Source: Seleniivibrio woodruffii (GTDB lineage: Bacteria > Chrysiogenota > Deferribacteres > Deferribacterales > Geovibrionaceae). Taken from it: a stretch of DNA of 64,000 bases. The position numbers and the translations under genes were made by a program. Positions within the stretch are counted from its first letter, which is position 1, and each line of letters opens with the position of its first letter. Under the pieces are notes generated by a model. The model made no database searches, had not been told where the DNA came from, and was given only the letters and a program-made list of their open reading frames with translations. This document shows positions 1 to 64,000 of this stretch, one piece after another. The stretch lies in NCBI RefSeq assembly GCF_004339245.1, contig NZ_SMGG01000003.1:461106-525105 (forward strand). The letters are read 5' to 3'.

Positions 1-1010
1 AGAGCCGCACCGTTTTTGCCTACGTCCCATGCGCCTGTGCAGATGAGCACCAGACCTGTCATTGTGCACACAACGAGTGTGTCGATGAAAGTCTGCGTCA
101 TTGATACCAGAGCCTGAGCAACGGGGTGTTTTGTGCGCGCCGCTGCCGCTGCGATGGGTGAGCTTCCCAGACCGGATTCGTTGGAGAAAACGCCTCTGGC
201 AACACCCATGCGGATGGCAAGCATAACGCTTGCACCTGCGAAACCGCCCGAAGCGGCTGAGGGAGAAAATGCCTTTTCAAAAATGAGGGCGAATGCTCCG
301 GGGATGTTCTCTGCGAATATTACAAGGATGATAATTGAGCTGACGATATAGAAAATGATCATCACGGGAACCAGAACGCTTGTGACCCTTCCTATTGCCT
401 TGATCCCGCCGAGGATAACAAGTGCGCTGAAAATCATCAGAATGATACCCGTTACATAGGTGGGTACGCTGAAGGTGTGGTTAAGTGCGTCTGCAACCGA
501 GTTTGCCTGAACCATGTTCCCGATTCCGAATGAAGCAACCACAGCGAACACCGCAAAGAGTGCGCCCAGTTTTTTCCAGCCGAGACCGTTTGAAATGTAA
601 TACATAGGGCCGCCGCTCATGTTGCCGTTTTCGTCAACCTCACGGTATTTAACTGCGAGAACTGCCTCTGCATATTTTGTGGCCATTCCCACAAGACCTG
701 TGACCCACATCCAGAACATTGCGCCGGGACCGCCGATTGCAATTGCGGTTGCCACGCCTGCGATGTTTCCTGTTCCCACTGTTGCGGACATAGCCGTCAT
801 CAGTGCCTGAAAGTGTGAGATATCGCCGGGTTCGTCGTCGGCCTCTTTGCGTTTGACGAGAGCCAGCCAGAGTGCGTAGAAAAGTTTTGTAAACTGAAGA
901 AATTTAAGACTGAAGGTGAGGTAGATACCTGTTCCCACCAGAAGCACAAGGAGCGGAACACCCCAGACGAAGCCCCCGATGGCATTTAATATGTTCTCAA
1001 ACTGTTCCAA
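1..1010 (-). CDS. Sodium:alanine symporter family (AGCS) protein, C-terminus cut by window edge
   Basis: Reading leftwards from a TTG start at 1010, about 336 residues are visible before the window ends; the family is usually about 450 long, so the C-terminal quarter is missing. An AGGAGG ribosome site lies 8 bases before the TTG, and no ATG fits as well. The protein is a chain of hydrophobic helices and carries the family's motifs: an [19 protein letters not shown] stretch after the first helix, GGPMYYI in the middle and [12 protein letters not shown] later. By family it imports alanine or glycine with sodium through the inner membrane. The next gene leftwards is outside the window, so operon membership is unknown. 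Confidence 0.9.
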
Positions 1011-1151
1011 AATAAATCCTCCTGTATTTGGCTGCATTGAACTTAGCATTAATTATTGAAAATCTCAATAGATTATGGGGTGTGAATATGATTGATGAAT
1101 AGGTCTTTATTCGTGTTGCTGTATGGTGAAAATAAATTCGGTTAAGTTTTG

Positions 1152-2339
1152 CTAAATGCTGTTTTCCCTTATGGGCAGGTTTATCAGTGCGGCGAATGAC
1201 GCAAGTGCAATGTCAAGATACCACATCCAGAGGTAGTTCCCGTCGTGAGCCATGAACAGCCCGCCAAGCCACGCTCCCAGGAACCCGCCTATCTGATGGG
1301 AGAGAAGGGTCAGGCCGAAAAGAGTGGCCAGATATTTCGTTCCGAAGAGTTTGCCAACCAGTCCCGCTGTGGGAGGAACGGTTGCAAGCCATGTGAATCC
1401 GAGAAAGGCGGCGAAAACATAGAATGTCAGCGGTGTTTTGGGAGAGACCAGATAGACAGCTATCATAAGTGCACGGCTGGCATAGAGAGCGGCAAGAATA
1501 TATTTCATCTTCATTCTGGATCCGAGATGTCCCGCAAAAAGGCTTCCGGCTATGTTAGCAAGTCCGATTATTGATATGGACATGGCCGAAACAGCCGCCG
1601 AATGTCCGCAGAGTGCCACCTCGCCTGGCAGATGGGTGACAAGGAAGGCGATGTGGAATCCGCATGTGAAAAAGCCAAGATGCAGGCATATGTAGCTGTG
1701 GTTTCTTGTGGAATCCATTATCTGCCGCCAGAGTCCCGTTTCCGGTTCCGCCGCTGCGGCAGGTGCCGGTTTTCCCCGCAGTTTCAGAGCCATAGGTATG
1801 GTGAGAAGTGCTGTTGAGGCCAGAGAGACCATGGAAACTATAATGCCGAATCCGCTGATGAGAGCCTGAGCCAAGGGGGCGAAGATGAACTGGCCGAATG
1901 AGCCTCCGGCGTTTATGAATCCCCCTGCAAAAGCCCGTTTTTCAAGCGGAAGCTGTCTGAGTGTTGCTCCTATGAGAATGGAGAAACTGCCTGCGCCGGC
2001 TCCTGCCGCCGTCAGTATTCCCAGTGTGAGAACCAGTCCCCAGCCGGATTTTGCGAAAGGGGCAAAGGCGAGACCCGCAAAGAGAAGAAGTGCACCCAGA
2101 ACTATCACACCGAAAGAACCCCTTTTGTCCGCAACAGCGCCGAAGATGGGCTGTGAGAGTCCCCACATGAACTGACCAACCGCCAGCGCAAAGCTGATTG
2201 AGACTATGTCCAGACCCGATCTGTCGCTGATTGGGGCTACAAAAAGCCCCAGAGACTGGCGTGCGCCCATGGTGATTGCCAGAATGCCTGCCGAAGCCAG
2301 CATTACAGGCCAGATTGAAACTGCGGGTTTGGACTGCAA
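1152..2339 (-). CDS. Major facilitator superfamily transporter
   Basis: A 395-residue protein with about twelve hydrophobic segments in two halves of six. The halves are joined by a short Pro/Ala/Glu-rich cytoplasmic loop near residues 190-200, the usual MFS layout. The start is TTG at 2339, preceded by an AGGAG site about six bases away. The first helix is followed by a Gly/Arg motif (MGARQSLGLF) typical of CynX/oxalate-formate-like MFS members. The substrate cannot be told. A good sigma70 promoter lies just upstream (2366-2394), so it is probably transcribed alone although the Ogt gene ends only 58 bases before it. Confidence 0.85.
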   Translation of the reverse strand: MQSKPAVSIWPVMLASAGILAITMGARQSLGLFVAPISDRSGLDIVSISFALAVGQFMWGLSQPIFGAVADKRGSFGVIVLGALLLFAGLAFAPFAKSGWGLVLTLGILTAAGAGAGSFSILIGATLRQLPLEKRAFAGGFINAGGSFGQFIFAPLAQALISGFGIIVSMVSLASTALLTIPMALKLRGKPAPAAAAEPETGLWRQIMDSTRNHSYICLHLGFFTCGFHIAFLVTHLPGEVALCGHSAAVSAMSISIIGLANIAGSLFAGHLGSRMKMKYILAALYASRALMIAVYLVSPKTPLTFYVFAAFLGFTWLATVPPTAGLVGKLFGTKYLATLFGLTLLSHQIGGFLGAWLGGLFMAHDGNYLWMWYLDIALASFAALINLPIRENSI

Positions 2340-2362
2340 GGGATACTCCTGAAAGTTGATTC

Positions 2363-2394
2363 GTGTATATACACTTGGCAGGCGGCGGTGTCAA
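2363..2394 (-). promoter_or_regulatory. Sigma70 promoter with palindromic operator for the MFS gene
   Basis: On the minus strand TTGACA (2389-2394) and TATATA (2366-2371) are separated by 17 bases, a near-consensus sigma70 promoter. The -10 box is the centre of a perfect 12-bp palindrome, GTGTATATACAC (2363-2374). A protein bound there would block the promoter, so this looks like a repressor operator (inference). The cognate regulator is not obvious nearby. Confidence 0.7.
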
Positions 2395-2397
2395 TTT

Positions 2398-3219
2398 TTA
2401 TGTGCGTGATTCGTATGCTATCATTGCCTTTTTGCGTTCAGTTCCCCAACGGTATCCTGTAACTGCTCCCGTCTCCCTGAGCACCCTGTGGCAGGGGATA
2501 AGATAGCCTATGGTGTTGCGCCCCAGAGCGGAGCCGACCGCACGGGATGCGGAGGGATTCCCTATCAGATGGGCAACGTCGGAGTAGCTTATCAGCGTGC
2601 CTTCCGGCAGGATAAGTATTGCGTTCCAGACCCTGAGCTGAAAATTTGTGCCCTTCATGAAAACTTTTATGGTGTCGCCTTTGGAAGGATGAAAAATCCT
2701 GTCAGCTGTTGCCTGAGCCAGATTATTATCCGGTGAAAATTCCGCATTGACCCAGTTGGCTTTCAGAATCGACAGCTCCCGCTCCGGTGATGTTTCATGC
2801 AGGAAAGAGAGCCAGCAGATACCTCTTGGTGTGATTCCCAGAAGCGACGTTCCGAATGGTGTTTCCGCAAGCCCGTAGGTGATGGAAAGCCCTTTGCCCA
2901 TTGTTCCGTATTCGCCGGGGGTGACGGCTTCCGATGTCACAAAAAGATCGTGCAGTCTGGATGGACTGCTTAAGCCCGATTCCAGTGCGGCTTCCAGCAC
3001 CGGACGGGATGAATCAAGCAGTTTCTTTGCGTTTTGCAGTGTGAGGCATTGGAGAAATTTCTTCGGGCTGATCCCTGCCCAGTCTGAAAAAAGTCTCTGA
3101 AAATGAAAAGGGCTTAAAGAGAGATGCGCCGCTATTTCGTCCAGGGAAGGCTGTTCGTCCCTGTGGGCATCAATGTATCTTATAGCCCTTTCAATTCTGT
3201 CATAATCGCCTGTTTTCAT
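2398..3219 (-). CDS. AraC-type HTH / methylated-DNA-protein cysteine methyltransferase fusion
   Basis: A 273-residue protein with two parts. Residues about 5-105 form an AraC-type double helix-turn-helix, and residues about 110-270 an Ogt/AGT alkyltransferase domain. The methyl-acceptor active site is IPCHRV near residue 240. Such proteins remove methyl groups from O6-methylguanine by transferring them irreversibly to the cysteine, and may activate genes for alkylation repair. The N-terminal zinc (AdaA) domain of E. coli Ada is absent, so methylphosphotriester sensing is unlikely. The gene lies between the LeuA-like gene and the MFS gene on the same strand, 46 bases after the former. An 18-base sequence repeated elsewhere in the window lies 30-47 bases upstream. 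Confidence 0.9.
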   Translation of the reverse strand: MKTGDYDRIERAIRYIDAHRDEQPSLDEIAAHLSLSPFHFQRLFSDWAGISPKKFLQCLTLQNAKKLLDSSRPVLEAALESGLSSPSRLHDLFVTSEAVTPGEYGTMGKGLSITYGLAETPFGTSLLGITPRGICWLSFLHETSPERELSILKANWVNAEFSPDNNLAQATADRIFHPSKGDTIKVFMKGTNFQLRVWNAILILPEGTLISYSDVAHLIGNPSASRAVGSALGRNTIGYLIPCHRVLRETGAVTGYRWGTERKKAMIAYESRT

Positions 3220-3248
3220 ACGGATAACATACAGTCTGAATCCTCAGT

Positions 3249-3266
3249 TTTCCACCCGATTCTTGC
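3249..3266 (-). repeat. 18-bp exact repeat, copy 1
   Basis: The minus-strand word GCAAGAATCGGGTGGAAA occurs here and again at 5975-5992. Both copies lie in the same orientation 30-70 bases before a minus-strand gene start. This copy touches the stop codon of the LeuA-like gene. The function is unknown. Confidence 0.6.
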
Positions 3267-4432
3267 TATATTCCTGAGTAAATCTCAAGTATCCGCTCCG
3301 CCGGAAGCTCGCCCTCCTTTTCCGAAACCGATTTGAAAATTCCAAGTATCTCGGAGGCTCTTTCCTCGGAGATCTCTATACCGGATGCGGAGAGTATTTC
3401 GACCAGAGCCGAACGCCCCGATTGGCTTGTGAAACCCAGTCTGTCGTTATGCTCTATGCCGATCTCGCTGAAATTCATGGGTCTGTATGCTCCCTTTGCC
3501 ATGCTTTTTGTCTTTGCCGCACCGTCCTGATGTATGCCGCTACGGTGCATGGTGACCTCTTTTCCGAAAAGGGGTGCTTTCGGGTGGATTGGGGTGTCCG
3601 AAAGTTCTGCTATGCGGGTGGCTGTCTTTGCAAACAGCTTCATATTCAGCCCTGTGCCGGTTCCGCAGTTGTTCAGTACGGCGGCAATTTCGAACAGGTT
3701 GGCGTTGCCCGCTCTTTCCCCTATTCCGTTGAGACATGTTTCAATCTGCACCGCACCCGCAAAATAGGACTCAACCGATGTTGCAGTCGCCATGCCGAGG
3801 TCGTTGTGGCAGTGGACTGATGCCATAACACGCTTCGGGAGTCTGCCGACAACCCGCTCGACCATGTCAGTGAAGAGCTTCGGGCGATATCTTTCCACTG
3901 TGTTGGGCATGTTGATTATATCTGCCCCTGCTTCACAGCACCTGAGAAAAGTTTCTGTAACAAAGTCTATATTCTCCATGCAGTCCCCGAAGTGTTCGGC
4001 TGTGAACTGTACCTCGCCTCTTTCTCCCAGAAGCGACCTCGCATATGAGACTGCGCTGACTGCAAGCTCCCGAACTTTAAGAGGAGGCATCCGGAGCACG
4101 TTCTCCATTGTGAAAGGGCTCAGAGCCAGAACTATATGTATTCTGGGATTTGCCGCACAGGCTATGCTTTCGTGTGTGGTTTTAATATCGTTCTGCACCG
4201 CACGGGTGAGTGCGCCTACCACCGCCTGACTGTCTGCTGATTCCGCCAGTGTTCTGCATGTGTCAAAATCCATTTGTGATGCCGAAGGGAAGCCTGTCTC
4301 TATGCGTGAAACACCTAGTTCTCTCAGCAGACCGAACACCTCCAGTTTTTCTTGAAGACTCCATGGTTTCGCAAGGGACTGGTTGCCGTCTCTGAGGGTC
4401 GTGTCGTGGAAAACAGGTGTTTTATGTGTCAT
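3266..4432 (-). CDS. 2-isopropylmalate / homocitrate synthase family enzyme (LeuA-like, no regulatory domain)
   Basis: A 388-residue DRE-TIM metallolyase. HDTTLRDGNQS near the N-terminus carries the catalytic Arg and a metal-binding Asp, SVHCHNDLG (about residue 205) supplies the HxH metal ligands, and NGIGERAGNAN follows. These enzymes condense acetyl-CoA with a 2-oxoacid. The C-terminal LeuA allosteric domain (about 120 residues) is missing and a short helical tail remains, so the enzyme should escape classical leucine feedback inhibition. Homocitrate, isopropylmalate and related synthases share these motifs, so the substrate is open. It starts at ATG 4432 after CGGAGGA. An AraC-type regulator is transcribed divergently 56 bases away and is a natural candidate regulator. 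Confidence 0.85.
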   Translation of the reverse strand: MTHKTPVFHDTTLRDGNQSLAKPWSLQEKLEVFGLLRELGVSRIETGFPSASQMDFDTCRTLAESADSQAVVGALTRAVQNDIKTTHESIACAANPRIHIVLALSPFTMENVLRMPPLKVRELAVSAVSYARSLLGERGEVQFTAEHFGDCMENIDFVTETFLRCCEAGADIINMPNTVERYRPKLFTDMVERVVGRLPKRVMASVHCHNDLGMATATSVESYFAGAVQIETCLNGIGERAGNANLFEIAAVLNNCGTGTGLNMKLFAKTATRIAELSDTPIHPKAPLFGKEVTMHRSGIHQDGAAKTKSMAKGAYRPMNFSEIGIEHNDRLGFTSQSGRSALVEILSASGIEISEERASEILGIFKSVSEKEGELPAERILEIYSGI

Positions 4433-4488
4433 TTTATTCCTCCGTGGAGCATTATAGACTTGCGGCGGAATAAAAATCTAACGATAAT

Positions 4489-5283
4489 ATGACTATGAAT
4501 ACCGATAAACTGACAAGTTTTGCCCCTGTTGAAACTGGGTATATAATCGACAGCCGAAGACCTGCGATAGCATATGAAGCTGAGGTGGTTAATCCTGTCT
4601 GTGCCGATGCCCACAGCCACCCCAGAGCGCAGCTTATCTATGCCAGTTCAGGCGTAATGAGGGTGCGCACAGAGGACGGCATGTGGGTTGTGCCGCCAAT
4701 GCAGGCTGTATGGATTCCTCCGTATGTGGAGCATCAGGTGGATTTCCCGGGGTGTGTGCTCCTTAGAAATCTTTTCTTTGACCCTTCATGTGCAGACAAT
4801 CTCCCTGAAAAATGTTTTGTTCTGACCGTTACTCCTCTTCTTCGGGAATTGATAGCAAAATTCTGTAAAACGTCTGAACCGGAAAGGCATGAGAGGCTTT
4901 CTGCCGTGATAATCGATGAGATCAACTCTGCCGATGAGGAGCCGTTGTGTCTTCCTGCGGCTTCGAGTCCTTCTCTGGTGAAGATCATGGAGCATCTGGA
5001 AGCAGACCCTGCCTGCCGTATGACCGTTGACGAGTGGGCGGCAAAGGCCAACACCAGCGGGCGGAATTTTGCCAGAATTTTCCTTAAAGAGACAGGAATG
5101 ACATTCGGGGCATGGCGGTTACGGCTGAAGATAATAAAGGCCATACAGATGGCCGACAGCGGCAGATCTGTGACTGAGACTGCGCTTGATCTGGGGTATC
5201 AGAGTATCAGTGCGTTTATAGAATCGTTTCGCAAAGAGACCGGATATACTCCTTCAAGGTATCTCAGATCTAATGGCTGCTGA
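4489..5283 (+). CDS. AraC-family transcriptional regulator with N-terminal cupin sensor
   Basis: A 264-residue regulator. Residues about 30-110 form a cupin beta-barrel with DAHSHPRAQLIYASSGVMRV, a typical AraC effector pocket. Residues about 165-260 form the paired helix-turn-helix DNA-binding domain ending with the family signature GYQSISAFIESFRKETGYTPSRY. It is divergent from the LeuA-like gene and may regulate it or itself; the effector is unknown. Its last 14 bases overlap the end of the convergent CCG-protein gene. Two ATGs near the start (4489 and 4495) are both possible. Confidence 0.9.
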   Translation: MTMNTDKLTSFAPVETGYIIDSRRPAIAYEAEVVNPVCADAHSHPRAQLIYASSGVMRVRTEDGMWVVPPMQAVWIPPYVEHQVDFPGCVLLRNLFFDPSCADNLPEKCFVLTVTPLLRELIAKFCKTSEPERHERLSAVIIDEINSADEEPLCLPAASSPSLVKIMEHLEADPACRMTVDEWAAKANTSGRNFARIFLKETGMTFGAWRLRLKIIKAIQMADSGRSVTETALDLGYQSISAFIESFRKETGYTPSRYLRSNGC

Positions 5284-5923
5284 TAAAATCCGTTATCTGT
5301 CTGTGCCATTCGTCTGGGTCGCACTCGCCCACGGGTGACTGAACGCCGAAAAGCAGATCGGGAAGATAACGTGGTTTTTTGCCGCCGTTTGCAACAGCTT
5401 TAACGCAGGAGACGCAGTATACCGCAACATCCTCGGCGGGCATTTCGTCGGCACGTTCTTTCATTTTTTCTATGACCTGCTCTTTGGGGAGCACACCGTA
5501 AAAGCTGTCGCCGCAGCATTTGCCGTTCGTTTTTGTGCGTTCGGGTTCCACAGGTCCGATATTCATTTTTTTAAGCAGAGAGCGGACGGTTTCGTGCATT
5601 GCTGAGTATTGCCTTGTGGGGCATGCGTCCAGAACGGCCATTTTCATTCCGCCGTAGTCGGGGAATATGAAATCCGGGTCACGGTCTATAAGATCCCACA
5701 GGGTAATGGCGGATACCCCTTCGTAAAGTGTGTCGTATCTTTTTACGCATCCTGAACAGACGCAGACTATCTTCGTTTCTTCACCGAACTCCGGCTTGTG
5801 GTGACAGCAGGTGGTGTGGATATCCTCTATGTTGTATCTGCGGAAAAGATAGGCCGATATCTTCTCGCCCAGTTCGGGGTTAAGGATGAAGAGTGCACAG
5901 CCCGGTGCGAATACTGTTTTCAT
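5270..5923 (-). CDS. Cysteine-rich CCG-domain protein (heterodisulfide-reductase-B-like)
   Basis: A 217-residue protein starting at ATG 5923, 8 bases after AGGAG. The frame stays open further upstream, but that part has no ribosome site and looks like chance. Cysteines cluster as TTCCHHKPEF (about residue 38), CVCSGCVKRY, KCCGDSFYG (about 140) and CVSCVKAVA. This is the double CCG pattern of HdrB, GlpC and LutA, where it holds an unusual iron-sulfur centre. It could be a thiol/disulfide or quinone-linked redox protein. It has no signal peptide, so it is cytoplasmic. No partner Hdr genes are adjacent and the substrate is unknown. Confidence 0.75.
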   Translation of the reverse strand: MKTVFAPGCALFILNPELGEKISAYLFRRYNIEDIHTTCCHHKPEFGEETKIVCVCSGCVKRYDTLYEGVSAITLWDLIDRDPDFIFPDYGGMKMAVLDACPTRQYSAMHETVRSLLKKMNIGPVEPERTKTNGKCCGDSFYGVLPKEQVIEKMKERADEMPAEDVAVYCVSCVKAVANGGKKPRYLPDLLFGVQSPVGECDPDEWHRQITDFISSH

Positions 5924-5974
5924 ATGCTTTTCTCCTGCTTTATTTTCAGACAGATTACAGCTTATCCGCTCATG

Positions 5975-5992
5975 TTTCCACCCGATTCTTGC
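5975..5992 (-). repeat. 18-bp exact repeat, copy 2
   Basis: The second copy of the 18-base word described at 3249-3266, in the same orientation, 52-69 bases upstream of the CCG-protein start. Outside the 18 bases the two copies diverge. Confidence 0.6.
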
Positions 5993-6116
5993 GGAAAAAA
6001 GAATGATGCGAAAAGTCCCGTGGGATATAGTGCGGCGGTGCCTTACGGTTCCAGTTTTCTGTTGACATCGGCTGTCTTTCTGATAGTTAAGATGTTCTGA
6101 TATGGAAGGTGCAGAG

Positions 6117-6263
6117 ATGAATACCGAGCCTGAGATCAAAAAAGACCCGGCAGAAACTTCTGAAGACCTGCCCATTGGGCACAAGGACGACGACTACAAC
6201 GGAAAGCTTATGTTCATGCTTCTTGTGGTGGTAATACTTGCCGTCCTTATATACGTCATCTGA
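6117..6263 (+). CDS. Small single-span membrane protein, 48 residues
   Basis: A short gene. An acidic/lysine-rich N-terminal half with IGHKDDDYNGK is followed by one strongly hydrophobic helix that ends the protein (MLLVVVILAVLIYVI), a tail-anchored-like topology. ATG 6117 has GGAAGG 7 bases upstream; ATG 6102 in the same frame lacks a ribosome site. A TTGACA box at 6062 with TTAAGA 19 bases on could be its promoter. Its stop overlaps by 8 bases the end of the convergent sigma54 regulator gene. I do not recognise a family. The clean start, composition and helix favour a real gene. Confidence 0.55.
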   Translation: MNTEPEIKKDPAETSEDLPIGHKDDDYNGKLMFMLLVVVILAVLIYVI

Positions 6264-7638
6264 GTCTGTTCTTCAGCTGCTTGTGCAGTGCCTGTCTTGT
6301 TATGCCCAGAATTTTTGCTGCGGCGCTGATGTTCCCTTTGACAGAATCTATTGCCGAAGCGATCAGCATCGCCTCCATCTCTCTGAGTGTGGGGAAATTC
6401 CCTGCGTATGAGAACTGCCCGTTAAAATATTCCCTCGCTGCCGTTCTCGGGTCTATGTCGTGTCTGCGCATGAAAGCGTTCAGCTCTTTGCGGGTGACGT
6501 TTTCTCCGCCTGTGATCATGGCCAGATCGTTTATGATCGCCTGAAGCTGCCGGACGTTTCCGGGAAAGCTGTAGCTCTCCAGAACCTCCTCCATTCCTTC
6601 GGGAAGCTGTTCGGTTTCGGCATATCCTGCCTCTTTCAGAGCCTTATTGTAAAACCTGAGGGCGAGAATGCCTATATCGTCCCTGCGTTCTCTGAGGGGA
6701 GGTATGCTCACACAGTGGGTGGAAAGCCTGTACAGCAGATCCTGACGGAAACTTCCCGCCTTCACCTTGTGCTTAAGGTTGACGCTGGTCGCCGCTATTA
6801 TCCTGACATCCGCCAGAACGTTCCTGTCGGTTCCCAGAGGCATGTAAACCTTTTCCTGAAGCAGCCGCAGGAGTTTTATCTGTGCCGATTCGTTCAGATC
6901 GCCTATCTCATCCAGAAAAAGCGTTCCCTTCTCCGCTTCGGCCACCAGCCCCTTTCTGGCTTTGTCAGCCCCTGTGAAGGCTCCTTTGGCGTGTCCGAAG
7001 AGGGTGTCGGTGAACATAGTGTCGTCAAGTCCGGAGATGTTCACTGCAACATACGAACCGCTCCGTCCGCTTGCCTTGTGAACCGCTTCGGCGAAAAGCT
7101 CTTTGCCCACACCCGTTTCACCGGTTATGAGCACCGGAAAACTGCTTTTTGATACGGAAGCAAGATATTGAAGTATATTCTTCATCTTTTCATCACGGGT
7201 GATGATGTTTCTGAAGGCGCTGCTTTCGCTTTTCAACCCTGTGTAAAGTCCGAAATCCGTTGACTGGATCTGGTAAGCATTCAGGGCGCTGTGGTATGCG
7301 GTTTTAAATCTTGTGAAGTCTACGGGTTTCATAATAAAACTGACCGCCCCCTTGCGTATGCATCTGACCGTAATGTCCGAGTCGCTGTTCTCTGCAAGCA
7401 TAACAACGGAAGCGGCCGGATATTTGTGCCGGACAACGTCAAGGATATCCTCACCGCTGTAGTACGGCATTTTTGTGTCCACCATAATGATCTTCGGTCT
7501 GAACCTGTCCAGTGACCGCATAAAATCTCTGGTGTCGTTCAGAACCGTATAGGCCGAAACACCAATGAGATTCAGATACTCCCTGTACTGGTCGGTCAGT
7601 GCTTTTTCATCATCAATTATAATTACTTGTGTGTTCAT
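6256..7638 (-). CDS. Sigma54-dependent NtrC-type response regulator
   Basis: A 460-residue protein with three domains. Residues 1-120 form a receiver with phospho-acceptor Asp in IIMVDTKMPY. Residues about 140-370 form the AAA+ sigma54-activation domain with Walker A GETGVGKE, the sigma54-contact loop GAFTGA and Walker B TLFLDEIGDL. Residues about 415-460 form a Fis-type helix-turn-helix (AAAKILGITRQALHKQLK). It activates promoters of the -24/-12 class when phosphorylated. No histidine kinase is adjacent, so it is an orphan here. A sigma54-like promoter lies 1 kb away at 8671 before the chemotaxis operon, but a link is only a guess. Confidence 0.93.
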   Translation of the reverse strand: MNTQVIIIDDEKALTDQYREYLNLIGVSAYTVLNDTRDFMRSLDRFRPKIIMVDTKMPYYSGEDILDVVRHKYPAASVVMLAENSDSDITVRCIRKGAVSFIMKPVDFTRFKTAYHSALNAYQIQSTDFGLYTGLKSESSAFRNIITRDEKMKNILQYLASVSKSSFPVLITGETGVGKELFAEAVHKASGRSGSYVAVNISGLDDTMFTDTLFGHAKGAFTGADKARKGLVAEAEKGTLFLDEIGDLNESAQIKLLRLLQEKVYMPLGTDRNVLADVRIIAATSVNLKHKVKAGSFRQDLLYRLSTHCVSIPPLRERRDDIGILALRFYNKALKEAGYAETEQLPEGMEEVLESYSFPGNVRQLQAIINDLAMITGGENVTRKELNAFMRRHDIDPRTAAREYFNGQFSYAGNFPTLREMEAMLIASAIDSVKGNISAAAKILGITRQALHKQLKNRLR

Positions 7639-7890
7639 ATCTGAGTATGGCGAAGATCTGTCCGGGTGATCTCCGCATCGTTCCCCTTTTATAAAAAACT
7701 ATGTCCACTTTAATTTAAGCCGTTATCGTAAATCACCGGAAAACAGACCCTTTTTGAGCAGTCTGCAAATGTCCTGTTGTGTCTGCTGCCGGGAGCATGT
7801 TTCGGCAAAGCAATTATGGATACCTCAGGGCAATAATTACTTTATTATCCTCCTTTTCAAGCCCTGAGATACAGCTTTTTATGCTTTTTT

Positions 7891-7918
7891 ACATCTAAAA
7901 TTGTTTAACTTTAGATGT
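7891..7918 (+). promoter_or_regulatory. Perfect 9-bp hairpin in the gene-free stretch
   Basis: ACATCTAAA (7891-7899) and TTTAGATGT (7910-7918) can pair perfectly around a 10-base loop. It is preceded rather than followed by T-runs on the plus strand, so it is not a classical terminator. It could be an operator or part of a small RNA. Confidence 0.4.
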
Positions 7919-8332
7919 ATAGCATGGCAACGGACAATATCCGCAGCGATAAAACGGTTTCGTGGATTCCCGCATATGAACCAAACCTTATGCCAATAAC
8001 TCAGCATACATGTAATTTTTCTGTAAAAACTGATGTTGAGATTGTTCGCATAATGTCACTTTTGCGTAATATAATTATTTTATATCAGTTATATACACGC
8101 TCTAAAAACAATGTTCTAGTGTGCAAATTTTTTAGCATATAATTTCATCGGGACGATATTGGCTCTGTTTTTTCGCCTTATCACAGCAGTTTAAAATCTG
8201 CCGTTCTGTTCTTTTGTCATGAATTGCTCAAGCTGATGCATAAGTGCGCAAAACGCACAGAAATTCACTTAACTGCAATAGTTTAGTGTTTGAGGGTTTT
8301 TAGCTGGATGATTTGCCGGAAAATCGGCGGAT

Positions 8333-8350
8333 GATACTCACTTGAGTATC
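8333..8350. promoter_or_regulatory. Perfect palindrome GATACTCA-CT-TGAGTATC
   Basis: Two perfect 8-base arms with a 2-base centre, the size of a dimeric regulator site. It lies about 350 bases before the chemotaxis operon and the regulator is unknown. Confidence 0.45.
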
Positions 8351-8670
8351 GAACTTATGGCGGTGATGCAAATCATTATACTAAAAACCTTGTATATATT
8401 GTGCTCCGGAATGTTTTCAAACCATTTTCTGGTCAGTCTGCCGGAGCCGGTCTGCTGCTTGTATATTATATTACCTGCCGGGCTCTTCGTCCATATTAAT
8501 TTCGATATAGACTATAATTACACTCCGGAAAAAATGTGTAAGTGTAAATTATATTTACAGACACATTAAAACCCATGACTGGCATGCCTTCTGAGTCAGA
8601 TGTCAATATATCTTTACAGTACCCTTCTTCTGGAACCCCGATAACCGTATGGTGATTCTGTGTAATTTTC

Positions 8671-8686
8671 TGGCATTAGACTTGCC
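8671..8686 (+). promoter_or_regulatory. Sigma54-type -24/-12 promoter abutting the chemotaxis operon
   Basis: TGGCATTAGACTTGCC has the GG and GC pairs exactly ten bases apart and keeps TGGCA and TTGC of the consensus. Transcription would begin about 12 bases after the GC, at or beside the ATG at 8698, giving a leaderless or nearly leaderless message. The same bases form a CTGGCA/TGCCAG inverted repeat, so an operator is an alternative reading. Confidence 0.5.
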
Positions 8687-8697
8687 AGTAGCACAGA

Positions 8698-9066
8698 ATG
8701 AAAAAGCGGGTCTTATTTGTCGGGGATGAGGAGATTTTCCGCATTGCCCTGAGAATAGCTCTTAAAAGGAAGAAGATAGACCTTGTTGCCGAAGCCGACA
8801 GGTCGCTTAAAAACTTAATACCTGCACTTGACGTTAATGACTTTTACGATCTTCTAATTATAGACATATCTATGCCTGAAATGTCGGGTATAGACGTACT
8901 TGAATATTTGACTCAGGAAAAAAAAGATATTCCGGTGATAGCCATCACAGACCACATGCACCACGATCTAAGATTTTTCTGCTCCGGAATCCGGAGCATA
9001 AGAATAATTCAGAAGCCTTTTGACCAGAACGAACTTATTGGCGAAGTACTGAAACTGCTCGACTAA
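8698..9066 (+). CDS. CheY-like single-domain response regulator
   Basis: A 122-residue receiver domain only. The acidic pair is in VGDEE, the phospho-acceptor Asp in LIIDISMPEMSG, the switch Thr in IAITDH and the Lys in IIQKPF, so all key residues are present. It is the first gene of the chemotaxis operon and lies 23 bases before an MCP. No Shine-Dalgarno sequence precedes the ATG, and a sigma54-like promoter ends just upstream. It may compete with or modulate the second CheY of the operon (10662). Confidence 0.85.
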   Translation: MKKRVLFVGDEEIFRIALRIALKRKKIDLVAEADRSLKNLIPALDVNDFYDLLIIDISMPEMSGIDVLEYLTQEKKDIPVIAITDHMHHDLRFFCSGIRSIRIIQKPFDQNELIGEVLKLLD

Positions 9067-9089
9067 ATGCAAGACAAGGAGCCGGTTAA

Positions 9090-10304
9090 ATGATTTTATT
9101 CAGCAGAACGAAACTTACAGTTCTCATTATTCTTATAATATCTCAGGCCGCAGTGATCTGCTTTCCCTCGCTGACCCTCAGATTTATCTTTAGTACGATA
9201 ATTTTTGCACTAACCGCCCTGTCTCTGAGGGCGCTTGTCTCGGACGGAATGAAGAATCTGCGGGCGGATATCGAGGGTAATCTGCACTCTCAACTGGAAA
9301 GGATAAATACCGGTCTCGTGCCAGTCAGCGGTGTTGTCCGTGACTATTCGGCCATTCTTACTGTTTTTCAGGAACAGCTTAAAAGGGTCATTGCCGACAG
9401 CGAAGAGGCCAACAACATCATTTCGGACAATTTCAGCGGAATAATCGACAAGGCCATGGCTCAGTCAGATGATGCCGGCCGTGCTCTGGAGAGCTTTACT
9501 GTGGGACAGACCGGAGCCTCCAGCGGAAACTTTGTTGAAACAAACCGCAGTACTCTGGTCAACGTTATCAATGAGCTGGAACAAACTGGCGACTATTCCA
9601 GACAGACAAACGAACAGCTTGCTCAGGTGATAAGCGAGATTCAGGGGATAAAGGTCATTGTTTCAAACGTTGAATATATCGCCGACCAGACAAATCTTCT
9701 GGCTCTGAATGCCGCAATAGAGGCGGCAAGGGCGGGTGAACACGGCAGAGGTTTTGCCGTTGTTGCCGACGAAATACGCAAACTTTCGGAAAAATCAAAC
9801 CAGTTCGCAATGGAGATCCGCCGTGCGGTGGACGACATTGCCGGAAAGATAAACACCATACACGATAAATCCGTGGATGATTTCAAAAACATTCAGCATG
9901 TCTCTGCAAGATCTCACAACGACGTTGATTCGGCACTTAACTGTCTGGACAGAGCCATTGAGGAGTCCAACAGGATAATGGACGGACTTCGCCAAAGCTC
10001 CATGGGGCTTGCGGAGGATATCAACAGAATGGTGGTTTCAATGCAGTATCAGGACATAAACAGGCAGAGGCTGGAGCACGTCATAGACCCTATGGAGATA
10101 ATGAAAGAGGATCTCAGCCGTATCTCCATGGGACTTAAGGACGTTTCGAACATGGACTTCAGCAGGGAGCTTAAGGACCTGAACGAGCATGTGAAGCTTA
10201 TTTATACAATGGAATCCGAAAGACACGTCATGCAGAACAATAGTGCCGGCAGGGCGAGTGTTAAGGATGCTTCCGCAAGAACGGACAATGTGGAACTATT
10301 CTGA
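9090..10304 (+). CDS. Methyl-accepting chemotaxis protein with no periplasmic sensor and a CheZ-like motif
   Basis: A 404-residue receptor. Two hydrophobic helices (about 8-27 and 30-48) form a hairpin with almost no periplasmic loop, so sensing must be cytoplasmic or membrane-based. The MCP tip is [20 protein letters not shown] (residues about 195-214). Downstream, [15 protein letters not shown] carries D322 and Q326 in a DxxxQ arrangement like the catalytic pair of CheZ phosphatase. Start ATG 9090 follows AAGGAG. It lies second in the chemotaxis operon. The role as receptor is safe; a phosphatase role is inference. Confidence 0.85.
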
Positions 10305-10321
10305 AATTAAGGGGGATTGAA

Positions 10322-10669
10322 GTGAACATAGAGGAAAAAGTGACGGACGGAAGGGTCGTTATACGGGTTTCAGGCGCACTTACCGTCGGCAATGTGGTGG
10401 AGCTGCACTCGAAGCTTAGAGAGCTTCTGAACACTGCAGATGCGGTTGAGATGGAAATAGGCGAAACCCGAGATGCTGATCTGACATTTTTACAGCTTCT
10501 CTGTTCGGCGCACAGAGCTTTCGTAGCCAGAAATAAGCGGTTCACCGTTACTGGACTTAAAAACGATCTACTCAGTCGTGAGAACTTTTCCGGATTCACA
10601 AGGGAACGAGGCTGCACAAGAGACAAATGGAGTGACTGCGCACTGATGAAGGAGAAGACCAATGTCTAA
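10322..10669 (+). CDS. STAS-domain protein
   Basis: A 115-residue protein with a GTG start at 10322 after GGGGGA. It has the alternating strand/helix pattern of STAS (anti-sigma-antagonist-like) domains, with ETRDADLTFLQLLCSAHRAF as the conserved switch region. STAS proteins inside chemotaxis operons are known, but their role there is poorly defined; phosphorylation on Ser/Thr or partner binding is possible. Its end overlaps the following cheY by 8 bases, implying coupled translation. Confidence 0.8.
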   Translation: MNIEEKVTDGRVVIRVSGALTVGNVVELHSKLRELLNTADAVEMEIGETRDADLTFLQLLCSAHRAFVARNKRFTVTGLKNDLLSRENFSGFTRERGCTRDKWSDCALMKEKTNV

Positions 10670-11027
10670 AACAATTCTTACTGTAGATGATTCGGCAAGT
10701 ATACGTCAGATGGTCAAGTTCACCCTCACCAAAGAGGGCTATGCAGTTGTGGAGGCGTCGGACGGAAAGGATGCGCTGGCAAAGATCGCAGGGAAGAAGA
10801 TCGACATGGTCGTAACGGATCTTAACATGCCGAACATGGACGGAATAACACTGATAAAAGAACTGAGGGCTAAGCCCGAGTTCCGTTTTACTCCCATAAT
10901 AATGCTCACGACAGAATCACAGGACAGTAAGAAGAGCGAGGGCAAAGCCGCAGGTGCCACCGGATGGATCGTTAAACCTTTTCAGCCGGAACAGCTGGTG
11001 TCGGTAACGAAAAAAGTATTGGGGTGA
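10662..11027 (+). CDS. cheY: Chemotaxis response regulator CheY
   Basis: A 121-residue receiver with TVDDSASIRQMV (acidic pair), VVTDLNMPNMDG (phospho-acceptor), MLTTES (switch Thr) and IVKPF (Lys). This is the classical CheY pattern: phosphorylated by CheA, it would act on the flagellar switch or a comparable output. It lies three bases before cheA, with overlapping translation from the STAS gene. Confidence 0.92.
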   Translation: MSKTILTVDDSASIRQMVKFTLTKEGYAVVEASDGKDALAKIAGKKIDMVVTDLNMPNMDGITLIKELRAKPEFRFTPIIMLTTESQDSKKSEGKAAGATGWIVKPFQPEQLVSVTKKVLG

Positions 11028-11030
11028 CAT

Positions 11031-13100
11031 ATGTCCGCAGACATGCATCAGCAGGTCTTTATTAACGAGGCAACCGAACTGCTGCAGGAGTTGGAGCAAT
11101 CCCTTCTGGAACTGGAGGACGATCCGTGCGATCAGGAACTGATAGCCCGGGTTTTCCGTGCCATGCACACCATAAAAGGCTCAGGGGCAATGTTCGGATT
11201 CGAGCATATCGCTTCTCTGGTGCATAGCATAGAGACCGTTTACGACATGGTGCGAAACGAAGCAATCTGTATTTCCAGAGAGATGCTGGACTACTCGCTG
11301 AAGTCATGCGATGTCATCAGGGAGATGCTCACCGATACGAACATGAAGGCGGATTCGCCTCTGGCTCTGGAAATTGCTGCATTTTTCGGAAAGGCCGCAA
11401 ATGTTATAAAACAGGAACCGAAAGCCGCTGCGGCTGGACCCGTTTTAAAAACAAAGGGCAGCATGGCGACCTACAGAATCACTTTCAAACCCAACAAGAA
11501 CATTCTTCTGCAGGGTAGCAATCCCACTCTGCTGATAAACGAGCTGAAGGAGATGGGCAAGGCATCTGTTGTGGTATACACGTCCGATGTTCCCGATCTG
11601 GAAGAGCTTGAACCTGACTTTTGTTATATTTCATGGGATGTTATCCTGACCACGGATAAGTCCGAGGATGATATCCGTGACGTTTTTATATTTGTGATGG
11701 ATGAATGCGACCTGACGGTAACTCTGGCAGACGACCTTTCGGGAGAGGATGCTCCCGAGAAGCGTATCGGCGAGATACTTATGCAGAGGGGATATCTCAG
11801 TCAACAGCAGCTGAACGAGGTGCTGAATGAGAAGAAATTCCTCGGTCAGCTTATGGTGGAGAAGGGAATAGTCTCTCCGGAAGAGCTGGATTCGGCTCTG
11901 GTGGAGCAGGCACACATAAAAAACGTTCGTGCCCAGAAGAGTGCCGCAGCAGAAGCTGCCTCTTCAATCCGTGTTCCTTCTGAAAGGCTCGATGCGCTGG
12001 TAGATCTGGTGGGCGAACTGGTGACTGTTCAGGCAAGACTCAGTCAGGTAGCGGGCAGCCGCAACGATGCGGATATGCTGAAGGTTGCGGAAGAGGTTGA
12101 GCGTCTGGTCTGGGATCTGCGTGACAACACAATGAGCATCCGCATGCTTGAGATAGGCTCCACATTCAGCCGCTTCAAAAGGCTGGTGCGTGACCTCTCG
12201 CAGGAGCTGGGCAAAGAGATCGAGCTTGTGACCTTCGGCGGCGAAACCGAGATAGACAAGACCGTAATAGAGAAACTCGGCGATCCGCTGGTGCATCTTA
12301 TCCGCAACAGCATCGACCACGGAATAGAGCTTCCTGCTGACAGGGTGGCGGCGGGCAAGCCTGCCAAAGGGCATATTACCCTTCAGGCGAGCCACTCCGG
12401 CGACAGCGTTCTCATAGAGATAGTGGACGACGGGCGCGGGATCAACAAACAGGCTGTTCTGAACAAGGCAAAGTCCAAAGGACTGATAGCCGAGAATGCC
12501 GAACTCTCAGACAAAGAGATATTCGAACTGATATTTGCATCGGGATTTTCCACTGCTGAAGCTGTATCCAGCGTTTCCGGCCGTGGCGTCGGCATGGATG
12601 TTGTCCGCAGAAACATAGAGGCTCTGCGGGGAACCATAGATATCAACAGCGTTCAGGGAGTGGGAACATCAATCTCATTGAAACTGCCGCTCACTCTGGC
12701 AATCATAGACGGTCTTCTGGTCAGCATCGGAAACCAGTTCTTCATCATACCACTTTCAATAGTTAACGAGTGTATCGAGTTTCGTCCGGCTGACAACAAA
12801 AGCCAGTCCGGAAGACGCATCATCATGGTGCGCAACGAACTGATCCCTTATGTGCCGCTTCGCAGCTTCTTCCACATGACAGGAGAGGAACCGGAGATTC
12901 AGCAGATAGTTATCATAAGTGTTGACGGACGAAGGGTTGGCTTTGTGGTGGATAGTGTTGTGGGAGACCACCAGACGGTTATCAAATCTCTCGGCAAAAT
13001 GTTTAAGGAAATTGACTGCATATCGGGTGCGTCGGTGCTTGGCGACGGCTCGGTTGCGCTCATTATAGATATTTTAAAAATATACGGCGACATAGGTTAA
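11031..13100 (+). CDS. cheA: Chemotaxis histidine kinase CheA
   Basis: A 689-residue protein. Domains in order are an HPt (residues 1-110) with phospho-His H46 in [14 protein letters not shown], a response-regulator-binding P2-like region (about 145-235), an unusual stretch about 240-290 ([20 protein letters not shown] and [19 protein letters not shown]) and a P3 dimerisation helix pair. Then come the ATPase (NSIDHGIE N-box, [16 protein letters not shown]) and a CheW-like P5 domain at the end. The stretch at 240-290 resembles the small helical domain found at the N-terminus of GspE/MshE ATPases, an extra not present in E. coli CheA. It is in the middle of the operon, with both MCPs, CheY and CheW beside it. 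Confidence 0.95.
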
Positions 13101-13114
13101 AAAGAGGAGGCTTT

Positions 13115-14995
13115 ATGTTTAAGAATCTCAAGATCGGAATGAAGCTGCTGATCGGATTCGGGCTTGTGATAGCCCTTCTGCTGATCGTGGGAATAGTATC
13201 CTATAACGGCATGAACGTGGTTCTGAAAGGAGCGAAATACTCCGATGCTCTGGCTACAATGACCATCCAGTTCAAAGATGCCAGACAGCAGGAAAAGAAC
13301 TTCGTCATCAGAGGGGACAATGCTTCTGTCGAAGCTGTTTCGGCTGCAATAGCTGAACTCAGCAAAACAGTTGAGGCCACCAAAGAGTTCACAAACGAAA
13401 CTCAGGATGCGAAACTTACTGAAATAATGAAGGCTGTGGAAGAATACCACACAATCTTTGAAAGCTATGTAACTCTGCACAAGGAAAAGCAGAGAGCCTT
13501 CGACGAAATGGCTGCCGAGGGAGCTAATATCAGCAACAAACTTATGCAGATGACATCGACTCAGGTTTTTGGTGATTTTGCACTGGTCAGGGTCAAGTTC
13601 AGAGACCTTTATTTTACAGGAAATCTTGACCTTATCGCAGATATTGACAAAGGTATCGCCAGTGTCAAATCCGGTGCGGCATCCATTCCGGAGATAGTTA
13701 CCGAGCTCGATTCATACAGACAGAATATAGAAACAGTAATTAAAACAGTCAAAGCACAGAATGATACCGACAAGGCAATGATTGAGGCAGGAAGAGAGGC
13801 TCAGAGACTGGCATCGGAAGAGAACGACGCCAGTACGGGAGCAATGCTTTCTGCGTTTCAGTCAGCAATCACGGTCATGATAATCATCATCATAGTTGCA
13901 GTGATTGTGGGCATTATAGCGGCAATGGTTATAACCAAAGGTATCACAGGCCCCGTTACGAAAGGTGTTGAGTATGCGAAAGAGCTTGCAAACGGCAACC
14001 TTGATGCGAAGCTCGATATCGACCAGAGAGACGAGGTCGGTCAGCTTGCCACAGCGCTTAAAGCTATGGTTGAAAAACTTAGAAGCATCATAACCGACGT
14101 CCGCACATCATCCGACAACGTTGCCGCAGGAGCCAGAGAGCTTTCCAGCGCAGCTCAGGATATGTCGCAGGGCGCAACGGAACAGGCCGCCAGCGCAGAA
14201 GAGGCATCAGCCTCTATGGAAGAGATGGCGTCCAACATAAACCAGAACGCAGACAACGCTCTTCAGACAGAGAAAATAGCTCTGAAATCATCAACCGATG
14301 CGAAGGAAGGCGGAGATGCGGTTCAGAAAACAGTGAAAGCGATGAAAGAGATAGCGGACAAGATATCAATCATCGAAGAGATAGCCCGTCAGACCAACCT
14401 CCTCGCTCTTAACGCTGCAATAGAGGCAGCCAGAGCAGGCGAACACGGCAAAGGTTTTGCAGTGGTTGCTTCCGAGGTTCGCAAGCTTGCAGAGCGCAGC
14501 CAGGAAGCGGCAAGAGAGATCAGCGACCTTTCATCCACCAGTGTGGATATTGCTGAAAAGGCCGGACAGCTTCTTAACCAGATTCTGCCCGACATTCAGA
14601 AGACGGCGGAACTTGTTCAGGAGATAACCGCAGGCAGCAGCGAAATGCGCACAGGCGGCGAGCAGATAAACTCTGCCATACAGCAGCTTGACCAGGTGAT
14701 CCAGCGCAACGCAGGGGCATCAGAAGAGATGGCAGCCACGGCTGAGGAACTCTCCAGCCAGTCCGATGCACTTCAGCAGGCGATCTCATTCTTTAAAATG
14801 AGAAGCGACGGCGGTTCGTCCGACAGATATTCAGGGGCAAAGAAGACGGCAAAAAAGCCCTCTCCTGTGAAGCATTTTGAAAAACCGGTATTCCTTCATA
14901 ACGAAGGCAAATCTGTTAAAAAGGATGGCGAAGGGATAGACCTTGATCTTCGTGACATCAGAAAAGACCACGACTCCGACTTCGAAAGTTTTTAA
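13115..14995 (+). CDS. Methyl-accepting chemotaxis protein with helical periplasmic sensor
   Basis: A 626-residue receptor. TM1 is at about 13-33 and an all-helical periplasmic domain spans about 35-245, rich in heptad-like repeats and large enough for a bimodular helical (HBM) type. TM2 is about 250-273, followed by a HAMP domain and the MCP signalling coiled coil with tip [20 protein letters not shown]. The C-terminal tail (SFKMRSDG onwards) is long and charged. Start ATG 13115 follows AGAGGAGG. It is in the same operon as CheA and CheW. The ligand is unknown. Confidence 0.93.
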
Positions 14996-15007
14996 GGGCG
15001 GTGTCTG

Positions 15008-15520
15008 ATGGAAGAGAAAATAAACGGAAAGGGCGGCGCCAGCAGTCAGGTGCTGACCTTTAAACTGGCAGACGAGGTTTACGGGGTGGACATTATGTCC
15101 GTTAGGGAGGTTCTTGACTTCTCCAGCGTGACAAAGGTTCCCCACACGCCCGACTTTATGGTGGGTGTTATAAATCTTCGGGGCAACGTTGTCCCTGTGG
15201 TGGATCTTAAGAAAAAGTTCAGACTGGGCGACACAGTGAGAACGGTCAACACCTGCATCATCATTGTTGAGGTGGAGGTTGACGGCGATTCCACAGTGCT
15301 GGGCGCACTGGCGGATTCGGTTCAGGAGGTGGTTGAGTTTGAACACGAGACCATCGAGGATGCACCGAAAATAGGTACACAGCTGAACACTGCATTCATA
15401 GCGGGTATGGCGAAGCGGGAGACCGGATTTGTCATAATCCTGAATGTGAACGCCGTGTTTTCTATGAACGAGATAGGCTCATATACAGTGGCTGCGACAG
15501 AAACGGCGGTTGAAAGTTAA
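15008..15520 (+). CDS. cheW: Chemotaxis coupling protein CheW
   Basis: A 170-residue CheW-fold protein. LTFKLADEVYGVDIMSVREV opens the domain and VGVINLRGNVVPVVDL is the family's most conserved segment. It bridges receptors to CheA. It starts 12 bases after the MCP stop, and its end overlaps cheR by 11 bases. Confidence 0.93.
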   Translation: MEEKINGKGGASSQVLTFKLADEVYGVDIMSVREVLDFSSVTKVPHTPDFMVGVINLRGNVVPVVDLKKKFRLGDTVRTVNTCIIIVEVEVDGDSTVLGALADSVQEVVEFEHETIEDAPKIGTQLNTAFIAGMAKRETGFVIILNVNAVFSMNEIGSYTVAATETAVES

Positions 15521-16388
15521 AAAACCTATGGACTCTGAAGCCTCAAACGACAGTATTTACTGTCAGAAACTTACAAACGCTGAATTTGCGCAGATTCAGG
15601 ACTACATTCAGAAAAACTGCGGAATAAGACTCCCCGTCACCAAAAAAAACATGGTGGAGGGGAGGCTCCGCAGGAGACTGAAAACACTGGGGATGGGGTC
15701 ATATTCTGAATATCTTTCTATGGTTTTCGAGGGTGAAGACCACTTGGCAGAGCAGGAGAAGCTCAGCCTCATCGATGTGATAACCACAAATAAGACGGAC
15801 TTTTTCCGTGAACCTAAGCATTTCAGCTATATGAACGATGTCCTTCTGCCTCAGCTGGAGGCCGAAGGAGCCGGAACCAAGCGATGTCTGAACGTATGGA
15901 GTTCAGCCTGTTCCACAGGCGAGGAACCTTACACCATTGCCATGGTTCTGGCGGAATATTTCGGAGTGGACGGAGATTTTCGTGTGTTTGCAAGCGATAT
16001 AAGCTATTCGGTGCTGGAAAGGGCTATCAACGGGGTTTATACAGAGGAGAAGGCGCAGGATATTCCGCTGAGCCTTAAAAAGAAATATCTTATGCGCTCC
16101 AAAAGCAGGAACGGTCTGGTGCGCTTTAAGCCTGAGATAAGGGAGAAGGTTACATTCGGCAGACTGAACCTCATGGATAACAATTATAACCTTCCGGTTA
16201 TAATGGATATGACTTTCTGCCGGAATGTAATAATATACTTCGACACGGAAACACAACAGAACATAATAAACAAGATTTGCCGGTACATTATGCCGGGCGG
16301 TAATTTATTTTTGGGACACTCTGAATCCGTGCATGGCATGAACCTCCCGTTGGAGGTGATCGTGCCCACAATATTCAGAAGGAAATAA
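15510..16388 (+). CDS. cheR: Chemoreceptor glutamate methyltransferase CheR
   Basis: A 292-residue SAM-dependent methyltransferase. The N-terminal helical domain is about 20-95. The catalytic domain follows with TNKTDFFREPKHF, the SAM-binding NVWSSACSTGEEPYTIAM, and the FCRNVIIYFD motif. TTG 15510 overlaps cheW; ATG 15528 is an alternative start that lacks a better ribosome site. It methylates receptor glutamates for adaptation. No cheB is found in the operon, so demethylation must be supplied elsewhere or through CheD only. Confidence 0.92.
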   Translation: MKVKKPMDSEASNDSIYCQKLTNAEFAQIQDYIQKNCGIRLPVTKKNMVEGRLRRRLKTLGMGSYSEYLSMVFEGEDHLAEQEKLSLIDVITTNKTDFFREPKHFSYMNDVLLPQLEAEGAGTKRCLNVWSSACSTGEEPYTIAMVLAEYFGVDGDFRVFASDISYSVLERAINGVYTEEKAQDIPLSLKKKYLMRSKSRNGLVRFKPEIREKVTFGRLNLMDNNYNLPVIMDMTFCRNVIIYFDTETQQNIINKICRYIMPGGNLFLGHSESVHGMNLPLEVIVPTIFRRK

Positions 16389-16395
16389 GAATTGG

Positions 16396-16881
16396 ATGTT
16401 CAATGAAATTGAAAGTTATTATCTGAAACCGGGGGAGATATTCTATTCGGAGGAACCCGCAATGGTGCGAACCGTGCTCGGTTCCTGCGTCAGTATCACA
16501 ATGTTCGTTCCTCGATTTAAAATAGGAATAATCAGCCACTGCATGTTGCCCAGCTCGCAGGACGCAATACACAGAGGCGAAGACGCCATGAAGTATGTCG
16601 ACTGCGCACTTCTTTACATGAATAAGAAGATAATCAACAGCGGGGCGGAAAAGAGGGAGACCGAGGTAAAACTGTTCGGCGGCAGTAATATGTTCACCAT
16701 TGCCGATGCCGATTCGGGGGTGGGAATAAAAAATGTCAATTCCGCCATAAACCTGATAAAAAAGCTCGGCTATGGGATCGTATCCAGCGACACAGGCGGC
16801 AATTTCACCCGCAAACTGTTCTTCTCATTTGACACGGGAAAGGTCTATCTGCGGAAAATATCGAAAATTCAGGGGATGTAG
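16396..16881 (+). CDS. cheD: Chemoreceptor glutamine deamidase CheD
   Basis: A 161-residue CheD with catalytic Cys in VLGSCVSITMF and His in GIISHCMLP, plus the FGGSNMF segment. It deamidates receptor glutamines to glutamate and in many bacteria binds CheC. No CheC is visible here. It is the last gene of the operon, 7 bases after cheR, and ends 3 bases before the convergent NlpC/P60 gene. Confidence 0.9.
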   Translation: MFNEIESYYLKPGEIFYSEEPAMVRTVLGSCVSITMFVPRFKIGIISHCMLPSSQDAIHRGEDAMKYVDCALLYMNKKIINSGAEKRETEVKLFGGSNMFTIADADSGVGIKNVNSAINLIKKLGYGIVSSDTGGNFTRKLFFSFDTGKVYLRKISKIQGM

Positions 16882-16884
16882 GAA

Positions 16885-17562
16885 CTATCTGGCAGTGAGA
16901 CTGCCTTCGCCTCTGGGAACCAGTTTTGTGGGTCTGCCTATCAGCGGGTTTTTGGTCAGTATGTTCTTAATCTCCCGCAAGGCCACCATTTTGGTGTTTG
17001 TGGATGCATCCCATACACTGACCGTATCTGTGGTTTCGTCGAAGCTGATGAACACTGCCACATGATCGATGCGGCCGTCGGAGTTCATATCGAAGAACAG
17101 AAAATCACCCGTTTCATAGCTTAAAAGCTCCCTTGTGTCTGCCATGGCGGAAAGGGATGTTGCGCTGTAGGTGAACATGTCGTGGGCAGTCACATCATGC
17201 ACCACGTTCTCATCCTTGCGGAATCCTTTATAGCCCAGACTGCCGTATGCCCAGATGATGAGTCCGGAGCAGTCAAGCCCCGTATCGGGGTTCTCCCCTC
17301 CCCAGACGTAGCGGACACCCTCCGCAGCCTTTATCTGTTCAATCAGCGACATCTTCTCCTCATGGGTCAGCTCACGCAGTTCGTAGTCGTCGAATCTGCC
17401 GTAAACGTTGCGCTCGGCCCACGAAAGGATCGGCTTTTGCGTCTCCTCAGATGGTCTCGCTGCGGCAGCCGGCTCAGAGGGCTGAATATTTCTGTAGCAT
17501 CCGCTGAGCGAGAAAATAAAGAATACAGTTATTATTAAGGATGCTATTATATTAACGTTCAT
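16885..17562 (-). CDS. NlpC/P60-family cell-wall hydrolase lipoprotein
   Basis: A 225-residue protein with a signal sequence ending in a lipobox (FSLSGC, Cys about 21), so it should be membrane-anchored. The NlpC/P60 catalytic Cys is in GLDCSGLIIWAYG and the His in GRIDHVAVFI. The usual third polar residue is less clear (VWDAST). These enzymes cleave peptide bonds in peptidoglycan. It stands alone on the minus strand and converges on the chemotaxis operon. The start at ATG 17562 follows AAGGAGG. Confidence 0.85.
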   Translation of the reverse strand: MNVNIIASLIITVFFIFSLSGCYRNIQPSEPAAAARPSEETQKPILSWAERNVYGRFDDYELRELTHEEKMSLIEQIKAAEGVRYVWGGENPDTGLDCSGLIIWAYGSLGYKGFRKDENVVHDVTAHDMFTYSATSLSAMADTRELLSYETGDFLFFDMNSDGRIDHVAVFISFDETTDTVSVWDASTNTKMVALREIKNILTKNPLIGRPTKLVPRGEGSLTAR

Positions 17563-17665
17563 TGCGCCTCCTTATGTGAATTTTTGAATTGTTTTATGCG
17601 GTATATTTTTGATATTATAGAAAACGTAATTTCCCCGTACTATTATAATTTATAAAACAATAAAC

Positions 17666-18745
17666 ATGGCGGTTGCAATAAATATGTTGAAAATTAAGAG
17701 AAAAAAAGATGGTGGCACGGATAATAAGAAAGCAAGAAAAGAAAAAGAGAAGGAGAATGAATCTATAAAAATATCAGCGTTTTTTAACTCGTGGTTCTAT
17801 CTCTCAGTAATTATATTGCTTCTAACAATAATTTTATCGAGCTTCTCCAATAGATTTTCACACAGTTATTCTTATATTATAAATATTTTGATCGACTTAT
17901 TCAAAAATATTGGATTAGCGATATTTGTTGCGAATATTTTTACTTTTATAATGGGGACAGAACAATTTCTGAATTATATTAGAAAGAGATTAGTAGATAT
18001 TGTTCTTTCTAAAGATTTTGTAGCAAAATTAAGTAAAAGTGAGCAACATAACCTGCTGCATCTGACACTTAAACCTCCAAAAGATTTATCGTTGGTTTAT
18101 TCAAGAATTAACGATTACTTTGATAATTATATAAATAGTTCCCTTAATTTGTTTGAAAATAGTTATCGAGGTCATTTGCATATCAATGCCGTTGCATCAT
18201 TTGATGAGTCAAAAAAAAGAGTACGAATAGAAAGCGAATATGACTTTATAGTTTACAAAGTTAATGAGAAGTTTGAACCGATTAATATATATTTTGAAGA
18301 TGAAGAATCTGAGTTGATAGTAACTAAAGTTGATTCAATTGAGCTTAAAACATCTGATGCTGAAACTCCCTCAGACGTTAAAGCTAGGGGTGTAAAAAGA
18401 GGGTATTCCCTCAAAGTTCCAGACGAATTAAATGACCGTCAACACTTAAACGTTTACAGAAAGATTGTTGAATATGGGGATAATCATTGGCAGTTATTTG
18501 TTTTTAAATCTATTCAACCTTATGATGGTATGCTAATAAATCTACGTTGTGAAGATGGATTATGTATTAAAAAACATCTAGTTTATGGCAGGCAGAATGA
18601 TTTTATAATAGAGCCATTTAACAGAGGTGTTAGAATTAAGCATATTGACTGGGTGGTTCCTGGATTTGGGGTAAGTGTTACGGTGGTTAAAGGAAGCCAT
18701 GAGCATTGCGAGGAGTGCAGGTGTATTGATTGTGAGAGCCATTAA
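17666..18745 (+). CDS. A+T-rich orphan two-helix membrane protein with Cys/His tail
   Basis: A 359-residue protein that I do not recognise. Residues 1-35 are extremely basic (many Lys/Arg/Glu). Two hydrophobic helices follow (about 45-65 and 78-98). The rest is a soluble domain of about 260 residues, likely cytoplasmic, with alternating beta strands. It ends with a dense Cys/His cluster (HEHCEECRCIDCESH) that could bind a metal. Base composition is far A+T-richer than both neighbours, which suggests recent transfer. No ribosome site precedes ATG 17666; ATG 17684 is an alternative. The architecture is reminiscent of membrane-tethered effectors of defence genes, but no partner gene is present. 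Confidence 0.7.
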   Translation: MAVAINMLKIKRKKDGGTDNKKARKEKEKENESIKISAFFNSWFYLSVIILLLTIILSSFSNRFSHSYSYIINILIDLFKNIGLAIFVANIFTFIMGTEQFLNYIRKRLVDIVLSKDFVAKLSKSEQHNLLHLTLKPPKDLSLVYSRINDYFDNYINSSLNLFENSYRGHLHINAVASFDESKKRVRIESEYDFIVYKVNEKFEPINIYFEDEESELIVTKVDSIELKTSDAETPSDVKARGVKRGYSLKVPDELNDRQHLNVYRKIVEYGDNHWQLFVFKSIQPYDGMLINLRCEDGLCIKKHLVYGRQNDFIIEPFNRGVRIKHIDWVVPGFGVSVTVVKGSHEHCEECRCIDCESH

Positions 18746-18925
18746 TTTTATGAAAATTAGAGAATTTGAGATAAGAAAATATGGTTTTGCACTTTTTACA
18801 AATTACTTTCATATTGAGACAATGAAAAGCTAACCTCTGTTATTGTAATGGATTGTATTTGCTTGGAGGCAGAGCCTGTATTGTATATACTTGTGTGGTA
18901 TCATATTTATACGGAGGTGTCGGCC

Positions 18926-19759
18926 ATGAAACTGAGAGAGATTAAAGAGATTGTCGCAGGCAGACCGTCCATAGACGGAGCCGGAGTGCATCTGATGCGG
19001 GTGCTCAGCAGGCGCAACGTGGTGAGTTTCGACCCGTTCCTGATGCTGGATGCCTTCGATTCAACAGACCCGAACGACTATGTTCTGGGTTTTCCGATGC
19101 ACCCCCACAGAGGGATAGAGACTGTCACATATCTTATAGAGGGCAGGATAGAGCATCAGGACAGCATGGGCAACAAGGGAGAGATAGTTTCGGGCTCCTG
19201 CCAGTGGATGACAGCGGGCAGAGGGATTCTGCATCAGGAGATGCCCAAGGCCGCTCCCAGAATGCTTGGGCTTCAGCTCTGGGTGAACCTTGCCGCCGAT
19301 AAGAAGATGACGGAACCTGCATACAGAGACATAACCCCCGACCTTGTGACAAAGGTTGAGGACGAAACGGCGCACGTTGCCATCGTTGCCGGAGAATACA
19401 AAGGGCACAGGGGCGGCACAAGGGGCGAGTATATTCCTGTGACCTTTCTGGATGTAACCGTTAAGCCGGGGCAGACATGGGAATATGATACTAAAGAGGA
19501 TGAAAATCTGTTTGTTTATACAATGCTCGGAAGCTGTGTATTCGGCAGTGCAGACGAACCTGCACAGCCTAAAAGAGCTGTCCTTTTCACCGAAGGGGAC
19601 TATTTCAGAGCGTCTTCCGAAAATGGCGGCAGGTTCATTCTGGTTTCCGGAAAACCCCTGCGGGAACCTGTTGCGTGGGGCGGGCCAATAGTAATGAACA
19701 CCGAAGAGGAGCTTCAGCAGGCTTTTGCCGAGCTTGAGGACGGAACTTTCATAAGATAA
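18926..19759 (+). CDS. Pirin-family cupin protein
   Basis: A 277-residue bicupin protein. I take ATG 18926 because GGAGG lies 8 bases upstream; an in-frame ATG at 18848 has no such site. The iron-binding residues are in MHPHRGIETVTY and in a later HQE (GILHQEMPK), as in human pirin and YhhW, some of which show quercetinase activity. The protein is cytoplasmic. Its physiological role is uncertain. It is a single gene followed by a bidirectional hairpin terminator. Confidence 0.88.
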   Translation: MKLREIKEIVAGRPSIDGAGVHLMRVLSRRNVVSFDPFLMLDAFDSTDPNDYVLGFPMHPHRGIETVTYLIEGRIEHQDSMGNKGEIVSGSCQWMTAGRGILHQEMPKAAPRMLGLQLWVNLAADKKMTEPAYRDITPDLVTKVEDETAHVAIVAGEYKGHRGGTRGEYIPVTFLDVTVKPGQTWEYDTKEDENLFVYTMLGSCVFGSADEPAQPKRAVLFTEGDYFRASSENGGRFILVSGKPLREPVAWGGPIVMNTEEELQQAFAELEDGTFIR

Positions 19760-19762
19760 AAA

Positions 19763-19789
19763 AAGCCGCAGTGTAAAAAACTGCGGCTT
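19763..19789. terminator. Bidirectional rho-independent terminator
   Basis: AAGCCGCAG and CTGCGGCTT form a perfect 9-bp stem with a 9-base loop between the convergent pirin and zinc-ribbon genes. The T-run on the minus strand is long and on the plus strand short, so it works best for the minus-strand gene. Confidence 0.85.
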
Positions 19790-19795
19790 ATGTTT

Positions 19796-20137
19796 TCAGA
19801 GTTTTTTAACGAATTCCGACTTCAGCTTCATTGCGCCGATTCCGTCTATCTTACAGTCGATGTTGTGGTCGCCGTCCACAAGGCGGATGTTCTTGACCTT
19901 CGTTCCGACCTTTACCACCAGTGACGAACCCTTAACTTTCAGGTCTTTTATGACAGTGATGCTGTCGCCGTCGGCTAGCAGGTTTCCGTTTGCATCTTTA
20001 ACTACAAGACCTTCGGAGCTTTCGGTCTGCTCGGTCTCTCCGCTCCACTCGTGTGAGCATTCGGGGCAGATGAAAAGCCCTCTGTCTTCATATGTATATT
20101 CTGACGAGCATTGCGGGCATTTAGGCAGTGATGACAT
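19796..20137 (-). CDS. PhnA/YjdM-type zinc-ribbon protein
   Basis: A 113-residue protein. Start ATG 20137 follows AAGGAAGG; the frame is open further upstream without a ribosome site. The N-terminus is a zinc ribbon ([20 protein letters not shown] with a CPEC knuckle) and the C-terminal part is a small beta domain with [20 protein letters not shown]. This matches the PhnA/YjdM family, whose role is unclear despite the historical link to alkylphosphonates. Stands alone. Confidence 0.87.
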
Positions 20138-20201
20138 GTAACCTTCCTTATTTTTTTGAGGCATAGTACCAGAGCGGTGGAAGATAAGCAACTTTTAGAG
20201 G

Positions 20202-20636
20202 TCAGCGGCTGATGGTAATTGTGTCCGCAATTCGTATGCGGTGTTTTTCAACCTCACCTGCGTTCAGCTCTATTATGTATGATACAGGAATGTCGGGGCC
20301 TATCTTTTCAAGGCTGAGAGGCACTGTTTTTTCCCTGATATAGACTATTCGGCCTTTCATGTCGGCAAATATCATATCCAGCGGTATCAGGGTGTTCTTC
20401 ATCCACATTTTCACAGTTTCCGGCTCATTGTAGATGAAAATCATTCCGTCGGAGCTGTCCAGTTTTGTGCGGTGCATCAGGCCGTTCAGCTTCTCCTCTT
20501 CAGAAAATGCCGCCTCCAGATGAAAAATCCTGTCCACGCCGGACACGGATACTTTCATTATTTCCGAGGCCAAAGCTGAGGAGCACAGAAGAAGCAAAAC
20601 CATAGAAATGATCATTCTCATTCTGCATTGTAGCAT
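20202..20636 (-). CDS. DUF192-family exported protein
   Basis: A 144-residue protein with an N-terminal signal peptide (IISMVLLLLCSSALA). The DUF192 core has GLMHRTKL, DGMIFIYNEPETVKMWMKNT, PLDMIFAD and a closing VSYIIELNAGEVEKH segment. ATG codons at 20636, 20621 and 20615 are all in frame; the later ones give a tighter signal peptide. The family is a small beta-barrel of unknown function, usually periplasmic. Confidence 0.85.
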   Translation of the reverse strand: MLQCRMRMIISMVLLLLCSSALASEIMKVSVSGVDRIFHLEAAFSEEEKLNGLMHRTKLDSSDGMIFIYNEPETVKMWMKNTLIPLDMIFADMKGRIVYIREKTVPLSLEKIGPDIPVSYIIELNAGEVEKHRIRIADTITISR

Positions 20637-20790
20637 AATATGGGCGGGAAAATGTACTGATTCCGTTGCTTTTTATTTCACACAGGGATATTATCAGGTA
20701 TATGCAAATATGAATATGCAGCTTTCAGTTCAGTAAGTTCGTGGCGGCTGATCCATGGCTGTCTATCAGAAATAACTGTGAGGATTTATT

Positions 20791-23106
20791 ATGATTCGTT
20801 TAATGTCTATCAAACTCAAGATCATTCTTATCACTACGCTTGTGTCATTTGTCATTATGGCTGTGACATATCTGTTCATGCACAGTACAGCAACCGGCAT
20901 TGAGCAGAACATTTTCACCTCTTCGGCAGAAAAGATGAAAAGTGTCTATCAGGAGAAGCTAAATACAAAGCTTCAGGTGGGCATAACAAACGTGATCTCC
21001 TTTGCGGATGATCCGGTGATAGCTGACGCTCTGGCCGAGGGGGACAGACAGCCCATCATAGACAGGGTCAGCGGCATTGCGGAGCACTTTAAGAAAGAGA
21101 CGAATTTCAGGAACATAAAGATACACGTCCACACGGCGGACTACAAATCCTTCGTCAGATCCTGGGCTCCTGATGAATACGGAGAGGATCTGAGCAAGAC
21201 CAGACCGTCTGTTGTTATGGTCAAATCCGGCGGAAAGCTTGTTTCCGGTTTCGAGGTGGGTTATGCGGGGTTCGCACTGCGAGCCATATCGCCTATTACC
21301 AAAGACGGTAAGTATATCGGCGCAATAGAGTTCATTCAGGGTATCAACTCCGTTGTGAAGGAGATGCAGGAATCGAAGATGGATATGATCCTGCTGATGA
21401 ACAGGGACCTGACATCGCTTGCAAAAAGTCTGGAATCGGCTCCTGCGGCAGGCAGATATGTTGTCGCTCAGAACGATTTCAACAGCGACCTGTTAAAGGC
21501 AGCGGCGGATAATCCTGAAATTTTCGACAGCAGCGCACCGTATCATATTGTGGGCGACTATTTCATGACCCTGATTCCCGTGAACGATCTGAGCGGAAAG
21601 AGTGCCGGAGTTGTTCTTATTTCCGAAAATATTGAGGCTGTACATGAATCTGTGGAGCAGTCTGAAAAAATGATAAATATCGCCATGTTTGCCGTTTTTG
21701 CGACAATAGTCGTTATAAACGTGGTCATAGTTCTGCTGCTTATGGTGTTTTTCAGGCCGGTGAACACTATTTCGGCAAAAATGAGAGAGTTCGCACAGCA
21801 GAACGACTCGGATATGTCGAAGCGTATCGAGCTGGAAACAGTGCCCGAAGGAACGAAGGTGGGTTCCGAAACCTATGTGCTTTCGCAGAACTTCAACAGC
21901 TATCTGGACAAGGTTGAGGCCGAGATGCTCGAAAGCCTGCGCAACATAAGCGATGCCCTTCAGACAGTGGTTCCCATGACAGAGAACATAATGCAGGTGA
22001 CAAACGCAGTTGAGCAGACGGAAGATCTGGCCAGACAGGTGGCCACCGCCAGCGAGGAGATGAGCGCAACCATAAACGATATCTCTTCGAACGTTTCGGA
22101 CTCAGCTGAAAAAGCGGGAATGTGCGTCGGGCTTGCGGACGAAGGCCATTTTGCAGTGGAGAGCGTCTGTGAGGCGGCAAAAAGCATAGATGTCAATGTC
22201 GGCGCCCTTGTCGAGGAGGTCAACAGCCTCAGAGACAAGACCGAGCAGATAAAACTTGTGATAAGCGTTATTTCCGACATCTCGGATCAGACCAACCTTC
22301 TTGCCCTTAACGCCGCCATAGAGGCCGCCAGAGCGGGTGATGCCGGACGGGGTTTTGCAGTTGTTGCGGATGAGGTTCGAAAACTTTCGGAAAAGACAAG
22401 AACCTCTCTGGACGAGATAAGCGCCACCGTCCATAACATTCTGCAGAGTGTTGAGAGTGCGGACAGCAAATCGAAGAGCGTAAACGAGTCCATAGCCCTT
22501 CAGAGCAGGGAAACAGAGAGAACCAAGGCGAAATTCGAAGAGATTGCCATGTCCATCAAAGACCTGAACAGTCTGATAATCAACATATCCTCGGCTGTTG
22601 AGGAGCAGTCGGTGGTTACAGGGCAGATAGCCCAGAACGTTGCCATGACCGCAGAACATACCGACAAGGTTTCCAAAAACATGGAAAAACTCTACGACGG
22701 TATATCCGAGATGCAGCATGCGGTTGTCAGCCTCAGCGACAAGGCGAAGAGTACCAAGATGAGCAGAAAGACCCAGATATTCCTTCTGGCAAAGATAGCT
22801 CACGTCATGTTCGTTTCAAGGATTCTGAACCATGTTACAGGGCGGATAGTTCTTACAGGCCTGGACGACCACAGAAGCTGTGCCTTCGGAAAGATGTACT
22901 ACAGCAGCGAGTGTGCCTCCTGCTCCGGCGATCCGGATTTCAAAGCGCTTGAACCCGTCCATATCAGGGTGCATGAACTGGGCAAAAAACTGATAAGCGA
23001 ATACAACTCAGGCGACAGAGCTTCGCTGGAGAAGGATTTCAAAGAGCTGATATCCTGTGTCAGAACTCTTCTGGCGGCTCTGGACAGACTTGCGGCCAAG
23101 CATTAA
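20791..23106 (+). CDS. Chemoreceptor with Cache-type sensor and C-terminal CZB zinc domain
   Basis: A 771-residue receptor. TM1 is at about 8-28, a large periplasmic domain spans about 30-285 with the mixed strand pattern of a double Cache sensor ([17 protein letters not shown] and [17 protein letters not shown]), and TM2 is about 290-315. The signalling domain has tip [20 protein letters not shown]. The last 110 residues are a CZB domain with conserved His and Cys ([30 protein letters not shown]), known in other receptors to bind zinc and sense hypochlorite or zinc. It starts at ATG 20791 after GAGG, is monocistronic and ends at a hairpin. Confidence 0.92.
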
Positions 23107-23112
23107 GACATA

Positions 23113-23152
23113 AAAGGCGGAATAAGCCTGAGAAAGGGCTTATTCTGCCTTT
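23113..23152 (+). terminator. Hairpin terminator after the CZB receptor
   Basis: A 16-bp stem with one G-T pair (23113-23128 with 23137-23152) around an 8-base loop. It begins just after the receptor stop codon. The T-run that follows is short. Confidence 0.7.
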
Positions 23153-23247
23153 ACATTTTCTGCACAAACTATATGTTTTTTTTATGGATTTAGTAAGGTA
23201 TTGCTGTGGAGAGTTTTTCCGGTGCGTGTGTTAGTCTCTCTCCGCCC

Positions 23248-23266
23248 GCTTCACCTAAGCTTCACC
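23248..23266 (+). promoter_or_regulatory. Direct repeat GCTTCACC x2, OmpR-family-like site
   Basis: GCTTCACC at 23248-23255 and 23259-23266, an 11-base period that puts both on the same DNA face, typical of OmpR/PhoB-type tandem sites. It lies 78 bases before the kinase-torA operon, so the RR encoded at 27761 is the natural candidate (inference). Confidence 0.5.
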
Positions 23267-23343
23267 GTCATGTAGTGATTATTATGGATAGAGTCATAAA
23301 TAATGCCTGTTTTTGTTTAAATGCTGGGGGAATACTTAATTAG

Positions 23344-24708
23344 ATGGATATAGTAAGTAAATCGCTCAGAATAAGGATCGTACTCGTATTTTCGGGATTC
23401 AGTATACTTATAGGTATAGCTCTTTTTGCCGGAATCTTTATATCTACCAAATACACAGAGAAATATGCACTTAAAAAGAGGATGGAGTCTGAGACCGAGC
23501 GGTATCTCGAATCGCTGACAACCTCCCCTGTTTCCCCCGTTGCTTTCAGCACCGAGGTGCCTGTGCCCGAATCGCCCTACATGACAACCTATCTGGGTGA
23601 GGATCTCATGCCTGAGTGGGCTGTTAAGACTCTTTCCGGACTCGATGAGGGGAACTATGAAAAAGAGAACGACAAGCAGAACTATTATGTGGCCATAAGG
23701 GACCTTGCCGACGGCCAGAGATTTTATCTGCTTTTCAACGTAACAACCCTCATCGGCGACCACCGGATGATGAACATATCCAGACAGTATCTTATCATAA
23801 CCCTGCTGCCTACCTTCATAATAGGCCTGCTGCTGGGAATTATCACTGCTTATAAGGCTGTTTCGCCCGTTGTAAGGCTTACTGAGATTGTGCGCTCCAA
23901 AGAGGAGACGGGAACTCTGCCCAGAGATATCTCCAAAGGGTTTGATAGCGACGAGGTGGGTTTTCTTGCGAAAACTCTGGAACATGCCATAACGGAGATG
24001 CAGGCCTCAATCGACAGAGAGAAGGCTTTTGCAAGGGATGCCAGCCATGAACTCCGCACACCGCTGACAGTCATGCAGGGAGCGATAAAGATACTTTCGG
24101 AAGACGTTTCCGATGCGGATTTTAAAAAGCAGAACGTGCTTTCCAGGCTGAAGCGTGCCGCCTCGAACATGGAACATCTTATAAATTCATTCCTATGGCT
24201 CTCAAGACAGGAGAGACATGACACCACGGGCATGAGCAACGTTGCCGAGGTGGTCAGGGAATGCATAGACAACAACTCTTATCTGATAAGGAATAAACCC
24301 ATTGTAATAGAGGTTGTGGAGAAAGAGCGGCCGGTTCTTCCCGTTGCGCCTGAGATACTCTCAATAATTCTGGGCAACCTGATACGCAACGCCATAACCT
24401 ATACCCATGCGGGAAAGATAACTGTCACCATATACGGCCACTGTGTTTCCGTTGAAGACACGGGGCCCGGAATACCCAAGCATGTGGTGGACAACATCGA
24501 TATTGTGGGCGGTGTTTCAAAGGCCGACGGGTTCGGATTCGGCCTGTCCATCGTACATCGTATGTGCTCCAGTCTCGGCTGGAAATTTACTATAAGATCG
24601 GAAGAGGGCAAGGGCACAAAGATAATACTTTGCTGCAACACGGAAGAGGAGAGAACCTCGTGTCCCTTAGCCTGTCGCGCTGTTATGGAAAAAGCTGAGG
24701 AGGCTTAA
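23344..24708 (+). CDS. Membrane sensor histidine kinase of the TMAO-reductase locus
   Basis: A 454-residue kinase. TM1 is at about 12-32, a periplasmic sensor of about 110 residues follows, and TM2 is about 148-170. Then comes a linker with the H-box DASHELRTPLTVMQG, an N-box (NLIRNAITY), DTGPGIP and a FGFGLSIVHR G2 box. There is no periplasmic binding-protein partner like E. coli TorT and no phosphorelay domains like TorS, so this is a simpler kinase. GGGGGAA precedes ATG 23344. Its stop codon is directly followed by the torA start, so the two are one operon. Its natural partner is the OmpR-type regulator at 27761. Confidence 0.9.
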   Translation: MDIVSKSLRIRIVLVFSGFSILIGIALFAGIFISTKYTEKYALKKRMESETERYLESLTTSPVSPVAFSTEVPVPESPYMTTYLGEDLMPEWAVKTLSGLDEGNYEKENDKQNYYVAIRDLADGQRFYLLFNVTTLIGDHRMMNISRQYLIITLLPTFIIGLLLGIITAYKAVSPVVRLTEIVRSKEETGTLPRDISKGFDSDEVGFLAKTLEHAITEMQASIDREKAFARDASHELRTPLTVMQGAIKILSEDVSDADFKKQNVLSRLKRAASNMEHLINSFLWLSRQERHDTTGMSNVAEVVRECIDNNSYLIRNKPIVIEVVEKERPVLPVAPEILSIILGNLIRNAITYTHAGKITVTIYGHCVSVEDTGPGIPKHVVDNIDIVGGVSKADGFGFGLSIVHRMCSSLGWKFTIRSEEGKGTKIILCCNTEEERTSCPLACRAVMEKAEEA

Positions 24709-27090
24709 ATGCAGATGAACAGAAGAGAGTTCCTGAGAATGGCGGGAGCCATGCTGGCAGTATTGTCCTGCGACGCAGAGGCTCTGGCTGCCGGCGGCGA
24801 CAAGGTGATAACCCATGCCACGCATATGGGACCTCTTAAGGCGTATATAAGGAACGGAAAGGTTGTCCGTATCGAGGCGATGGGAATGGACGTCGCCCCT
24901 GTTGATCTTCTTTATGCGATGAAGGACTACGTTTATGCGCCGAACAGGGTGAAGTATCCCTGCGTGCGTAAAAGCTATCTGGACAGAAGCGATAAAAGAC
25001 ATCTTAGAGGAGCGGAGGAGTTTGTCCGTGTGGACTGGAACACCGCCCTTGATCTTGTTGCGGAATCCCTCATCAGAGCCAAAGGCGAATACGGCAACGA
25101 ATCCATCTTTAAAACCACCTATGCCAGATGGGCGCATCCGGGAAGGATACATCAGGCGGCAGCGCTTCAGGGCAGGCTTTTCGGTCTTTTCGGCGGATTT
25201 GTCGACATCGTCGGCGATTATTCCGCAGGTGCGGCAACACAGATTCTGCCCCATGTTGTGGGGGATATCGAGGTGTACAGCCAGCAGACATCAAGAGAAG
25301 TTGTTCTGGATAAAACAGAGCTGATCCTAATGTGGGGTGCCGACCCCTATAAAACCGAGAAGGTTGACTACCATGTTCCCACACATTCAGGGAGTGAATG
25401 GTTCCTCAAACTTAAAAAGAAGGGTGTGAAATTTGTTGTAATAGACCCCACCAAGAACATGTCGGTGGAGAAGATAGGCGGAGAGTGGGTTCCCATAAAG
25501 GCGGCCTGCGACACGGCCATGATATTGGCCATGTGTCACACTCTCTATGCCGAGAAGCTTTATAATAAAAATTTCGTGGAAAAATATACGGTGGGCTTTG
25601 ATGTTTTCATCAAATATCTTAACGGCGAAAAGGACGGAAAGGTAAAGGATGCGAAATGGGCCGAGCGGATATGCGGAGTTCCCGCAAGGAAGATAAGGGA
25701 ACTCGCCCGAATGGCTGTTAAACACAGAACTCTGGTGACCGGAAGCTGGGCGTGTCAGAGGATCCAGTACGGCGAACAGTTCCACTGGAGCCTTGTGGCG
25801 CTGGCCAGCATGATAGGCCAGATAGGCCTTGCCGGCGGCGGAATATACTTTAACATGCACTATTGCAGTGCCGGTGCACCCTATTCAGACGTGGGAATAC
25901 CGCTGATGCTGTCTCAGGGGAGAAACCCAGTAAATATACTTATGCCCGCATCCCGGATGAACGAGATGCTGCTTAATCCCGGAAAGACCATAGACTATAA
26001 CGGCAAAAAACTGACCTATCCCAATATTAAGCTTATATATTCAGCGGGCGTCACCCCGCTGGGGCACCAGCCCAATGTCGGAAAGCTCATAGAGGGGTTC
26101 CGAAAGGTGGACACTGTGATAACCCATGAGCCTTGGTGGACTCCGACGGCGAAATATTCTGACATAGTTCTCCCCGCTACCACAAGTTTTGAGCGAAGCG
26201 ACATAACCTTCGGCTCGTCATACGGCGTTGAGTATGCGTTTGCAATGAAACAGCTGATAGCCCCCATGTTCGAGGCCAGAAACGATTTTGACATATTCCG
26301 TGAGCTTGCGGTCCGGTTCGGCCTTGAGAAGGCTTATACGGGCGGAAAGAGTGTGGATGAGTGGATAAAATGGAGCTACAGCAAGCTCAGAACATCGGTT
26401 AAATTCGAAGATTTCTGGAAGCAGGGCTACGTGCACTTCTCAGCTCCCAAAAAGAACAGGGAGTTCGTGCGTCATGCGGATTTCAGAAAGGATCCGGTGA
26501 ATAACCATCTGCGTACCCCCTCCGGCAAGATAGAGCTTTTTTCAGAAAAGATTTCTTCGTTCGGATATGAGGACTGCCCCGGACACCCTGTCTGGTTAGA
26601 TCCTATTGAAGGACCCTCGTCATATCTTGCTAAAAGATATCCTTTTCAGCTGATAACGCCCCACCCCAAATACAGACTGCACTCTCAGCTGGACAACACC
26701 CCGCTGGCAGCAAAGGCGAAGATAGGCGGAAGGGAACCTGTTTACATTAACCCTGCGGATGCGGCCAAACTGGGCATCAGTCACGGGGATATAGTTGAAA
26801 TATACAACAGCAGAGGAAGCATCCTTGCGGGTGCTATGGTCACATCAAAAATAGTGAAGGGTGTTGTTGCCGTTGAGGAGGGTGCATGGTATGCGGCGGA
26901 AGATCCCCTCAATGCGGATTCCAGATGTGTTTCGGGACAGGTGAACGTGCTTACTCCTGACAGGCCGACATCGAAACTGGCTCAGGCCATTTCGGCCAAC
27001 ACCTGTCTGGTGGCCATAAAGAAGGCTTCTGGGAAACTGCCGAGAAACACGGCATATGATGTTCCGGAAATAAAAGGCGGTGGGAAATAA
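24709..27090 (+). CDS. torA: Periplasmic TMAO/DMSO reductase-type molybdoenzyme (TorA-like)
   Basis: A 793-residue enzyme (E. coli TorA is about 850). The twin-arginine signal is NRREFLRMAG. There is no N-terminal Cys motif, so no iron-sulfur cluster, as in TorA/DorA/BisC. The molybdenum ligand is Ser172 in GDYSAGAATQILPHVVG, the near-exact TorA signature. The C-terminal domain binds the second pterin (GDIVEIYNSRGSI). By family it reduces trimethylamine N-oxide or related N-/S-oxides in the periplasm with electrons from a c-type cytochrome. The next gene encodes such a cytochrome. No TorC or TorD homologue is adjacent; the TorD-type proteins at 32264 and 56960 belong to other loci. Confidence 0.9.
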   Translation: MQMNRREFLRMAGAMLAVLSCDAEALAAGGDKVITHATHMGPLKAYIRNGKVVRIEAMGMDVAPVDLLYAMKDYVYAPNRVKYPCVRKSYLDRSDKRHLRGAEEFVRVDWNTALDLVAESLIRAKGEYGNESIFKTTYARWAHPGRIHQAAALQGRLFGLFGGFVDIVGDYSAGAATQILPHVVGDIEVYSQQTSREVVLDKTELILMWGADPYKTEKVDYHVPTHSGSEWFLKLKKKGVKFVVIDPTKNMSVEKIGGEWVPIKAACDTAMILAMCHTLYAEKLYNKNFVEKYTVGFDVFIKYLNGEKDGKVKDAKWAERICGVPARKIRELARMAVKHRTLVTGSWACQRIQYGEQFHWSLVALASMIGQIGLAGGGIYFNMHYCSAGAPYSDVGIPLMLSQGRNPVNILMPASRMNEMLLNPGKTIDYNGKKLTYPNIKLIYSAGVTPLGHQPNVGKLIEGFRKVDTVITHEPWWTPTAKYSDIVLPATTSFERSDITFGSSYGVEYAFAMKQLIAPMFEARNDFDIFRELAVRFGLEKAYTGGKSVDEWIKWSYSKLRTSVKFEDFWKQGYVHFSAPKKNREFVRHADFRKDPVNNHLRTPSGKIELFSEKISSFGYEDCPGHPVWLDPIEGPSSYLAKRYPFQLITPHPKYRLHSQLDNTPLAAKAKIGGREPVYINPADAAKLGISHGDIVEIYNSRGSILAGAMVTSKIVKGVVAVEEGAWYAAEDPLNADSRCVSGQVNVLTPDRPTSKLAQAISANTCLVAIKKASGKLPRNTAYDVPEIKGGGK

Positions 27091-27614
27091 GGCTTGTTCT
27101 GGCACTGCTCTTTGCTCTGAGCGTTCTTTCTTCCGCATCTGCTCAGAGCGATCAGACCGTGTACGTTAAAGAACCTCTGGATGTTCCGACCTCTGTCGGT
27201 ACGGCGACAATATATCAGGGTGCATCCTTTGACGGCTATTTCGCAGGCGGCGGCTGGCTTGTACGCAAAAAATTCAGGCTGTTTCCGGACGGCAGGCTTT
27301 TCGATCCGGCTATACCCGGTGTGCCCATGGGCGGTCTGAAGCTTCCGGTGAAAACACCTCTGCCGGATATGATTGAAATTCAGGCGGTCATCGGCAGCAA
27401 AAAACTTGCGGAAACAATGGACGATGCCGTAAGCGACCTTGAAAATGTCTATTTTGAAAGGTGCGGAACCTGCCACAGAGCGTATGAACCGGATTCTTTC
27501 AGCTACCCCCAATGGGCAACCGTGGTCAGGTCAATGAGACTTCATGCCGGGCTGGATGAAAAGTCCGCAGTAAAGATCCTCCGTTATCTTGCTCTTCTGG
27601 CTCCGGTTGAGTGA
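27087..27614 (+). CDS. Monohaem cytochrome c, TorC-C-terminus-like, apparent ATA start
   Basis: The frame encodes a clear signal peptide (RLVLALLFALSVLSSASAQ) and a c-type haem site CGTCH near the C-terminus, followed by SYPQWATVVRSMRLHAGL. This resembles the monohaem C-terminal domain of TorC, which passes electrons to TorA. The frame has no ATG, GTG or TTG between its upstream stop at 27057 and residue 25. The codon at 27087-27089 is ATA and forms ATAA with the torA stop, exactly where an ATGA overlap would be expected, after a GGCGGTGGG site. I therefore give 27087 as the start; 175 residues. CTG codons further on are possible. See findings. Confidence 0.75.
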   Translation: MRLVLALLFALSVLSSASAQSDQTVYVKEPLDVPTSVGTATIYQGASFDGYFAGGGWLVRKKFRLFPDGRLFDPAIPGVPMGGLKLPVKTPLPDMIEIQAVIGSKKLAETMDDAVSDLENVYFERCGTCHRAYEPDSFSYPQWATVVRSMRLHAGLDEKSAVKILRYLALLAPVE

Positions 27615-27690
27615 ATATCCTTTTTTTCATGCCTTTGCGATATTTTAGCGTTATAATTTGTGTAGAAAAAGTGTTGCGCTTTACCTGCAT

Positions 27691-27696
27691 TTGACA
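27691..27696 (+). promoter_or_regulatory. Perfect -35 box before the response regulator
   Basis: TTGACA at 27691, followed by a TATAAT-containing A+T-rich stretch whose spacing (13-15 bases) is too short for a strong promoter. The gene may have its own weak or activated promoter in addition to read-through from torA. Confidence 0.4.
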
Positions 27697-27760
27697 ATTA
27701 TATGGATATTATAATGTATAGGTGAAAATAGTGCGGAACGACACGTCTGATAACATTGGA

Positions 27761-28462
27761 ATGAAGTTTCTTCTTGTTGAGGATGATCTGGATATCGCTG
27801 AGAATATTGTAGACTTTCTGGAGGGGAAAGGATGCAGTATGGACTATGCGGCCTCCGGAGAGCTTGCCCTTGAGCTTCTTCGTGATAATATCTACGATGC
27901 CGTTATTCTTGACATAAATCTTCAGACCATCAGCGGTTTCGAGGTTTGCTCCCGCATAAGGAAGAATCTCCGCCTTAAGATTCCGGTAATAATGCTCACA
28001 GCCAGAGTTATGCTCGGCGACAAGATAAGCGGTTTCGAATGCGGTGCCGACGACTATCTCACCAAGCCTTTCGATCTGGAAGAGCTTCTGATCAGGCTGA
28101 AGGCTCTGTCCAGAAGATACAGACAGTGCGTTGCCAACGTTTTCAGAGTTGCCGACCTGTCCCTCGATCCGGAAAAGGGGATAGTTGAGAGAGCCGGAGA
28201 CAGAATAGTTCTGCCCTTCGTCTGTTTCCGCATTCTTCTGCGTCTCATGGAAAAGTATCCCGGCCCCGTTTCAAAAGAGGAACTGGAATATGACATATGG
28301 AAGGATCAGCCTCCCATGAGCAATTCTCTGAAATCACATTTTTATACCCTGCGCCAGCTTGTTGACAGACCTTACGAAAAACAGCTCCTGCACAGTGTCA
28401 GAGGCAGAGGCTACAAAATAGACGACAGTGACACGGATATCGACCTCGGTGCGGATATCTGA
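27761..28462 (+). CDS. OmpR/PhoB-type response regulator of the TMAO-reductase locus
   Basis: A 233-residue regulator. The receiver opens with MKFLLVEDDLDI, the phospho-acceptor is in AVILDINLQTISG and the Lys in YLTKPFD. The C-terminal winged helix ends with LHSVRGRGYKI. I choose ATG 27761 because receivers of this family begin with exactly this motif; an in-frame GTG at 27722 would add 13 residues but has no ribosome site. With the kinase at 23344 it brackets torA and its cytochrome, so a TorS/TorR-like role in inducing the locus is likely. Confidence 0.9.
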   Translation: MKFLLVEDDLDIAENIVDFLEGKGCSMDYAASGELALELLRDNIYDAVILDINLQTISGFEVCSRIRKNLRLKIPVIMLTARVMLGDKISGFECGADDYLTKPFDLEELLIRLKALSRRYRQCVANVFRVADLSLDPEKGIVERAGDRIVLPFVCFRILLRLMEKYPGPVSKEELEYDIWKDQPPMSNSLKSHFYTLRQLVDRPYEKQLLHSVRGRGYKIDDSDTDIDLGADI

Positions 28463-28882
28463 CAATTTGGCCGTGTTGCCTGTTCTGTATAGGTTATATC
28501 TATAGACAATATCGTTGTGTCTTTTCGTGATATGCGTTTGTATATATCGTAAAATTTCCAATTATTTTTCAATTGTCAATCTATGTTTTACCAATGCTTC
28601 ATCTTGTTATTGGTATTTTCAATTAGGGACAGATTTGTCCTGAGGGGCTCGCTGAATATTTTCCTGACGTCAAGGCTCGGGCTGCCGGATAACTGTATCG
28701 GGCGGCTGAAGTTTTTAAATCAGTTTTTTATAGGCCGGTCTGCGGAGTTCTGCGGCCGGAAGGGAGGGGATTATCGGAGTTCTGTTTTCACCTTGCCGGA
28801 AAGGATATTGACGGCTGCTGCGGAATGTACCGCATTAGCCATGCGAGCCAGGAAATCTGTTTGAGAATTAACGGAGGTTAAT
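28463..28882 (+). other. 420-base intergenic stretch before the DMSO-reductase-like locus
   Basis: The first half is A+T-rich and the second half G+C-rich, with imperfect inverted repeats (for example CCGG arms around 28736-28760). An open frame at 28583-28864 has no ribosome site and no recognisable pattern, so I do not call it. The stretch probably holds the promoter and a leader for the locus. Confidence 0.4.
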
Positions 28883-31576
28883 ATGTCTGTATTAGATAAA
28901 GAGCGTTTAACTAAATCTCTGGATGTTTCCAGAAGAACTTTCATGAAATGGAGCGCCATGCTGGGTGCGGCGGCTACGGTTGGCTGCGGCTCTGTCGGCG
29001 GTTCGGACAAGGTCGAGGAAGACAACTCGGTCATCAAGCCCAAAGATTTCGACTACGATAAGGCAGTCTGGTCTGCCTGCAACGTTAACTGCGGAAGCAA
29101 CTGCCCCCTTAAGCTTTATGTTAAGGACGGAGTTGTTGTTCGTGTGGGAACGGATAACGAATCTGCAGACACATACGGACCTTATGGTGCGGACTATCAG
29201 CAGCGTTCATGCGTAAGAGGCCGTTCCGTACGTCAGAGAATATACAACACCGACAGACTCAAGTACCCCATGAAAAGAGTTGCCGGATCCCTCAGAGGTT
29301 CCGGTCAGTACGAGCGTATCTCCTGGGATCAGGCGATCACTGAGATTGCAGCCAAAATGCAGTCTGTTAAGACTACCTATGGTCCCGGAGCATTCTATGT
29401 TCAGTATGCAACAGGAACTATCTGTGCCCACATGTCCTGCTCATGGCCCCCTGCCTCTACCCCTCTCGCAAGAATGCACAACCTTTGGGGCGGCTGGCTG
29501 AACCATTATGCAGACTATTCAACTTCACAGATAACATCCGACCTGTGCCTTCTTGAGGGTACAAGCTGGAGCAACAACACCATCACCGATGCTGTGAACA
29601 GCAACCTTGTGGTTCTTTGGGGTAACAACCCTGCGAACACCAGAATGGGTTCTGCCAGACACTTCACATATCACCTGCAGAAAGCAAAAGAAGCTAATCC
29701 CGACCTCAAATTTGTAGTTGTGGATCCCTTCTACACCGATACAGCTATTGCCCTTGAGGCCGACTGGCTGGCTATCCGTCCCGGAACCGATTCTGCACTG
29801 GTTGCGGGTATGGTTCAGTACCTTCTTTCCGAAGGTCTGCTGGACGAAGCATGGATCGACGCACGCTGTGTAGGCTGGAGTGAAGCTTCAATGGCCGGGG
29901 TTGTTGAGGTTACTGCCGGTGCGGAATCCTCATATGAGCCTGCTTATGATAAGAAATGGGGCGATACTGATGCGACTGAGCCTGCTATCCCTGCCAACAG
30001 CTCATACAGAGCATACATCAGCGGTCTTGGAACTGACGGCATCGTTAAGACTCCCGCATGGGCATCTGCCATTACAGGTGTTTCGGAAGCAAAAATAAAA
30101 GCATTCGCAAAACAGCTGATTAACGAGTCCCCCGCAATGGTAATTCAGGGATGGGGTCCCCAGAGACACTCACTGGGCGGCAACAACTCAAGAGCCATCG
30201 GTCTGATAACCATCCTCACTAAAAACATCGGTATCACAGGCGGCGGTTCGTCTGCCAGAGAGGCCGCATCTTCAGTTTCAGTGCGTATGGATAAATGGGT
30301 GAGCACCTTCCCCGCTAACCCCGTAGGCTATACTATATCCAACTTTGCATGGCCGCAGGCTATCAAAGATCATACAAGCATGACCGGAAGAACATGGGGC
30401 GTAAGAGGTCTGGCTACACAGGATACTCCCCTGCCCGCTCCCATCAAGTTCATATGGAACTATGCGGGTAACTGTATGCTCAACCAGCACTCAGATGTCA
30501 ACGGAACCATGGCGATGTACAAGAACGAGTCACTGGTGGAATGCATCGTAACCATCGATAACTATTTCACTCCTTCAGCAATGATATCTGACTATATTCT
30601 GCCCGACTGTACTAACTTCGAGCAGAACGATATGTCTACGAACTCAGGCGGTAATACCTGCGATATCAAATTCCAGAGTAAAGCCATCGAACCTATGTTC
30701 GAGTGCAAGACCATCTATGAGATGCTCTCTCTTATCTCCGACAAGCTTGGCATCAAAGCGGCTTTCACCGAGGGCAGAACTCAGGATCAGTGGCTGGAAT
30801 ACCTTTTCAATCAGTCCATAACAAAATACGGCGATCAGGGTATCTTCACTGCCGCAAAAGGTCAGGACACCTATGCGAAATGCAAAGAGAAAGGCCTTAT
30901 AAAGCATTACAGCACAACGGCTGTTCCGTCAGTTGCTTTCAAAGCCTTCGTGGAAGATCCCGCAACTAAGCGAGTCTCTACTCCTTCGGGCAAGTTTGAG
31001 ATATTCTCAAAACGTCTCTACAACCTGAAGCATCAGTGGACGTTCCCTGCCGAGTTCAACGACGGCAAGGACAAGATATCTCCTATTCCTGAATACTACG
31101 CTTCATGGAGCGGATATGACGACCCTGCCAGAAGCACCTATCCTTTCCAGGTGGTCGGATTCCACTATAAGCAGAGAACCCACTCAACATACTACAACTG
31201 CGAGTGGAACAGGGAAGCCAGCGTGCAGACTGCATGGATAAACAACATTGACGCTCAGCGTCTGGGTATATCCCACGGCGATACTGTGGAGATATACAAC
31301 GACAGAGGAGCTGTGCGCATCAAGGCCAAGATTACCGCAAGGGTTATGCCCGGTGTAATCGGTCTGCCTCAGGGCGCATGGTACAACCCCGGCGGCAAGT
31401 GGTATAACAGCAGTGTGGTTCACACAGGCACCCTCGCTCCGGCGGAAATAGGCAACAGCAGCGTTGTTGACTACGGCGGATGTATCAACGTCCTTACGGA
31501 TTTCAGACCCGGTCCCGTGTCGAAAGGGAACTGTCAGCACAGCGTTCTTGCCGCTGTTAAAAAGGTAACAGGCTAA
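28883..31576 (+). CDS. DmsA/YnfE-type molybdoenzyme catalytic subunit
   Basis: An 897-residue enzyme. It has a twin-arginine signal (SRRTFMKWSAML) followed by TVGCGS, a possible lipobox that would anchor it to the membrane. The 4Fe-4S site is C66-x3-C70-x3-C74-x35-C110 (WSACNVNCGSNCPL). The Mo ligand is Ser213 in HYADYSTSQI. Motifs SCVRGRSVRQRIYN and DRLKYPMKRV match DmsA and YnfE. Family members reduce dimethyl sulfoxide, other S-/N-oxides or, for YnfE, selenate. The next gene encodes the electron-transfer subunit and the third a TorD-type chaperone, but no DmsC membrane anchor follows, so the path from quinol is unclear. GGAGG precedes ATG 28883. Confidence 0.88.
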   Translation: MSVLDKERLTKSLDVSRRTFMKWSAMLGAAATVGCGSVGGSDKVEEDNSVIKPKDFDYDKAVWSACNVNCGSNCPLKLYVKDGVVVRVGTDNESADTYGPYGADYQQRSCVRGRSVRQRIYNTDRLKYPMKRVAGSLRGSGQYERISWDQAITEIAAKMQSVKTTYGPGAFYVQYATGTICAHMSCSWPPASTPLARMHNLWGGWLNHYADYSTSQITSDLCLLEGTSWSNNTITDAVNSNLVVLWGNNPANTRMGSARHFTYHLQKAKEANPDLKFVVVDPFYTDTAIALEADWLAIRPGTDSALVAGMVQYLLSEGLLDEAWIDARCVGWSEASMAGVVEVTAGAESSYEPAYDKKWGDTDATEPAIPANSSYRAYISGLGTDGIVKTPAWASAITGVSEAKIKAFAKQLINESPAMVIQGWGPQRHSLGGNNSRAIGLITILTKNIGITGGGSSAREAASSVSVRMDKWVSTFPANPVGYTISNFAWPQAIKDHTSMTGRTWGVRGLATQDTPLPAPIKFIWNYAGNCMLNQHSDVNGTMAMYKNESLVECIVTIDNYFTPSAMISDYILPDCTNFEQNDMSTNSGGNTCDIKFQSKAIEPMFECKTIYEMLSLISDKLGIKAAFTEGRTQDQWLEYLFNQSITKYGDQGIFTAAKGQDTYAKCKEKGLIKHYSTTAVPSVAFKAFVEDPATKRVSTPSGKFEIFSKRLYNLKHQWTFPAEFNDGKDKISPIPEYYASWSGYDDPARSTYPFQVVGFHYKQRTHSTYYNCEWNREASVQTAWINNIDAQRLGISHGDTVEIYNDRGAVRIKAKITARVMPGVIGLPQGAWYNPGGKWYNSSVVHTGTLAPAEIGNSSVVDYGGCINVLTDFRPGPVSKGNCQHSVLAAVKKVTG

Positions 31577-31586
31577 GGAGGATAAG

Positions 31587-32201
31587 ATGAGCAAACAGTA
31601 CGGATTCTACATAGATACCAAACACTGCACAGGCTGCAAAGCATGCTTTGTTGCATGCAAAGACAGACAGAACCTGAATTCCGGAGAGAAGTTCAGGAAG
31701 GTTTACGAGTTTTCCGGCGGAAACTGGAGCGAAACAGATGTGAACGCTTATAACAATTCCATCTTCGCATTTTATGTGTCCCTCGGCTGTCAGCATTGCG
31801 ATAACCCCGCATGTCTGAACGTGTGCCCTGCAAACGCATATACCAAAAGAGAAGCCGATGGTGTCGTTGTTTACGACGCATCAAAGTGCATCTCATGCTT
31901 CGGCTGCCAGAATGCCTGCCCCTACAAGGCTCCGGTTTATGACCATCAGGCAAAACACATGAAAAAATGCATCATGTGTACTGACGAAAAAACTGCCGAT
32001 GGCGTACCCTCGCCCGCATGCGTAAAGGCTTGCCCCTCAAGAGCCCTTGAGTTCGGCGAGATCGAAGTGCTGAGAGAAAAATATGGCAATGCAAACATAG
32101 TCGCATCCTTTACAGCCTTCACGAAACCCAATGCAGTCTTCAACCTGCACAAGGATTCGTCATCAGGCACGGCTGTGGTGAACAAAGAAGAAGTATTCTG
32201 A
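31587..32201 (+). CDS. DmsB-type four-cluster ferredoxin subunit
   Basis: A 204-residue protein with four cysteine groups for four 4Fe-4S clusters: CTGCKACFVACKD, CQHCDNPACLNVCPAN, CISCFGCQNACPY, and CIMC...CVKACPS. This is the standard DmsB/PsrB layout. It relays electrons to the DmsA-type subunit and lies 10 bases after it with AAGGAGG. It has no signal peptide and would be exported with its Tat-carrying partner. Confidence 0.92.
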   Translation: MSKQYGFYIDTKHCTGCKACFVACKDRQNLNSGEKFRKVYEFSGGNWSETDVNAYNNSIFAFYVSLGCQHCDNPACLNVCPANAYTKREADGVVVYDASKCISCFGCQNACPYKAPVYDHQAKHMKKCIMCTDEKTADGVPSPACVKACPSRALEFGEIEVLREKYGNANIVASFTAFTKPNAVFNLHKDSSSGTAVVNKEEVF

Positions 32202-32213
32202 TAAAACGATGAC

Positions 32214-32237
32214 GGGCGGGGGATAACACCTCCGCCC
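32214..32237 (+). terminator. Hairpin between dmsB-like and torD-like genes
   Basis: A 9-bp stem (GGGCGGGGG with CCTCCGCCC, one mismatch) and a 6-base loop, followed by ATTTAT. It lies within the operon, so it probably lowers chaperone expression relative to the enzyme. Confidence 0.6.
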
Positions 32238-32263
32238 ATTTATAAACTTTCAAGGAAAAAGCA

Positions 32264-32893
32264 ATGAACATTACAGACAGCGACAGATATCTTGAAGCGA
32301 TGGCGGCGTTCTCGTTCTTCAACAAGGTTCTTCTGGACGCACCTGAAAAAGAATATATGGAGGGGTTCAGAGACAGTGTCGGCCTTCTGGACGAATGGCC
32401 TTTCCCGGAGAGTGCCGAATCGAAGACCGGACTGGAACTTCTCAAAAATTACCTGAAAAACTATACCGAAAGCGAATTACAGCCGCTTAAGGATAATTTC
32501 AATAAACTTTTCATAGGCCCCGGACATCTTTTCGCTCCGCCCTGGGAGTCGGTCTATAAAGAACAGGATCGCACTATTTTCGGCGAAGCAACACTTAAGG
32601 TCAGAAACAGATACAGAAAGTTCGGCCTTGAGATCCATAATCTCCACAAAGAACCCGACGACCACATGGCTTATGAATGTGCTTATCTCAACTTTCTCTG
32701 TGCAACTGCGGCGGCTGACGAAACCGCTGAGGATGTCAGAAAGGAGATTGCAGAGTTCATAAAAGACCATCCGGCAAGTTGGGTGGATGAATTTACTGAA
32801 AAAATGATAGAAAATTCGGCGACAGATTTTTATAAAGGCGTAGCGTATCTGTTGAAAGGCTCGCTCAATGAGGCTTTCGCAGTTTTTTCTTGA
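32264..32893 (+). CDS. TorD/DmsD-type redox enzyme maturation chaperone
   Basis: A 209-residue all-helical protein. It contains the family pattern of a mid-protein FIGPGHLFAPPWESVY segment and EPDDHMAYECAYLNFL. Such chaperones bind the Tat signal of their molybdoenzyme and hold it until the cofactor is inserted. Its partner is the DmsA-type protein in the same operon. It ends at a hairpin terminator. Confidence 0.88.
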   Translation: MNITDSDRYLEAMAAFSFFNKVLLDAPEKEYMEGFRDSVGLLDEWPFPESAESKTGLELLKNYLKNYTESELQPLKDNFNKLFIGPGHLFAPPWESVYKEQDRTIFGEATLKVRNRYRKFGLEIHNLHKEPDDHMAYECAYLNFLCATAAADETAEDVRKEIAEFIKDHPASWVDEFTEKMIENSATDFYKGVAYLLKGSLNEAFAVFS

Positions 32894-32904
32894 AGGTGGG
32901 ATTG

Positions 32905-32929
32905 CAGGGGTGCTCTGCGCCCCTGTTTT
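32905..32929 (+). terminator. Terminator after the DMSO-reductase-like operon
   Basis: CAGGGG (32905-32910) pairs with CCCCTG (32920-32925), followed by TTTT. Confidence 0.7.
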
Positions 32930-32949
32930 CCTGACTTACAGTACCTTCA

Positions 32950-33432
32950 CTACTGTCCTAAATACTGCAAAATATGCTTCTCAGTTTTCATGGGGTTTGT
33001 GAAAGGAGCAAAACGCCTCACAGGAGTGCCATCCGGAGCAATAAGGAATTTTGTGAAATTCCATTTAATACTTTCCGTGCCGAATATTCCAGGAAGTCTG
33101 CCCGAAAGGAATCTGAAGACCGGATGCGCCGAATCGCCCCTTACGTCACACTTTTCAAAAATTCTGAATGTAACTCCGTAGTTTATCCTGCATGTGGTTT
33201 CTATTTCCTTTGCATTGCCCGGTTCCTGATTGCCGAACTGGTTGCATGGGAAGCCCAGAATCACAAGACCTTTATCTTTGTATTTTAGATTAAGTTTTTC
33301 AAGATCGTTGTATTGAGGTGAGAAGCCGCATTTGCTGGCAGTGTTTACGACGAGAACTGTTTTGCCGGTAAATTCGGCAAAGTTAACGGTTTCTCCTGAA
33401 AGGCTTTTTGCTGAGAGATTGTAAAATGACAT
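32950..33432 (-). CDS. Glutathione peroxidase-family thiol peroxidase (Cys form)
   Basis: A 160-residue protein with the three family motifs: NTASKCGFSPQY (peroxidatic residue is Cys, not selenocysteine), GFPCNQFGNQEPG, and WNFTKFLI. It reduces hydroperoxides, in bacteria usually with thioredoxin. It has no signal peptide and stands alone, convergent with the operon ending at 32893. GAGG precedes ATG 33432. Confidence 0.92.
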   Translation of the reverse strand: MSFYNLSAKSLSGETVNFAEFTGKTVLVVNTASKCGFSPQYNDLEKLNLKYKDKGLVILGFPCNQFGNQEPGNAKEIETTCRINYGVTFRIFEKCDVRGDSAHPVFRFLSGRLPGIFGTESIKWNFTKFLIAPDGTPVRRFAPFTNPMKTEKHILQYLGQ

Positions 33433-33520
33433 GAGTACCTCCCTATATCACAAAGTATAATACAGCTTCCTATATTTGCCGAATAAAATGCTCCCTTGAG
33501 TATAGAAATGATTTGATTGA

Positions 33521-33540
33521 TTTGGCGGAGGTGCACGGGA
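33521..33540. repeat. Left copy of 20-bp tRNA-Sec 3'-end repeat (attL-like)
   Basis: TTTGGCGGAGGTGCACGGGA is identical to 37136-37155, which contains the last 18 bases of the tRNA-Sec gene. This lone copy has no tRNA body beside it. It is the kind of duplication left by site-specific integration at a tRNA 3' end. Confidence 0.8.
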
Positions 33541-33678
33541 CTGTAATGGTGTCCTATTCAGGACTCCTGCGTTATCTTAAGTGATTGGAAGATTGCAATC
33601 TATTCTGTCTTGTCTGGCTTTGCCTTGGCTCTATTTAGGACAAAATGAAATGAGACGCTGGGCTTGATTGTGTGATAA

Positions 33679-33798
33679 TGTAAAATGTACTTTACATGCA
33701 AGATTAGTGTTTGTAAAATGAAACTTACATGCATATTGTTTCTTTTATGTAAGTTGGACTTTACATTGTTGCCGCACTATTGTAAGATGTATTTTACA
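33679..33798 (+). promoter_or_regulatory. Four tandem 18-bp palindromic operators
   Basis: Imperfect palindromes starting TGTAA and ending TTACA at 33679-33696, 33712-33729, 33748-33765 and 33781-33798. Start-to-start spacings are 33, 36 and 33 bases, about three helical turns. The last lies directly before the GAGG ribosome site of the AAA ATPase gene. This looks like an autoregulatory operator array (inference). Confidence 0.75.
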
Positions 33799-33808
33799 GA
33801 GGTGCTGT

Positions 33809-35035
33809 ATGTTTGATCTTGACTTGTGGTTTGCCGAACAGGCGATTGCTATGAAGAAACTTCCGAGTGCTGACAGTCGCTATCTTTTTAATAAAATACA
33901 TTGGGATAATAACTGCATAGGCATACTTGGCGCACGTGGTGTCGGGAAAACCACTATGATGATGCAGTACCTCAAATCGAAATATGATGGGAAAACCAAC
34001 GCATTATACGTTTCAGTGGACAACCCCAGATTTCAGGATTTGCCATTGAATGAGTTTGCCGCAGAGTTTGCCAAAAACGGCGGAGAACTGCTGTGTCTTG
34101 ACGAGGTACATAAATATCCGGACTGGTCAAAACACATAAAAGCTATATGCGACACCCGCCCCGATTTAAAGGTCGTATTTTCAGGTTCAAGCCTTTTGCA
34201 GATGAATATGCAGGATGCAGATCTCAGCAGAAGAGCGGCATTTTACCATCTGGACGGACTATCGTTCAGAGAGTATCTGAACCTCGCCTATGGCATGCAG
34301 CTCGGGATATACAGTTTGGAAGACCTGCTTAAAAACCATATAGACATTGCAGGTGATGTTATCTCTAAATTCCCGAAAGTGCTGAAAGTATTCTCAGAAT
34401 ATCTTTCATATGGCTATTATCCGTTCTTTCTCAACGATAAACCGACATATCACATGAAGCTTTCCAACACGATTAGAGAAGTTTTAGAAACCGACATGGG
34501 CTTTGTGTGCGATATTAAATATGCGAAGATACATCAGATAAAGAAGCTACTCTATATGCTTGCCACGACACCGCCGTATGAGCTTAAAAAGACAGGATTG
34601 TCCGAGGTTACCGGGATAGACAGGGTGACGATGAACGAATACCTGATATATCTGCGGGAGGCTGGGCTGGTTAACTTGGTTAAGCCTGCAGGCAGGGGTG
34701 ACGGTGCAGTGAGAAAGTCCGAGAAACTGCTGATGAACAACTCGAACCTGCTCTTTGCGATAAGCTCAAAGCCGGACATTGGGACAGTGCGGGAAGTGTT
34801 TTTCGTAAACCAGCTTAATAACTACTATCGGATGCAGGACAATTTTCTGTCTGTGTCTCTGGAGTGTGCGAAAAGCGGTGATTACACAGCTGACGGCATC
34901 ACGTTTGAGATAGGCGGAAAAGACAAAGGTTTCAAACAGATAAAGGATATTGAAAATGCCTACGTTGCCGCCGCAGATTTAGAAATCGGATACGGTAACA
35001 AAATCCCCCTCTGGCTGTTCGGAATGATGTATTAA
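33809..35035 (+). CDS. AAA ATPase with DUF4143-like C-terminal part
   Basis: A 408-residue protein. Walker A is GARGVGKTT (residues 41-49), Walker B is LLCLDEVH (about 94-101), and a sensor stretch VVFSGSSLLQM follows. The C-terminal half holds a winged-helix-like segment (LSEVTGIDRVTMNEYL) and a nuclease-fold-like end (DGITFEIGGKDKGF). This is the common AAA_14/DUF4143 architecture, whose role is not established. The four operators upstream and the internal helix-turn-helix suggest it represses itself. It lies in the tRNA-Sec island. Confidence 0.85.
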   Translation: MFDLDLWFAEQAIAMKKLPSADSRYLFNKIHWDNNCIGILGARGVGKTTMMMQYLKSKYDGKTNALYVSVDNPRFQDLPLNEFAAEFAKNGGELLCLDEVHKYPDWSKHIKAICDTRPDLKVVFSGSSLLQMNMQDADLSRRAAFYHLDGLSFREYLNLAYGMQLGIYSLEDLLKNHIDIAGDVISKFPKVLKVFSEYLSYGYYPFFLNDKPTYHMKLSNTIREVLETDMGFVCDIKYAKIHQIKKLLYMLATTPPYELKKTGLSEVTGIDRVTMNEYLIYLREAGLVNLVKPAGRGDGAVRKSEKLLMNNSNLLFAISSKPDIGTVREVFFVNQLNNYYRMQDNFLSVSLECAKSGDYTADGITFEIGGKDKGFKQIKDIENAYVAAADLEIGYGNKIPLWLFGMMY

Positions 35036-35151
35036 GTTTAATCTTTCGGCAATAAGTGTTTAAATCATGATTCGTTGTTAATCCTAATGTTCTGAATATC
35101 CTCTAGAAAGGCAAATACTTTAGAGTTCTAAAAATAACACGAGGAGCTTTC

Positions 35152-35250
35152 CAAAGCAATAAGCGATACCCTGAAGAATTCAAGATCGAAGTTATCAAAC
35201 AAAATGCTGGGTAAAGCTATAAGGTTCTTGTGGAAGATGCGTTGACAATA
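35152..35250 (+). pseudogene. IS3-type transposase OrfA remnant
   Basis: The frame from 35152 reads QSNKRYPEEFKIEVIKQ, the typical beginning of IS3-family OrfA proteins, then meets a stop at 35212 and continues SYKVLVEDAL. There is no ATG, and nothing of the rest of the element remains. It marks an old insertion inside the island. Confidence 0.6.
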
Positions 35251-35347
35251 TACGCTATGGAGTATATTATTCAAATATACGCCTCTGCGTATAAGTACTA
35301 TTTATACGCAATAGCGTATTAATATGTTTTATACTGTTATGCGTATA
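35242..35347 (+). promoter_or_regulatory. hipBA promoter with four operators at exact 27-bp spacing
   Basis: A TTGACA (35242-35247) and TATTAT (35265-35270) pair with a 17-base spacer. Sites of the form TATACGC-N4-GCGTATA start at 35249, 35276, 35303 and 35330; the second is a perfect inverted repeat and the others have one or two mismatches. The first fills the promoter spacer. They are presumably bound by HipB for autorepression. Confidence 0.8.
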
Positions 35348-35357
35348 CGAGGTTGCA

Positions 35358-35600
35358 ATGATAAGTCAAATAATCAGTTCTCCGGAAATATTGGGGCACG
35401 CTATAAAATCGGCCAGACAGAAAGCCAAGCTCACTCAAGGGCAACTGGCAGAAAAAACTGGTCTACGCCAAGCAACTATTTCAAAAATAGAAAACGGATC
35501 AAAGAACACACGGCTGGATACATTGTTTATAGTACTTTCAGAATTAAACCTTGATATGGCACTGAATCCGAAAGATTCAAAATTAAAGGCGGAGTGGTGA
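35358..35600 (+). CDS. hipB: HipB-type antitoxin / repressor
   Basis: An 80-residue XRE helix-turn-helix protein (KLTQGQLAEKTGLRQATISK) of HipB size. HipB neutralises HipA and represses the operon through palindromic operators, four of which lie just upstream. Start ATG 35358 follows GAGG. hipA starts one base after its stop codon. Confidence 0.9.
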   Translation: MISQIISSPEILGHAIKSARQKAKLTQGQLAEKTGLRQATISKIENGSKNTRLDTLFIVLSELNLDMALNPKDSKLKAEW

Positions 35601-35601
35601 C

Positions 35602-36930
35602 GTGGGACGTGAAAGTCAGTCGGCAAAATTAAACGTCTATATGAATGGCATTCTGGTTGGGATATTGGAAAGGCTGACAACCAGTTTACTTGAATTTACT
35701 TATGCGGACGAGTGGATGCAGATGGAGGAAAGCAGACCGTTATCTTTGTCTATGCCGTTATTTACGAAAAAACACAGTGGCGATGTGGTAAGGAATTATC
35801 TGGATAATCTCTTGCCGGATAATCAGAAGGTGCTTGACAGAATACAGGCAAGGTTGAAAATTGGCAGATCGGACAGTTTTGATATCCTTGCTGAAATAGG
35901 TAATGACTGCGTTGGTGCAATCCAACTCGTTCCTTATGGAAAGAATCCTTGCCGTGTGAGAAATATTGAAGGAAAGCTATTATCAGACCATGATATTGCT
36001 AAAATTCTGAAAAATTACCGGACAGAACCTCTTGGGATGGATGATTCAGATGACTTCAGAATTTCGCTTGCCGGTGCTCAGGAAAAAACGGCCTTATTGA
36101 AAAGAAATGAAGACTGGTATCGACCTGAAGGCTCGACCCCTACGACACATATTATAAAATTACCGATAGGTTATATCCGCGCCAACAACATTGATTTATC
36201 TGAAAGTGTTGAAAATGAGTGGCTTTGCCATCTTATTTTAAAGGCATTCGGTTTAGCTGTTGCAAATATGGACATTGTACAGTTTGAAGACATGAAAGTA
36301 TTGTCCGTTGAACGGTTCGATAGGAAATTGGCTGACGACAAGTCATGGATTATCAGATTGCCTCAGGAAGACTTTTGTCAAATCACTGGCACGTCACCAT
36401 CTCTGAAATATGAAAAAGACGGTAGATTGGGGATTGAAAGAATTATGGAAATTCTCCGTGGTTCGTCCAATAGTCAAGAGGATAGGCATACCTTTATGAA
36501 GACGGTTTTTTTGTTTTGGGTTATGGGCGCTGTAGATGGACATGCGAAAAACTTTAGTATCAGGCTGAACCCTCAGGGAGCATATAATCTGACCCCGATT
36601 TACGACGTAATATCCATTTATCCCAGTTTGGCTAAAAAAGAGATACATCCCAGTAAAATAAAGATGGCGATGGCTGTTGTGGGAACCAATAAGCAATACT
36701 TATGGGAGCGTATTCATGTCAGCAATTGGATACGGACGGCTGATGCATGTAATTTCTCAACAGAGGCCATGAAAGGTATTGTTAAGGATGTTATTTGGTC
36801 TATGGATGATGTTATCGCAAATGTCAGAAAACAGCTTCCTGAAAATTTTCCATCGCACATAGCGGAGCCGATTTTTAATTATATGCAGGATATAAAAATC
36901 AAGTGCATACAAAATATGGAAGAGATTTGA
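35602..36930 (+). CDS. hipA: HipA-family serine/threonine kinase toxin
   Basis: A 442-residue kinase starting at GTG 35602. The N-terminal Couple_hipA region is about 10-105. Kinase motifs include ISLAGAQEKTALL (ATP loop), VERFDRK, and the catalytic DGHAKNFSIRL, plus YDVISIYPS. All catalytic residues appear intact. E. coli HipA phosphorylates glutamyl-tRNA synthetase and causes persistence; other family members hit other targets. It sits with hipB inside the tRNA-Sec island, a usual home for such modules. The 200 bases after it hold no gene. Confidence 0.92.
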   Translation: MGRESQSAKLNVYMNGILVGILERLTTSLLEFTYADEWMQMEESRPLSLSMPLFTKKHSGDVVRNYLDNLLPDNQKVLDRIQARLKIGRSDSFDILAEIGNDCVGAIQLVPYGKNPCRVRNIEGKLLSDHDIAKILKNYRTEPLGMDDSDDFRISLAGAQEKTALLKRNEDWYRPEGSTPTTHIIKLPIGYIRANNIDLSESVENEWLCHLILKAFGLAVANMDIVQFEDMKVLSVERFDRKLADDKSWIIRLPQEDFCQITGTSPSLKYEKDGRLGIERIMEILRGSSNSQEDRHTFMKTVFLFWVMGAVDGHAKNFSIRLNPQGAYNLTPIYDVISIYPSLAKKEIHPSKIKMAMAVVGTNKQYLWERIHVSNWIRTADACNFSTEAMKGIVKDVIWSMDDVIANVRKQLPENFPSHIAEPIFNYMQDIKIKCIQNMEEI

Positions 36931-37135
36931 TAAGCGGTGCGGATGAACTGGAAGCCTCATCATAGCACTCTCCGTTCAAGACGGAATGAGTAGCACCCGG
37001 TACCAGAATTTCCGGTGATCACACCGCTATGAAATTATAACATTTTTACTGGAACAGTTCTGTTTTTGTCTCAAATAAGGCACACATCAAAAAGTGCCAT
37101 CTGCATGTTACTGATAAACTGGATATATAAAATAT

Positions 37136-37155
37136 TTTGGCGGAGGTGCACGGGA
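37136..37155. repeat. Right copy of 20-bp repeat (attR-like), inside tRNA-Sec
   Basis: This copy is part of the intact tRNA-Sec gene, covering its acceptor 3' strand, CCA end and two more bases. It is identical to 33521-33540. Confidence 0.8.
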
Positions 37156-37233
37156 ATCGAACCCGCCTGACGCACAGGTGCGTCACCATCGGTTTTGAAG
37201 ACCGCAGGGGACACCAGTACCCCACACACCCCC
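37138..37233 (-). tRNA. selC: tRNA-Sec (anticodon TCA)
   Basis: On the minus strand the gene has an 8-bp acceptor stem (GGGGGTGT with GTGCACCTCC minus two inner bases), discriminator G, encoded CCA, a long variable arm (GACGCAC/GTGCGTC) and a TTC loop. The anticodon loop CTTCAAA has anticodon TCA (bases 37196-37198). Its length of 96 bases and 8-bp acceptor are hallmarks of bacterial tRNA-Sec. The organism therefore makes selenoproteins, though I see none in this window. Confidence 0.95.
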
Positions 37234-37243
37234 GGTTCCATTC

Positions 37244-37657
37244 TTATTCTGTCAGGCTGTGGATGCGGTGAGCCAGCTTGCCCATCTCCTCGAAGCCGCT
37301 GTATTCATCATGCTGTCTTTCAAACTTCAGGCCGTCATCATGGCTTCTGGGGATAATGTGGATGTGGGAGTGGAAGACTTCCTGTCCGGCATCCGCCCCG
37401 TTGTTCTGGATAATATTAATTCCGGTTGATTTAGTGGCCTCCCGAACTGCCGCCGCAACTTTTGCCGTAACGGCATAGATTGCCGCAGATTCTTCTACGG
37501 GCGTATCGAAAAGGCTTTCAAAATGTCTTTTGGGCACAATCAGAGTATGACCCTTTCTGATGGGACGGATGTCCAGAAAGGCGATGAACAGGTCATCCTC
37601 ATAGATTTTGCTGCAAGGGATCTCTCCGCTTATTATTTTGCAGAAAATACAGTCCAT
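37244..37657 (-). CDS. HIT-family nucleotide hydrolase (HinT-like)
   Basis: A 137-residue HIT protein. CIFCKIISGEIPCSKIYEDD is the typical start, with two Cys that may bind zinc, and the catalytic triad motif is VFHSHIHIIPR near residue 98. It hydrolyses nucleoside phosphoramidates or similar. The gene lies 10 bases upstream of, and on the same strand as, the tRNA-Sec gene. Confidence 0.92.
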   Translation of the reverse strand: MDCIFCKIISGEIPCSKIYEDDLFIAFLDIRPIRKGHTLIVPKRHFESLFDTPVEESAAIYAVTAKVAAAVREATKSTGINIIQNNGADAGQEVFHSHIHIIPRSHDDGLKFERQHDEYSGFEEMGKLAHRIHSLTE

Positions 37658-38019
37658 AAAATACCTCGGTGTTAAGTTGGTCTGATTTTAACATGTTGTT
37701 GGCTGAAAACAAGAATTATATATTTTTGAAATTGCGGGAAGAATGTCAGTTAAAAATAGGTTAAGAGATTATGTTTTATTGTGGAAAAAATCCCCTTTAC
37801 CCTAAAGCACATGGCCAATGAATTTTTATATATGAAAATTTAGCCTGCGGCATAATTCACATTAAATTCAATTTAAAAAAATTTTCATCATTTTTTAATT
37901 GAGAGAGTTTTTATCATAAAATCCATCGCACCTTCTGTATAGGCAAACATAAAAACATATGGATAATCATAGATATTAAATTATTGATGTTAATCGTAAT
38001 TAGCATATGCCAAGTTGAG
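37658..38019 (+). other. A+T-rich intergenic stretch with FNR/CRP-like box
   Basis: No gene is visible. TTGATGTTAATCGT (37984-37997) matches the FNR/CRP pattern TTGAT-N4-ATCAA at eight of ten positions. It is centred about 64 bases before the start predicted from the promoter at 38020. It could bring anaerobic control to the cluster behind it (inference). Confidence 0.4.
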
Positions 38020-38225
38020 TTGACGGGTTGATATTCGTGTGTTTTATTTATGATAAGTATAGATATTAAGACATTTGAATTTAGAAATTAAGACAAGGCG
38101 GAAAAGAAGCCGTTTTGTCCGGAGTGGTTCGTAACCGAAAGCGTGGGAAGGGCATTTTGTAACTAAGTGAACGATAGCTGCAAAACCATAACACGAAAGG
38201 GCATATGCCCTAATTGGAGGATTTT
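38020..38225 (+). promoter_or_regulatory. Promoter and structured leader before the rhodanese gene
   Basis: TTGACG (38020-38025) and TTTATT (38043-38048) are 17 bases apart, giving a leader of about 170 bases. The leader holds GACAA/TTGTC and GGTT/AACC stems. AAGGGCAT occurs twice (38148-38155 and 38197-38204), and either copy can pair with ATGCCC at 38205-38210, six bases before the GGAGG ribosome site. This is the layout of a translational switch. It matches no riboswitch I know. Confidence 0.5.
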
Positions 38226-39722
38226 ATGAAGCACTCTTTATTGAGGAAAGGCCGTTCATTCATGGTAACGGCGGCGTTCGCTTCTGCGTTTGCGGTGCTT
38301 TCTGCTTGCGGCGGAGGCGGCGGTTCTTATGAGGCTCCGGCACCTACTCAGCCATCCAACGCATGGTGGAACGGATACGATGTTTCTGCCGAAACTCTTG
38401 TTTCTGCTGATACGGCTGTTCAGTGGATCAAGAACGGCTGGAAAACATCCGAAGGTTATCCCGTTATAATCGTTGACGTTCAGACTGATTTCACAGCTGC
38501 GTCAGACAGGATCATCGGCTCAATCAGAGGTAACAGTGCGGTGATCAACGGCTTTGCTCTGGATGAGTACAGGGCCGAAGGTCCCATCGACACTGTTGAT
38601 GCCAGAGCCACATCCGCAAGGATGGTGACCACAGGCGCAACGATGGACAAGATGATTCAGGACATGGGCGTGACAAAAGATACTGTCATAGTTTTTGCGA
38701 ATCAGGCTGTATCTTCAAGCGAATTCAACGCCACAAGAGCGTGGTGGACATTCTTCTACTGGGGATTTTCAGAGTCAAAGATCAAGATACTTGACGGCGG
38801 CGTTGCTGCTGTGAAGGCACTTGACGCTTCTCTGGTGGACACTGCAACAGTATCGGCTGACCCTGCGGACAGCACATTCTCCGTTAAGCAACTTCCCGGC
38901 CTGCATGATGCGGCCAGAGTCACCACCAAGAACGTTATCGACCTTGTAAGAGCGGGTTCTGCTTCAACAAAGATCATCGACGTAAGGGGTACTGATTCAC
39001 AGGGTTCAGTAGCGTTCAACGGACGTATCAAAGGCGCTGTAACTGGTATCAATGCGGCCAGCTTCATCAGCGGCGGCAAGTTTGTTGACAAGGCCACAGG
39101 CGAGGCTATCCTTGCGGCAAAAGGCATCACATCTGCCAGCAACATCATAGTTCATTGCGTGTCCGGCTACTCTGCGACACCTGTTTACTATTATATCAAA
39201 GAGGTTCTGGGATACCCCAACGTAGCTCTGTATGACGGTTCATGGTCTGCATGGTCAAGCCACGCCGGATATGAGCGCGGAGTTTCCTATGCTGCTCAGG
39301 CAGTATACTGGGGCGGATCTTCCTTCTACTGGTACACCGACACTGCAAGCGTTACGGCTGTGGGCAACCCCAACGGCGCAACTGCTGACAGCACAGGTGT
39401 GATAGCTCTGGGCGGTCCTCTTAAGGCGAATGTGAACTCAAACGTTCTTTCCTTCGACACTTTCAGGCTTTCAACAGTCGCACCCGTTGTTACATCCGGC
39501 AACGTGAGCACAACTGCTCAGACTGCAACAATGGCTGCAACAGCTAACTGGAAAGACGTATACGGCGCTCTGCTGTTCGTTTCCAACCCCGGCTACACAG
39601 GTACGGGAAATGAGATTGAAGAAGCGGACAAAGCCTATGTCGCTTCCGATGATGACGACGGTTCCGATTCCGGCGATGATTCGGGCGAACCCGTGACTCC
39701 CGGCGGACCCAGCGGCTGCTGA
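38226..39722 (+). CDS. Two-domain rhodanese-like lipoprotein (ExtH-like)
   Basis: A 498-residue protein. The start ATG 38226 has GGAGG 6 bases upstream. A signal peptide ends at lipobox LSAC (Cys28), then a Gly/Pro/Ser linker. There are two rhodanese domains. The first, about 75-210, has no Cys at its active loop (FANQAVSSSEF). The second, about 240-350, keeps it in VHCVSGYSATP. A C-terminal domain of about 110 residues ends with an Asp/Ser-rich tail and GPSGC. Rhodaneses move sulfane sulfur or bind chalcogen oxyanions. The gene leads a cluster in the same order as Geobacter extHIJKL, whose first gene encodes a rhodanese-like lipoprotein (from memory). Confidence 0.88.
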   Translation: MKHSLLRKGRSFMVTAAFASAFAVLSACGGGGGSYEAPAPTQPSNAWWNGYDVSAETLVSADTAVQWIKNGWKTSEGYPVIIVDVQTDFTAASDRIIGSIRGNSAVINGFALDEYRAEGPIDTVDARATSARMVTTGATMDKMIQDMGVTKDTVIVFANQAVSSSEFNATRAWWTFFYWGFSESKIKILDGGVAAVKALDASLVDTATVSADPADSTFSVKQLPGLHDAARVTTKNVIDLVRAGSASTKIIDVRGTDSQGSVAFNGRIKGAVTGINAASFISGGKFVDKATGEAILAAKGITSASNIIVHCVSGYSATPVYYYIKEVLGYPNVALYDGSWSAWSSHAGYERGVSYAAQAVYWGGSSFYWYTDTASVTAVGNPNGATADSTGVIALGGPLKANVNSNVLSFDTFRLSTVAPVVTSGNVSTTAQTATMAATANWKDVYGALLFVSNPGYTGTGNEIEEADKAYVASDDDDGSDSGDDSGEPVTPGGPSGC

Positions 39723-39741
39723 TTAAATCCGGAGAATAAAT

Positions 39742-40944
39742 ATGTTTAAAACAAAATTACTTACAGTGCTGATGCTTATGCTCATGTGCGCAGGAAGCGC
39801 ATTCGCCTTCAAGCCCATCGAGCTTGGCGAGGGCAAATATCTCCAGTTCTTTTATGACGCTCAGTTCGGCTACACAGGCAGAAACACCGGGAGCGGTGTT
39901 AACGCTGAAGACGACACTAACGAGTTCAACTTCAGAAGGAACAGGATAGGCTTCATCGGCACATACAACGAGAAGCTCAGCTTCTATGTTCAGACAGAAT
40001 ACATTGAAGACAAGAACGTAAACCCGCTTTATGTGGACATATCTGACGACGACAGCAAAGATTTTTATCTGCTGGATGCACAGCTCAGATACACACCATT
40101 TGAGAACGTTGACCTGATCGCAGGTAAGTTCAAACACTCTCTCACCAGAGAGAACCTTGAGGGATGTTTCAACCCTCTGACACTTGACCGTTCATTCTTT
40201 GTCTATGCTCCTTTCAAAACAAGCAGAGACAAGGGTGTCGGCGCACGTGCAGAGTTCTTTGACAACATGGTACAGGTAAGAGGTGAGATTCAGGAAGGCC
40301 GTACAGGCGATGCTGCCGACGGTTCACCCGATCCCGGTTCAAACCTCCGCTATACAGGCCGTATGCACCTTTCTCTGCTGGATAAAGAGACAGGCTACGG
40401 CTACAAGGGCACATATTTCGGCAAGATGAAAGTGCTTACGGTGGGCGCATCCTATCAGTATGAGCCCGACGCTGTTTACGGCGACGTTGCAAACCTTGCC
40501 GACAAAAAGGACTACGCCGCATATTCATATGATATTTTCGGCGAGTTTCCCACGGCAGCGGGTACCTTCACCCTTTCAGCCGCATATCTTAACGTAAGCT
40601 TTGACGATGCGTACAAGGGCACAAACCCCGACGCAAACTCATACGGTCAGAACGGCGAGCGTGACGGCTATTATGTTAAAGCGGGCTATATGCTCCCCTT
40701 CAACGTCGGCCCCGGACAGGTGCAGTTCTTCGGACGCTATGACAAGTTCGACTTCGCAAAACTCAACGGATACTATGACAACTCCGTGGATTTCATTGCG
40801 GGCGGCGTTAACTACTACATAGACGAAGACAAGATAAAGCTCACTGCACAGTATTCAAAAACAAACTTCGACAAAGAGGTCGGACAGGACACCAATATGC
40901 AGGATTTCGATACATTCGAACTGTATATGCAGGTCAGGTTCTGA
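39742..40944 (+). CDS. Outer-membrane beta-barrel porin (OprO/P-like; ExtI position)
   Basis: A 400-residue protein with a signal peptide ending AGSAFA. It has alternating aromatic strands throughout and terminates in QVRF, the C-terminal Phe expected of outer-membrane barrels. FNFRRNRIGFIGTYNEKLSF and LRYTPFENVDLIAGKFKHS resemble phosphate-selective OprO/OprP porins. It lies 19 bases after the rhodanese lipoprotein. In the comparable Geobacter cluster the second gene encodes the barrel ExtI, linked to selenite uptake. The solute here is unknown. Confidence 0.85.
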   Translation: MFKTKLLTVLMLMLMCAGSAFAFKPIELGEGKYLQFFYDAQFGYTGRNTGSGVNAEDDTNEFNFRRNRIGFIGTYNEKLSFYVQTEYIEDKNVNPLYVDISDDDSKDFYLLDAQLRYTPFENVDLIAGKFKHSLTRENLEGCFNPLTLDRSFFVYAPFKTSRDKGVGARAEFFDNMVQVRGEIQEGRTGDAADGSPDPGSNLRYTGRMHLSLLDKETGYGYKGTYFGKMKVLTVGASYQYEPDAVYGDVANLADKKDYAAYSYDIFGEFPTAAGTFTLSAAYLNVSFDDAYKGTNPDANSYGQNGERDGYYVKAGYMLPFNVGPGQVQFFGRYDKFDFAKLNGYYDNSVDFIAGGVNYYIDEDKIKLTAQYSKTNFDKEVGQDTNMQDFDTFELYMQVRF

Positions 40945-40963
40945 TAGTAAAGGAGAAAATGAT

Positions 40964-41179
40964 ATGAGAAAGAAGATCGGTATTATCGTGCTGGCCGTTA
41001 TGGTCATTTCGGCAGGAATAGCCGTTGCGGCTGCTAAGGCATCCAAAGGAAAAGTTGTCAGTGTTGACGGAACTAACATCACAATCAAGCTTGATGCTGC
41101 CATTGATGTTAAGGCCGGCGATGCTGTGAAGGTTGAGGCTGTGGGCGGTAAGCCCGGCTTTAAACTTCAGGGCTGCTGA
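40964..41179 (+). CDS. Small exported protein, 71 residues
   Basis: A signal peptide (GIIVLAVMVISAGIAVAAA) is followed by a 50-residue beta-rich domain with GKVVSVDGTNITIKLD and a terminal GFKLQGC. It lies 19 bases after the porin gene with AAGGAG upstream, and before a strong terminator. I do not recognise a named family; the fold could be a small beta-barrel. By position it corresponds to the small periplasmic ExtJ of Geobacter (from memory). Confidence 0.8.
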   Translation: MRKKIGIIVLAVMVISAGIAVAAAKASKGKVVSVDGTNITIKLDAAIDVKAGDAVKVEAVGGKPGFKLQGC

Positions 41180-41188
41180 TATTGTTTT

Positions 41189-41214
41189 AAGGCGGGGTTT
41201 CACCACCCCGCCTT
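41189..41214 (+). terminator. Strong hairpin terminator inside the cluster
   Basis: AAGGCGGGGT pairs perfectly with ACCCCGCCTT around a 6-base loop, followed by TTC. It separates the rhodanese-porin-small-protein unit from the cytochromes and probably sets their relative expression. Confidence 0.85.
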
Positions 41215-41248
41215 TTCTGCTATGATCTGCTGGGGGAGATAAATTCCG

Positions 41249-43117
41249 GTGCGAAAAAAACTGATATACATGTCTGCGGTAATTCTTTTTGTTCTGTGCG
41301 TATCTGTGACCGTGTATCTCGGTTTTTTCCGCAATGGTGATGTGTCTAGGGGCTGCATGGCCTCCAACTGCCATTCGGGGATAGAGTATCCTTCTGAAAA
41401 TCATAAAATTGCCTGCGAAGAGTGCCACGGCGGCGATCCGCTTTCGGCGGACAAGGCCGTTGCCCATGCGAAGATGCTGGGGGGCAGAAACCCCGGAGAC
41501 CCTGCCGTATGGGAAAAGACCTGCGGCAAATGCCATCAGTATCAGCTTGAGAGAGTTTCAGGCACGCTTATGTACACAGCCACTGGTATGATAAAAAACT
41601 CTCAGCAGGCATGGGACGACTATAAAGGCAAGCTTTACAGCACAGGGGGCGCAGAGGGGTATGACGAAAACGGAAAACCTCAGAAAAGGCCGTCCGTTGC
41701 TGAGCTTGATGAGCTTTCCGGCGAGCTTTACCGGAAATTCTGTTCCGCCTGCCATGTAGGCTACGATAAGCTGGAGGGCTACAGGGCGCATCACTCATCC
41801 GGCTGTTCCGCATGCCACTTTAACCATTCCGATGAAGGAACCTATGCGGGCGGGGACAAAACTATCCACGGAAAAGGCCCCTATCCCGAAAAGCATGTCA
41901 TTTCGGCTCTTCCATCGAACGACGTCTGTCTAACCTGCCACAACAGAAGCGGAAGGCTGGCTCTGTCATACGAAGGCTACTACGACGGCAACAACTCCCT
42001 CGTGCCCACAAAGGACGGCTACCCGGGTCCCGATCTTGTGGACGGGGTGCGCAACGTCCGCCACATGGAGGCGGACATACATTTCGGCTTCGGGATGGAC
42101 TGCATCGACTGCCACACCTCAAGGGATATGATGGGCGACGGCTATATGTATGAAAACATGTATCAGCAGATAGAGACCGCCTGCGAAGACTGTCACGGCA
42201 CAGAAAAAGCACTGCCCAAGACCATGAGGATAACCAAAGAGAACAGCACTCCCGTGCGGGAATCGCAGAACTATAAGGTCAGAATGAGCTACGGCGACGA
42301 GATGGTGCTCACCTCAAAGGGGCGTATGTACTCCAACGTAAGGAAGGAGAACGGAAAGTTCTATCTTTACACCAAGCGGGAGGGCAAACGTCTGGAGATA
42401 AAGACCGTTAAAGGGACACAGGATCACGGTGTTTCCGGTCACGGGCGTATGGAGTGCTACACCTGCCATTCCAATACCGTGGCGCAGTGCTACGGATGCC
42501 ACACCACATATGACAAAACAGAGAAAATGACCGACCTGATAAAAGGGCAGGATACTCCGGGCGCATTCAGCGAGACCGAGGATTTCAGGACACTTTTTCC
42601 TTTTCAGCTCGGACTGAACCAGAGGGGAAAAATATCGCCTGTTACCCCCGGATGTCAGACTTTCCTGACATATATAGACGAAAAGGGCAATAAGGTTCTG
42701 GATGATCACGTTTTCAACTACAGAGGCGAAAAAAAATTCAAGTTTGCACCGTTTTTCAGCCATAACACAGGGAAAAAAGCCGTGAGCTGTGAAACCTGCC
42801 ATTCGAAACTGGCGTTTGCGGGATTCGGTCAGGGGCTGGTTTCGGTGACAAAGGGGAACATCGGCAGTTCATATATGTGCGACAAGTGCGAAAAGCCTCT
42901 GGATTCGCTCTACAGTATTAAAGACGGAAAAATAAACGTAACCTCGGACGTTGTCCGTGACCACTCCCGACTGCTGAACACAGGGGAGCTGGCGGCGATG
43001 CTCCGTGCCAATACATGCATAATGTGTCATGAAAAAGGAGAAGGCAGAATATATGGCGGCAGAATCTCGTACGATGCTGTTCTTTCTGATCCTGTGCATA
43101 AGCCTCTGCTTCACTGA
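41249..43117 (+). CDS. Dodecahaem c-type cytochrome with N-terminal anchor
   Basis: A 622-residue protein with a GTG start after GGGGGAG. A hydrophobic helix (about 5-26) without a good cleavage or lipobox site suggests a membrane anchor facing the periplasm. Eleven CxxCH motifs are present (CEECH, CGKCH, CSACH twice, CLTCH, CIDCH, CEDCH, CYTCH, CYGCH, CETCH, CIMCH). One CMASNCH (Cx4CH) brings the total to twelve possible haems. It shares GRMECYTCHS and a Phe-Pro-containing region with the next protein, so the two are related. It should carry electrons within or across the periplasm. Confidence 0.88.
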   Translation: MRKKLIYMSAVILFVLCVSVTVYLGFFRNGDVSRGCMASNCHSGIEYPSENHKIACEECHGGDPLSADKAVAHAKMLGGRNPGDPAVWEKTCGKCHQYQLERVSGTLMYTATGMIKNSQQAWDDYKGKLYSTGGAEGYDENGKPQKRPSVAELDELSGELYRKFCSACHVGYDKLEGYRAHHSSGCSACHFNHSDEGTYAGGDKTIHGKGPYPEKHVISALPSNDVCLTCHNRSGRLALSYEGYYDGNNSLVPTKDGYPGPDLVDGVRNVRHMEADIHFGFGMDCIDCHTSRDMMGDGYMYENMYQQIETACEDCHGTEKALPKTMRITKENSTPVRESQNYKVRMSYGDEMVLTSKGRMYSNVRKENGKFYLYTKREGKRLEIKTVKGTQDHGVSGHGRMECYTCHSNTVAQCYGCHTTYDKTEKMTDLIKGQDTPGAFSETEDFRTLFPFQLGLNQRGKISPVTPGCQTFLTYIDEKGNKVLDDHVFNYRGEKKFKFAPFFSHNTGKKAVSCETCHSKLAFAGFGQGLVSVTKGNIGSSYMCDKCEKPLDSLYSIKDGKINVTSDVVRDHSRLLNTGELAAMLRANTCIMCHEKGEGRIYGGRISYDAVLSDPVHKPLLH

Positions 43118-44330
43118 AAGCGGCTTTGCGCTGGACAAAAATGATAAAAACTGCGCCGCCTGCCACAAGGTGACGCTGACCGGTGCCCACAAGGCGCAGA
43201 AGTGCGAATCGTGCCATGCCCGAAATGCCGACCATTTCGACCGTGCGGCTGATTTTTCAAAGGGTGCGGCGGGATGCCTGAACTGCCACAGAGAATATGC
43301 CGGCATAACCGACAGTGCCATGGTGCACCGCAGTGCGGAAAAAGTATTCGTTTCAAAATCATTTGAGAGATACGACGGCGGCTTCTGGGATAAGAACTGC
43401 AAAAACTGCCATGTGCAGAGCTGTTCGGACTGTCACCGCAGCGAAAACCCCCACAGCATAAAAAAACCTTCTGCGGACGACTGTCAGGAGTGCCACAGGG
43501 ACTACTATACAGGCATAGAATACAGCGGACTGGGACAGCGGGAGGATCACGAGCGGTATCAGCGGGGCAGGGAACACAAGGGCGGAAAATACGCCTCGAT
43601 GCTTAAGGACGTGCATTTTGAAAAGGGTATGCAGTGCGGCGACTGCCACTCCATGAAGAGTCTGGCCGAAGGGAGGAAATTCTCAAAAACCTGTACCGAC
43701 TGCCATCAGTTCAATAAAAACAGTTCCGTTGAGCATTCAATTCCCGAACACGGCAGAATGGAGTGCTACACCTGCCATTCCGCATGGGCAAATCAGGAGT
43801 ACGGAACTTTCTGGATATATATGCGTGATACGAAGTTCTCAGAATATTTCAGATGGGTCAAAAGACCGCATTTGGACTATGCTAAAAGCAGTCACACCAA
43901 GCAGTATGCGGATTTTCCCATCGGTGTTAACGAGCGGAAGAAGTATTCGCCGCTGAGGCCTCAGTTCATAGGCTTTGTGACCAGAATAGAGAAGGACAGG
44001 GTCATAGGCAAAGAGAACGAAATGGTTTCATCGGATTTCAGAGCTGTTTTTCCCCATACCGTCCGCAGGGAGACGGTGCTCTGCGAAAGCTGTCATGCCG
44101 ACAACAGAAGGCTCATGCGTGAGCGGATGGACGAGCGGATATATCACACAGACAGGGATGGTCTGCCCTTTCCGACATTTTACAACGGAAAATGGTTTTC
44201 CGTGACTAACGGCCGTTTTGTTAACGATTCCGAGTTTAAAAGGATAAAGAGCAAAGGAGCGAAATATAACAAAGCATTGCTTAAAAAATGGCAGCAGGTG
44301 ACAAAAACTGTAGAAAACTCAAAAAAATAA
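43053..44330 (+). CDS. Decahaem c-type cytochrome
   Basis: A 425-residue protein with ten CxxCH motifs (CAACH, CESCH, CLNCH, CKNCH, CSDCH, CQECH, CGDCH, CTDCH, CYTCH, CESCH). I take ATG 43053, which has AAGGAG upstream; 43029 and 43074 are alternatives. It begins inside the last 65 bases of the previous cytochrome gene in another frame, so translation is coupled. The N-terminus is a signal peptide (TMLFFLILCISLCF). Shared motifs with the upstream cytochrome suggest duplication. Likely periplasmic. Confidence 0.85.
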   Translation: MAAESRTMLFFLILCISLCFTESGFALDKNDKNCAACHKVTLTGAHKAQKCESCHARNADHFDRAADFSKGAAGCLNCHREYAGITDSAMVHRSAEKVFVSKSFERYDGGFWDKNCKNCHVQSCSDCHRSENPHSIKKPSADDCQECHRDYYTGIEYSGLGQREDHERYQRGREHKGGKYASMLKDVHFEKGMQCGDCHSMKSLAEGRKFSKTCTDCHQFNKNSSVEHSIPEHGRMECYTCHSAWANQEYGTFWIYMRDTKFSEYFRWVKRPHLDYAKSSHTKQYADFPIGVNERKKYSPLRPQFIGFVTRIEKDRVIGKENEMVSSDFRAVFPHTVRRETVLCESCHADNRRLMRERMDERIYHTDRDGLPFPTFYNGKWFSVTNGRFVNDSEFKRIKSKGAKYNKALLKKWQQVTKTVENSKK

Positions 44331-44553
44331 GATAATGAGTTAAATCTATAGAAATCATCTATGTTAAAACATAATAGTAGTATTTGTCTAATATATTTAT
44401 AATCAATATTTTTATGCTTTCTTATTGTATACAGTATTTGTTAGTTATTTTTTATCTGAAATATTATTGACTTTTCCTTTAGATTTATTATTATGGTGTA
44501 AGTTCACTTAGTATACGAATGCTCCCTCCCTTGCAATAATCAAGAGGGACATT

Positions 44554-46746
44554 ATGATCAAAAACAGAATCTCCCGCAGACGGTTCTTACAGGGAACCCT
44601 TGCCACTGGTGCGGCAGCGGCGTCCCTGTCATCTATCAGTCTCATAGCCGGAGAGGTCAGCCAACCTGCCCCCACAGGAGTGACATACGCCCAGAACTGG
44701 TGCGAGATGTGTTTCTGGAAATGCGGTTTAACCGCAAAGGTTGTGGATGGTAAAGTGCATAAGCTGGAGGGTCAGAAAGACTGCCCCAGCAACAGAGGAA
44801 AACTCTGCGCAAAAGGCAATGCGGGCATTGCCCAGCTTTACGATCCCGACAGGCTCCAGAAGCCTCTTATCAGAACAGGCGAAAGAGGCTCCGGTCAGTT
44901 CAAAGAGGTTTCATGGGACGAGGCGATTAAATACGTCGCCGAAAAATGCAACGGCCTTAAAGAAAAATACGGCTCCGGAACCTTCTCGCTGTTTGCCCAC
45001 GGTTCCGGCGAGCATGCCTTTGTTGACCTCCTGCACATCATGGGTTCTCCCAACATCTGCATTCCGTCCTATTCACAGTGTACGGGCAGCAGGGACATCG
45101 GCTGGGCACTGACCTACGGTAAACCTGTCGGCGGAAAAGAGCCTGTGGATTCGGAGAATGCGAAGTGCATAATGCTGCTCGGCCGTAACATTGCCGAGGC
45201 TCTCCACATGGGCGAGCTTATTGATTTCATCAACGGCTGTGCAAACGGTGCCTACGTTATTTATGTTGACCCCAGATATAACAAAACGGCGGCCAAAGCG
45301 AACAAATATATGATGATCAAACCCGGAACGGACACCGCTCTGGTTCTGGCAATGATCAACTACATCATTGTTAAGGAAATATACAACAAAGAGTTTGTGG
45401 AGAAGTACACTTACGGGCTGGAGGAGCTTTCCGCCCATGTGCGCCGCTACACGACCAAATGGGCATCCGAAGTAACCGAGATCCCCGAAAAAGATATAAT
45501 CGAAGCCGCTGTGAAACTCTGCGAAGCGGCTCCCAACTGCTACATCCACCCCGGACGCCGCCTCACAAGATACGGCAGCGACACCCAGTTCGTAAGAGCC
45601 ATTGCAATCCTCAACGCTCTTATGGGCAACTGGGAAACGCCGGGCGGAATTTTCAAACCCGTTCCCCTCAAGTTCGATACGCCCCATATGGTCCATGACC
45701 TTGAAAAGGTGGATGCCGAGCGTGCCGACGGAGCGGGCACAGAGTTTCCCATAGCATCCGTAGACCTTGGTCTTGCGAACAAAATGATGCAGGCCATTGC
45801 CGAGCAGAAGCATCCGCTCAAAGGTATGTTCGTTTACGGGTGCAACCCTTTCCACAATCAGGGCAGCACCGACGTTGTGGCAAAGGCCATCGAGGCCAGC
45901 GAATTTATCGTTACCTGCGAGATATACATGACCGACACCGCATGGTATTCGGACGTTATTCTTCCTGAATCCACCTATCTGGAGAGATATGACCCCATCA
46001 TATCCACAGCCAGAAAGTCAGGCTATATCCAGTTCCGTGAGCCTGCGGTGAAGCCTCTTCACGATACTCTGGGAGCATGGGAGATAGCCGCCAGACTGTC
46101 AAAGGCTATGGGATATCAGAACCATTTCATGGACGTCAGGGAATATAACACCGAGCTTCTGGAATCGCTGGGGCTCAGCGAAAAAGTTATGCAGAAGCAC
46201 GGCTCACTGGTGGGTGCGGAGGGCGATCCCTTCCCGCTGGCATCGGGCATCGAGCCTGAGTTCCATACTCCTTCAGGCAAGATCGAGCTTTTCAGCAACA
46301 TGCTGAACGATCTCGGGTATGATCCCCTGCCCTCATATCAGGCACCTCCTATGCCCAAAGCCGATGAGTTCCGTCTGCTGTTCGGCCGTGTGAGCTTCCA
46401 TACACACGCCAGAACCCAGAACAACGAATGGCTGCTGGCACTGCACCACTCCGAGGTCGAGCTCTGGATAAATTCCGGACGTGCGAAGGCTCTGGGAATA
46501 AAGAACGGGGACAAGGTCTGCGTTACCAAGGGTAATAAGAAGAGCAACCCCTGCATTGCAAAGGTTGTTGACCATATCCACAGGGACGCAGTGTTTCTGC
46601 CCCACGGCTTCGGTTCTGTCAGCAAGGGTCTGACCAGAATATCCGGTGTCGGCGCAAGGGATTCCGATTTCACATCGGACGAAACAGACCCCATCAGCGG
46701 CGGAGCAGGTTTCCACAACGGCTTTGTCAGAATAGTTAAGGCATGA
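44554..46746 (+). CDS. psrA: PsrA/PhsA-type molybdoenzyme (polysulfide/thiosulfate reductase catalytic subunit)
   Basis: A 730-residue enzyme. It has a twin-arginine signal (SRRRFLQGTL), a 4Fe-4S site C50-x2-C53-x3-C57-x27-C85 and the Mo-ligand Cys176 in SQCTGSRDIGWALTYG, the hallmark of the PsrA/PhsA/SrrA group. The end has the pterin-binding YSDVILPESTYLERYD and GFGSVSKGLT stretches. It reduces polysulfide, thiosulfate, or in SrrA selenite, at the periplasmic face. PsrB and PsrC follow. The gene sits directly after the cytochromes and before a bc-like complex. Substrate specificity within the group cannot be read. Confidence 0.92.
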   Translation: MIKNRISRRRFLQGTLATGAAAASLSSISLIAGEVSQPAPTGVTYAQNWCEMCFWKCGLTAKVVDGKVHKLEGQKDCPSNRGKLCAKGNAGIAQLYDPDRLQKPLIRTGERGSGQFKEVSWDEAIKYVAEKCNGLKEKYGSGTFSLFAHGSGEHAFVDLLHIMGSPNICIPSYSQCTGSRDIGWALTYGKPVGGKEPVDSENAKCIMLLGRNIAEALHMGELIDFINGCANGAYVIYVDPRYNKTAAKANKYMMIKPGTDTALVLAMINYIIVKEIYNKEFVEKYTYGLEELSAHVRRYTTKWASEVTEIPEKDIIEAAVKLCEAAPNCYIHPGRRLTRYGSDTQFVRAIAILNALMGNWETPGGIFKPVPLKFDTPHMVHDLEKVDAERADGAGTEFPIASVDLGLANKMMQAIAEQKHPLKGMFVYGCNPFHNQGSTDVVAKAIEASEFIVTCEIYMTDTAWYSDVILPESTYLERYDPIISTARKSGYIQFREPAVKPLHDTLGAWEIAARLSKAMGYQNHFMDVREYNTELLESLGLSEKVMQKHGSLVGAEGDPFPLASGIEPEFHTPSGKIELFSNMLNDLGYDPLPSYQAPPMPKADEFRLLFGRVSFHTHARTQNNEWLLALHHSEVELWINSGRAKALGIKNGDKVCVTKGNKKSNPCIAKVVDHIHRDAVFLPHGFGSVSKGLTRISGVGARDSDFTSDETDPISGGAGFHNGFVRIVKA

Positions 46747-46757
46747 CGGGGGAGAAA

Positions 46758-47321
46758 ATGAAAAAGAAATACGCAATGGCATATATTGTGGACCGGTGCG
46801 TCGACTGCAAGGCCTGCATGGTGGCTTGCAAGGCCGAATGGGAAGTGCCGGAGGATAAGTTCCGAACACACATCGACACGGGTGTCAGCCCCGACTATAC
46901 GGACACCATGAGGATGCACTTTCTGCCTCACCAGTGCAACCACTGCGACGATGCCCCCTGTGTCACAGTATGCCCAACAAAGGCAAGCTACAAAAGGGAG
47001 GACGGGATCGTTTCCGTCAACCAGAAGATATGTGTCGGCTGTAAATACTGCATCGTCTCCTGCCCCTACGACGCCAGATTCTTTAACCATGAACTGGGTG
47101 TGGCGGAGAAATGCACTTTCTGCCTGCCAAGAATAGCAGAAGGACTCGCCCCCGCATGTGTAACAACCTGCCCGGGCAATGTCAGGGTGTTCGGCGACAT
47201 AAACGACCCGAACAGTGAAATATCCGCTCTGCTGAGGGATGCCGCAACAAACCACTATAAGGTCTGGAAACTGCGGCAGGATCTGGGCACTCGCCCCAAT
47301 ATCTATTACATACAGAAGTAG
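46758..47321 (+). CDS. psrB: PsrB-type ferredoxin subunit
   Basis: A 187-residue protein. ATG 46758 has GGGGGAG upstream; an in-frame ATG at 46743 overlaps the psrA stop. It has four cysteine groups for 4Fe-4S clusters (CVDCKACMVACKAEW, CNHCDDAPCVTVCP, CVGCKYCIVSCPYD and CTFC...CVTTCPG). It passes electrons between the NrfD-type membrane subunit and the PsrA-type enzyme. Confidence 0.93.
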   Translation: MKKKYAMAYIVDRCVDCKACMVACKAEWEVPEDKFRTHIDTGVSPDYTDTMRMHFLPHQCNHCDDAPCVTVCPTKASYKREDGIVSVNQKICVGCKYCIVSCPYDARFFNHELGVAEKCTFCLPRIAEGLAPACVTTCPGNVRVFGDINDPNSEISALLRDAATNHYKVWKLRQDLGTRPNIYYIQK

Positions 47322-47330
47322 GAGGGCGGA

Positions 47331-48260
47331 ATGGTTTTTCAGGAAGCGTTTGAATGGTATATCGCCGTATATCTGTTTCTGGCCGGAGTCGGTGCGGGAG
47401 CTATAGTTGCGGCTGTTCTGGCGGATATGTACGACAGGGAGAAATATCTCTCTTTCATCAAAGCCGCCAGTGTAATAGGTATGCCTCTGGTGAGCATCGG
47501 TATATTCTTTCTGTATATCGATCTGGGACAGGGTATGTGGAAGCCTTGGCTGCTTCTTCTGCTGTTTGTCAACCCCACTTCGGCAATATCGTGGGGAACA
47601 GGCATTCTTACCCTTTTCACGATATTCTCAATGCTGTATGCTGTCTACAATCTCGGACTGTCGAGATACTTCCGCTTTGCAGGCGGCTGGCTGCCGAGAC
47701 TTCTGGACGGAATGGGCGGCAGCGGCTGGATGAGATGGATGCTGGTGATAACCGGAATCTGTACGGCAGGCTACACCGCAGTTCTTCTGGGTGTGCTCAG
47801 AGCCATACCCTTCTGGCATCAGACAGCACTGCCCATACTGTTCATAATCTCCGCAACCTCAACAGGTATCTCCGGAGCGATGATTGTGCGGGAGCTTGCA
47901 TTCAGAACCGAAGACAGCATGCACAAAATAGAGACCACGCACTTCTATCTGATAGTGCTTGAGATTCTGCTTCTGGCGGGCATGTTCTTCATTGCTATGC
48001 AGGGTGTGCCGGAAATGCAGTTTTCGGCGAAGAGCCTTTTAAACGGCAGATTTGCCATTGAGTTCTGGGTGGTTCTGGTGTTTCTGGGACTGCTTGTTCC
48101 GGCGGTTGTTTTTGCGCTGGGCGAGAGCGGCAGACTGCATCTTAAAGGCGGGAAGCTGATATTTTTTGAAGCGTTGGTGCTTCTGGGCGGATATTTCCTG
48201 CGTTTTCTCATAGTTCACGCAGGGGTTTATACCCAGAAGTTTACGGACTATATCCAGTAG
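47331..48260 (+). CDS. psrC: NrfD/PsrC-type quinol-oxidising membrane subunit
   Basis: A 309-residue integral membrane protein with about eight helices. It opens with EAFEWYIAVYLFLAGVGAGA, the NrfD-family start. The family oxidises menaquinol (or reduces quinone) and anchors PsrAB. It is 9 bases after psrB, with AGGAGGGCGG as ribosome site, and ahead of a hairpin (48270-48293) and the Rieske gene. Confidence 0.92.
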   Translation: MVFQEAFEWYIAVYLFLAGVGAGAIVAAVLADMYDREKYLSFIKAASVIGMPLVSIGIFFLYIDLGQGMWKPWLLLLLFVNPTSAISWGTGILTLFTIFSMLYAVYNLGLSRYFRFAGGWLPRLLDGMGGSGWMRWMLVITGICTAGYTAVLLGVLRAIPFWHQTALPILFIISATSTGISGAMIVRELAFRTEDSMHKIETTHFYLIVLEILLLAGMFFIAMQGVPEMQFSAKSLLNGRFAIEFWVVLVFLGLLVPAVVFALGESGRLHLKGGKLIFFEALVLLGGYFLRFLIVHAGVYTQKFTDYIQ

Positions 48261-48269
48261 GTTTAACGG

Positions 48270-48293
48270 GCGGGGGCTCTCCGGAGCTCCTGC
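48270..48293 (+). terminator. Hairpin between psrC and the Rieske gene
   Basis: A 10-bp stem with two G-T pairs around a 4-base loop, followed by TTTCAT. It is a weak terminator or processing site between the two sub-operons. Confidence 0.5.
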
Positions 48294-48316
48294 TTTCATA
48301 TATCAACGGGGGCTGA

Positions 48317-48721
48317 ATGGCTGTTTCCAGACGGAGTTTTCTGAAAAGACTGACATATTTTGCGGCGGGTGCGGCAGGACTCTGGGGTCTTTTCAGATAC
48401 CTCACTCCGCCTTCTGCTGGCGGGGAGATAATTCTCAGCGTCAGGTCAACGGATATTCCGGAGGGGGGTGCGCTCATCTTTGCAGACAGGCAGACCGCTG
48501 TTCTGCGCAAAGATGGCAGAATAACGGCTCTCTCAATGACCTGCACACATCTGGGCTGTACGGTTTCCCTCGACGGCGACAGGTTTGCCTGTCCCTGCCA
48601 CGGGAGCATATTTTCTCTGGACGGAGGCGTTATCAAAGGGCCTGCGGTCAAGCCGCTTACAGAATATGCTTTTGAAGAGAAGAACGGCATCCTGACGGTT
48701 TTCAGAAGGAGCGTCTCTTGA
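48317..48721 (+). CDS. Rieske 2Fe-2S protein of a bc-like complex
   Basis: A 134-residue protein with a twin-arginine N-terminus (SRRSFLKRLT) and a membrane anchor helix. Cluster ligands are in CTHLGC (C76, H78) and CPCHGS (C92, H95), with C81 and C94 as the disulfide. It is short compared with bc1 Rieske proteins and resembles the small b6f-like type. It is translationally coupled to the cytochrome b gene by a TTGA overlap. Confidence 0.93.
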   Translation: MAVSRRSFLKRLTYFAAGAAGLWGLFRYLTPPSAGGEIILSVRSTDIPEGGALIFADRQTAVLRKDGRITALSMTCTHLGCTVSLDGDRFACPCHGSIFSLDGGVIKGPAVKPLTEYAFEEKNGILTVFRRSVS

Positions 48722-49749
48722 TATCCCGTTTTTTTACACACCTTTTTCCTGTGACCTTCAACAGAGACACCCTCTCTTTCCGTAAGACAGGATATCTGGG
48801 CATCATTTCCGCCGCCCTGTTCATCCTGCTCATGCTGACAGGGGTTCTGCTGATGTTCTATTACTCTCCGGAGGCTTCGGCGGCATACGGCTCGGTTCTT
48901 TTCCTTGAGGAGAAGATATCCGGCGGGGAATTTATCCGTTCGCTCCACCGCATGTGCTCCCATATGCTTCTGGTGGTCATGGCTCTGCATCTGCTCAGGA
49001 CGGTCTTCTGCGGAGTTTATGCCGCAAGAGCGAGTAACTGGAAACTGGGCTATATCCTTTTCGGGCTGATAGTTTTTGAAGCTTACACAGGATACCTGAT
49101 GCCGATGGATCAGCTCTCTTTCTGGGCGACCAGAACGGGAATGGAGCTGATGAATACACTGCCGGGAGGAGCTCTGCTCAAAACTCTGCTGATGCCCGAC
49201 GATGTGGGCGGAAGGCTCACCCTTCTGCGTTTCTATGCACTTCATATCGTTTTCATACCCGTGCTGACGCTTATTCTGCTGTCGGCACATCTTTATAATA
49301 TACGGCGGGACGGCGGACTTCTGCCCATGGCGGAACCTGAGAAGGTGAAGGACAGGGACAGGCTGGTGCGGTTCAGCCTGCTTATATCCGCAGTTACTGT
49401 TGCGGCGGCTGTTGTTCTGTCGCTTATATTCAAAAGCCCTCTGGAGCTTCCTGCCGATCCCGCATCGCCGCCGAACCCTGCCAAGAGTGCATGGTTTCTG
49501 CTCTGGATTCAGGAGGTTGTCAGCTGGCGTGCGTCGCTGTTCAATGCCGCAGCGGTGCTGTTTGTGCTGTGCTATTTCCTGCCGGACTACGGCAGAAGGT
49601 TTGTTTATGAAAGAGCTGTCTGGTTTCCGCATGAGGGCAGGCGGGTCTGGATTTTCATGCTTGCGCTGACGGTTCTGATTGTCGTGCTGACCGTCATTGC
49701 CATGTTTTTCAGGGGGGCGAATTGGGAACTCGTGCCTTTCTGTTTCTGA
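48718..49749 (+). CDS. Cytochrome b (b6/subunit-IV fusion type)
   Basis: A 343-residue membrane protein with a TTG start overlapping the Rieske stop. Haem ligands are H77 and H91 in helix B and H176 and H191 in helix D, a 14-residue gap as in b6-type proteins. The later PPNPAKSAWFLLWIQEV is the subunit-IV signature. A quinol-oxidising PEWY-like motif is not evident. Together with the Rieske protein and the following cytochrome c it makes a compact bc complex. Confidence 0.92.
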   Translation: MISRFFTHLFPVTFNRDTLSFRKTGYLGIISAALFILLMLTGVLLMFYYSPEASAAYGSVLFLEEKISGGEFIRSLHRMCSHMLLVVMALHLLRTVFCGVYAARASNWKLGYILFGLIVFEAYTGYLMPMDQLSFWATRTGMELMNTLPGGALLKTLLMPDDVGGRLTLLRFYALHIVFIPVLTLILLSAHLYNIRRDGGLLPMAEPEKVKDRDRLVRFSLLISAVTVAAAVVLSLIFKSPLELPADPASPPNPAKSAWFLLWIQEVVSWRASLFNAAAVLFVLCYFLPDYGRRFVYERAVWFPHEGRRVWIFMLALTVLIVVLTVIAMFFRGANWELVPFCF

Positions 49750-50486
49750 TATTTCTGCTGTTTTCATATGATGTATTCGCCTGCGGTCAGTGCCATAAAC
49801 CGCACTATGCGGGATATGGCGACTGTGCGGTCTGCCACAGGGGTGAGGTGCGCTCGTCCAGAGAGAACGTTGCCCATGCGGGACTCATCACTGGAAAATT
49901 CGCCGGATTCTATACGGATAAAAAAGCTGTTTCCGGGGGTGATAAGCTGGCTTATGAATCAGCATGCCGCAGGTGTCACCGCATAGGAGCCGAGGGAGAG
50001 AGTGCGGCGGCAGACCTCAACGCCTCAGCGGCGAAGAACACAGGAGAGTATCTTGACGATAAAATCAGGAACGTGAACGAATATATGCCCGACTTCCGGT
50101 TCAGCGATGAGGAGCGCAGAAAACTGATCCTCTATCTGCTGAACGAATCCTCCAAAAGCTCAAAAAAAGTTTCCGAACCCTATGTCGCATACATAACCTC
50201 ATCCGGTAAAGGAGCCTTTGAAAAGTACTGCGGCGGGTGCCACCGCATGCTCACCCGAAAGGGCGGAGGCAGAGGAACCGGAAGCGAAGCCGTGAATCTG
50301 TCAGGTGTTACGGGTAAATATTTCAGGTCTCAGGTTCTTTCTGCGAATGAAAAGCTGCGGACGGAGAAGCGTCTGGCGGAATGGATAAGAAACCCCAGAA
50401 GCATAAAGAAAAACTCCGTGATGCCCCCTGTCCGTATAGACGAAGCAAATATTTCAAAGGTCATTAAAGAACTGAAAGGCAACTGA
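49722..50486 (+). CDS. Tetrahaem c-type cytochrome of the bc-like complex
   Basis: A 254-residue protein with a TTG start overlapping cytochrome b by 28 bases. A signal peptide (FLFLIFLLFSYDVFA) is followed by CGQCH, CAVCH, CRRCH and CGGCH. The last two each sit in a monohaem cytochrome-c-like domain (MPDFRFSDEERRKLILYL and MPPVRIDEANISKVIKEL). It takes the place of cytochrome c1 and would deliver electrons to the periplasmic cytochromes of the cluster (inference). Confidence 0.88.
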   Translation: MGTRAFLFLIFLLFSYDVFACGQCHKPHYAGYGDCAVCHRGEVRSSRENVAHAGLITGKFAGFYTDKKAVSGGDKLAYESACRRCHRIGAEGESAAADLNASAAKNTGEYLDDKIRNVNEYMPDFRFSDEERRKLILYLLNESSKSSKKVSEPYVAYITSSGKGAFEKYCGGCHRMLTRKGGGRGTGSEAVNLSGVTGKYFRSQVLSANEKLRTEKRLAEWIRNPRSIKKNSVMPPVRIDEANISKVIKELKGN

Positions 50487-50575
50487 ACCCGCTCCCACAG
50501 TTAGCTGGACAAATAGTTGAATCCATCTATAATGCTCTTCCATAGACAACGGTTTTTTTATTGAATGGGGGCTCC

Positions 50576-51772
50576 ATGTTAAAAAATAAATTCAGTTTTC
50601 CGCTGATAATTCTGGCAACGATATATCTTGCCAGCATATCCGCTCCATTAAATCAGTTTAAAGTCCCCCCCATAATGACAGTTATCATGGCGGAACTGGG
50701 TGTCGACCTTTCAAAAGCAGGGCTGATGATGTCTGTCTTTGCTCTTGTGGGAATTTTCATATCGCTTCCTTCAGGTTTCATCGTACACAGGCTGGGGCTG
50801 AAATCATCCGGCATTCTTGCCGTGGCCTCCCTTTTTATCGGTTCTTTCATAGGGTGGTTCGCTGATAATGCCTTCGGGATGCTTTCCAGCAGAATCATCG
50901 AAGGAATAGGCATGTGCCTGATATCTGTTGTTGCTCCCGCTGTTATAGCGGCGTGGTTTGCTCCGGAAAAAAGAGGGATGCCAATGGGCATATGGTCAAC
51001 ATGGGTGGCTCTCGGCAGCATCGTCATGCTTCTGGTGGCTCCGGTGTTGAACGGCTGGCTCGGATGGAAGTCTGTCTGGGGAGCTACGACAATATATACG
51101 GCTGTGATCCTCTGCCTTATGATATATCCGTTCCGGATGCCGGAAAGAGATGAGGCTCCTCATTACTATGCCTGCGAAGGTCATTCTCTGGATGTCAGGA
51201 GAGTTTATTCCTCTGCGGGGATCTGGCTCCTTGCGGCTGTATTTCTGGTTTTCAACGTAATGGTTCTTGCGGTGTGCTCTTTTACTCCCGTTTATCTGGA
51301 ATCCTCATTCGGCTATTCCAGAGAGAAGGCATCCGCTGTCACCAGTCTGTTTCTGGTCGCTTCGCTTATATCAGGCCCCGTTACAGGGTTCATAATCCAT
51401 AGATACAGGGTTTTCAGAGGTGTTCTGCTGACGTGTCTTTTTATTCTGTCGATGACAGTGGTCATTCCGTTCCATGTGGAAGGGACTGCTGTTCCGCTGT
51501 GTCTTTTCTGCATAGGTATCGTTGCTGGGATGATTCCTCCTGCGACTTTTTCCGCAGTGCCGGAGGTGATTAAAGATCCGAAATCCATCGGCATAGGCAT
51601 GTCTGTGGTGGCTTTCGGTCAGTATCTGGGAATGGGCGGCGGCCCTGTGCTTTTCGGTGGAATAGCGGAAAAGTACGGCTGGGAGACGGCTTCATATTCC
51701 CTTGTTCCGGTGCTTCTGCTGGGAGTTGCCGCTGCGTATTTTCTGAAGCTTGAAAAAAGAACCTGCTCCTAA
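50576..51772 (+). CDS. MFS transporter of the CynX/NarK-like kind
   Basis: A 398-residue protein with twelve hydrophobic segments. ATG 50576 follows GGGGG; an in-frame TTG at 50561 is possible. The second-helix loop carries GFIVHRLGLKSSG and later GIGMCLISVVAPAVIAAWF, the pattern of cyanate/nitrate-type MFS carriers. It could import an oxyanion for the neighbouring enzyme, but the substrate is unknown. Its last four bases overlap the convergent MocR-type gene. Confidence 0.8.
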   Translation: MLKNKFSFPLIILATIYLASISAPLNQFKVPPIMTVIMAELGVDLSKAGLMMSVFALVGIFISLPSGFIVHRLGLKSSGILAVASLFIGSFIGWFADNAFGMLSSRIIEGIGMCLISVVAPAVIAAWFAPEKRGMPMGIWSTWVALGSIVMLLVAPVLNGWLGWKSVWGATTIYTAVILCLMIYPFRMPERDEAPHYYACEGHSLDVRRVYSSAGIWLLAAVFLVFNVMVLAVCSFTPVYLESSFGYSREKASAVTSLFLVASLISGPVTGFIIHRYRVFRGVLLTCLFILSMTVVIPFHVEGTAVPLCLFCIGIVAGMIPPATFSAVPEVIKDPKSIGIGMSVVAFGQYLGMGGGPVLFGGIAEKYGWETASYSLVPVLLLGVAAAYFLKLEKRTCS

Positions 51773-53184
51773 TCTGAATTGACCAGAAGGCTCAGTTCCA
51801 GAATGGTCTTTTTTATATCCTTTTCCTGAATTGAGGCCGGGCAGAGCAGAATATGGCTTGTGTCGGACCTGTCAAAAAAATATCCCGGATAAATATTTGT
51901 TATCAGCCCTCTTTTTGAAAAGATGCTCTTGAAGTTCATCTCCGGAAAATCCAGCCAGAAGTGAAAGTTGCAGTTCTTTTCAATCCAGAACCCTTTGGTT
52001 TTCAGGTGCTTTTCGCACAGAGAAAGGGTCAGCTCGCTCCTTCTGCGTATGAATGCCTTTATATCCTGCATCATTTCATAGATATCGCCGCTTCTGAAAA
52101 GCTCATCGGCGATAAGCTGCATCGTGAAGTTGGGTTTTACTCCGGTCTGAATGAAAACATTGCTCAGGTGCTCGATGATATATCTGTCGGCGACTATCCA
52201 GGAAAGCTGAAAATCATAAGGGTGGCATTTCAGCAGACTGCCCAGATAGATTATGTTGTCATTTCTGTCCATGGATTTGAGCGGAGCCAGAGCGGGTCTG
52301 TCGTGCCATATGTTTGCGGAATGGTCTATCTCGACCATGGGCACACGGTATTTCTGGATGATATTCATTATCTCCTGCCGCCGCCTTTTGCTCATTACGA
52401 TACCTGTCGGAGCCTGATCTGTCGGGTCGATGTGGACTATCGGCGTTGTTTTGCATTTGATCAGCTTTTTTTCCAGATCCGATGCGGACATTCCGTGTTT
52501 GTCCATCCGGACGGGAACCATGTTGATCCCTATGGAATGGACGTTGGAGATAGTGTTTATTATGTTGGTATTTTCGTGCAGAAAGTTTGAGTTGGCATTC
52601 AGCAGGGACTCATAAACATAGTAAAGCCTCTGGATTGTTTCAGATGATATGAGGATATTTTCAATCTCTGTTTTTATTCCCAGTTTTTCCAGATGTTTTT
52701 TTACGGATTCTCTGAGTGAGGTCAGTCCGTATTTTGTCAGTTCAGGAGTGTTTCTGCCGGAGTCCATCCGTTCCGATGCCTTGCTCAGGGCATGGACGAG
52801 ATATTTCTCCATTCTGAAATCGCTGCTGAGGCTGAAGTTCGTCAGTCCGTCGGATTCCCCCCAGTGTCTGTATTCGTATACGCTTGTTTTGTGTCTTGCC
52901 TTTTTGGTGTAGTCGTTCCAGTTGACCTTCGCACTTTCCAGATTATAGCTGATGAAATATCCGGATTTAGGATATGAGGTAAGAAGTCCCTCCCGCTGGA
53001 GCTGAGAAAATGCTGAGATGAGTGTTGTTTTGCTGACGCCCAGAGACTCCATAAGGGACTCTCTCCCCGGGAGTTTTGTTCCGTTTTTCAGATCGCCTAT
53101 TTTGATTTTAGCTCTGAAATAGTCCGCAAGCTGCATGTACATCGGCGAAGTCTGGTTCGCATCCGGTTTCCAGCTGAACAGCAT
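51769..53184 (-). CDS. MocR-type (GntR HTH + aminotransferase fold) regulator
   Basis: A 471-residue protein. The GntR winged helix is residues about 12-80 (LPGRESLMESLGVSKTTLI). The rest is an aminotransferase class-I fold, with the PLP-lysine region GSLLKCHPYDFQLSW retaining its Lys. MocR proteins bind PLP as an effector rather than catalysing. It is divergent from the molybdoenzyme operon at 53565 and convergent with the MFS gene, so it is the likely regulator of one or both. Start ATG 53184. Confidence 0.88.
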   Translation of the reverse strand: MLFSWKPDANQTSPMYMQLADYFRAKIKIGDLKNGTKLPGRESLMESLGVSKTTLISAFSQLQREGLLTSYPKSGYFISYNLESAKVNWNDYTKKARHKTSVYEYRHWGESDGLTNFSLSSDFRMEKYLVHALSKASERMDSGRNTPELTKYGLTSLRESVKKHLEKLGIKTEIENILISSETIQRLYYVYESLLNANSNFLHENTNIINTISNVHSIGINMVPVRMDKHGMSASDLEKKLIKCKTTPIVHIDPTDQAPTGIVMSKRRRQEIMNIIQKYRVPMVEIDHSANIWHDRPALAPLKSMDRNDNIIYLGSLLKCHPYDFQLSWIVADRYIIEHLSNVFIQTGVKPNFTMQLIADELFRSGDIYEMMQDIKAFIRRRSELTLSLCEKHLKTKGFWIEKNCNFHFWLDFPEMNFKSIFSKRGLITNIYPGYFFDRSDTSHILLCPASIQEKDIKKTILELSLLVNSD

Positions 53185-53564
53185 CAGATTTACCTCTCCT
53201 GAATAAAAAGCCTGTGCAGGTATGTGTGTGATTATGCGCTATTATATTGCTTTCCATGCGTTATTGTAAAGAGTCCAGATTACACATAAACATAGAGCCC
53301 AGACAGACCCTGACCGCATCGGGCAGGCCTGCCTTTTCCGGAAACGTCTGTTTCAGATATTCATGATTGCTATGTGTAAATTGTTGCTGTCAATCTGTAA
53401 TTGCGCATGCGCCCCTTTCTTTCGCAATCTGATAGAACAAAAAAATACGGCAATGTAGCCACTATCAAATCTGAACCTCTGGTCCTTTCCGGCGGCCTGA
53501 ATTTCTGCGATATTTCCGGCAGAAACAGCTGGTTCATTTTTTTAATTTAAGAACGAGGTGCATA
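53185..53564. promoter_or_regulatory. Divergent control region with inverted repeats
   Basis: 380 bases with no gene. TTACACATA (53280-53288) and its exact complement TATGTGTAA (53371-53379) lie 91 bases apart. A partial copy (TATGTGTGT) is at 53221. There are also two palindromes, GGCAGGCCTGCC (53322-53333) and GCGCATGCGC (near 53406). These are candidate sites for the MocR-type regulator. Confidence 0.5.
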
Positions 53565-56282
53565 ATGAGACAGATTACGCTGAGCAGAAGATCTGTTTTG
53601 AAAGCGGCCGGTATTGCCGGGGCTGCATCGCTTATGGGCGTCAACCTCAGCCCTGCGCATGCGGCGGAGGCGGCGGCAAAGGACAGAACGGAGCAGCTTC
53701 TGAAAGACGGCTGGCATTTCGGCCACTGCCGTATGTGTATGAGAGGAACATGTCCCAACCTTTACAGGGTGCAGAACGGAGTTGTGGTTGAGATAATGGG
53801 TAACCCCAAAACCCCCACAAGCAAAGGCGCACTCTGCGCAAAAGGTCAGTCGATCATCCAGAACCTTTACAACCCCTACAGGGTAAAAACCCCCATGAAA
53901 AGAACAAATCCGAAAAAAGGTCTCTCCGAAGACCCGATGTGGGTTGAGATATCATGGGAAGAAGCAATGAGCACCACGGCGGGTGTGCTTAAAAAAGTGA
54001 GAGAGAGAGACCCCAGACGTTTTGTTTATACGGTGGGTTTCGGCGATATGGACTTTTTCTGTACTTTCCTGTTCTATTTTGCAGGAGCATACGGAACGCC
54101 CAACTACCTTAAAAGCAACGGTACTCTCTGCGTTCTCCACTACGCATCCGACCTTGTCCACGGTGTTTTTCCCGGTGTTAAACCCGATGCGACCTATGCG
54201 AAATACATCCTTGCCATGGGCATGAACCTTGGAATGGGTATCGCATCATCAGACGGCGGAGTAAGAGGCCTTCTCGACAGAGTTGTTTACGAAAAAGATA
54301 TAAAAGTGGTCTGCGTGGATCCCCACTGCGGTCCCGATGCTTCAAAGACAGAATGGGTGCCGATACGCCCCGGAGGCGAGCTGGCATTCATGATGGGCGT
54401 TATCCACAGTATGATATTCGAAGTGAAGAAACTCGACTTCGATTTCCTCCAGTGGCGCACAAACTCGCCCTATCTGATAGGTCCCGACGGCTACTACGCC
54501 AGAGGAACCGACGGCAAACCCCAGATACTCGACTCGGCTGACGGCAAGGTCAAATCCTTTGACGACCCGACGCTGAAAACACCCGATATTTATGCTGTGA
54601 ATGTTGATGTGAACGGCGTTAAAGCCACCGCATCTTTTGTCCATGTTAAAAACGGATTCAAAACATACACCCCCGAATGGGCGGCAAAAAAATCCGGCAT
54701 CCCTGCCAAAAAGATACGTCAGATCGCCAAAGACTTCATAGATAATGCAAGCATCGGCGAAACCATAGAGCTTATGAACGGTAAGGGTGAAAAAGTGATC
54801 CTGCCCAAAAGAACCTCTGTATGCGAAGGAAAACGGGGCATAAAAAACATGCGTGACGGCGTTCCCGCAGACCTTATGACAAAGATGATGAACATGTTGG
54901 TGGGTTCGATTGACGTCCCCGGCGGTATGCTCGGAACCCAGAGAGGACCTTATCTGAAACCTGATAAGGATGGCGTTGTTGAGCCCAAAGGCGAAGCTCG
55001 CTACAAAGACCCTGTCTATCCTCCTCAGCATCTCAACCTGTCGGAGTATTTCCCGCACAAACACACCCTGCCCACTCTGGCGTTCAAGGTTGCCGCTGAC
55101 CCTAAAAAATACGGGCTTGAATACGAGGTCGACGCACTGCTCACTGTAGGCGGAAACCCCATTGCAAGCACCACAGAGCCTTATGCGGTTGCAGATTCGG
55201 TTGCGAAGATACCCTTCTCCGCAACTGTTGCATACCATTATGACGAAATGGCGCACATGTCTGATATCCTGCTTCCCTGCCATGCGCTTCTGGAAAAAGA
55301 ATCCGTGAACTGCTACGAGGGTGCGTTCGACGTTTACACCAAAGAGACTGTCACCAAAAAAGTCATGATGTACAGAGAACCTTTCAAACCTGTCTACAAC
55401 TCAAGACAGCCGCAGGACATCATCATCGAGCTTTGCGAAAGGATCGGCATGATCAACGAGTTCAACGCCAACGTCAACAAGACCGGTGTAATGCTCGGTG
55501 AGATCACCTTTGCCAAACTGCCCGAAGCCGACAAACTCCAGCCCGGTGTCCGCTACTCCATCAGAGAGATATGGGACAGAGGCGTGCGTTCATACTTCCA
55601 CAAGTCTCTGGCAGATATGGCCAAAGAAGGTATGCTTGTAATGGATCTGGCTCCTGCGGACGCATATAACTCCTCATGGTTTAAAAAGGGCGAAACCAGA
55701 CACCCCGTCTATTTTGAACGTCTCAAAAAATCCGGCGACGGCCTGCGCAAGTTCTTTACAGAGTATAAGGACAAGGTCTATCTGCCCGATTTCGACCTCG
55801 ACGATCAGCTCCAGTATTATGAAGCGGTCATCAAATGGCGTCCGAAAAAGCTCACCGAAGTCAAAAAAGGCGATAAATACGACATGATATCCATCAACTG
55901 GAAGACTCCGACATCTCCCATGAGAAGTGCCGGAAACGACCAGATGCCCTATCTGAACGAAGCCAGCGAAACCTTTGACCCCGCATACGGCAAGTTCTCC
56001 ATCAACACGAAGACAGCCAAAGAGAAGGGTATCAAAGAGGGCGATACCATATGGGTTGAATCCGAAAGCGGCAAGATCAAAGGTCAGGTGCATATCACAG
56101 AGCTTATCTTCCCCGATGTTGTCGGTGTTGCCGGTGCGCTGGGACGTCTGGTGGACAGTCTCGGCAAAAAAGCCGCTTCATACCCAATGTACAACAAACT
56201 GACCAACGCCAAGATATCCGATTGCTGCGCTGTGGCCATCGGCGTGTCTAACTCCGTTCCGGTCAGAATCTATAAGGCGTAA
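53565..56282 (+). CDS. Respiratory molybdoenzyme of the ArrA/ArxA/TtrA/SoeA-like group, substrate unknown
   Basis: A 905-residue enzyme with a twin-arginine signal (LSRRSVLKAAG) and a cleavage site near AHAAEA. The 4Fe-4S ligands are C55-x2-C58-x4-C63-x27-C91 (HCRMCMRGTCP). The motifs NPYRVKTPMKRTNPKKGL and SPYLIGPDGYYARG are shared with arsenate, arsenite, tetrathionate and sulfite-type enzymes. Cys189 in GTLCVLHYASDLVHG is the likely Mo ligand. The arsenate-reductase diagnostic region is not recognisable, so I do not call it arrA. A ferredoxin subunit, chaperone and porin follow; a membrane subunit does not, so the enzyme is probably soluble in the periplasm and fed by a cytochrome. Confidence 0.85.
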   Translation: MRQITLSRRSVLKAAGIAGAASLMGVNLSPAHAAEAAAKDRTEQLLKDGWHFGHCRMCMRGTCPNLYRVQNGVVVEIMGNPKTPTSKGALCAKGQSIIQNLYNPYRVKTPMKRTNPKKGLSEDPMWVEISWEEAMSTTAGVLKKVRERDPRRFVYTVGFGDMDFFCTFLFYFAGAYGTPNYLKSNGTLCVLHYASDLVHGVFPGVKPDATYAKYILAMGMNLGMGIASSDGGVRGLLDRVVYEKDIKVVCVDPHCGPDASKTEWVPIRPGGELAFMMGVIHSMIFEVKKLDFDFLQWRTNSPYLIGPDGYYARGTDGKPQILDSADGKVKSFDDPTLKTPDIYAVNVDVNGVKATASFVHVKNGFKTYTPEWAAKKSGIPAKKIRQIAKDFIDNASIGETIELMNGKGEKVILPKRTSVCEGKRGIKNMRDGVPADLMTKMMNMLVGSIDVPGGMLGTQRGPYLKPDKDGVVEPKGEARYKDPVYPPQHLNLSEYFPHKHTLPTLAFKVAADPKKYGLEYEVDALLTVGGNPIASTTEPYAVADSVAKIPFSATVAYHYDEMAHMSDILLPCHALLEKESVNCYEGAFDVYTKETVTKKVMMYREPFKPVYNSRQPQDIIIELCERIGMINEFNANVNKTGVMLGEITFAKLPEADKLQPGVRYSIREIWDRGVRSYFHKSLADMAKEGMLVMDLAPADAYNSSWFKKGETRHPVYFERLKKSGDGLRKFFTEYKDKVYLPDFDLDDQLQYYEAVIKWRPKKLTEVKKGDKYDMISINWKTPTSPMRSAGNDQMPYLNEASETFDPAYGKFSINTKTAKEKGIKEGDTIWVESESGKIKGQVHITELIFPDVVGVAGALGRLVDSLGKKAASYPMYNKLTNAKISDCCAVAIGVSNSVPVRIYKA

Positions 56283-56294
56283 CGGGAGGATGCA

Positions 56295-56903
56295 ATGAGA
56301 TACGCAATGATACTTGATAGAAGAAGATGTTATGCCTGTCAGGGCTGCACTGTTGCATGTAAAGTCGCAAATGCCACGCCTCCGGGAACGTTCTGGACAA
56401 AGACCCTTTCCGTTGAAAAGGGAAAGTTCCCCAATGCGCATATGGAGTATATGCCCCTGATATGCAACCACTGCGACAACGCTCCCTGTGTTCACGTCTG
56501 TCCCACAAAGGCATCGAAAAAACTCGCCGACGGCACAGTTCAGGTGACGGCATCAGAGTGTATCGGCTGTCAGATGTGTATGGAGGCCTGCCCCTACGGC
56601 GCAAGGTATTTCAACAGCGACGACAAGCCTACCTACTGGAGCGAAACAGGAAAGCAGAGCGAATATGAGGCCGCAAGGATGAAAGAGCACGTAACCAACA
56701 CTGTTGATAAGTGCACATTCTGCGCCCCCAGACGTGAGAAAGGCCTTACACCTGCGTGTGTTGCCACATGTCCCGGTGTTGCAAGATTTTTCGGCGATCT
56801 GGACGACCCCGAAAGCGAGGTCTCCAAGCTCTTCAAAAAATATAACCCCAAACCTTATAAACCTGAAAAGGGAACGAGACCGAGGGTTTTCTACATCGAG
56901 TAA
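56295..56903 (+). CDS. Four-cluster ferredoxin subunit of the molybdoenzyme
   Basis: A 202-residue PsrB/ArrB-type protein. Cysteine groups are CYACQGCTVACKVAN, CNHCDNAPCVHVCP, CIGCQMCMEACPYG and CTFC...CVATCPG. It ends with TRPRVFYIE, as its PsrB relative at 46758 does with TRPNIYYIQ. It lies 12 bases after the catalytic gene, with GGGAGG as ribosome site. Exported together with the Tat partner. Confidence 0.92.
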   Translation: MRYAMILDRRRCYACQGCTVACKVANATPPGTFWTKTLSVEKGKFPNAHMEYMPLICNHCDNAPCVHVCPTKASKKLADGTVQVTASECIGCQMCMEACPYGARYFNSDDKPTYWSETGKQSEYEAARMKEHVTNTVDKCTFCAPRREKGLTPACVATCPGVARFFGDLDDPESEVSKLFKKYNPKPYKPEKGTRPRVFYIE

Positions 56904-56959
56904 CGAACAGGCAGTGCGGCGGAACATCCGCCGCACACCTTAACACCGGAGGCTGAAAA

Positions 56960-57595
56960 ATGAGCAGTGATATTGAAGAAAAAACCATGGCGGCCGAAAA
57001 CGAGGCGGAAATCCTTCTGCTTCTGGCTGCATTCTATAATTTTAATCCCGAATCTTCATCCATCGATGCCATGAAGAATGTGGACGTTGAGTCCATAGGC
57101 GATGACGAAGTAAGGGAATGTTTCAGAAAGATAACGGGATATGCGAACGATACCGTGGCGGGAGAGGAGAGCGATCCGGTCATTGAGCTTAAAAGGGACT
57201 GGACGAAACTCTTCAGGGGGGTATCTCCCGCTTACGGCCCGAAAGCACCCTATGAGGCTCTTTATACAGGCGACAAAGGAACTAAGCTCTTTTCGGATCT
57301 TACCCAGCTGTATCTTGATGAAGGCTACTGCGGCTATTCCGAGCTGAAGAACCGTCAGGACTACATAGGGGTGGAGCTTGACTTTGCAGGTTTTCTTGCC
57401 CTTCTGAGGGTGAATGCTCTGAACGCAGGCGACAGCGCCGAGTTTGACAGGCTTTCAGAAGTGCTTGAGAGTTTTGTCAGAGAGCATGTGGGGAGCTGGT
57501 TTCCGCAGTTTTATAAAGAGGCGCAGGAGCATATCGGCACAGATTATTACAGGGGAGTTCTTGACCTCACGGCCATCATGCTCCGTTTGACTTAA
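56960..57595 (+). CDS. TorD-family chaperone for the molybdoenzyme
   Basis: A 211-residue helical protein. KAPYEALYTG and QDYIGVELDFAGFLALL are the family's conserved segments. It likely binds the Tat signal of the enzyme at 53565. It lies 56 bases after the ferredoxin gene, following a GGAGG site. Confidence 0.9.
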   Translation: MSSDIEEKTMAAENEAEILLLLAAFYNFNPESSSIDAMKNVDVESIGDDEVRECFRKITGYANDTVAGEESDPVIELKRDWTKLFRGVSPAYGPKAPYEALYTGDKGTKLFSDLTQLYLDEGYCGYSELKNRQDYIGVELDFAGFLALLRVNALNAGDSAEFDRLSEVLESFVREHVGSWFPQFYKEAQEHIGTDYYRGVLDLTAIMLRLT

Positions 57596-57617
57596 CGGAT
57601 CTTTAAAAGGAGATAAC

Positions 57618-58853
57618 ATGAGAAACATATTTATAGCTTTTATTGCGGCTGTATTCCTGACAGGAACAGCTTCCGCTGCGGACAACGTTAAAGAGATGTT
57701 TTCGCAGGGAACTGTGAAGGGCGAGATAAGGCTTCTCGACTTCACCAGAGATTTTGAAAAAACAACAAACACCAGAAGCGACACTGCCATAGGCGGCCTT
57801 TTCTATTATAAGACAGCGCCTCTGAAAGGTATTTCCTTCGGTGCGGCATTCGGCACCGTTAACGACATCAACAGCGATGATGACGACACGGTTTACGGCA
57901 TCCTTCAGAAAGATACTGACGGTACTCACACCAGCTTCTCACGCATGCAGGAATACTACGTTCAGGGAGAATGGTTCAAAACCGTTATTAAATACGGAGC
58001 GCAGGAGATCCGCACGCCTTTTATGGAGGTGCACGACCTGCGTATGCTCCCCAGAACTTATAAAGGATTATCTGTTGTGAACAACAGTGTGGACAGGCTG
58101 ACCCTTTCCGCTTACTACATAACCGACTCAATGGGCTGGAGCGATGAGGAGTTCATCTCCCTGTCGGATGCAGTGGCCGCCGAGCCGGGCGGAGCTTCAG
58201 CAATTGACGATGACAAAGCGATGGCAATCTTCGGTGCATCATACGATGTTCCCGTGGATTTCGTTAAAACAAACGTTCAGGGCTGGTATTACAACATGGC
58301 CGACGTTTACAGTCAGACGTTCCTGAAAGCCGCCTTCTCGAAAGATTTTGACGGTTTCAGCCTTTATGCAAAACCTTCGGTCCTCTGGCAGAAGTCTGTC
58401 GGCGACGAGCTTAACGGCGATCTGGATACACATCAGTACGGCATCAGCGGCGGTGTTAAAACTTTCGGATTCGACCTGACAGCCTTCTACGCAAAAACAG
58501 GCGACGACGGAATAGTTGCTCCCTGGGGTGACGAAAAGGCTATCATTCAGCAGGTGCTTGCCGCCGGCAGAGCCGAGGAGACGGCAACGGCAGTCAGACT
58601 GGCATATGATTTCGGAAAGCTCGGAGTGAAAGGCCTCAGCGCATATGTGTTCTACTCTGACTACGATGTTCCCGCTTCCACCGGCAAAGATATGACAGAG
58701 ACCGACTACAGTGTTCAGTATGCTTTCTCAGGCTCGCTTGACGGTCTGGGTCTGCGTGCCAGATATGCCGACATCAGCATAGACGGCGGCGAAGGCTATA
58801 AAGATATAAGATATTACGTAACATATAAATTTGCCTTTGGCGGCAAAAAATAG
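57618..58853 (+). CDS. OprD-family outer-membrane porin
   Basis: A 411-residue protein with a signal peptide ending ASAAD. It has repeated amphipathic strands ending with aromatic residues. MQEYYVQGEWFKTVIKYGAQ and LGLRARYADISIDGGEGYKD resemble the OprD family found in Campylobacterota and Geobacter-like bacteria. The final strand ends YKFAFGGKK rather than in a bare Phe. It is the last gene of the molybdoenzyme operon and probably admits its substrate. Confidence 0.83.
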   Translation: MRNIFIAFIAAVFLTGTASAADNVKEMFSQGTVKGEIRLLDFTRDFEKTTNTRSDTAIGGLFYYKTAPLKGISFGAAFGTVNDINSDDDDTVYGILQKDTDGTHTSFSRMQEYYVQGEWFKTVIKYGAQEIRTPFMEVHDLRMLPRTYKGLSVVNNSVDRLTLSAYYITDSMGWSDEEFISLSDAVAAEPGGASAIDDDKAMAIFGASYDVPVDFVKTNVQGWYYNMADVYSQTFLKAAFSKDFDGFSLYAKPSVLWQKSVGDELNGDLDTHQYGISGGVKTFGFDLTAFYAKTGDDGIVAPWGDEKAIIQQVLAAGRAEETATAVRLAYDFGKLGVKGLSAYVFYSDYDVPASTGKDMTETDYSVQYAFSGSLDGLGLRARYADISIDGGEGYKDIRYYVTYKFAFGGKK

Positions 58854-58935
58854 AGAGATTTCTCAGCTCATCAACTGCTCTGTTTGCTCATTTCTCCTGT
58901 AGGTAGAGAATAAGCATATAAGACAGCCTCCATTC

Positions 58936-58960
58936 GGGCGGGATAATTTCCCGCCCTTTC
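58936..58960 (+). terminator. Terminator after the molybdoenzyme operon
   Basis: GGGCGGGA (58936-58943) pairs perfectly with TCCCGCCC (58949-58956), loop TAATT, followed by TTTCTT. Confidence 0.85.
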
Positions 58961-59006
58961 TTGCATAATTGTAGTCCCTCCAATTATAATTATTCTGGTA
59001 CTGTTT

Positions 59007-60281
59007 ATGTGTGAACTTTCGATATATGGTATGCATATGAGTATAAACAGACGGGAATCACCTTTCAGACATCTTATCAAGGCTCATGGCGGGTTCATTA
59101 ACTTTGACAATGCCGCCACTACACCCCCTTTTATCGCTGTGATGAAAGCGATAGATGATTTTTCGGATTGCTATCCCTCCGTACACAGAGGCTCCGGAAG
59201 AAGAGCGGATCATTGTTCCGGTCTGTATGAGAAGACCAGAGCGGATATACTCGATTTTTTCGGGACGGACAGCAGTACCCATACCGCCATATACACCCGA
59301 AACACCACCGAAAGTATAAACAGGCTGGCTGAACTTGCACCCCGCAAAGACAAAACAGTTATTGTTACCGAGATGGAGCACCATTCAAACGATCTGCCGT
59401 GGAGGCAGAGGTTTGCGGAAACACTGCATGTTCTGACGGATGCCTCTGGCAGACTGGATCTGAATCATCTGGAAGCACTCCTGAAGAACCGTGCGGGCAG
59501 GGTTGCCATTGTCTCTGTCAGCGGTGCGTCAAATGTCACAGGGTTCATCAACCCGATTCGTGAGACGGCGGCTCTCGCACACCGGTATGGTGCGATGATA
59601 TGTGTGGATGCGGCACAGCTTGCTCCCCACAGGCGGATAGATATGAAGGCGGACGGCATAGATTTTCTGGCCTTTTCGGGGCATAAGATGTATGCGCCGT
59701 TCGGTATAGGCGGCCTGATAGGCAGAAAGGATTTTTTCAGCAGTGCGGAACCCTGTATGTGCGGAGGCGGTACTGTGAATCTTGTCACAAAGGATCTGGT
59801 CACATGGGCGGATCCTCCGGCCAGATTTGAAGCGGGTACACCTAACCTGATGGGAGCGGTTGCTCTGGGGGCGGCACTGAGGGTTCTTAAAGAATCCGGA
59901 ATGGATCGCATTGAAGCATGGGAATCGGCTCTGGCAAACCATATCATAGACAGGCTCTCTCAGATTGAAGGCTTAAAACTCTTCTCCCGCAAGGACGGCA
60001 CAGGTGTCATAAGTTTCAATATGGAAGGTATATTTCATAAGACGCTTGCGGACAGGCTGAGCTATGAGGCGGGAATAGAGGTGCGCAGCGGCTGTTTCTG
60101 TGCACAGCCCTATGTGCAGAAACTTTTGGGTATCGACCCTGCGGCTATATCCGGATTTTCAGCGGAAGAAGGGCGTCCGGGAATGGTCAGGATCAGTCCC
60201 GGACTTTATAACACATATGATGAAGCCGACAGGCTCTGCGAGTTTCTTATCAGCATCCGTGGGGAAGTTCATTCTGGATAG
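59007..60281 (+). CDS. Class-V aminotransferase: cysteine desulfurase / selenocysteine lyase-like
   Basis: A 424-residue PLP enzyme. NFDNAATTPP at the start, EMEHHSNDLPW, the PLP-binding lysine in FSGHKMYAPFGIGG and the active-site cysteine loop RSGCFCAQPYV all match group-II desulfurases of the CsdA/SufS kind. It would release sulfur or selenium from Cys/Sec. ATG codons at 59007, 59031 and 59037 are all in frame and none has a clear ribosome site. The last 32 bases overlap the convergent rhodanese gene. With a tRNA-Sec gene and a YedE-like carrier in the window, a selenium role is possible but not proven. Confidence 0.85.
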   Translation: MCELSIYGMHMSINRRESPFRHLIKAHGGFINFDNAATTPPFIAVMKAIDDFSDCYPSVHRGSGRRADHCSGLYEKTRADILDFFGTDSSTHTAIYTRNTTESINRLAELAPRKDKTVIVTEMEHHSNDLPWRQRFAETLHVLTDASGRLDLNHLEALLKNRAGRVAIVSVSGASNVTGFINPIRETAALAHRYGAMICVDAAQLAPHRRIDMKADGIDFLAFSGHKMYAPFGIGGLIGRKDFFSSAEPCMCGGGTVNLVTKDLVTWADPPARFEAGTPNLMGAVALGAALRVLKESGMDRIEAWESALANHIIDRLSQIEGLKLFSRKDGTGVISFNMEGIFHKTLADRLSYEAGIEVRSGCFCAQPYVQKLLGIDPAAISGFSAEEGRPGMVRISPGLYNTYDEADRLCEFLISIRGEVHSG

Positions 60282-60675
60282 GAAGTCCGGATTTAACCCA
60301 TGAATCCACTCCGCCTGAAAGTATTCTTACCCTTTTGTCCGGATATTTCGCCCTGATCATCTGTGCCGCAAGTGCAGCTTCTTTTTCGTCGTTAGCTATA
60401 ATTACAATCTGATTATACTTTTTAACCTCGTCGATCCTGTTGTTCAGATATCTCATGGGCATGTTGATGCTTTTTGGGGCGTGAAATATTGAGTATTCTA
60501 TGTAGGGTCTTATGTCGTAATAGACCGTTTCCTTTGCGGATTCCATCATTTTTGCCAGCTCCGCAGGGGCTATCATAACGTTCTGAACCTTAGATGTTTT
60601 TGCCGGAGCCGATGAAAAGGTGCTTTGCGAGTACGCCAGCAATAAGATCAGAATAAGGATAAGCGGTTTTTTCAT
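60250..60675 (-). CDS. Exported rhodanese-fold protein lacking the catalytic Cys
   Basis: A 141-residue protein with a signal peptide (LILILILLLAYSQS). The rhodanese fold is complete (VYYDIRPYIEYSIFHAPKSI and ILSGGVDSWVKSGLPI). The active-site loop reads IIANDEKEAAL where a Cys is expected, so sulfur transfer in the classical way is not possible. It overlaps the YeeE-like gene by four bases (ATGA) and ends inside the convergent desulfurase gene. A binding or sensing role is likelier. Confidence 0.85.
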   Translation of the reverse strand: MKKPLILILILLLAYSQSTFSSAPAKTSKVQNVMIAPAELAKMMESAKETVYYDIRPYIEYSIFHAPKSINMPMRYLNNRIDEVKKYNQIVIIANDEKEAALAAQMIRAKYPDKRVRILSGGVDSWVKSGLPIQNELPHGC

Positions 60676-61190
60676 AACTTTCTTCTCCGCATGAAAATGA
60701 ATGTATATGAAACTCCGGCGGTGATGGTCAGTGTGAACACCCAGTGGTTTATTCCGGTGATGTCCGTCAGTGTCAGCCCCTTGCTGAATCCCATTGCGCT
60801 GAGCTGAAGGAAATACGGGTTAAAAAAATAGCCGAAAAGGATTCCGCCTGAAATAAATCCGAGCCATCCGGGGATAAGATAATCTATGTTGCCCTGTCCT
60901 GTTCCCGTTATGAGCGTTCCGGGGCAGACTCCCGCAATGGCCATCCCGATGCCGAGGAGTGACCCGCCCAAAAGGTTTCCGGCAGGGTAGGTGTCTGGCA
61001 TTGATGAGGGACTCAGCATCCCTGCACTTTTAAACGCAGATACGGCTATCAGACCGGATACGAGTGCAGACAGCATGAATTTCAGCATGCTGTTGTCGCT
61101 GAAGGCGAATTGCGCCCTTATCTTTCTGCTGTGTCCGAATCCTGACCTTTGCAGGAGAAACCCGAAAAAGAAACCGATTATAAATGACAT
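60672..61190 (-). CDS. YeeE/YedE-family transporter, C-terminal half
   Basis: A 172-residue membrane protein with four or five helices. The conserved motif MAIAGVCPGTLITG is the second of the two signature loops of YeeE/YedE (TsuA) transporters. It starts inside the last 13 bases of the N-terminal-half gene, so both should be made together. TsuA imports thiosulfate; E. coli YedE has been tied to selenium metabolism. Confidence 0.88.
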   Translation of the reverse strand: MSFIIGFFFGFLLQRSGFGHSRKIRAQFAFSDNSMLKFMLSALVSGLIAVSAFKSAGMLSPSSMPDTYPAGNLLGGSLLGIGMAIAGVCPGTLITGTGQGNIDYLIPGWLGFISGGILFGYFFNPYFLQLSAMGFSKGLTLTDITGINHWVFTLTITAGVSYTFIFMRRRKL

Positions 61191-61693
61191 TTAAGCCTCC
61201 TGAGCGTAAAGGAAGTGATGATTGCCGAGGCGAAGGCGCTTGCGAAAAAAAGAAACCCTGCGGGCGACTGCTGAATTATTCCGGATATTCCAAGCCCGCT
61301 GGTGCAGCCTCCGGCTATACATGCGCCGAACTCAATAAGTGCCCCGCTCAGAAAAAGTGCCAGCCACCAGCCTGCTGTCTGCTTTTTCGTGATGTTTGCT
61401 GTTCCGTCAGGAGTCAGCCTTAGTCTGAAATCGTTTGATAGTCGTGCCGCTGTAAATGCACCAAGAAGCATGCCTCCGAACTGCATCAGCTGAAATGTGA
61501 CCTCCGGCGGCCTCACAAACTTGAAAAAAAGCAGTTCGTTCCAGGGTGCATTCAGGTAGCGACCTGCCCAGCTGCCGATGGTGAGAAACCCTCCGGATGC
61601 TCCGAGAACAGTTCCTCCGTATACACAGCAGACCGCCGCCAGAAGGCCTGTCAGTGCCCCTGTGAACCATGGTGACCATATTTTTTGATTCAT
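61178..61693 (-). CDS. YeeE/YedE-family transporter, N-terminal half
   Basis: A 171-residue membrane protein with four or five helices, and the first signature loop ACIAGGCTSGLGISG. Together with the next gene it makes up one full-length TsuA-type carrier, which is a single chain of about 350 residues in other species. It is the first gene of a three-gene operon with the rhodanese-like protein. Confidence 0.88.
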   Translation of the reverse strand: MNQKIWSPWFTGALTGLLAAVCCVYGGTVLGASGGFLTIGSWAGRYLNAPWNELLFFKFVRPPEVTFQLMQFGGMLLGAFTAARLSNDFRLRLTPDGTANITKKQTAGWWLALFLSGALIEFGACIAGGCTSGLGISGIIQQSPAGFLFFASAFASAIITSFTLRRLKCHL

Positions 61694-61814
61694 AATAAAT
61701 AACCTCTACCGCCATATGCAGGTGTTTATATGATATTGCGGCAGAAAGATAATCCGGAAAAGTACCAGATGCCGTTAATAGAAGGGGACAAGAATGGCAT
61801 GAAAAGATAAAAAA

Positions 61815-61838
61815 AAAGCGGCCCCGTGAGGCCGCTTT
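61815..61838 (-). terminator. Strong terminator of metNIQ
   Basis: AAAGCGGCC pairs with GGCCGCTTT around a short loop. On the minus strand it is followed by at least nine T, as expected for a rho-independent end of the met operon. Confidence 0.92.
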
Positions 61839-61859
61839 GCAGATTTTTATCCTGATTTC

Positions 61860-62720
61860 TTATTGAAGCAGAAGCTGTGCGGGCAGTATCGCACCCTTGT
61901 ACTTATCAACTATAAACTTTGTAACATCTTCGGAAACAAGCACATCGGCCAGTTTTTTAAGAGCTTCCTCGTTCTCTCTGCCTGCTTTGACAACAAGAAT
62001 GTTGGCATAGGGGGAGTCGGAGTTCTCTATGAAGAGTGCGTCCTTGGAGGGGTTAAGTCCGCCTTCCAGAGCATAGTTAGTGTTGATGACTGCGGCGGCA
62101 ACGTCGGCAAGGGCACGGGGAAGCTGTGCGGCATCAAGAGTTTTGAGTTTCAGCTTTTTGGGGTTCTCGACAACGTCCTGAACGGTGCCTGATATTCCAA
62201 CTCCCTCTTTCAGCTTTATGAGGCCAGCTTTTTCAAGCAGAGCCAGTGCACGGCCTGCGTTTGAGGGGTCGTTGGGGATTGCTACCACTCCGACTTCGCC
62301 GATCTCGGCTATTGTTTTAGCCTTTTTTGAGTATACGCCGATGGGTTCTATGTGAACCTTTGCTGTTGCCTTTAGGCTGAGTTTGTTGTCCTTGCTGAAG
62401 GATTCCAGATAGGGAGTATGCTGAAAATAGTTTGCATCCAGTTCGCCTTTGTCCAGGGCGAGATTGGGCTGAACGTAGTCTGTGAACTGAATGATCTCAA
62501 GTGTAACGCCCTCTTTTGCAAGGATGGGTTTCACAAACTCAAGGATCTCCGCATGGGGAACGGGAGTTGCGCCTACCTTGATAACCACTGGAGCGGCTGT
62601 TTCCGGTGCCTTTGTTTCAGCGGGAGCGGCCTCCTCCTCTTTCTTTTTGGAGCATCCGGCGATAACGAATACTGCTGTGAGAGCCAGAAGAACGACAGTT
62701 AAAAAACCTCTGAATTTCAT
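61860..62720 (-). CDS. metQ: Methionine ABC transporter substrate-binding lipoprotein MetQ
   Basis: A 286-residue NlpA/MetQ protein. The lipobox VIAGC is at about residue 23, then a charged linker. The domain has GATPVPHAEILEFVKPIL, AIPNDPSNAGRALALLEKAG and NTNYALEGGL. It binds methionine in the periplasm and delivers it to MetI. It lies 31 bases after metI, with GGAGG before ATG 62720. Confidence 0.95.
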   Translation of the reverse strand: MKFRGFLTVVLLALTAVFVIAGCSKKKEEEAAPAETKAPETAAPVVIKVGATPVPHAEILEFVKPILAKEGVTLEIIQFTDYVQPNLALDKGELDANYFQHTPYLESFSKDNKLSLKATAKVHIEPIGVYSKKAKTIAEIGEVGVVAIPNDPSNAGRALALLEKAGLIKLKEGVGISGTVQDVVENPKKLKLKTLDAAQLPRALADVAAAVINTNYALEGGLNPSKDALFIENSDSPYANILVVKAGRENEEALKKLADVLVSEDVTKFIVDKYKGAILPAQLLLQ

Positions 62721-62751
62721 CTATACCTCCGTGGGGCAAAAAAGCCCTCGC

Positions 62752-63423
62752 TTACCTTTTGCTGTGCATGGCTTTTACGGCCAGTTTTGTTCCGAAAGTC
62801 TGAACCGCCTGAACGAAAATTACCAGAACGGCGACGGTTATTATCATTATGTCGGTGCGGAAGCGGTTATATCCGTACTGGATGGCAAGGTCACCCAGAC
62901 CTCCGCCGCCAACTGCGCCCGCCATGGCTGTGTAGCCGATGACGTTTATAACGGTTATGGCCGCACCCAGAACAAGGGACGATTTCGCCTCGGGCAGAAG
63001 CACCTTGCGGATTATCTGAAAGGGCGATGCGCCCATGGACTGAGCCGCCTCAATGACCCCGTGGGGAACCTCTTTCAGAGATGATTCCACTATTCGGGCA
63101 ACAAAGGGAGCGGCGGCTATCACCAGCGGAACTATTGCCGCCGACGTACCGATGGACGTTCCCACCACCAGACGGGTGAAGGGGATGAGCGCAACCATGA
63201 GCACTATGAAGGGTGCGGAGCGCAGAATGTTTATGATTGTACCCAGAACCCTTTCAATCCACGGGTTCGGCAGAATATTACCGCCGGAGGACACTACAAG
63301 AAGGATGCCCAGCGGCAGGCCTATCACATATGCCATAACGGCGGCAACCACCACCATATATATGGTCTCTATAACCGCAGGGGTCAGAAGTCCAAGAATG
63401 GAAACAAAATATCCGTCACTCAT
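62752..63423 (-). CDS. metI: Methionine ABC transporter permease MetI
   Basis: A 223-residue permease with five or six helices and an EAA loop (GVIEAAQSMGASPFQIIRKV). ATG 63423 lies within ATGAGTGA, overlapping the metN stop and after GAGAGGG; the longer frame to 63438 has no ribosome site. Forms the channel for methionine. Confidence 0.94.
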   Translation of the reverse strand: MSDGYFVSILGLLTPAVIETIYMVVVAAVMAYVIGLPLGILLVVSSGGNILPNPWIERVLGTIINILRSAPFIVLMVALIPFTRLVVGTSIGTSAAIVPLVIAAAPFVARIVESSLKEVPHGVIEAAQSMGASPFQIIRKVLLPEAKSSLVLGAAITVINVIGYTAMAGAVGGGGLGDLAIQYGYNRFRTDIMIITVAVLVIFVQAVQTFGTKLAVKAMHSKR

Positions 63424-64000
63424 AGCTGACCCTCTCAACGGTAAGATTTAATCCCGTAAGATATTCGTGTGCACGCTCACGCTGTTCGAGCGTTCCCCGC
63501 AGTTCCAGAAGCAGGTTGCCGAAAAGGGTCCCCCTCAGGTGGTCGACGCTTCCGTACAGAATGTTCACCTGAACGTCGCTGCTGCGTATCAGTCCGTTTA
63601 TCATAGGCTCCGATGCGGAATTGCCGAGGAACGACACCCGCACGAGCTCCGAATCCGTATGTTTGTTAAGCTCTTTCAGGAGTTCTTCGGGAATCTCGGC
63701 CTTGAAAATGCCCGCAACGAAATCCTTTGCCACCTGCGATTTCGGCGAAAGAAAAACCTCTTCCACAGCGGCGTTTTCAACGCATCTGGATTCGGATAGC
63801 ACCGCAACGTGGGTACATATATCTTTGATAACGTTCATCTCGTGTGTGATTATCACTATGGTGAGCCCCAACTGACGGTTAATGTCACGCAGAAGGGCGA
63901 GTATGGACTCGGTGGTTTTAGGGTCGAGGGCTGATGTCGCCTCGTCGCAAAGGAGTACGTCCGGCTTAAGAGCCAGAGCTCTGGCTATACCCACCCGCTG
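63416..64000 (-). CDS. metN: Methionine ABC transporter ATPase MetN, N-terminus cut by window edge
   Basis: 195 residues are visible, beginning in QRVGIARALALKPD just after the signature motif. Walker B is VLLCDEATSALDP, the switch His is in TIVIITHEM and the C-terminal NIL domain spans the last 90 residues (VQVNILYGSVDHLRG), which in E. coli binds methionine and inhibits transport. The Walker A half lies beyond the window. Overlaps metI. Confidence 0.94.
   Translation of the reverse strand, partial: QRVGIARALALKPDVLLCDEATSALDPKTTESILALLRDINRQLGLTIVIITHEMNVIKDICTHVAVLSESRCVENAAVEEVFLSPKSQVAKDFVAGIFKAEIPEELLKELNKHTDSELVRVSFLGNSASEPMINGLIRSSDVQVNILYGSVDHLRGTLFGNLLLELRGTLEQRERAHEYLTGLNLTVERVSYE

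Follow-up and report, generated by a model that had tools for sequence, protein, structure and literature searches.

A selenite/tellurite-type ext respiratory cluster with a possible coupling to Psr in Seleniivibrio woodruffii

In Geobacter sulfurreducens, the extHIJKLMNOPQS cluster encodes the cytochromes ExtM, ExtN and ExtS with 12, 10 and 4 haems, and loss of ExtI impairs the reduction of selenite and tellurite while sparing that of Fe(III) citrate (PMC5877670). Its rhodanese, ExtH, is often swapped for divergent rhodaneses in ext clusters (PMC6148476). The PsrABC, PhsABC and SrrABC enzymes (polysulfide, thiosulfate and selenite reductases) have three subunits, with a Tat signal, a Cys ligand to molybdenum, a ferredoxin-type FeS subunit and an NrfD membrane subunit, and published trees place PsrA, PhsA and SrrA in one lineage without separating the activities (PMC7331816, PMC10100899). 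Here we describe a locus of S. woodruffii in which an enzyme of this type is embedded in an ext cluster.

The window, a 64,000-nt stretch of the S. woodruffii genome, contained eleven consecutive ORFs at positions 38226–50486, all on the + strand and in the order that an earlier note on this DNA had given. Profile searches found rhodanese, Porin_O_P, PsrA/PhsA-type Mo subunit, FeS subunit, NrfD, Rieske and cytochrome b domains, and NCBI family profiles placed ExtI, ExtJ, ExtM, ExtN and ExtS above their cut-offs and ExtH, ExtP and ExtQ below their own. The first ORF (38226–39722) encoded an ExtH-type lipoprotein with tandem rhodanese domains, covering the whole of profile NF040901 (E 3.9e-48, 164.5 bits, below the cut-off of 200). 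It was followed by the outer-membrane porin ExtI (39742–40944; NF040900, 533 bits, cut-off 150) and by ExtJ, an exported protein of 71 residues ending in LQGC (40964–41179; NF040942, 56.5 bits, cut-off 52.5). The reading of the first five genes as extHIJKL held for ExtI, for ExtJ and, with a clear profile relation although below cut-off, for the ExtH-type protein, but did not hold for the two large cytochromes. Those were not ExtK and ExtL, as the profiles identified them as ExtM (41249–43117; NF040943, 935 bits, cut-off 800) and ExtN (43029–44330; NF040967, 459 bits, cut-off 200). By motif count ExtM carried 11 CXXCH and one CX4CH, giving 12 haems, while CXXCH counts gave 10 for ExtN and 4 for ExtS; these numbers equal those published for Geobacter, and the excess of haems claimed earlier was thereby ruled out.

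The genes that followed encoded PsrABC, comprising a Mo-bisPGD subunit with a Cys ligand, an FeS subunit and an NrfD subunit. PsrA (44554–46746; Pfam Molybdopterin, Molydop_binding and Fe4S4) had a Tat signal, the Mo-ligand Cys176 and one FeS cluster; PsrB (46755–47321, with the start taken at 46755) was a ferredoxin-type FeS subunit (Fer4_11, E 3e-30), and PsrC (47331–48260) an NrfD-type membrane quinol-oxidising subunit (NrfD, E 2e-34). Next came a Rieske protein, the putative ExtO (48317–48721; Rieske, E 1e-14), with a Rieske cluster motif and an RR signal at its start, a cytochrome b that appears to fuse ExtP and ExtQ in a single ORF (48718–49749; NF040969, 181 bits over residues 2–201, and NF040970, 105 bits over residues 223–339, both below cut-off), and the tetrahaem cytochrome ExtS (49722–50486; NF040971, 215 bits, cut-off 100). 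The molybdoenzyme reported to be joined to the ext genes was present, but the accompanying 'bc-like' complex corresponded to ExtO-ExtP/Q-ExtS, which already belongs to the Geobacter cluster. Two quinol-oxidising modules, PsrC-type NrfD and ExtO/PQ, were both found, as had been proposed.

Compared with the G. sulfurreducens cluster, homologues of ExtH, I, J, M, N, O, P, Q and S were retained in the same relative order, but ExtKL was lacking, PsrABC stood between N and O, ExtP and ExtQ were fused, and ExtJ had 71 residues instead of 104. Of the eleven genes, the three of PsrABC alone have no place in the Geobacter ext cluster. No homologue of ExtKL, a pentahaem selenoprotein, was found in S. woodruffii or in 50 other genomes of its phylum, while positive controls elsewhere were found.

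We then compared the linkage across genomes, where the genes at 38–44 kb and those at 44–50 kb occurred together in many other cases; given also the profile relation to ExtH and ExtI, neither of the conditions that the earlier note had set against a joint machine came true. All 15 PsrA orthologues in the phylum of S. woodruffii adjoined ext genes, and the coupling is therefore more than a local accident. In Desulfuromonadia, PsrA was located within 15 kb of ExtI in at least 18 genomes, on the same strand in all, and among 20 PsrA-centred loci of that class ExtM came next in 15, with three more ending at contig ends. The PsrA of the cluster formed its own clade in Deferribacterota, with 30–44% identity to the other PsrA-like proteins of the phylum. 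A single clade of ext-linked PsrAs was rejected (AU p 2.8e-5), subject to the caveat of long branches; this speaks against a single origin for all of them and indicates, from the tree, that PsrA and ext genes were joined, or joined anew, on more than one occasion. The slot directly after ExtI-ExtJ was occupied by either ExtKL or PsrA, with both in none of 70 loci (Fisher p 0.03, uncorrected for phylogeny). ExtJ accompanied all 37 loci having ExtKL or PsrA in that slot but only 4 of the 33 others (p 1e-15, likewise uncorrected).

ExtH, ExtI and ExtJ share a further feature, as each has a lone conserved cysteine. In ExtH, the lipobox Cys28, the rhodanese active-site Cys311 and Cys498, which closes a Gly-rich tail, were all conserved, and a C-terminal Cys was present in 92 of 98 ExtH sequences. 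The predicted model of ExtH matched thiosulfate sulfurtransferases, with the tail and residues 347–457 at pLDDT <50, such that the position of the arm is not readable from it. ExtI models as a 16-stranded porin of the OprP/OprO type with putative anion selectivity, OprP being the best among the matches listed (2o4v, Z 29.3, rmsd 2.9 over 320 residues). It differs from OprP/OprO, phosphate porins with which it shares about 20% identity, by a near-invariant lone Cys142, kept in 104 of 105 sequences within a highly conserved loop (LTRENLE-x-C-F in S. woodruffii). By strand order rather than coordinates, this residue is likely to lie in the constriction loop of the predicted pore. ExtJ ended in Gly-Cys in 60 of 60 sequences. 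Where ExtI had Ser142, at a single locus, ExtH ended without the cysteine and ExtJ was not found.

These cysteines suggest that the outer-membrane part passes on sulfur or selenium, not electrons. In idea only, with no homology claimed, the C-terminal cysteines of ExtH and ExtJ recall the GGCGG arm of SoxY, an exported protein with a C-terminal Gly-flanked Cys able to carry a sulfur intermediate; in the two ext proteins, by contrast, no residue follows the Cys, and ExtH belongs to the rhodaneses. Alternatively, the conserved cysteines may serve for attachment or have a structural role. Modification of the C-terminal Cys by SbtM, a radical-SAM thio(seleno)oxazole maturase, was considered and set aside, as the literature ties SbtM to peptide (RiPP) precursors.

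Our preferred interpretation, held tentatively and with somewhat less than even confidence, is that the locus represents the selenite/tellurite-type ext respiratory cluster in a form coupled to Psr, with PsrABC as the reductase of a chalcogen delivered by ExtH, ExtI and ExtJ. An anion, selenite or a related S, Se or Te species, would pass or dock at the OprP-like porin ExtI, and a Cys of ExtH would be loaded with this anion itself or with sulfane sulfur or selenium formed from it. The chalcogen may then move to the periplasm by way of ExtH Cys498 on its Gly-rich arm, ExtI Cys142 and ExtJ Cys71, where PsrA would be the molybdenum reductase, taking the position that the selenoprotein cytochrome ExtKL has in Geobacter. 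Menaquinol electrons would reach PsrA through PsrB and PsrC, with a second feed possibly running from the ExtO-PQ Rieske/cytochrome b complex through ExtM, ExtN and ExtS. We infer that all eleven genes may work as one machine. Against this interpretation speak the Geovibrio-like genomes in which the halves are split, the promoter-like site before psrA described below, and the Mucispirillum-type genomes, which had HIJMN with no PsrA of this type found. A more specific proposal is that thiols hand Se, Te or sulfane S inward across the outer membrane, from a surface rhodanese by way of a Cys within the porin to a small periplasmic carrier, and on to a periplasmic reductase that could be exchanged (ExtKL or PsrABC). 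Such a route would be unlike cytochrome conduits or plain porins, and the proposal is speculative and more likely wrong than right.

Somewhat unlikely, but the most probable of the alternatives, is plain polysulfide or thiosulfate respiration, with ExtH acting as Sud does in Wolinella, ExtI admitting polysulfide, PsrABC reducing it and selenite reduction in Geobacter being a side activity. Among solved structures, the nearest relative of PsrA is a Thermus enzyme deposited as thiosulfate reductase (2vpw, E 1.5e-155). A rhodanese was found with almost all arrangements, rhodanese-type proteins also preceding PsrA in loci that lack ExtHI, and Sud binds polysulfide (PMC3397948). Against polysulfide, S. 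woodruffii and Denitrovibrio acetiphilus, the latter also with ext-linked PsrABC, are tabled as non-reducers of S0 despite psrABC (PMC6896113), an argument that leaves thiosulfate unaffected. Because PsrA, PhsA and SrrA share one lineage, the tree does not fix the substrate, which would be polysulfide, thiosulfate, selenite or a related compound.

We regard it as quite improbable that HIJMN, as an outer-membrane module, and PsrABC-OPQS, as a separate quinol-linked enzyme, are mere neighbours that share no substrate. The two halves were located at separate loci in three Geovibrio-like genomes, and 31 Desulfuromonadia genomes without ExtI had a PsrA above 500 bits, in a PsrABC-MNOPQS arrangement in those sampled. 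A gap of 224 bases separated extN from psrA, with a promoter-like site at 44467–44494 ahead of psrA that makes two transcription units possible, and in D. acetiphilus an unrelated opposite-strand ORF lay between the two genes. However, the joining is seen repeatedly, in two phyla whose PsrA lineages differ, PsrA stands straight after ExtI-ExtJ in several families, and ExtM and ExtN also travel with PsrABC.

Electron exit through ExtI to outside acceptors is very unlikely: although a G. sulfurreducens strain left with only extHIJKL still reached as much as 50% of wild-type Fe(III) oxide reduction and 75% of wild-type Mn(IV) oxide reduction (PMC6148476), that module is described as lacking an outer-membrane cytochrome (PMC6148476), extI deletion spares Fe(III) citrate (PMC5877670), no outer-surface multihaem lipoprotein cytochrome was encoded with the barrel in our cluster, where the outer lipoprotein is a rhodanese, and ExtI, by prediction and among the matches listed, models as an OprP-like porin seemingly unlike the barrels of Mtr/Omb cytochrome-in-barrel conduits, so that of the entry and exit roles proposed earlier substrate entry is favoured.

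Neither the ExtKL/PsrABC alternation nor the three lone cysteines were found in the literature searched, which mostly comprised papers free of subscription. We know of no enzyme named so far as the one behind selenite and tellurite reduction by Geobacter-type ext clusters, and the finding that a single slot holds either ExtKL or PsrABC points to these two as candidate terminal reductases, predicted to be exchangeable. The three lone cysteines provide targets for point mutation in Geobacter, which is open to genetics, by which it could be asked whether chalcogen, and not electrons, is what the outer-membrane module carries. Finally, many bacteria show the pairing of ext genes with PsrA, and the versions of the PsrA-type enzyme that they carry are unrelated.

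The interval 38226-50486 of the window is filled by eleven plus-strand ORFs, which Pfam and NCBIfam models identified as an ExtH-like rhodanese lipoprotein, ExtI, ExtJ, ExtM, ExtN, PsrA, PsrB, PsrC (NrfD), the Rieske protein ExtO, a fused ExtP-ExtQ and ExtS. ExtI, ExtJ, ExtM, ExtN and ExtS exceeded the curated NCBIfam cut-offs, with ExtH and the fused ExtP/Q falling under those of their respective models. The Geobacter cluster is extHIJKLMNOPQS, with 12 haems in ExtM, 10 in ExtN and 4 in ExtS (PMC5877670), and we counted the same numbers here, not the excess over Geobacter claimed in the earlier note. That note had followed the cluster name extHIJKL, as used in PMC6148476, and therefore took the two large cytochromes for ExtK and ExtL; by profile they were ExtM and ExtN. 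The Rieske, cytochrome b and cytochrome c genes, regarded there as a separate added bc complex, proved to be the remainder of the same ext cluster. Compared with Geobacter, PsrABC (a polysulfide-reductase-type molybdoenzyme) is a true addition and ExtKL (a pentahaem selenoprotein) a true loss: a search of the window's genome and of 50 more from its phylum found no ExtKL homologue, whereas three control genomes gave strong matches. The closest named relatives of ExtI, at 85-87% identity, came from Seleniivibrio and related genomes.

The physical coupling of ext genes to a molybdoenzyme, already pointed out in the earlier note for the window, held well beyond one genome. ExtI was present in 21 of 51 genomes of the phylum (Deferribacterota), where we read gene order over stretches of up to 20 kb each. 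The order of the window recurred in three further genomes of the genus, in G022 (Denitrovibrio acetiphilus) and in genome G028. Families f3 and f5 had H-I-J-PsrABC-small exported protein-O-P-Q-S plus M or N close by, and family f4 had H-I-J-PsrABC with no M, N or OPQS within the stretch read. In genus g3, Geovibrio-like by our reading, HIJMN and PsrABC-OPQS occupied separate loci. G023 and G024, which lack ExtI, had PsrABC-small protein-M-N-O-PQ-S. Orthologues of the window PsrA, defined by 52% identity or more, adjoined ext genes in all 15 phylum genomes having one, the remaining PsrA-like proteins showing 30-44% identity. In several ext-linked clusters (L035, L037, L039, L224 and L225) the gene after PsrC encodes a small, repeat-like exported protein of about 110-145 aa, which is absent from the window.

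Joint loci also occurred beyond the phylum. Scanning named genomes yielded 25 loci, one of which, L066 from a MAG labelled Deltaproteobacteria, reads H-I-J-PsrA-PsrB-PsrC. ExtI scored above cut-off in 87 of 277 genomes of Desulfuromonadia, the class of Desulfuromusa; many of the 74 regions read there were H-I-J-KL-M-N-O-P-Q-S, and three (L151, L168 and L179) were (H)-I-J-Psr-M-N-O-P-Q(-S). PsrA lay within 15 kb of ExtI, always on the same strand, in at least 18 of these genomes, a lower bound that leaves out some weaker PsrA matches. In further genomes, ExtI of H-I-M-N-O loci was preceded, 7.5-9 kb upstream, by PsrABC, and at PsrA-centred loci ExtM followed in 15 of 20, mostly without ExtHI, with three more ending at a contig edge. 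At L144 and L188, OPQS came directly after PsrAB with no PsrC homologue between, suggesting that PsrAB may be served by ExtO/P/Q. Some Desulfuromonadia genomes (L127, L163, L170 and L173) carried ExtH-ExtI or ExtI-J-KL units in tandem, spaced about 5 kb.

The position directly after ExtI-ExtJ held ExtKL in 31 and PsrA in 6 of 70 loci, and never both; at L187, PsrABC lay 9.6 kb further on. ExtJ was present in 37/37 loci with either of the two in that position and in 4/33 others, counts that are uncorrected for relatedness. As slot occupancy and ExtJ presence go together, ExtJ appears tied to the reductase, and ExtKL and PsrABC are likely functional alternatives. In a tree of 54 PsrA sequences, the ext-linked Deferribacterota proteins formed one clade, separate from two Desulfuromonadia groups as well as from a third, long-branched group (L144, L151, L188 and L190). 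A single clade of all ext-linked PsrA was rejected (AU p 2.8e-5), as was a topology uniting the Deferribacterota clade and the main Desulfuromonadia groups (p 0.0044). Given these rejections, and with long branches as a caveat, either Psr was recruited recurrently or one Psr was swapped for another inside an old partnership.

The predicted ExtI structure (pLDDT 82) matched the fold of OprP (Z 29.3, with an rmsd of 2.9 across 320 residues) and is probably not a large barrel of the conduit type. For ExtH, the model matched two-domain thiosulfate sulfurtransferases, with its C-terminal third disordered. ExtI Cys142, kept in 104 of 105 sequences and in most the sole cysteine of the mature protein, lies within the most conserved stretch, between predicted strands 5 and 6. 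In 16-stranded porins the constriction loop L3 lies between strands 5 and 6, and judged by strand order Cys142 would thus sit at that position. In ExtH, cysteine is conserved at three positions: 28 in the lipobox, 311 in the rhodanese part and 498 at the C-terminus. A Gly-Cys C-terminus was found in 60/60 ExtJ and a C-terminal Cys in 92/98 ExtH, the remaining six being seemingly other rhodaneses or fragments, along with the exception at L049. Among 584 unrelated long ORFs, only 11 ended in Cys, and the sole Gly-Cys end belonged to an ORF that occupies the ExtH position at L168. The only ExtI with Ser142 was that of L049, where the neighbouring ExtH does not end in Cys and a search found no ExtJ; this locus shares a contig with MAG locus L060 (Deferribacteraceae TD116_bin76). 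No C-terminal Cys was found in rhodaneses adjoining PsrA at loci without ExtI (including L264, L270, L277, L279 and L280); those of the five named loci, all Desulfuromonadia, lie directly upstream of PsrA, several with one haem motif. In the window, ExtH (38226-39722) and ExtJ (40964-41179) both terminate in Gly-Cys. A Gly-flanked cysteine at the C-terminus that carries sulfur has a precedent in SoxY (PMC6067878). Text searches of two published ext papers (PMC5877670 / PMC6148476) gave no mention of these ExtH, ExtI and ExtJ cysteines, except that ExtI has only one.

Just upstream of the cluster lies a tRNA-Sec gene (37142-37233, minus strand). About 5 kb upstream of the ext cluster, at 28883-32893, are genes for a DmsA/YnfE-type molybdoenzyme (DMSO/selenate family, above cut-off), an FeS subunit and a TorD-like protein. 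A TorA/BisC-family molybdoenzyme is encoded at 24709-27090, with histidine kinase and response regulator genes beside it. The genes at 53565-58853 encode another molybdoenzyme of periplasmic type (905 aa), the second, together with an FeS subunit, a TorD-like protein (Nitrate_red_del) and an OprD-family porin, so that here too a molybdoenzyme comes with a porin of its own.

Trees in the literature do not resolve polysulfide, thiosulfate and selenite reductases into groups of their own. A table in PMC6896113 gives Seleniivibrio woodruffii and Denitrovibrio acetiphilus as unable to reduce S0 even though they carry several psrABC clusters, which speaks against S0 or polysulfide as substrate of the ext-linked enzyme. 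With these disfavoured, and because normal reduction of selenite and tellurite in Geobacter depends on ExtI (PMC5877670), our first choice of substrate would be selenite or a related chalcogen species, with thiosulfate as the second.
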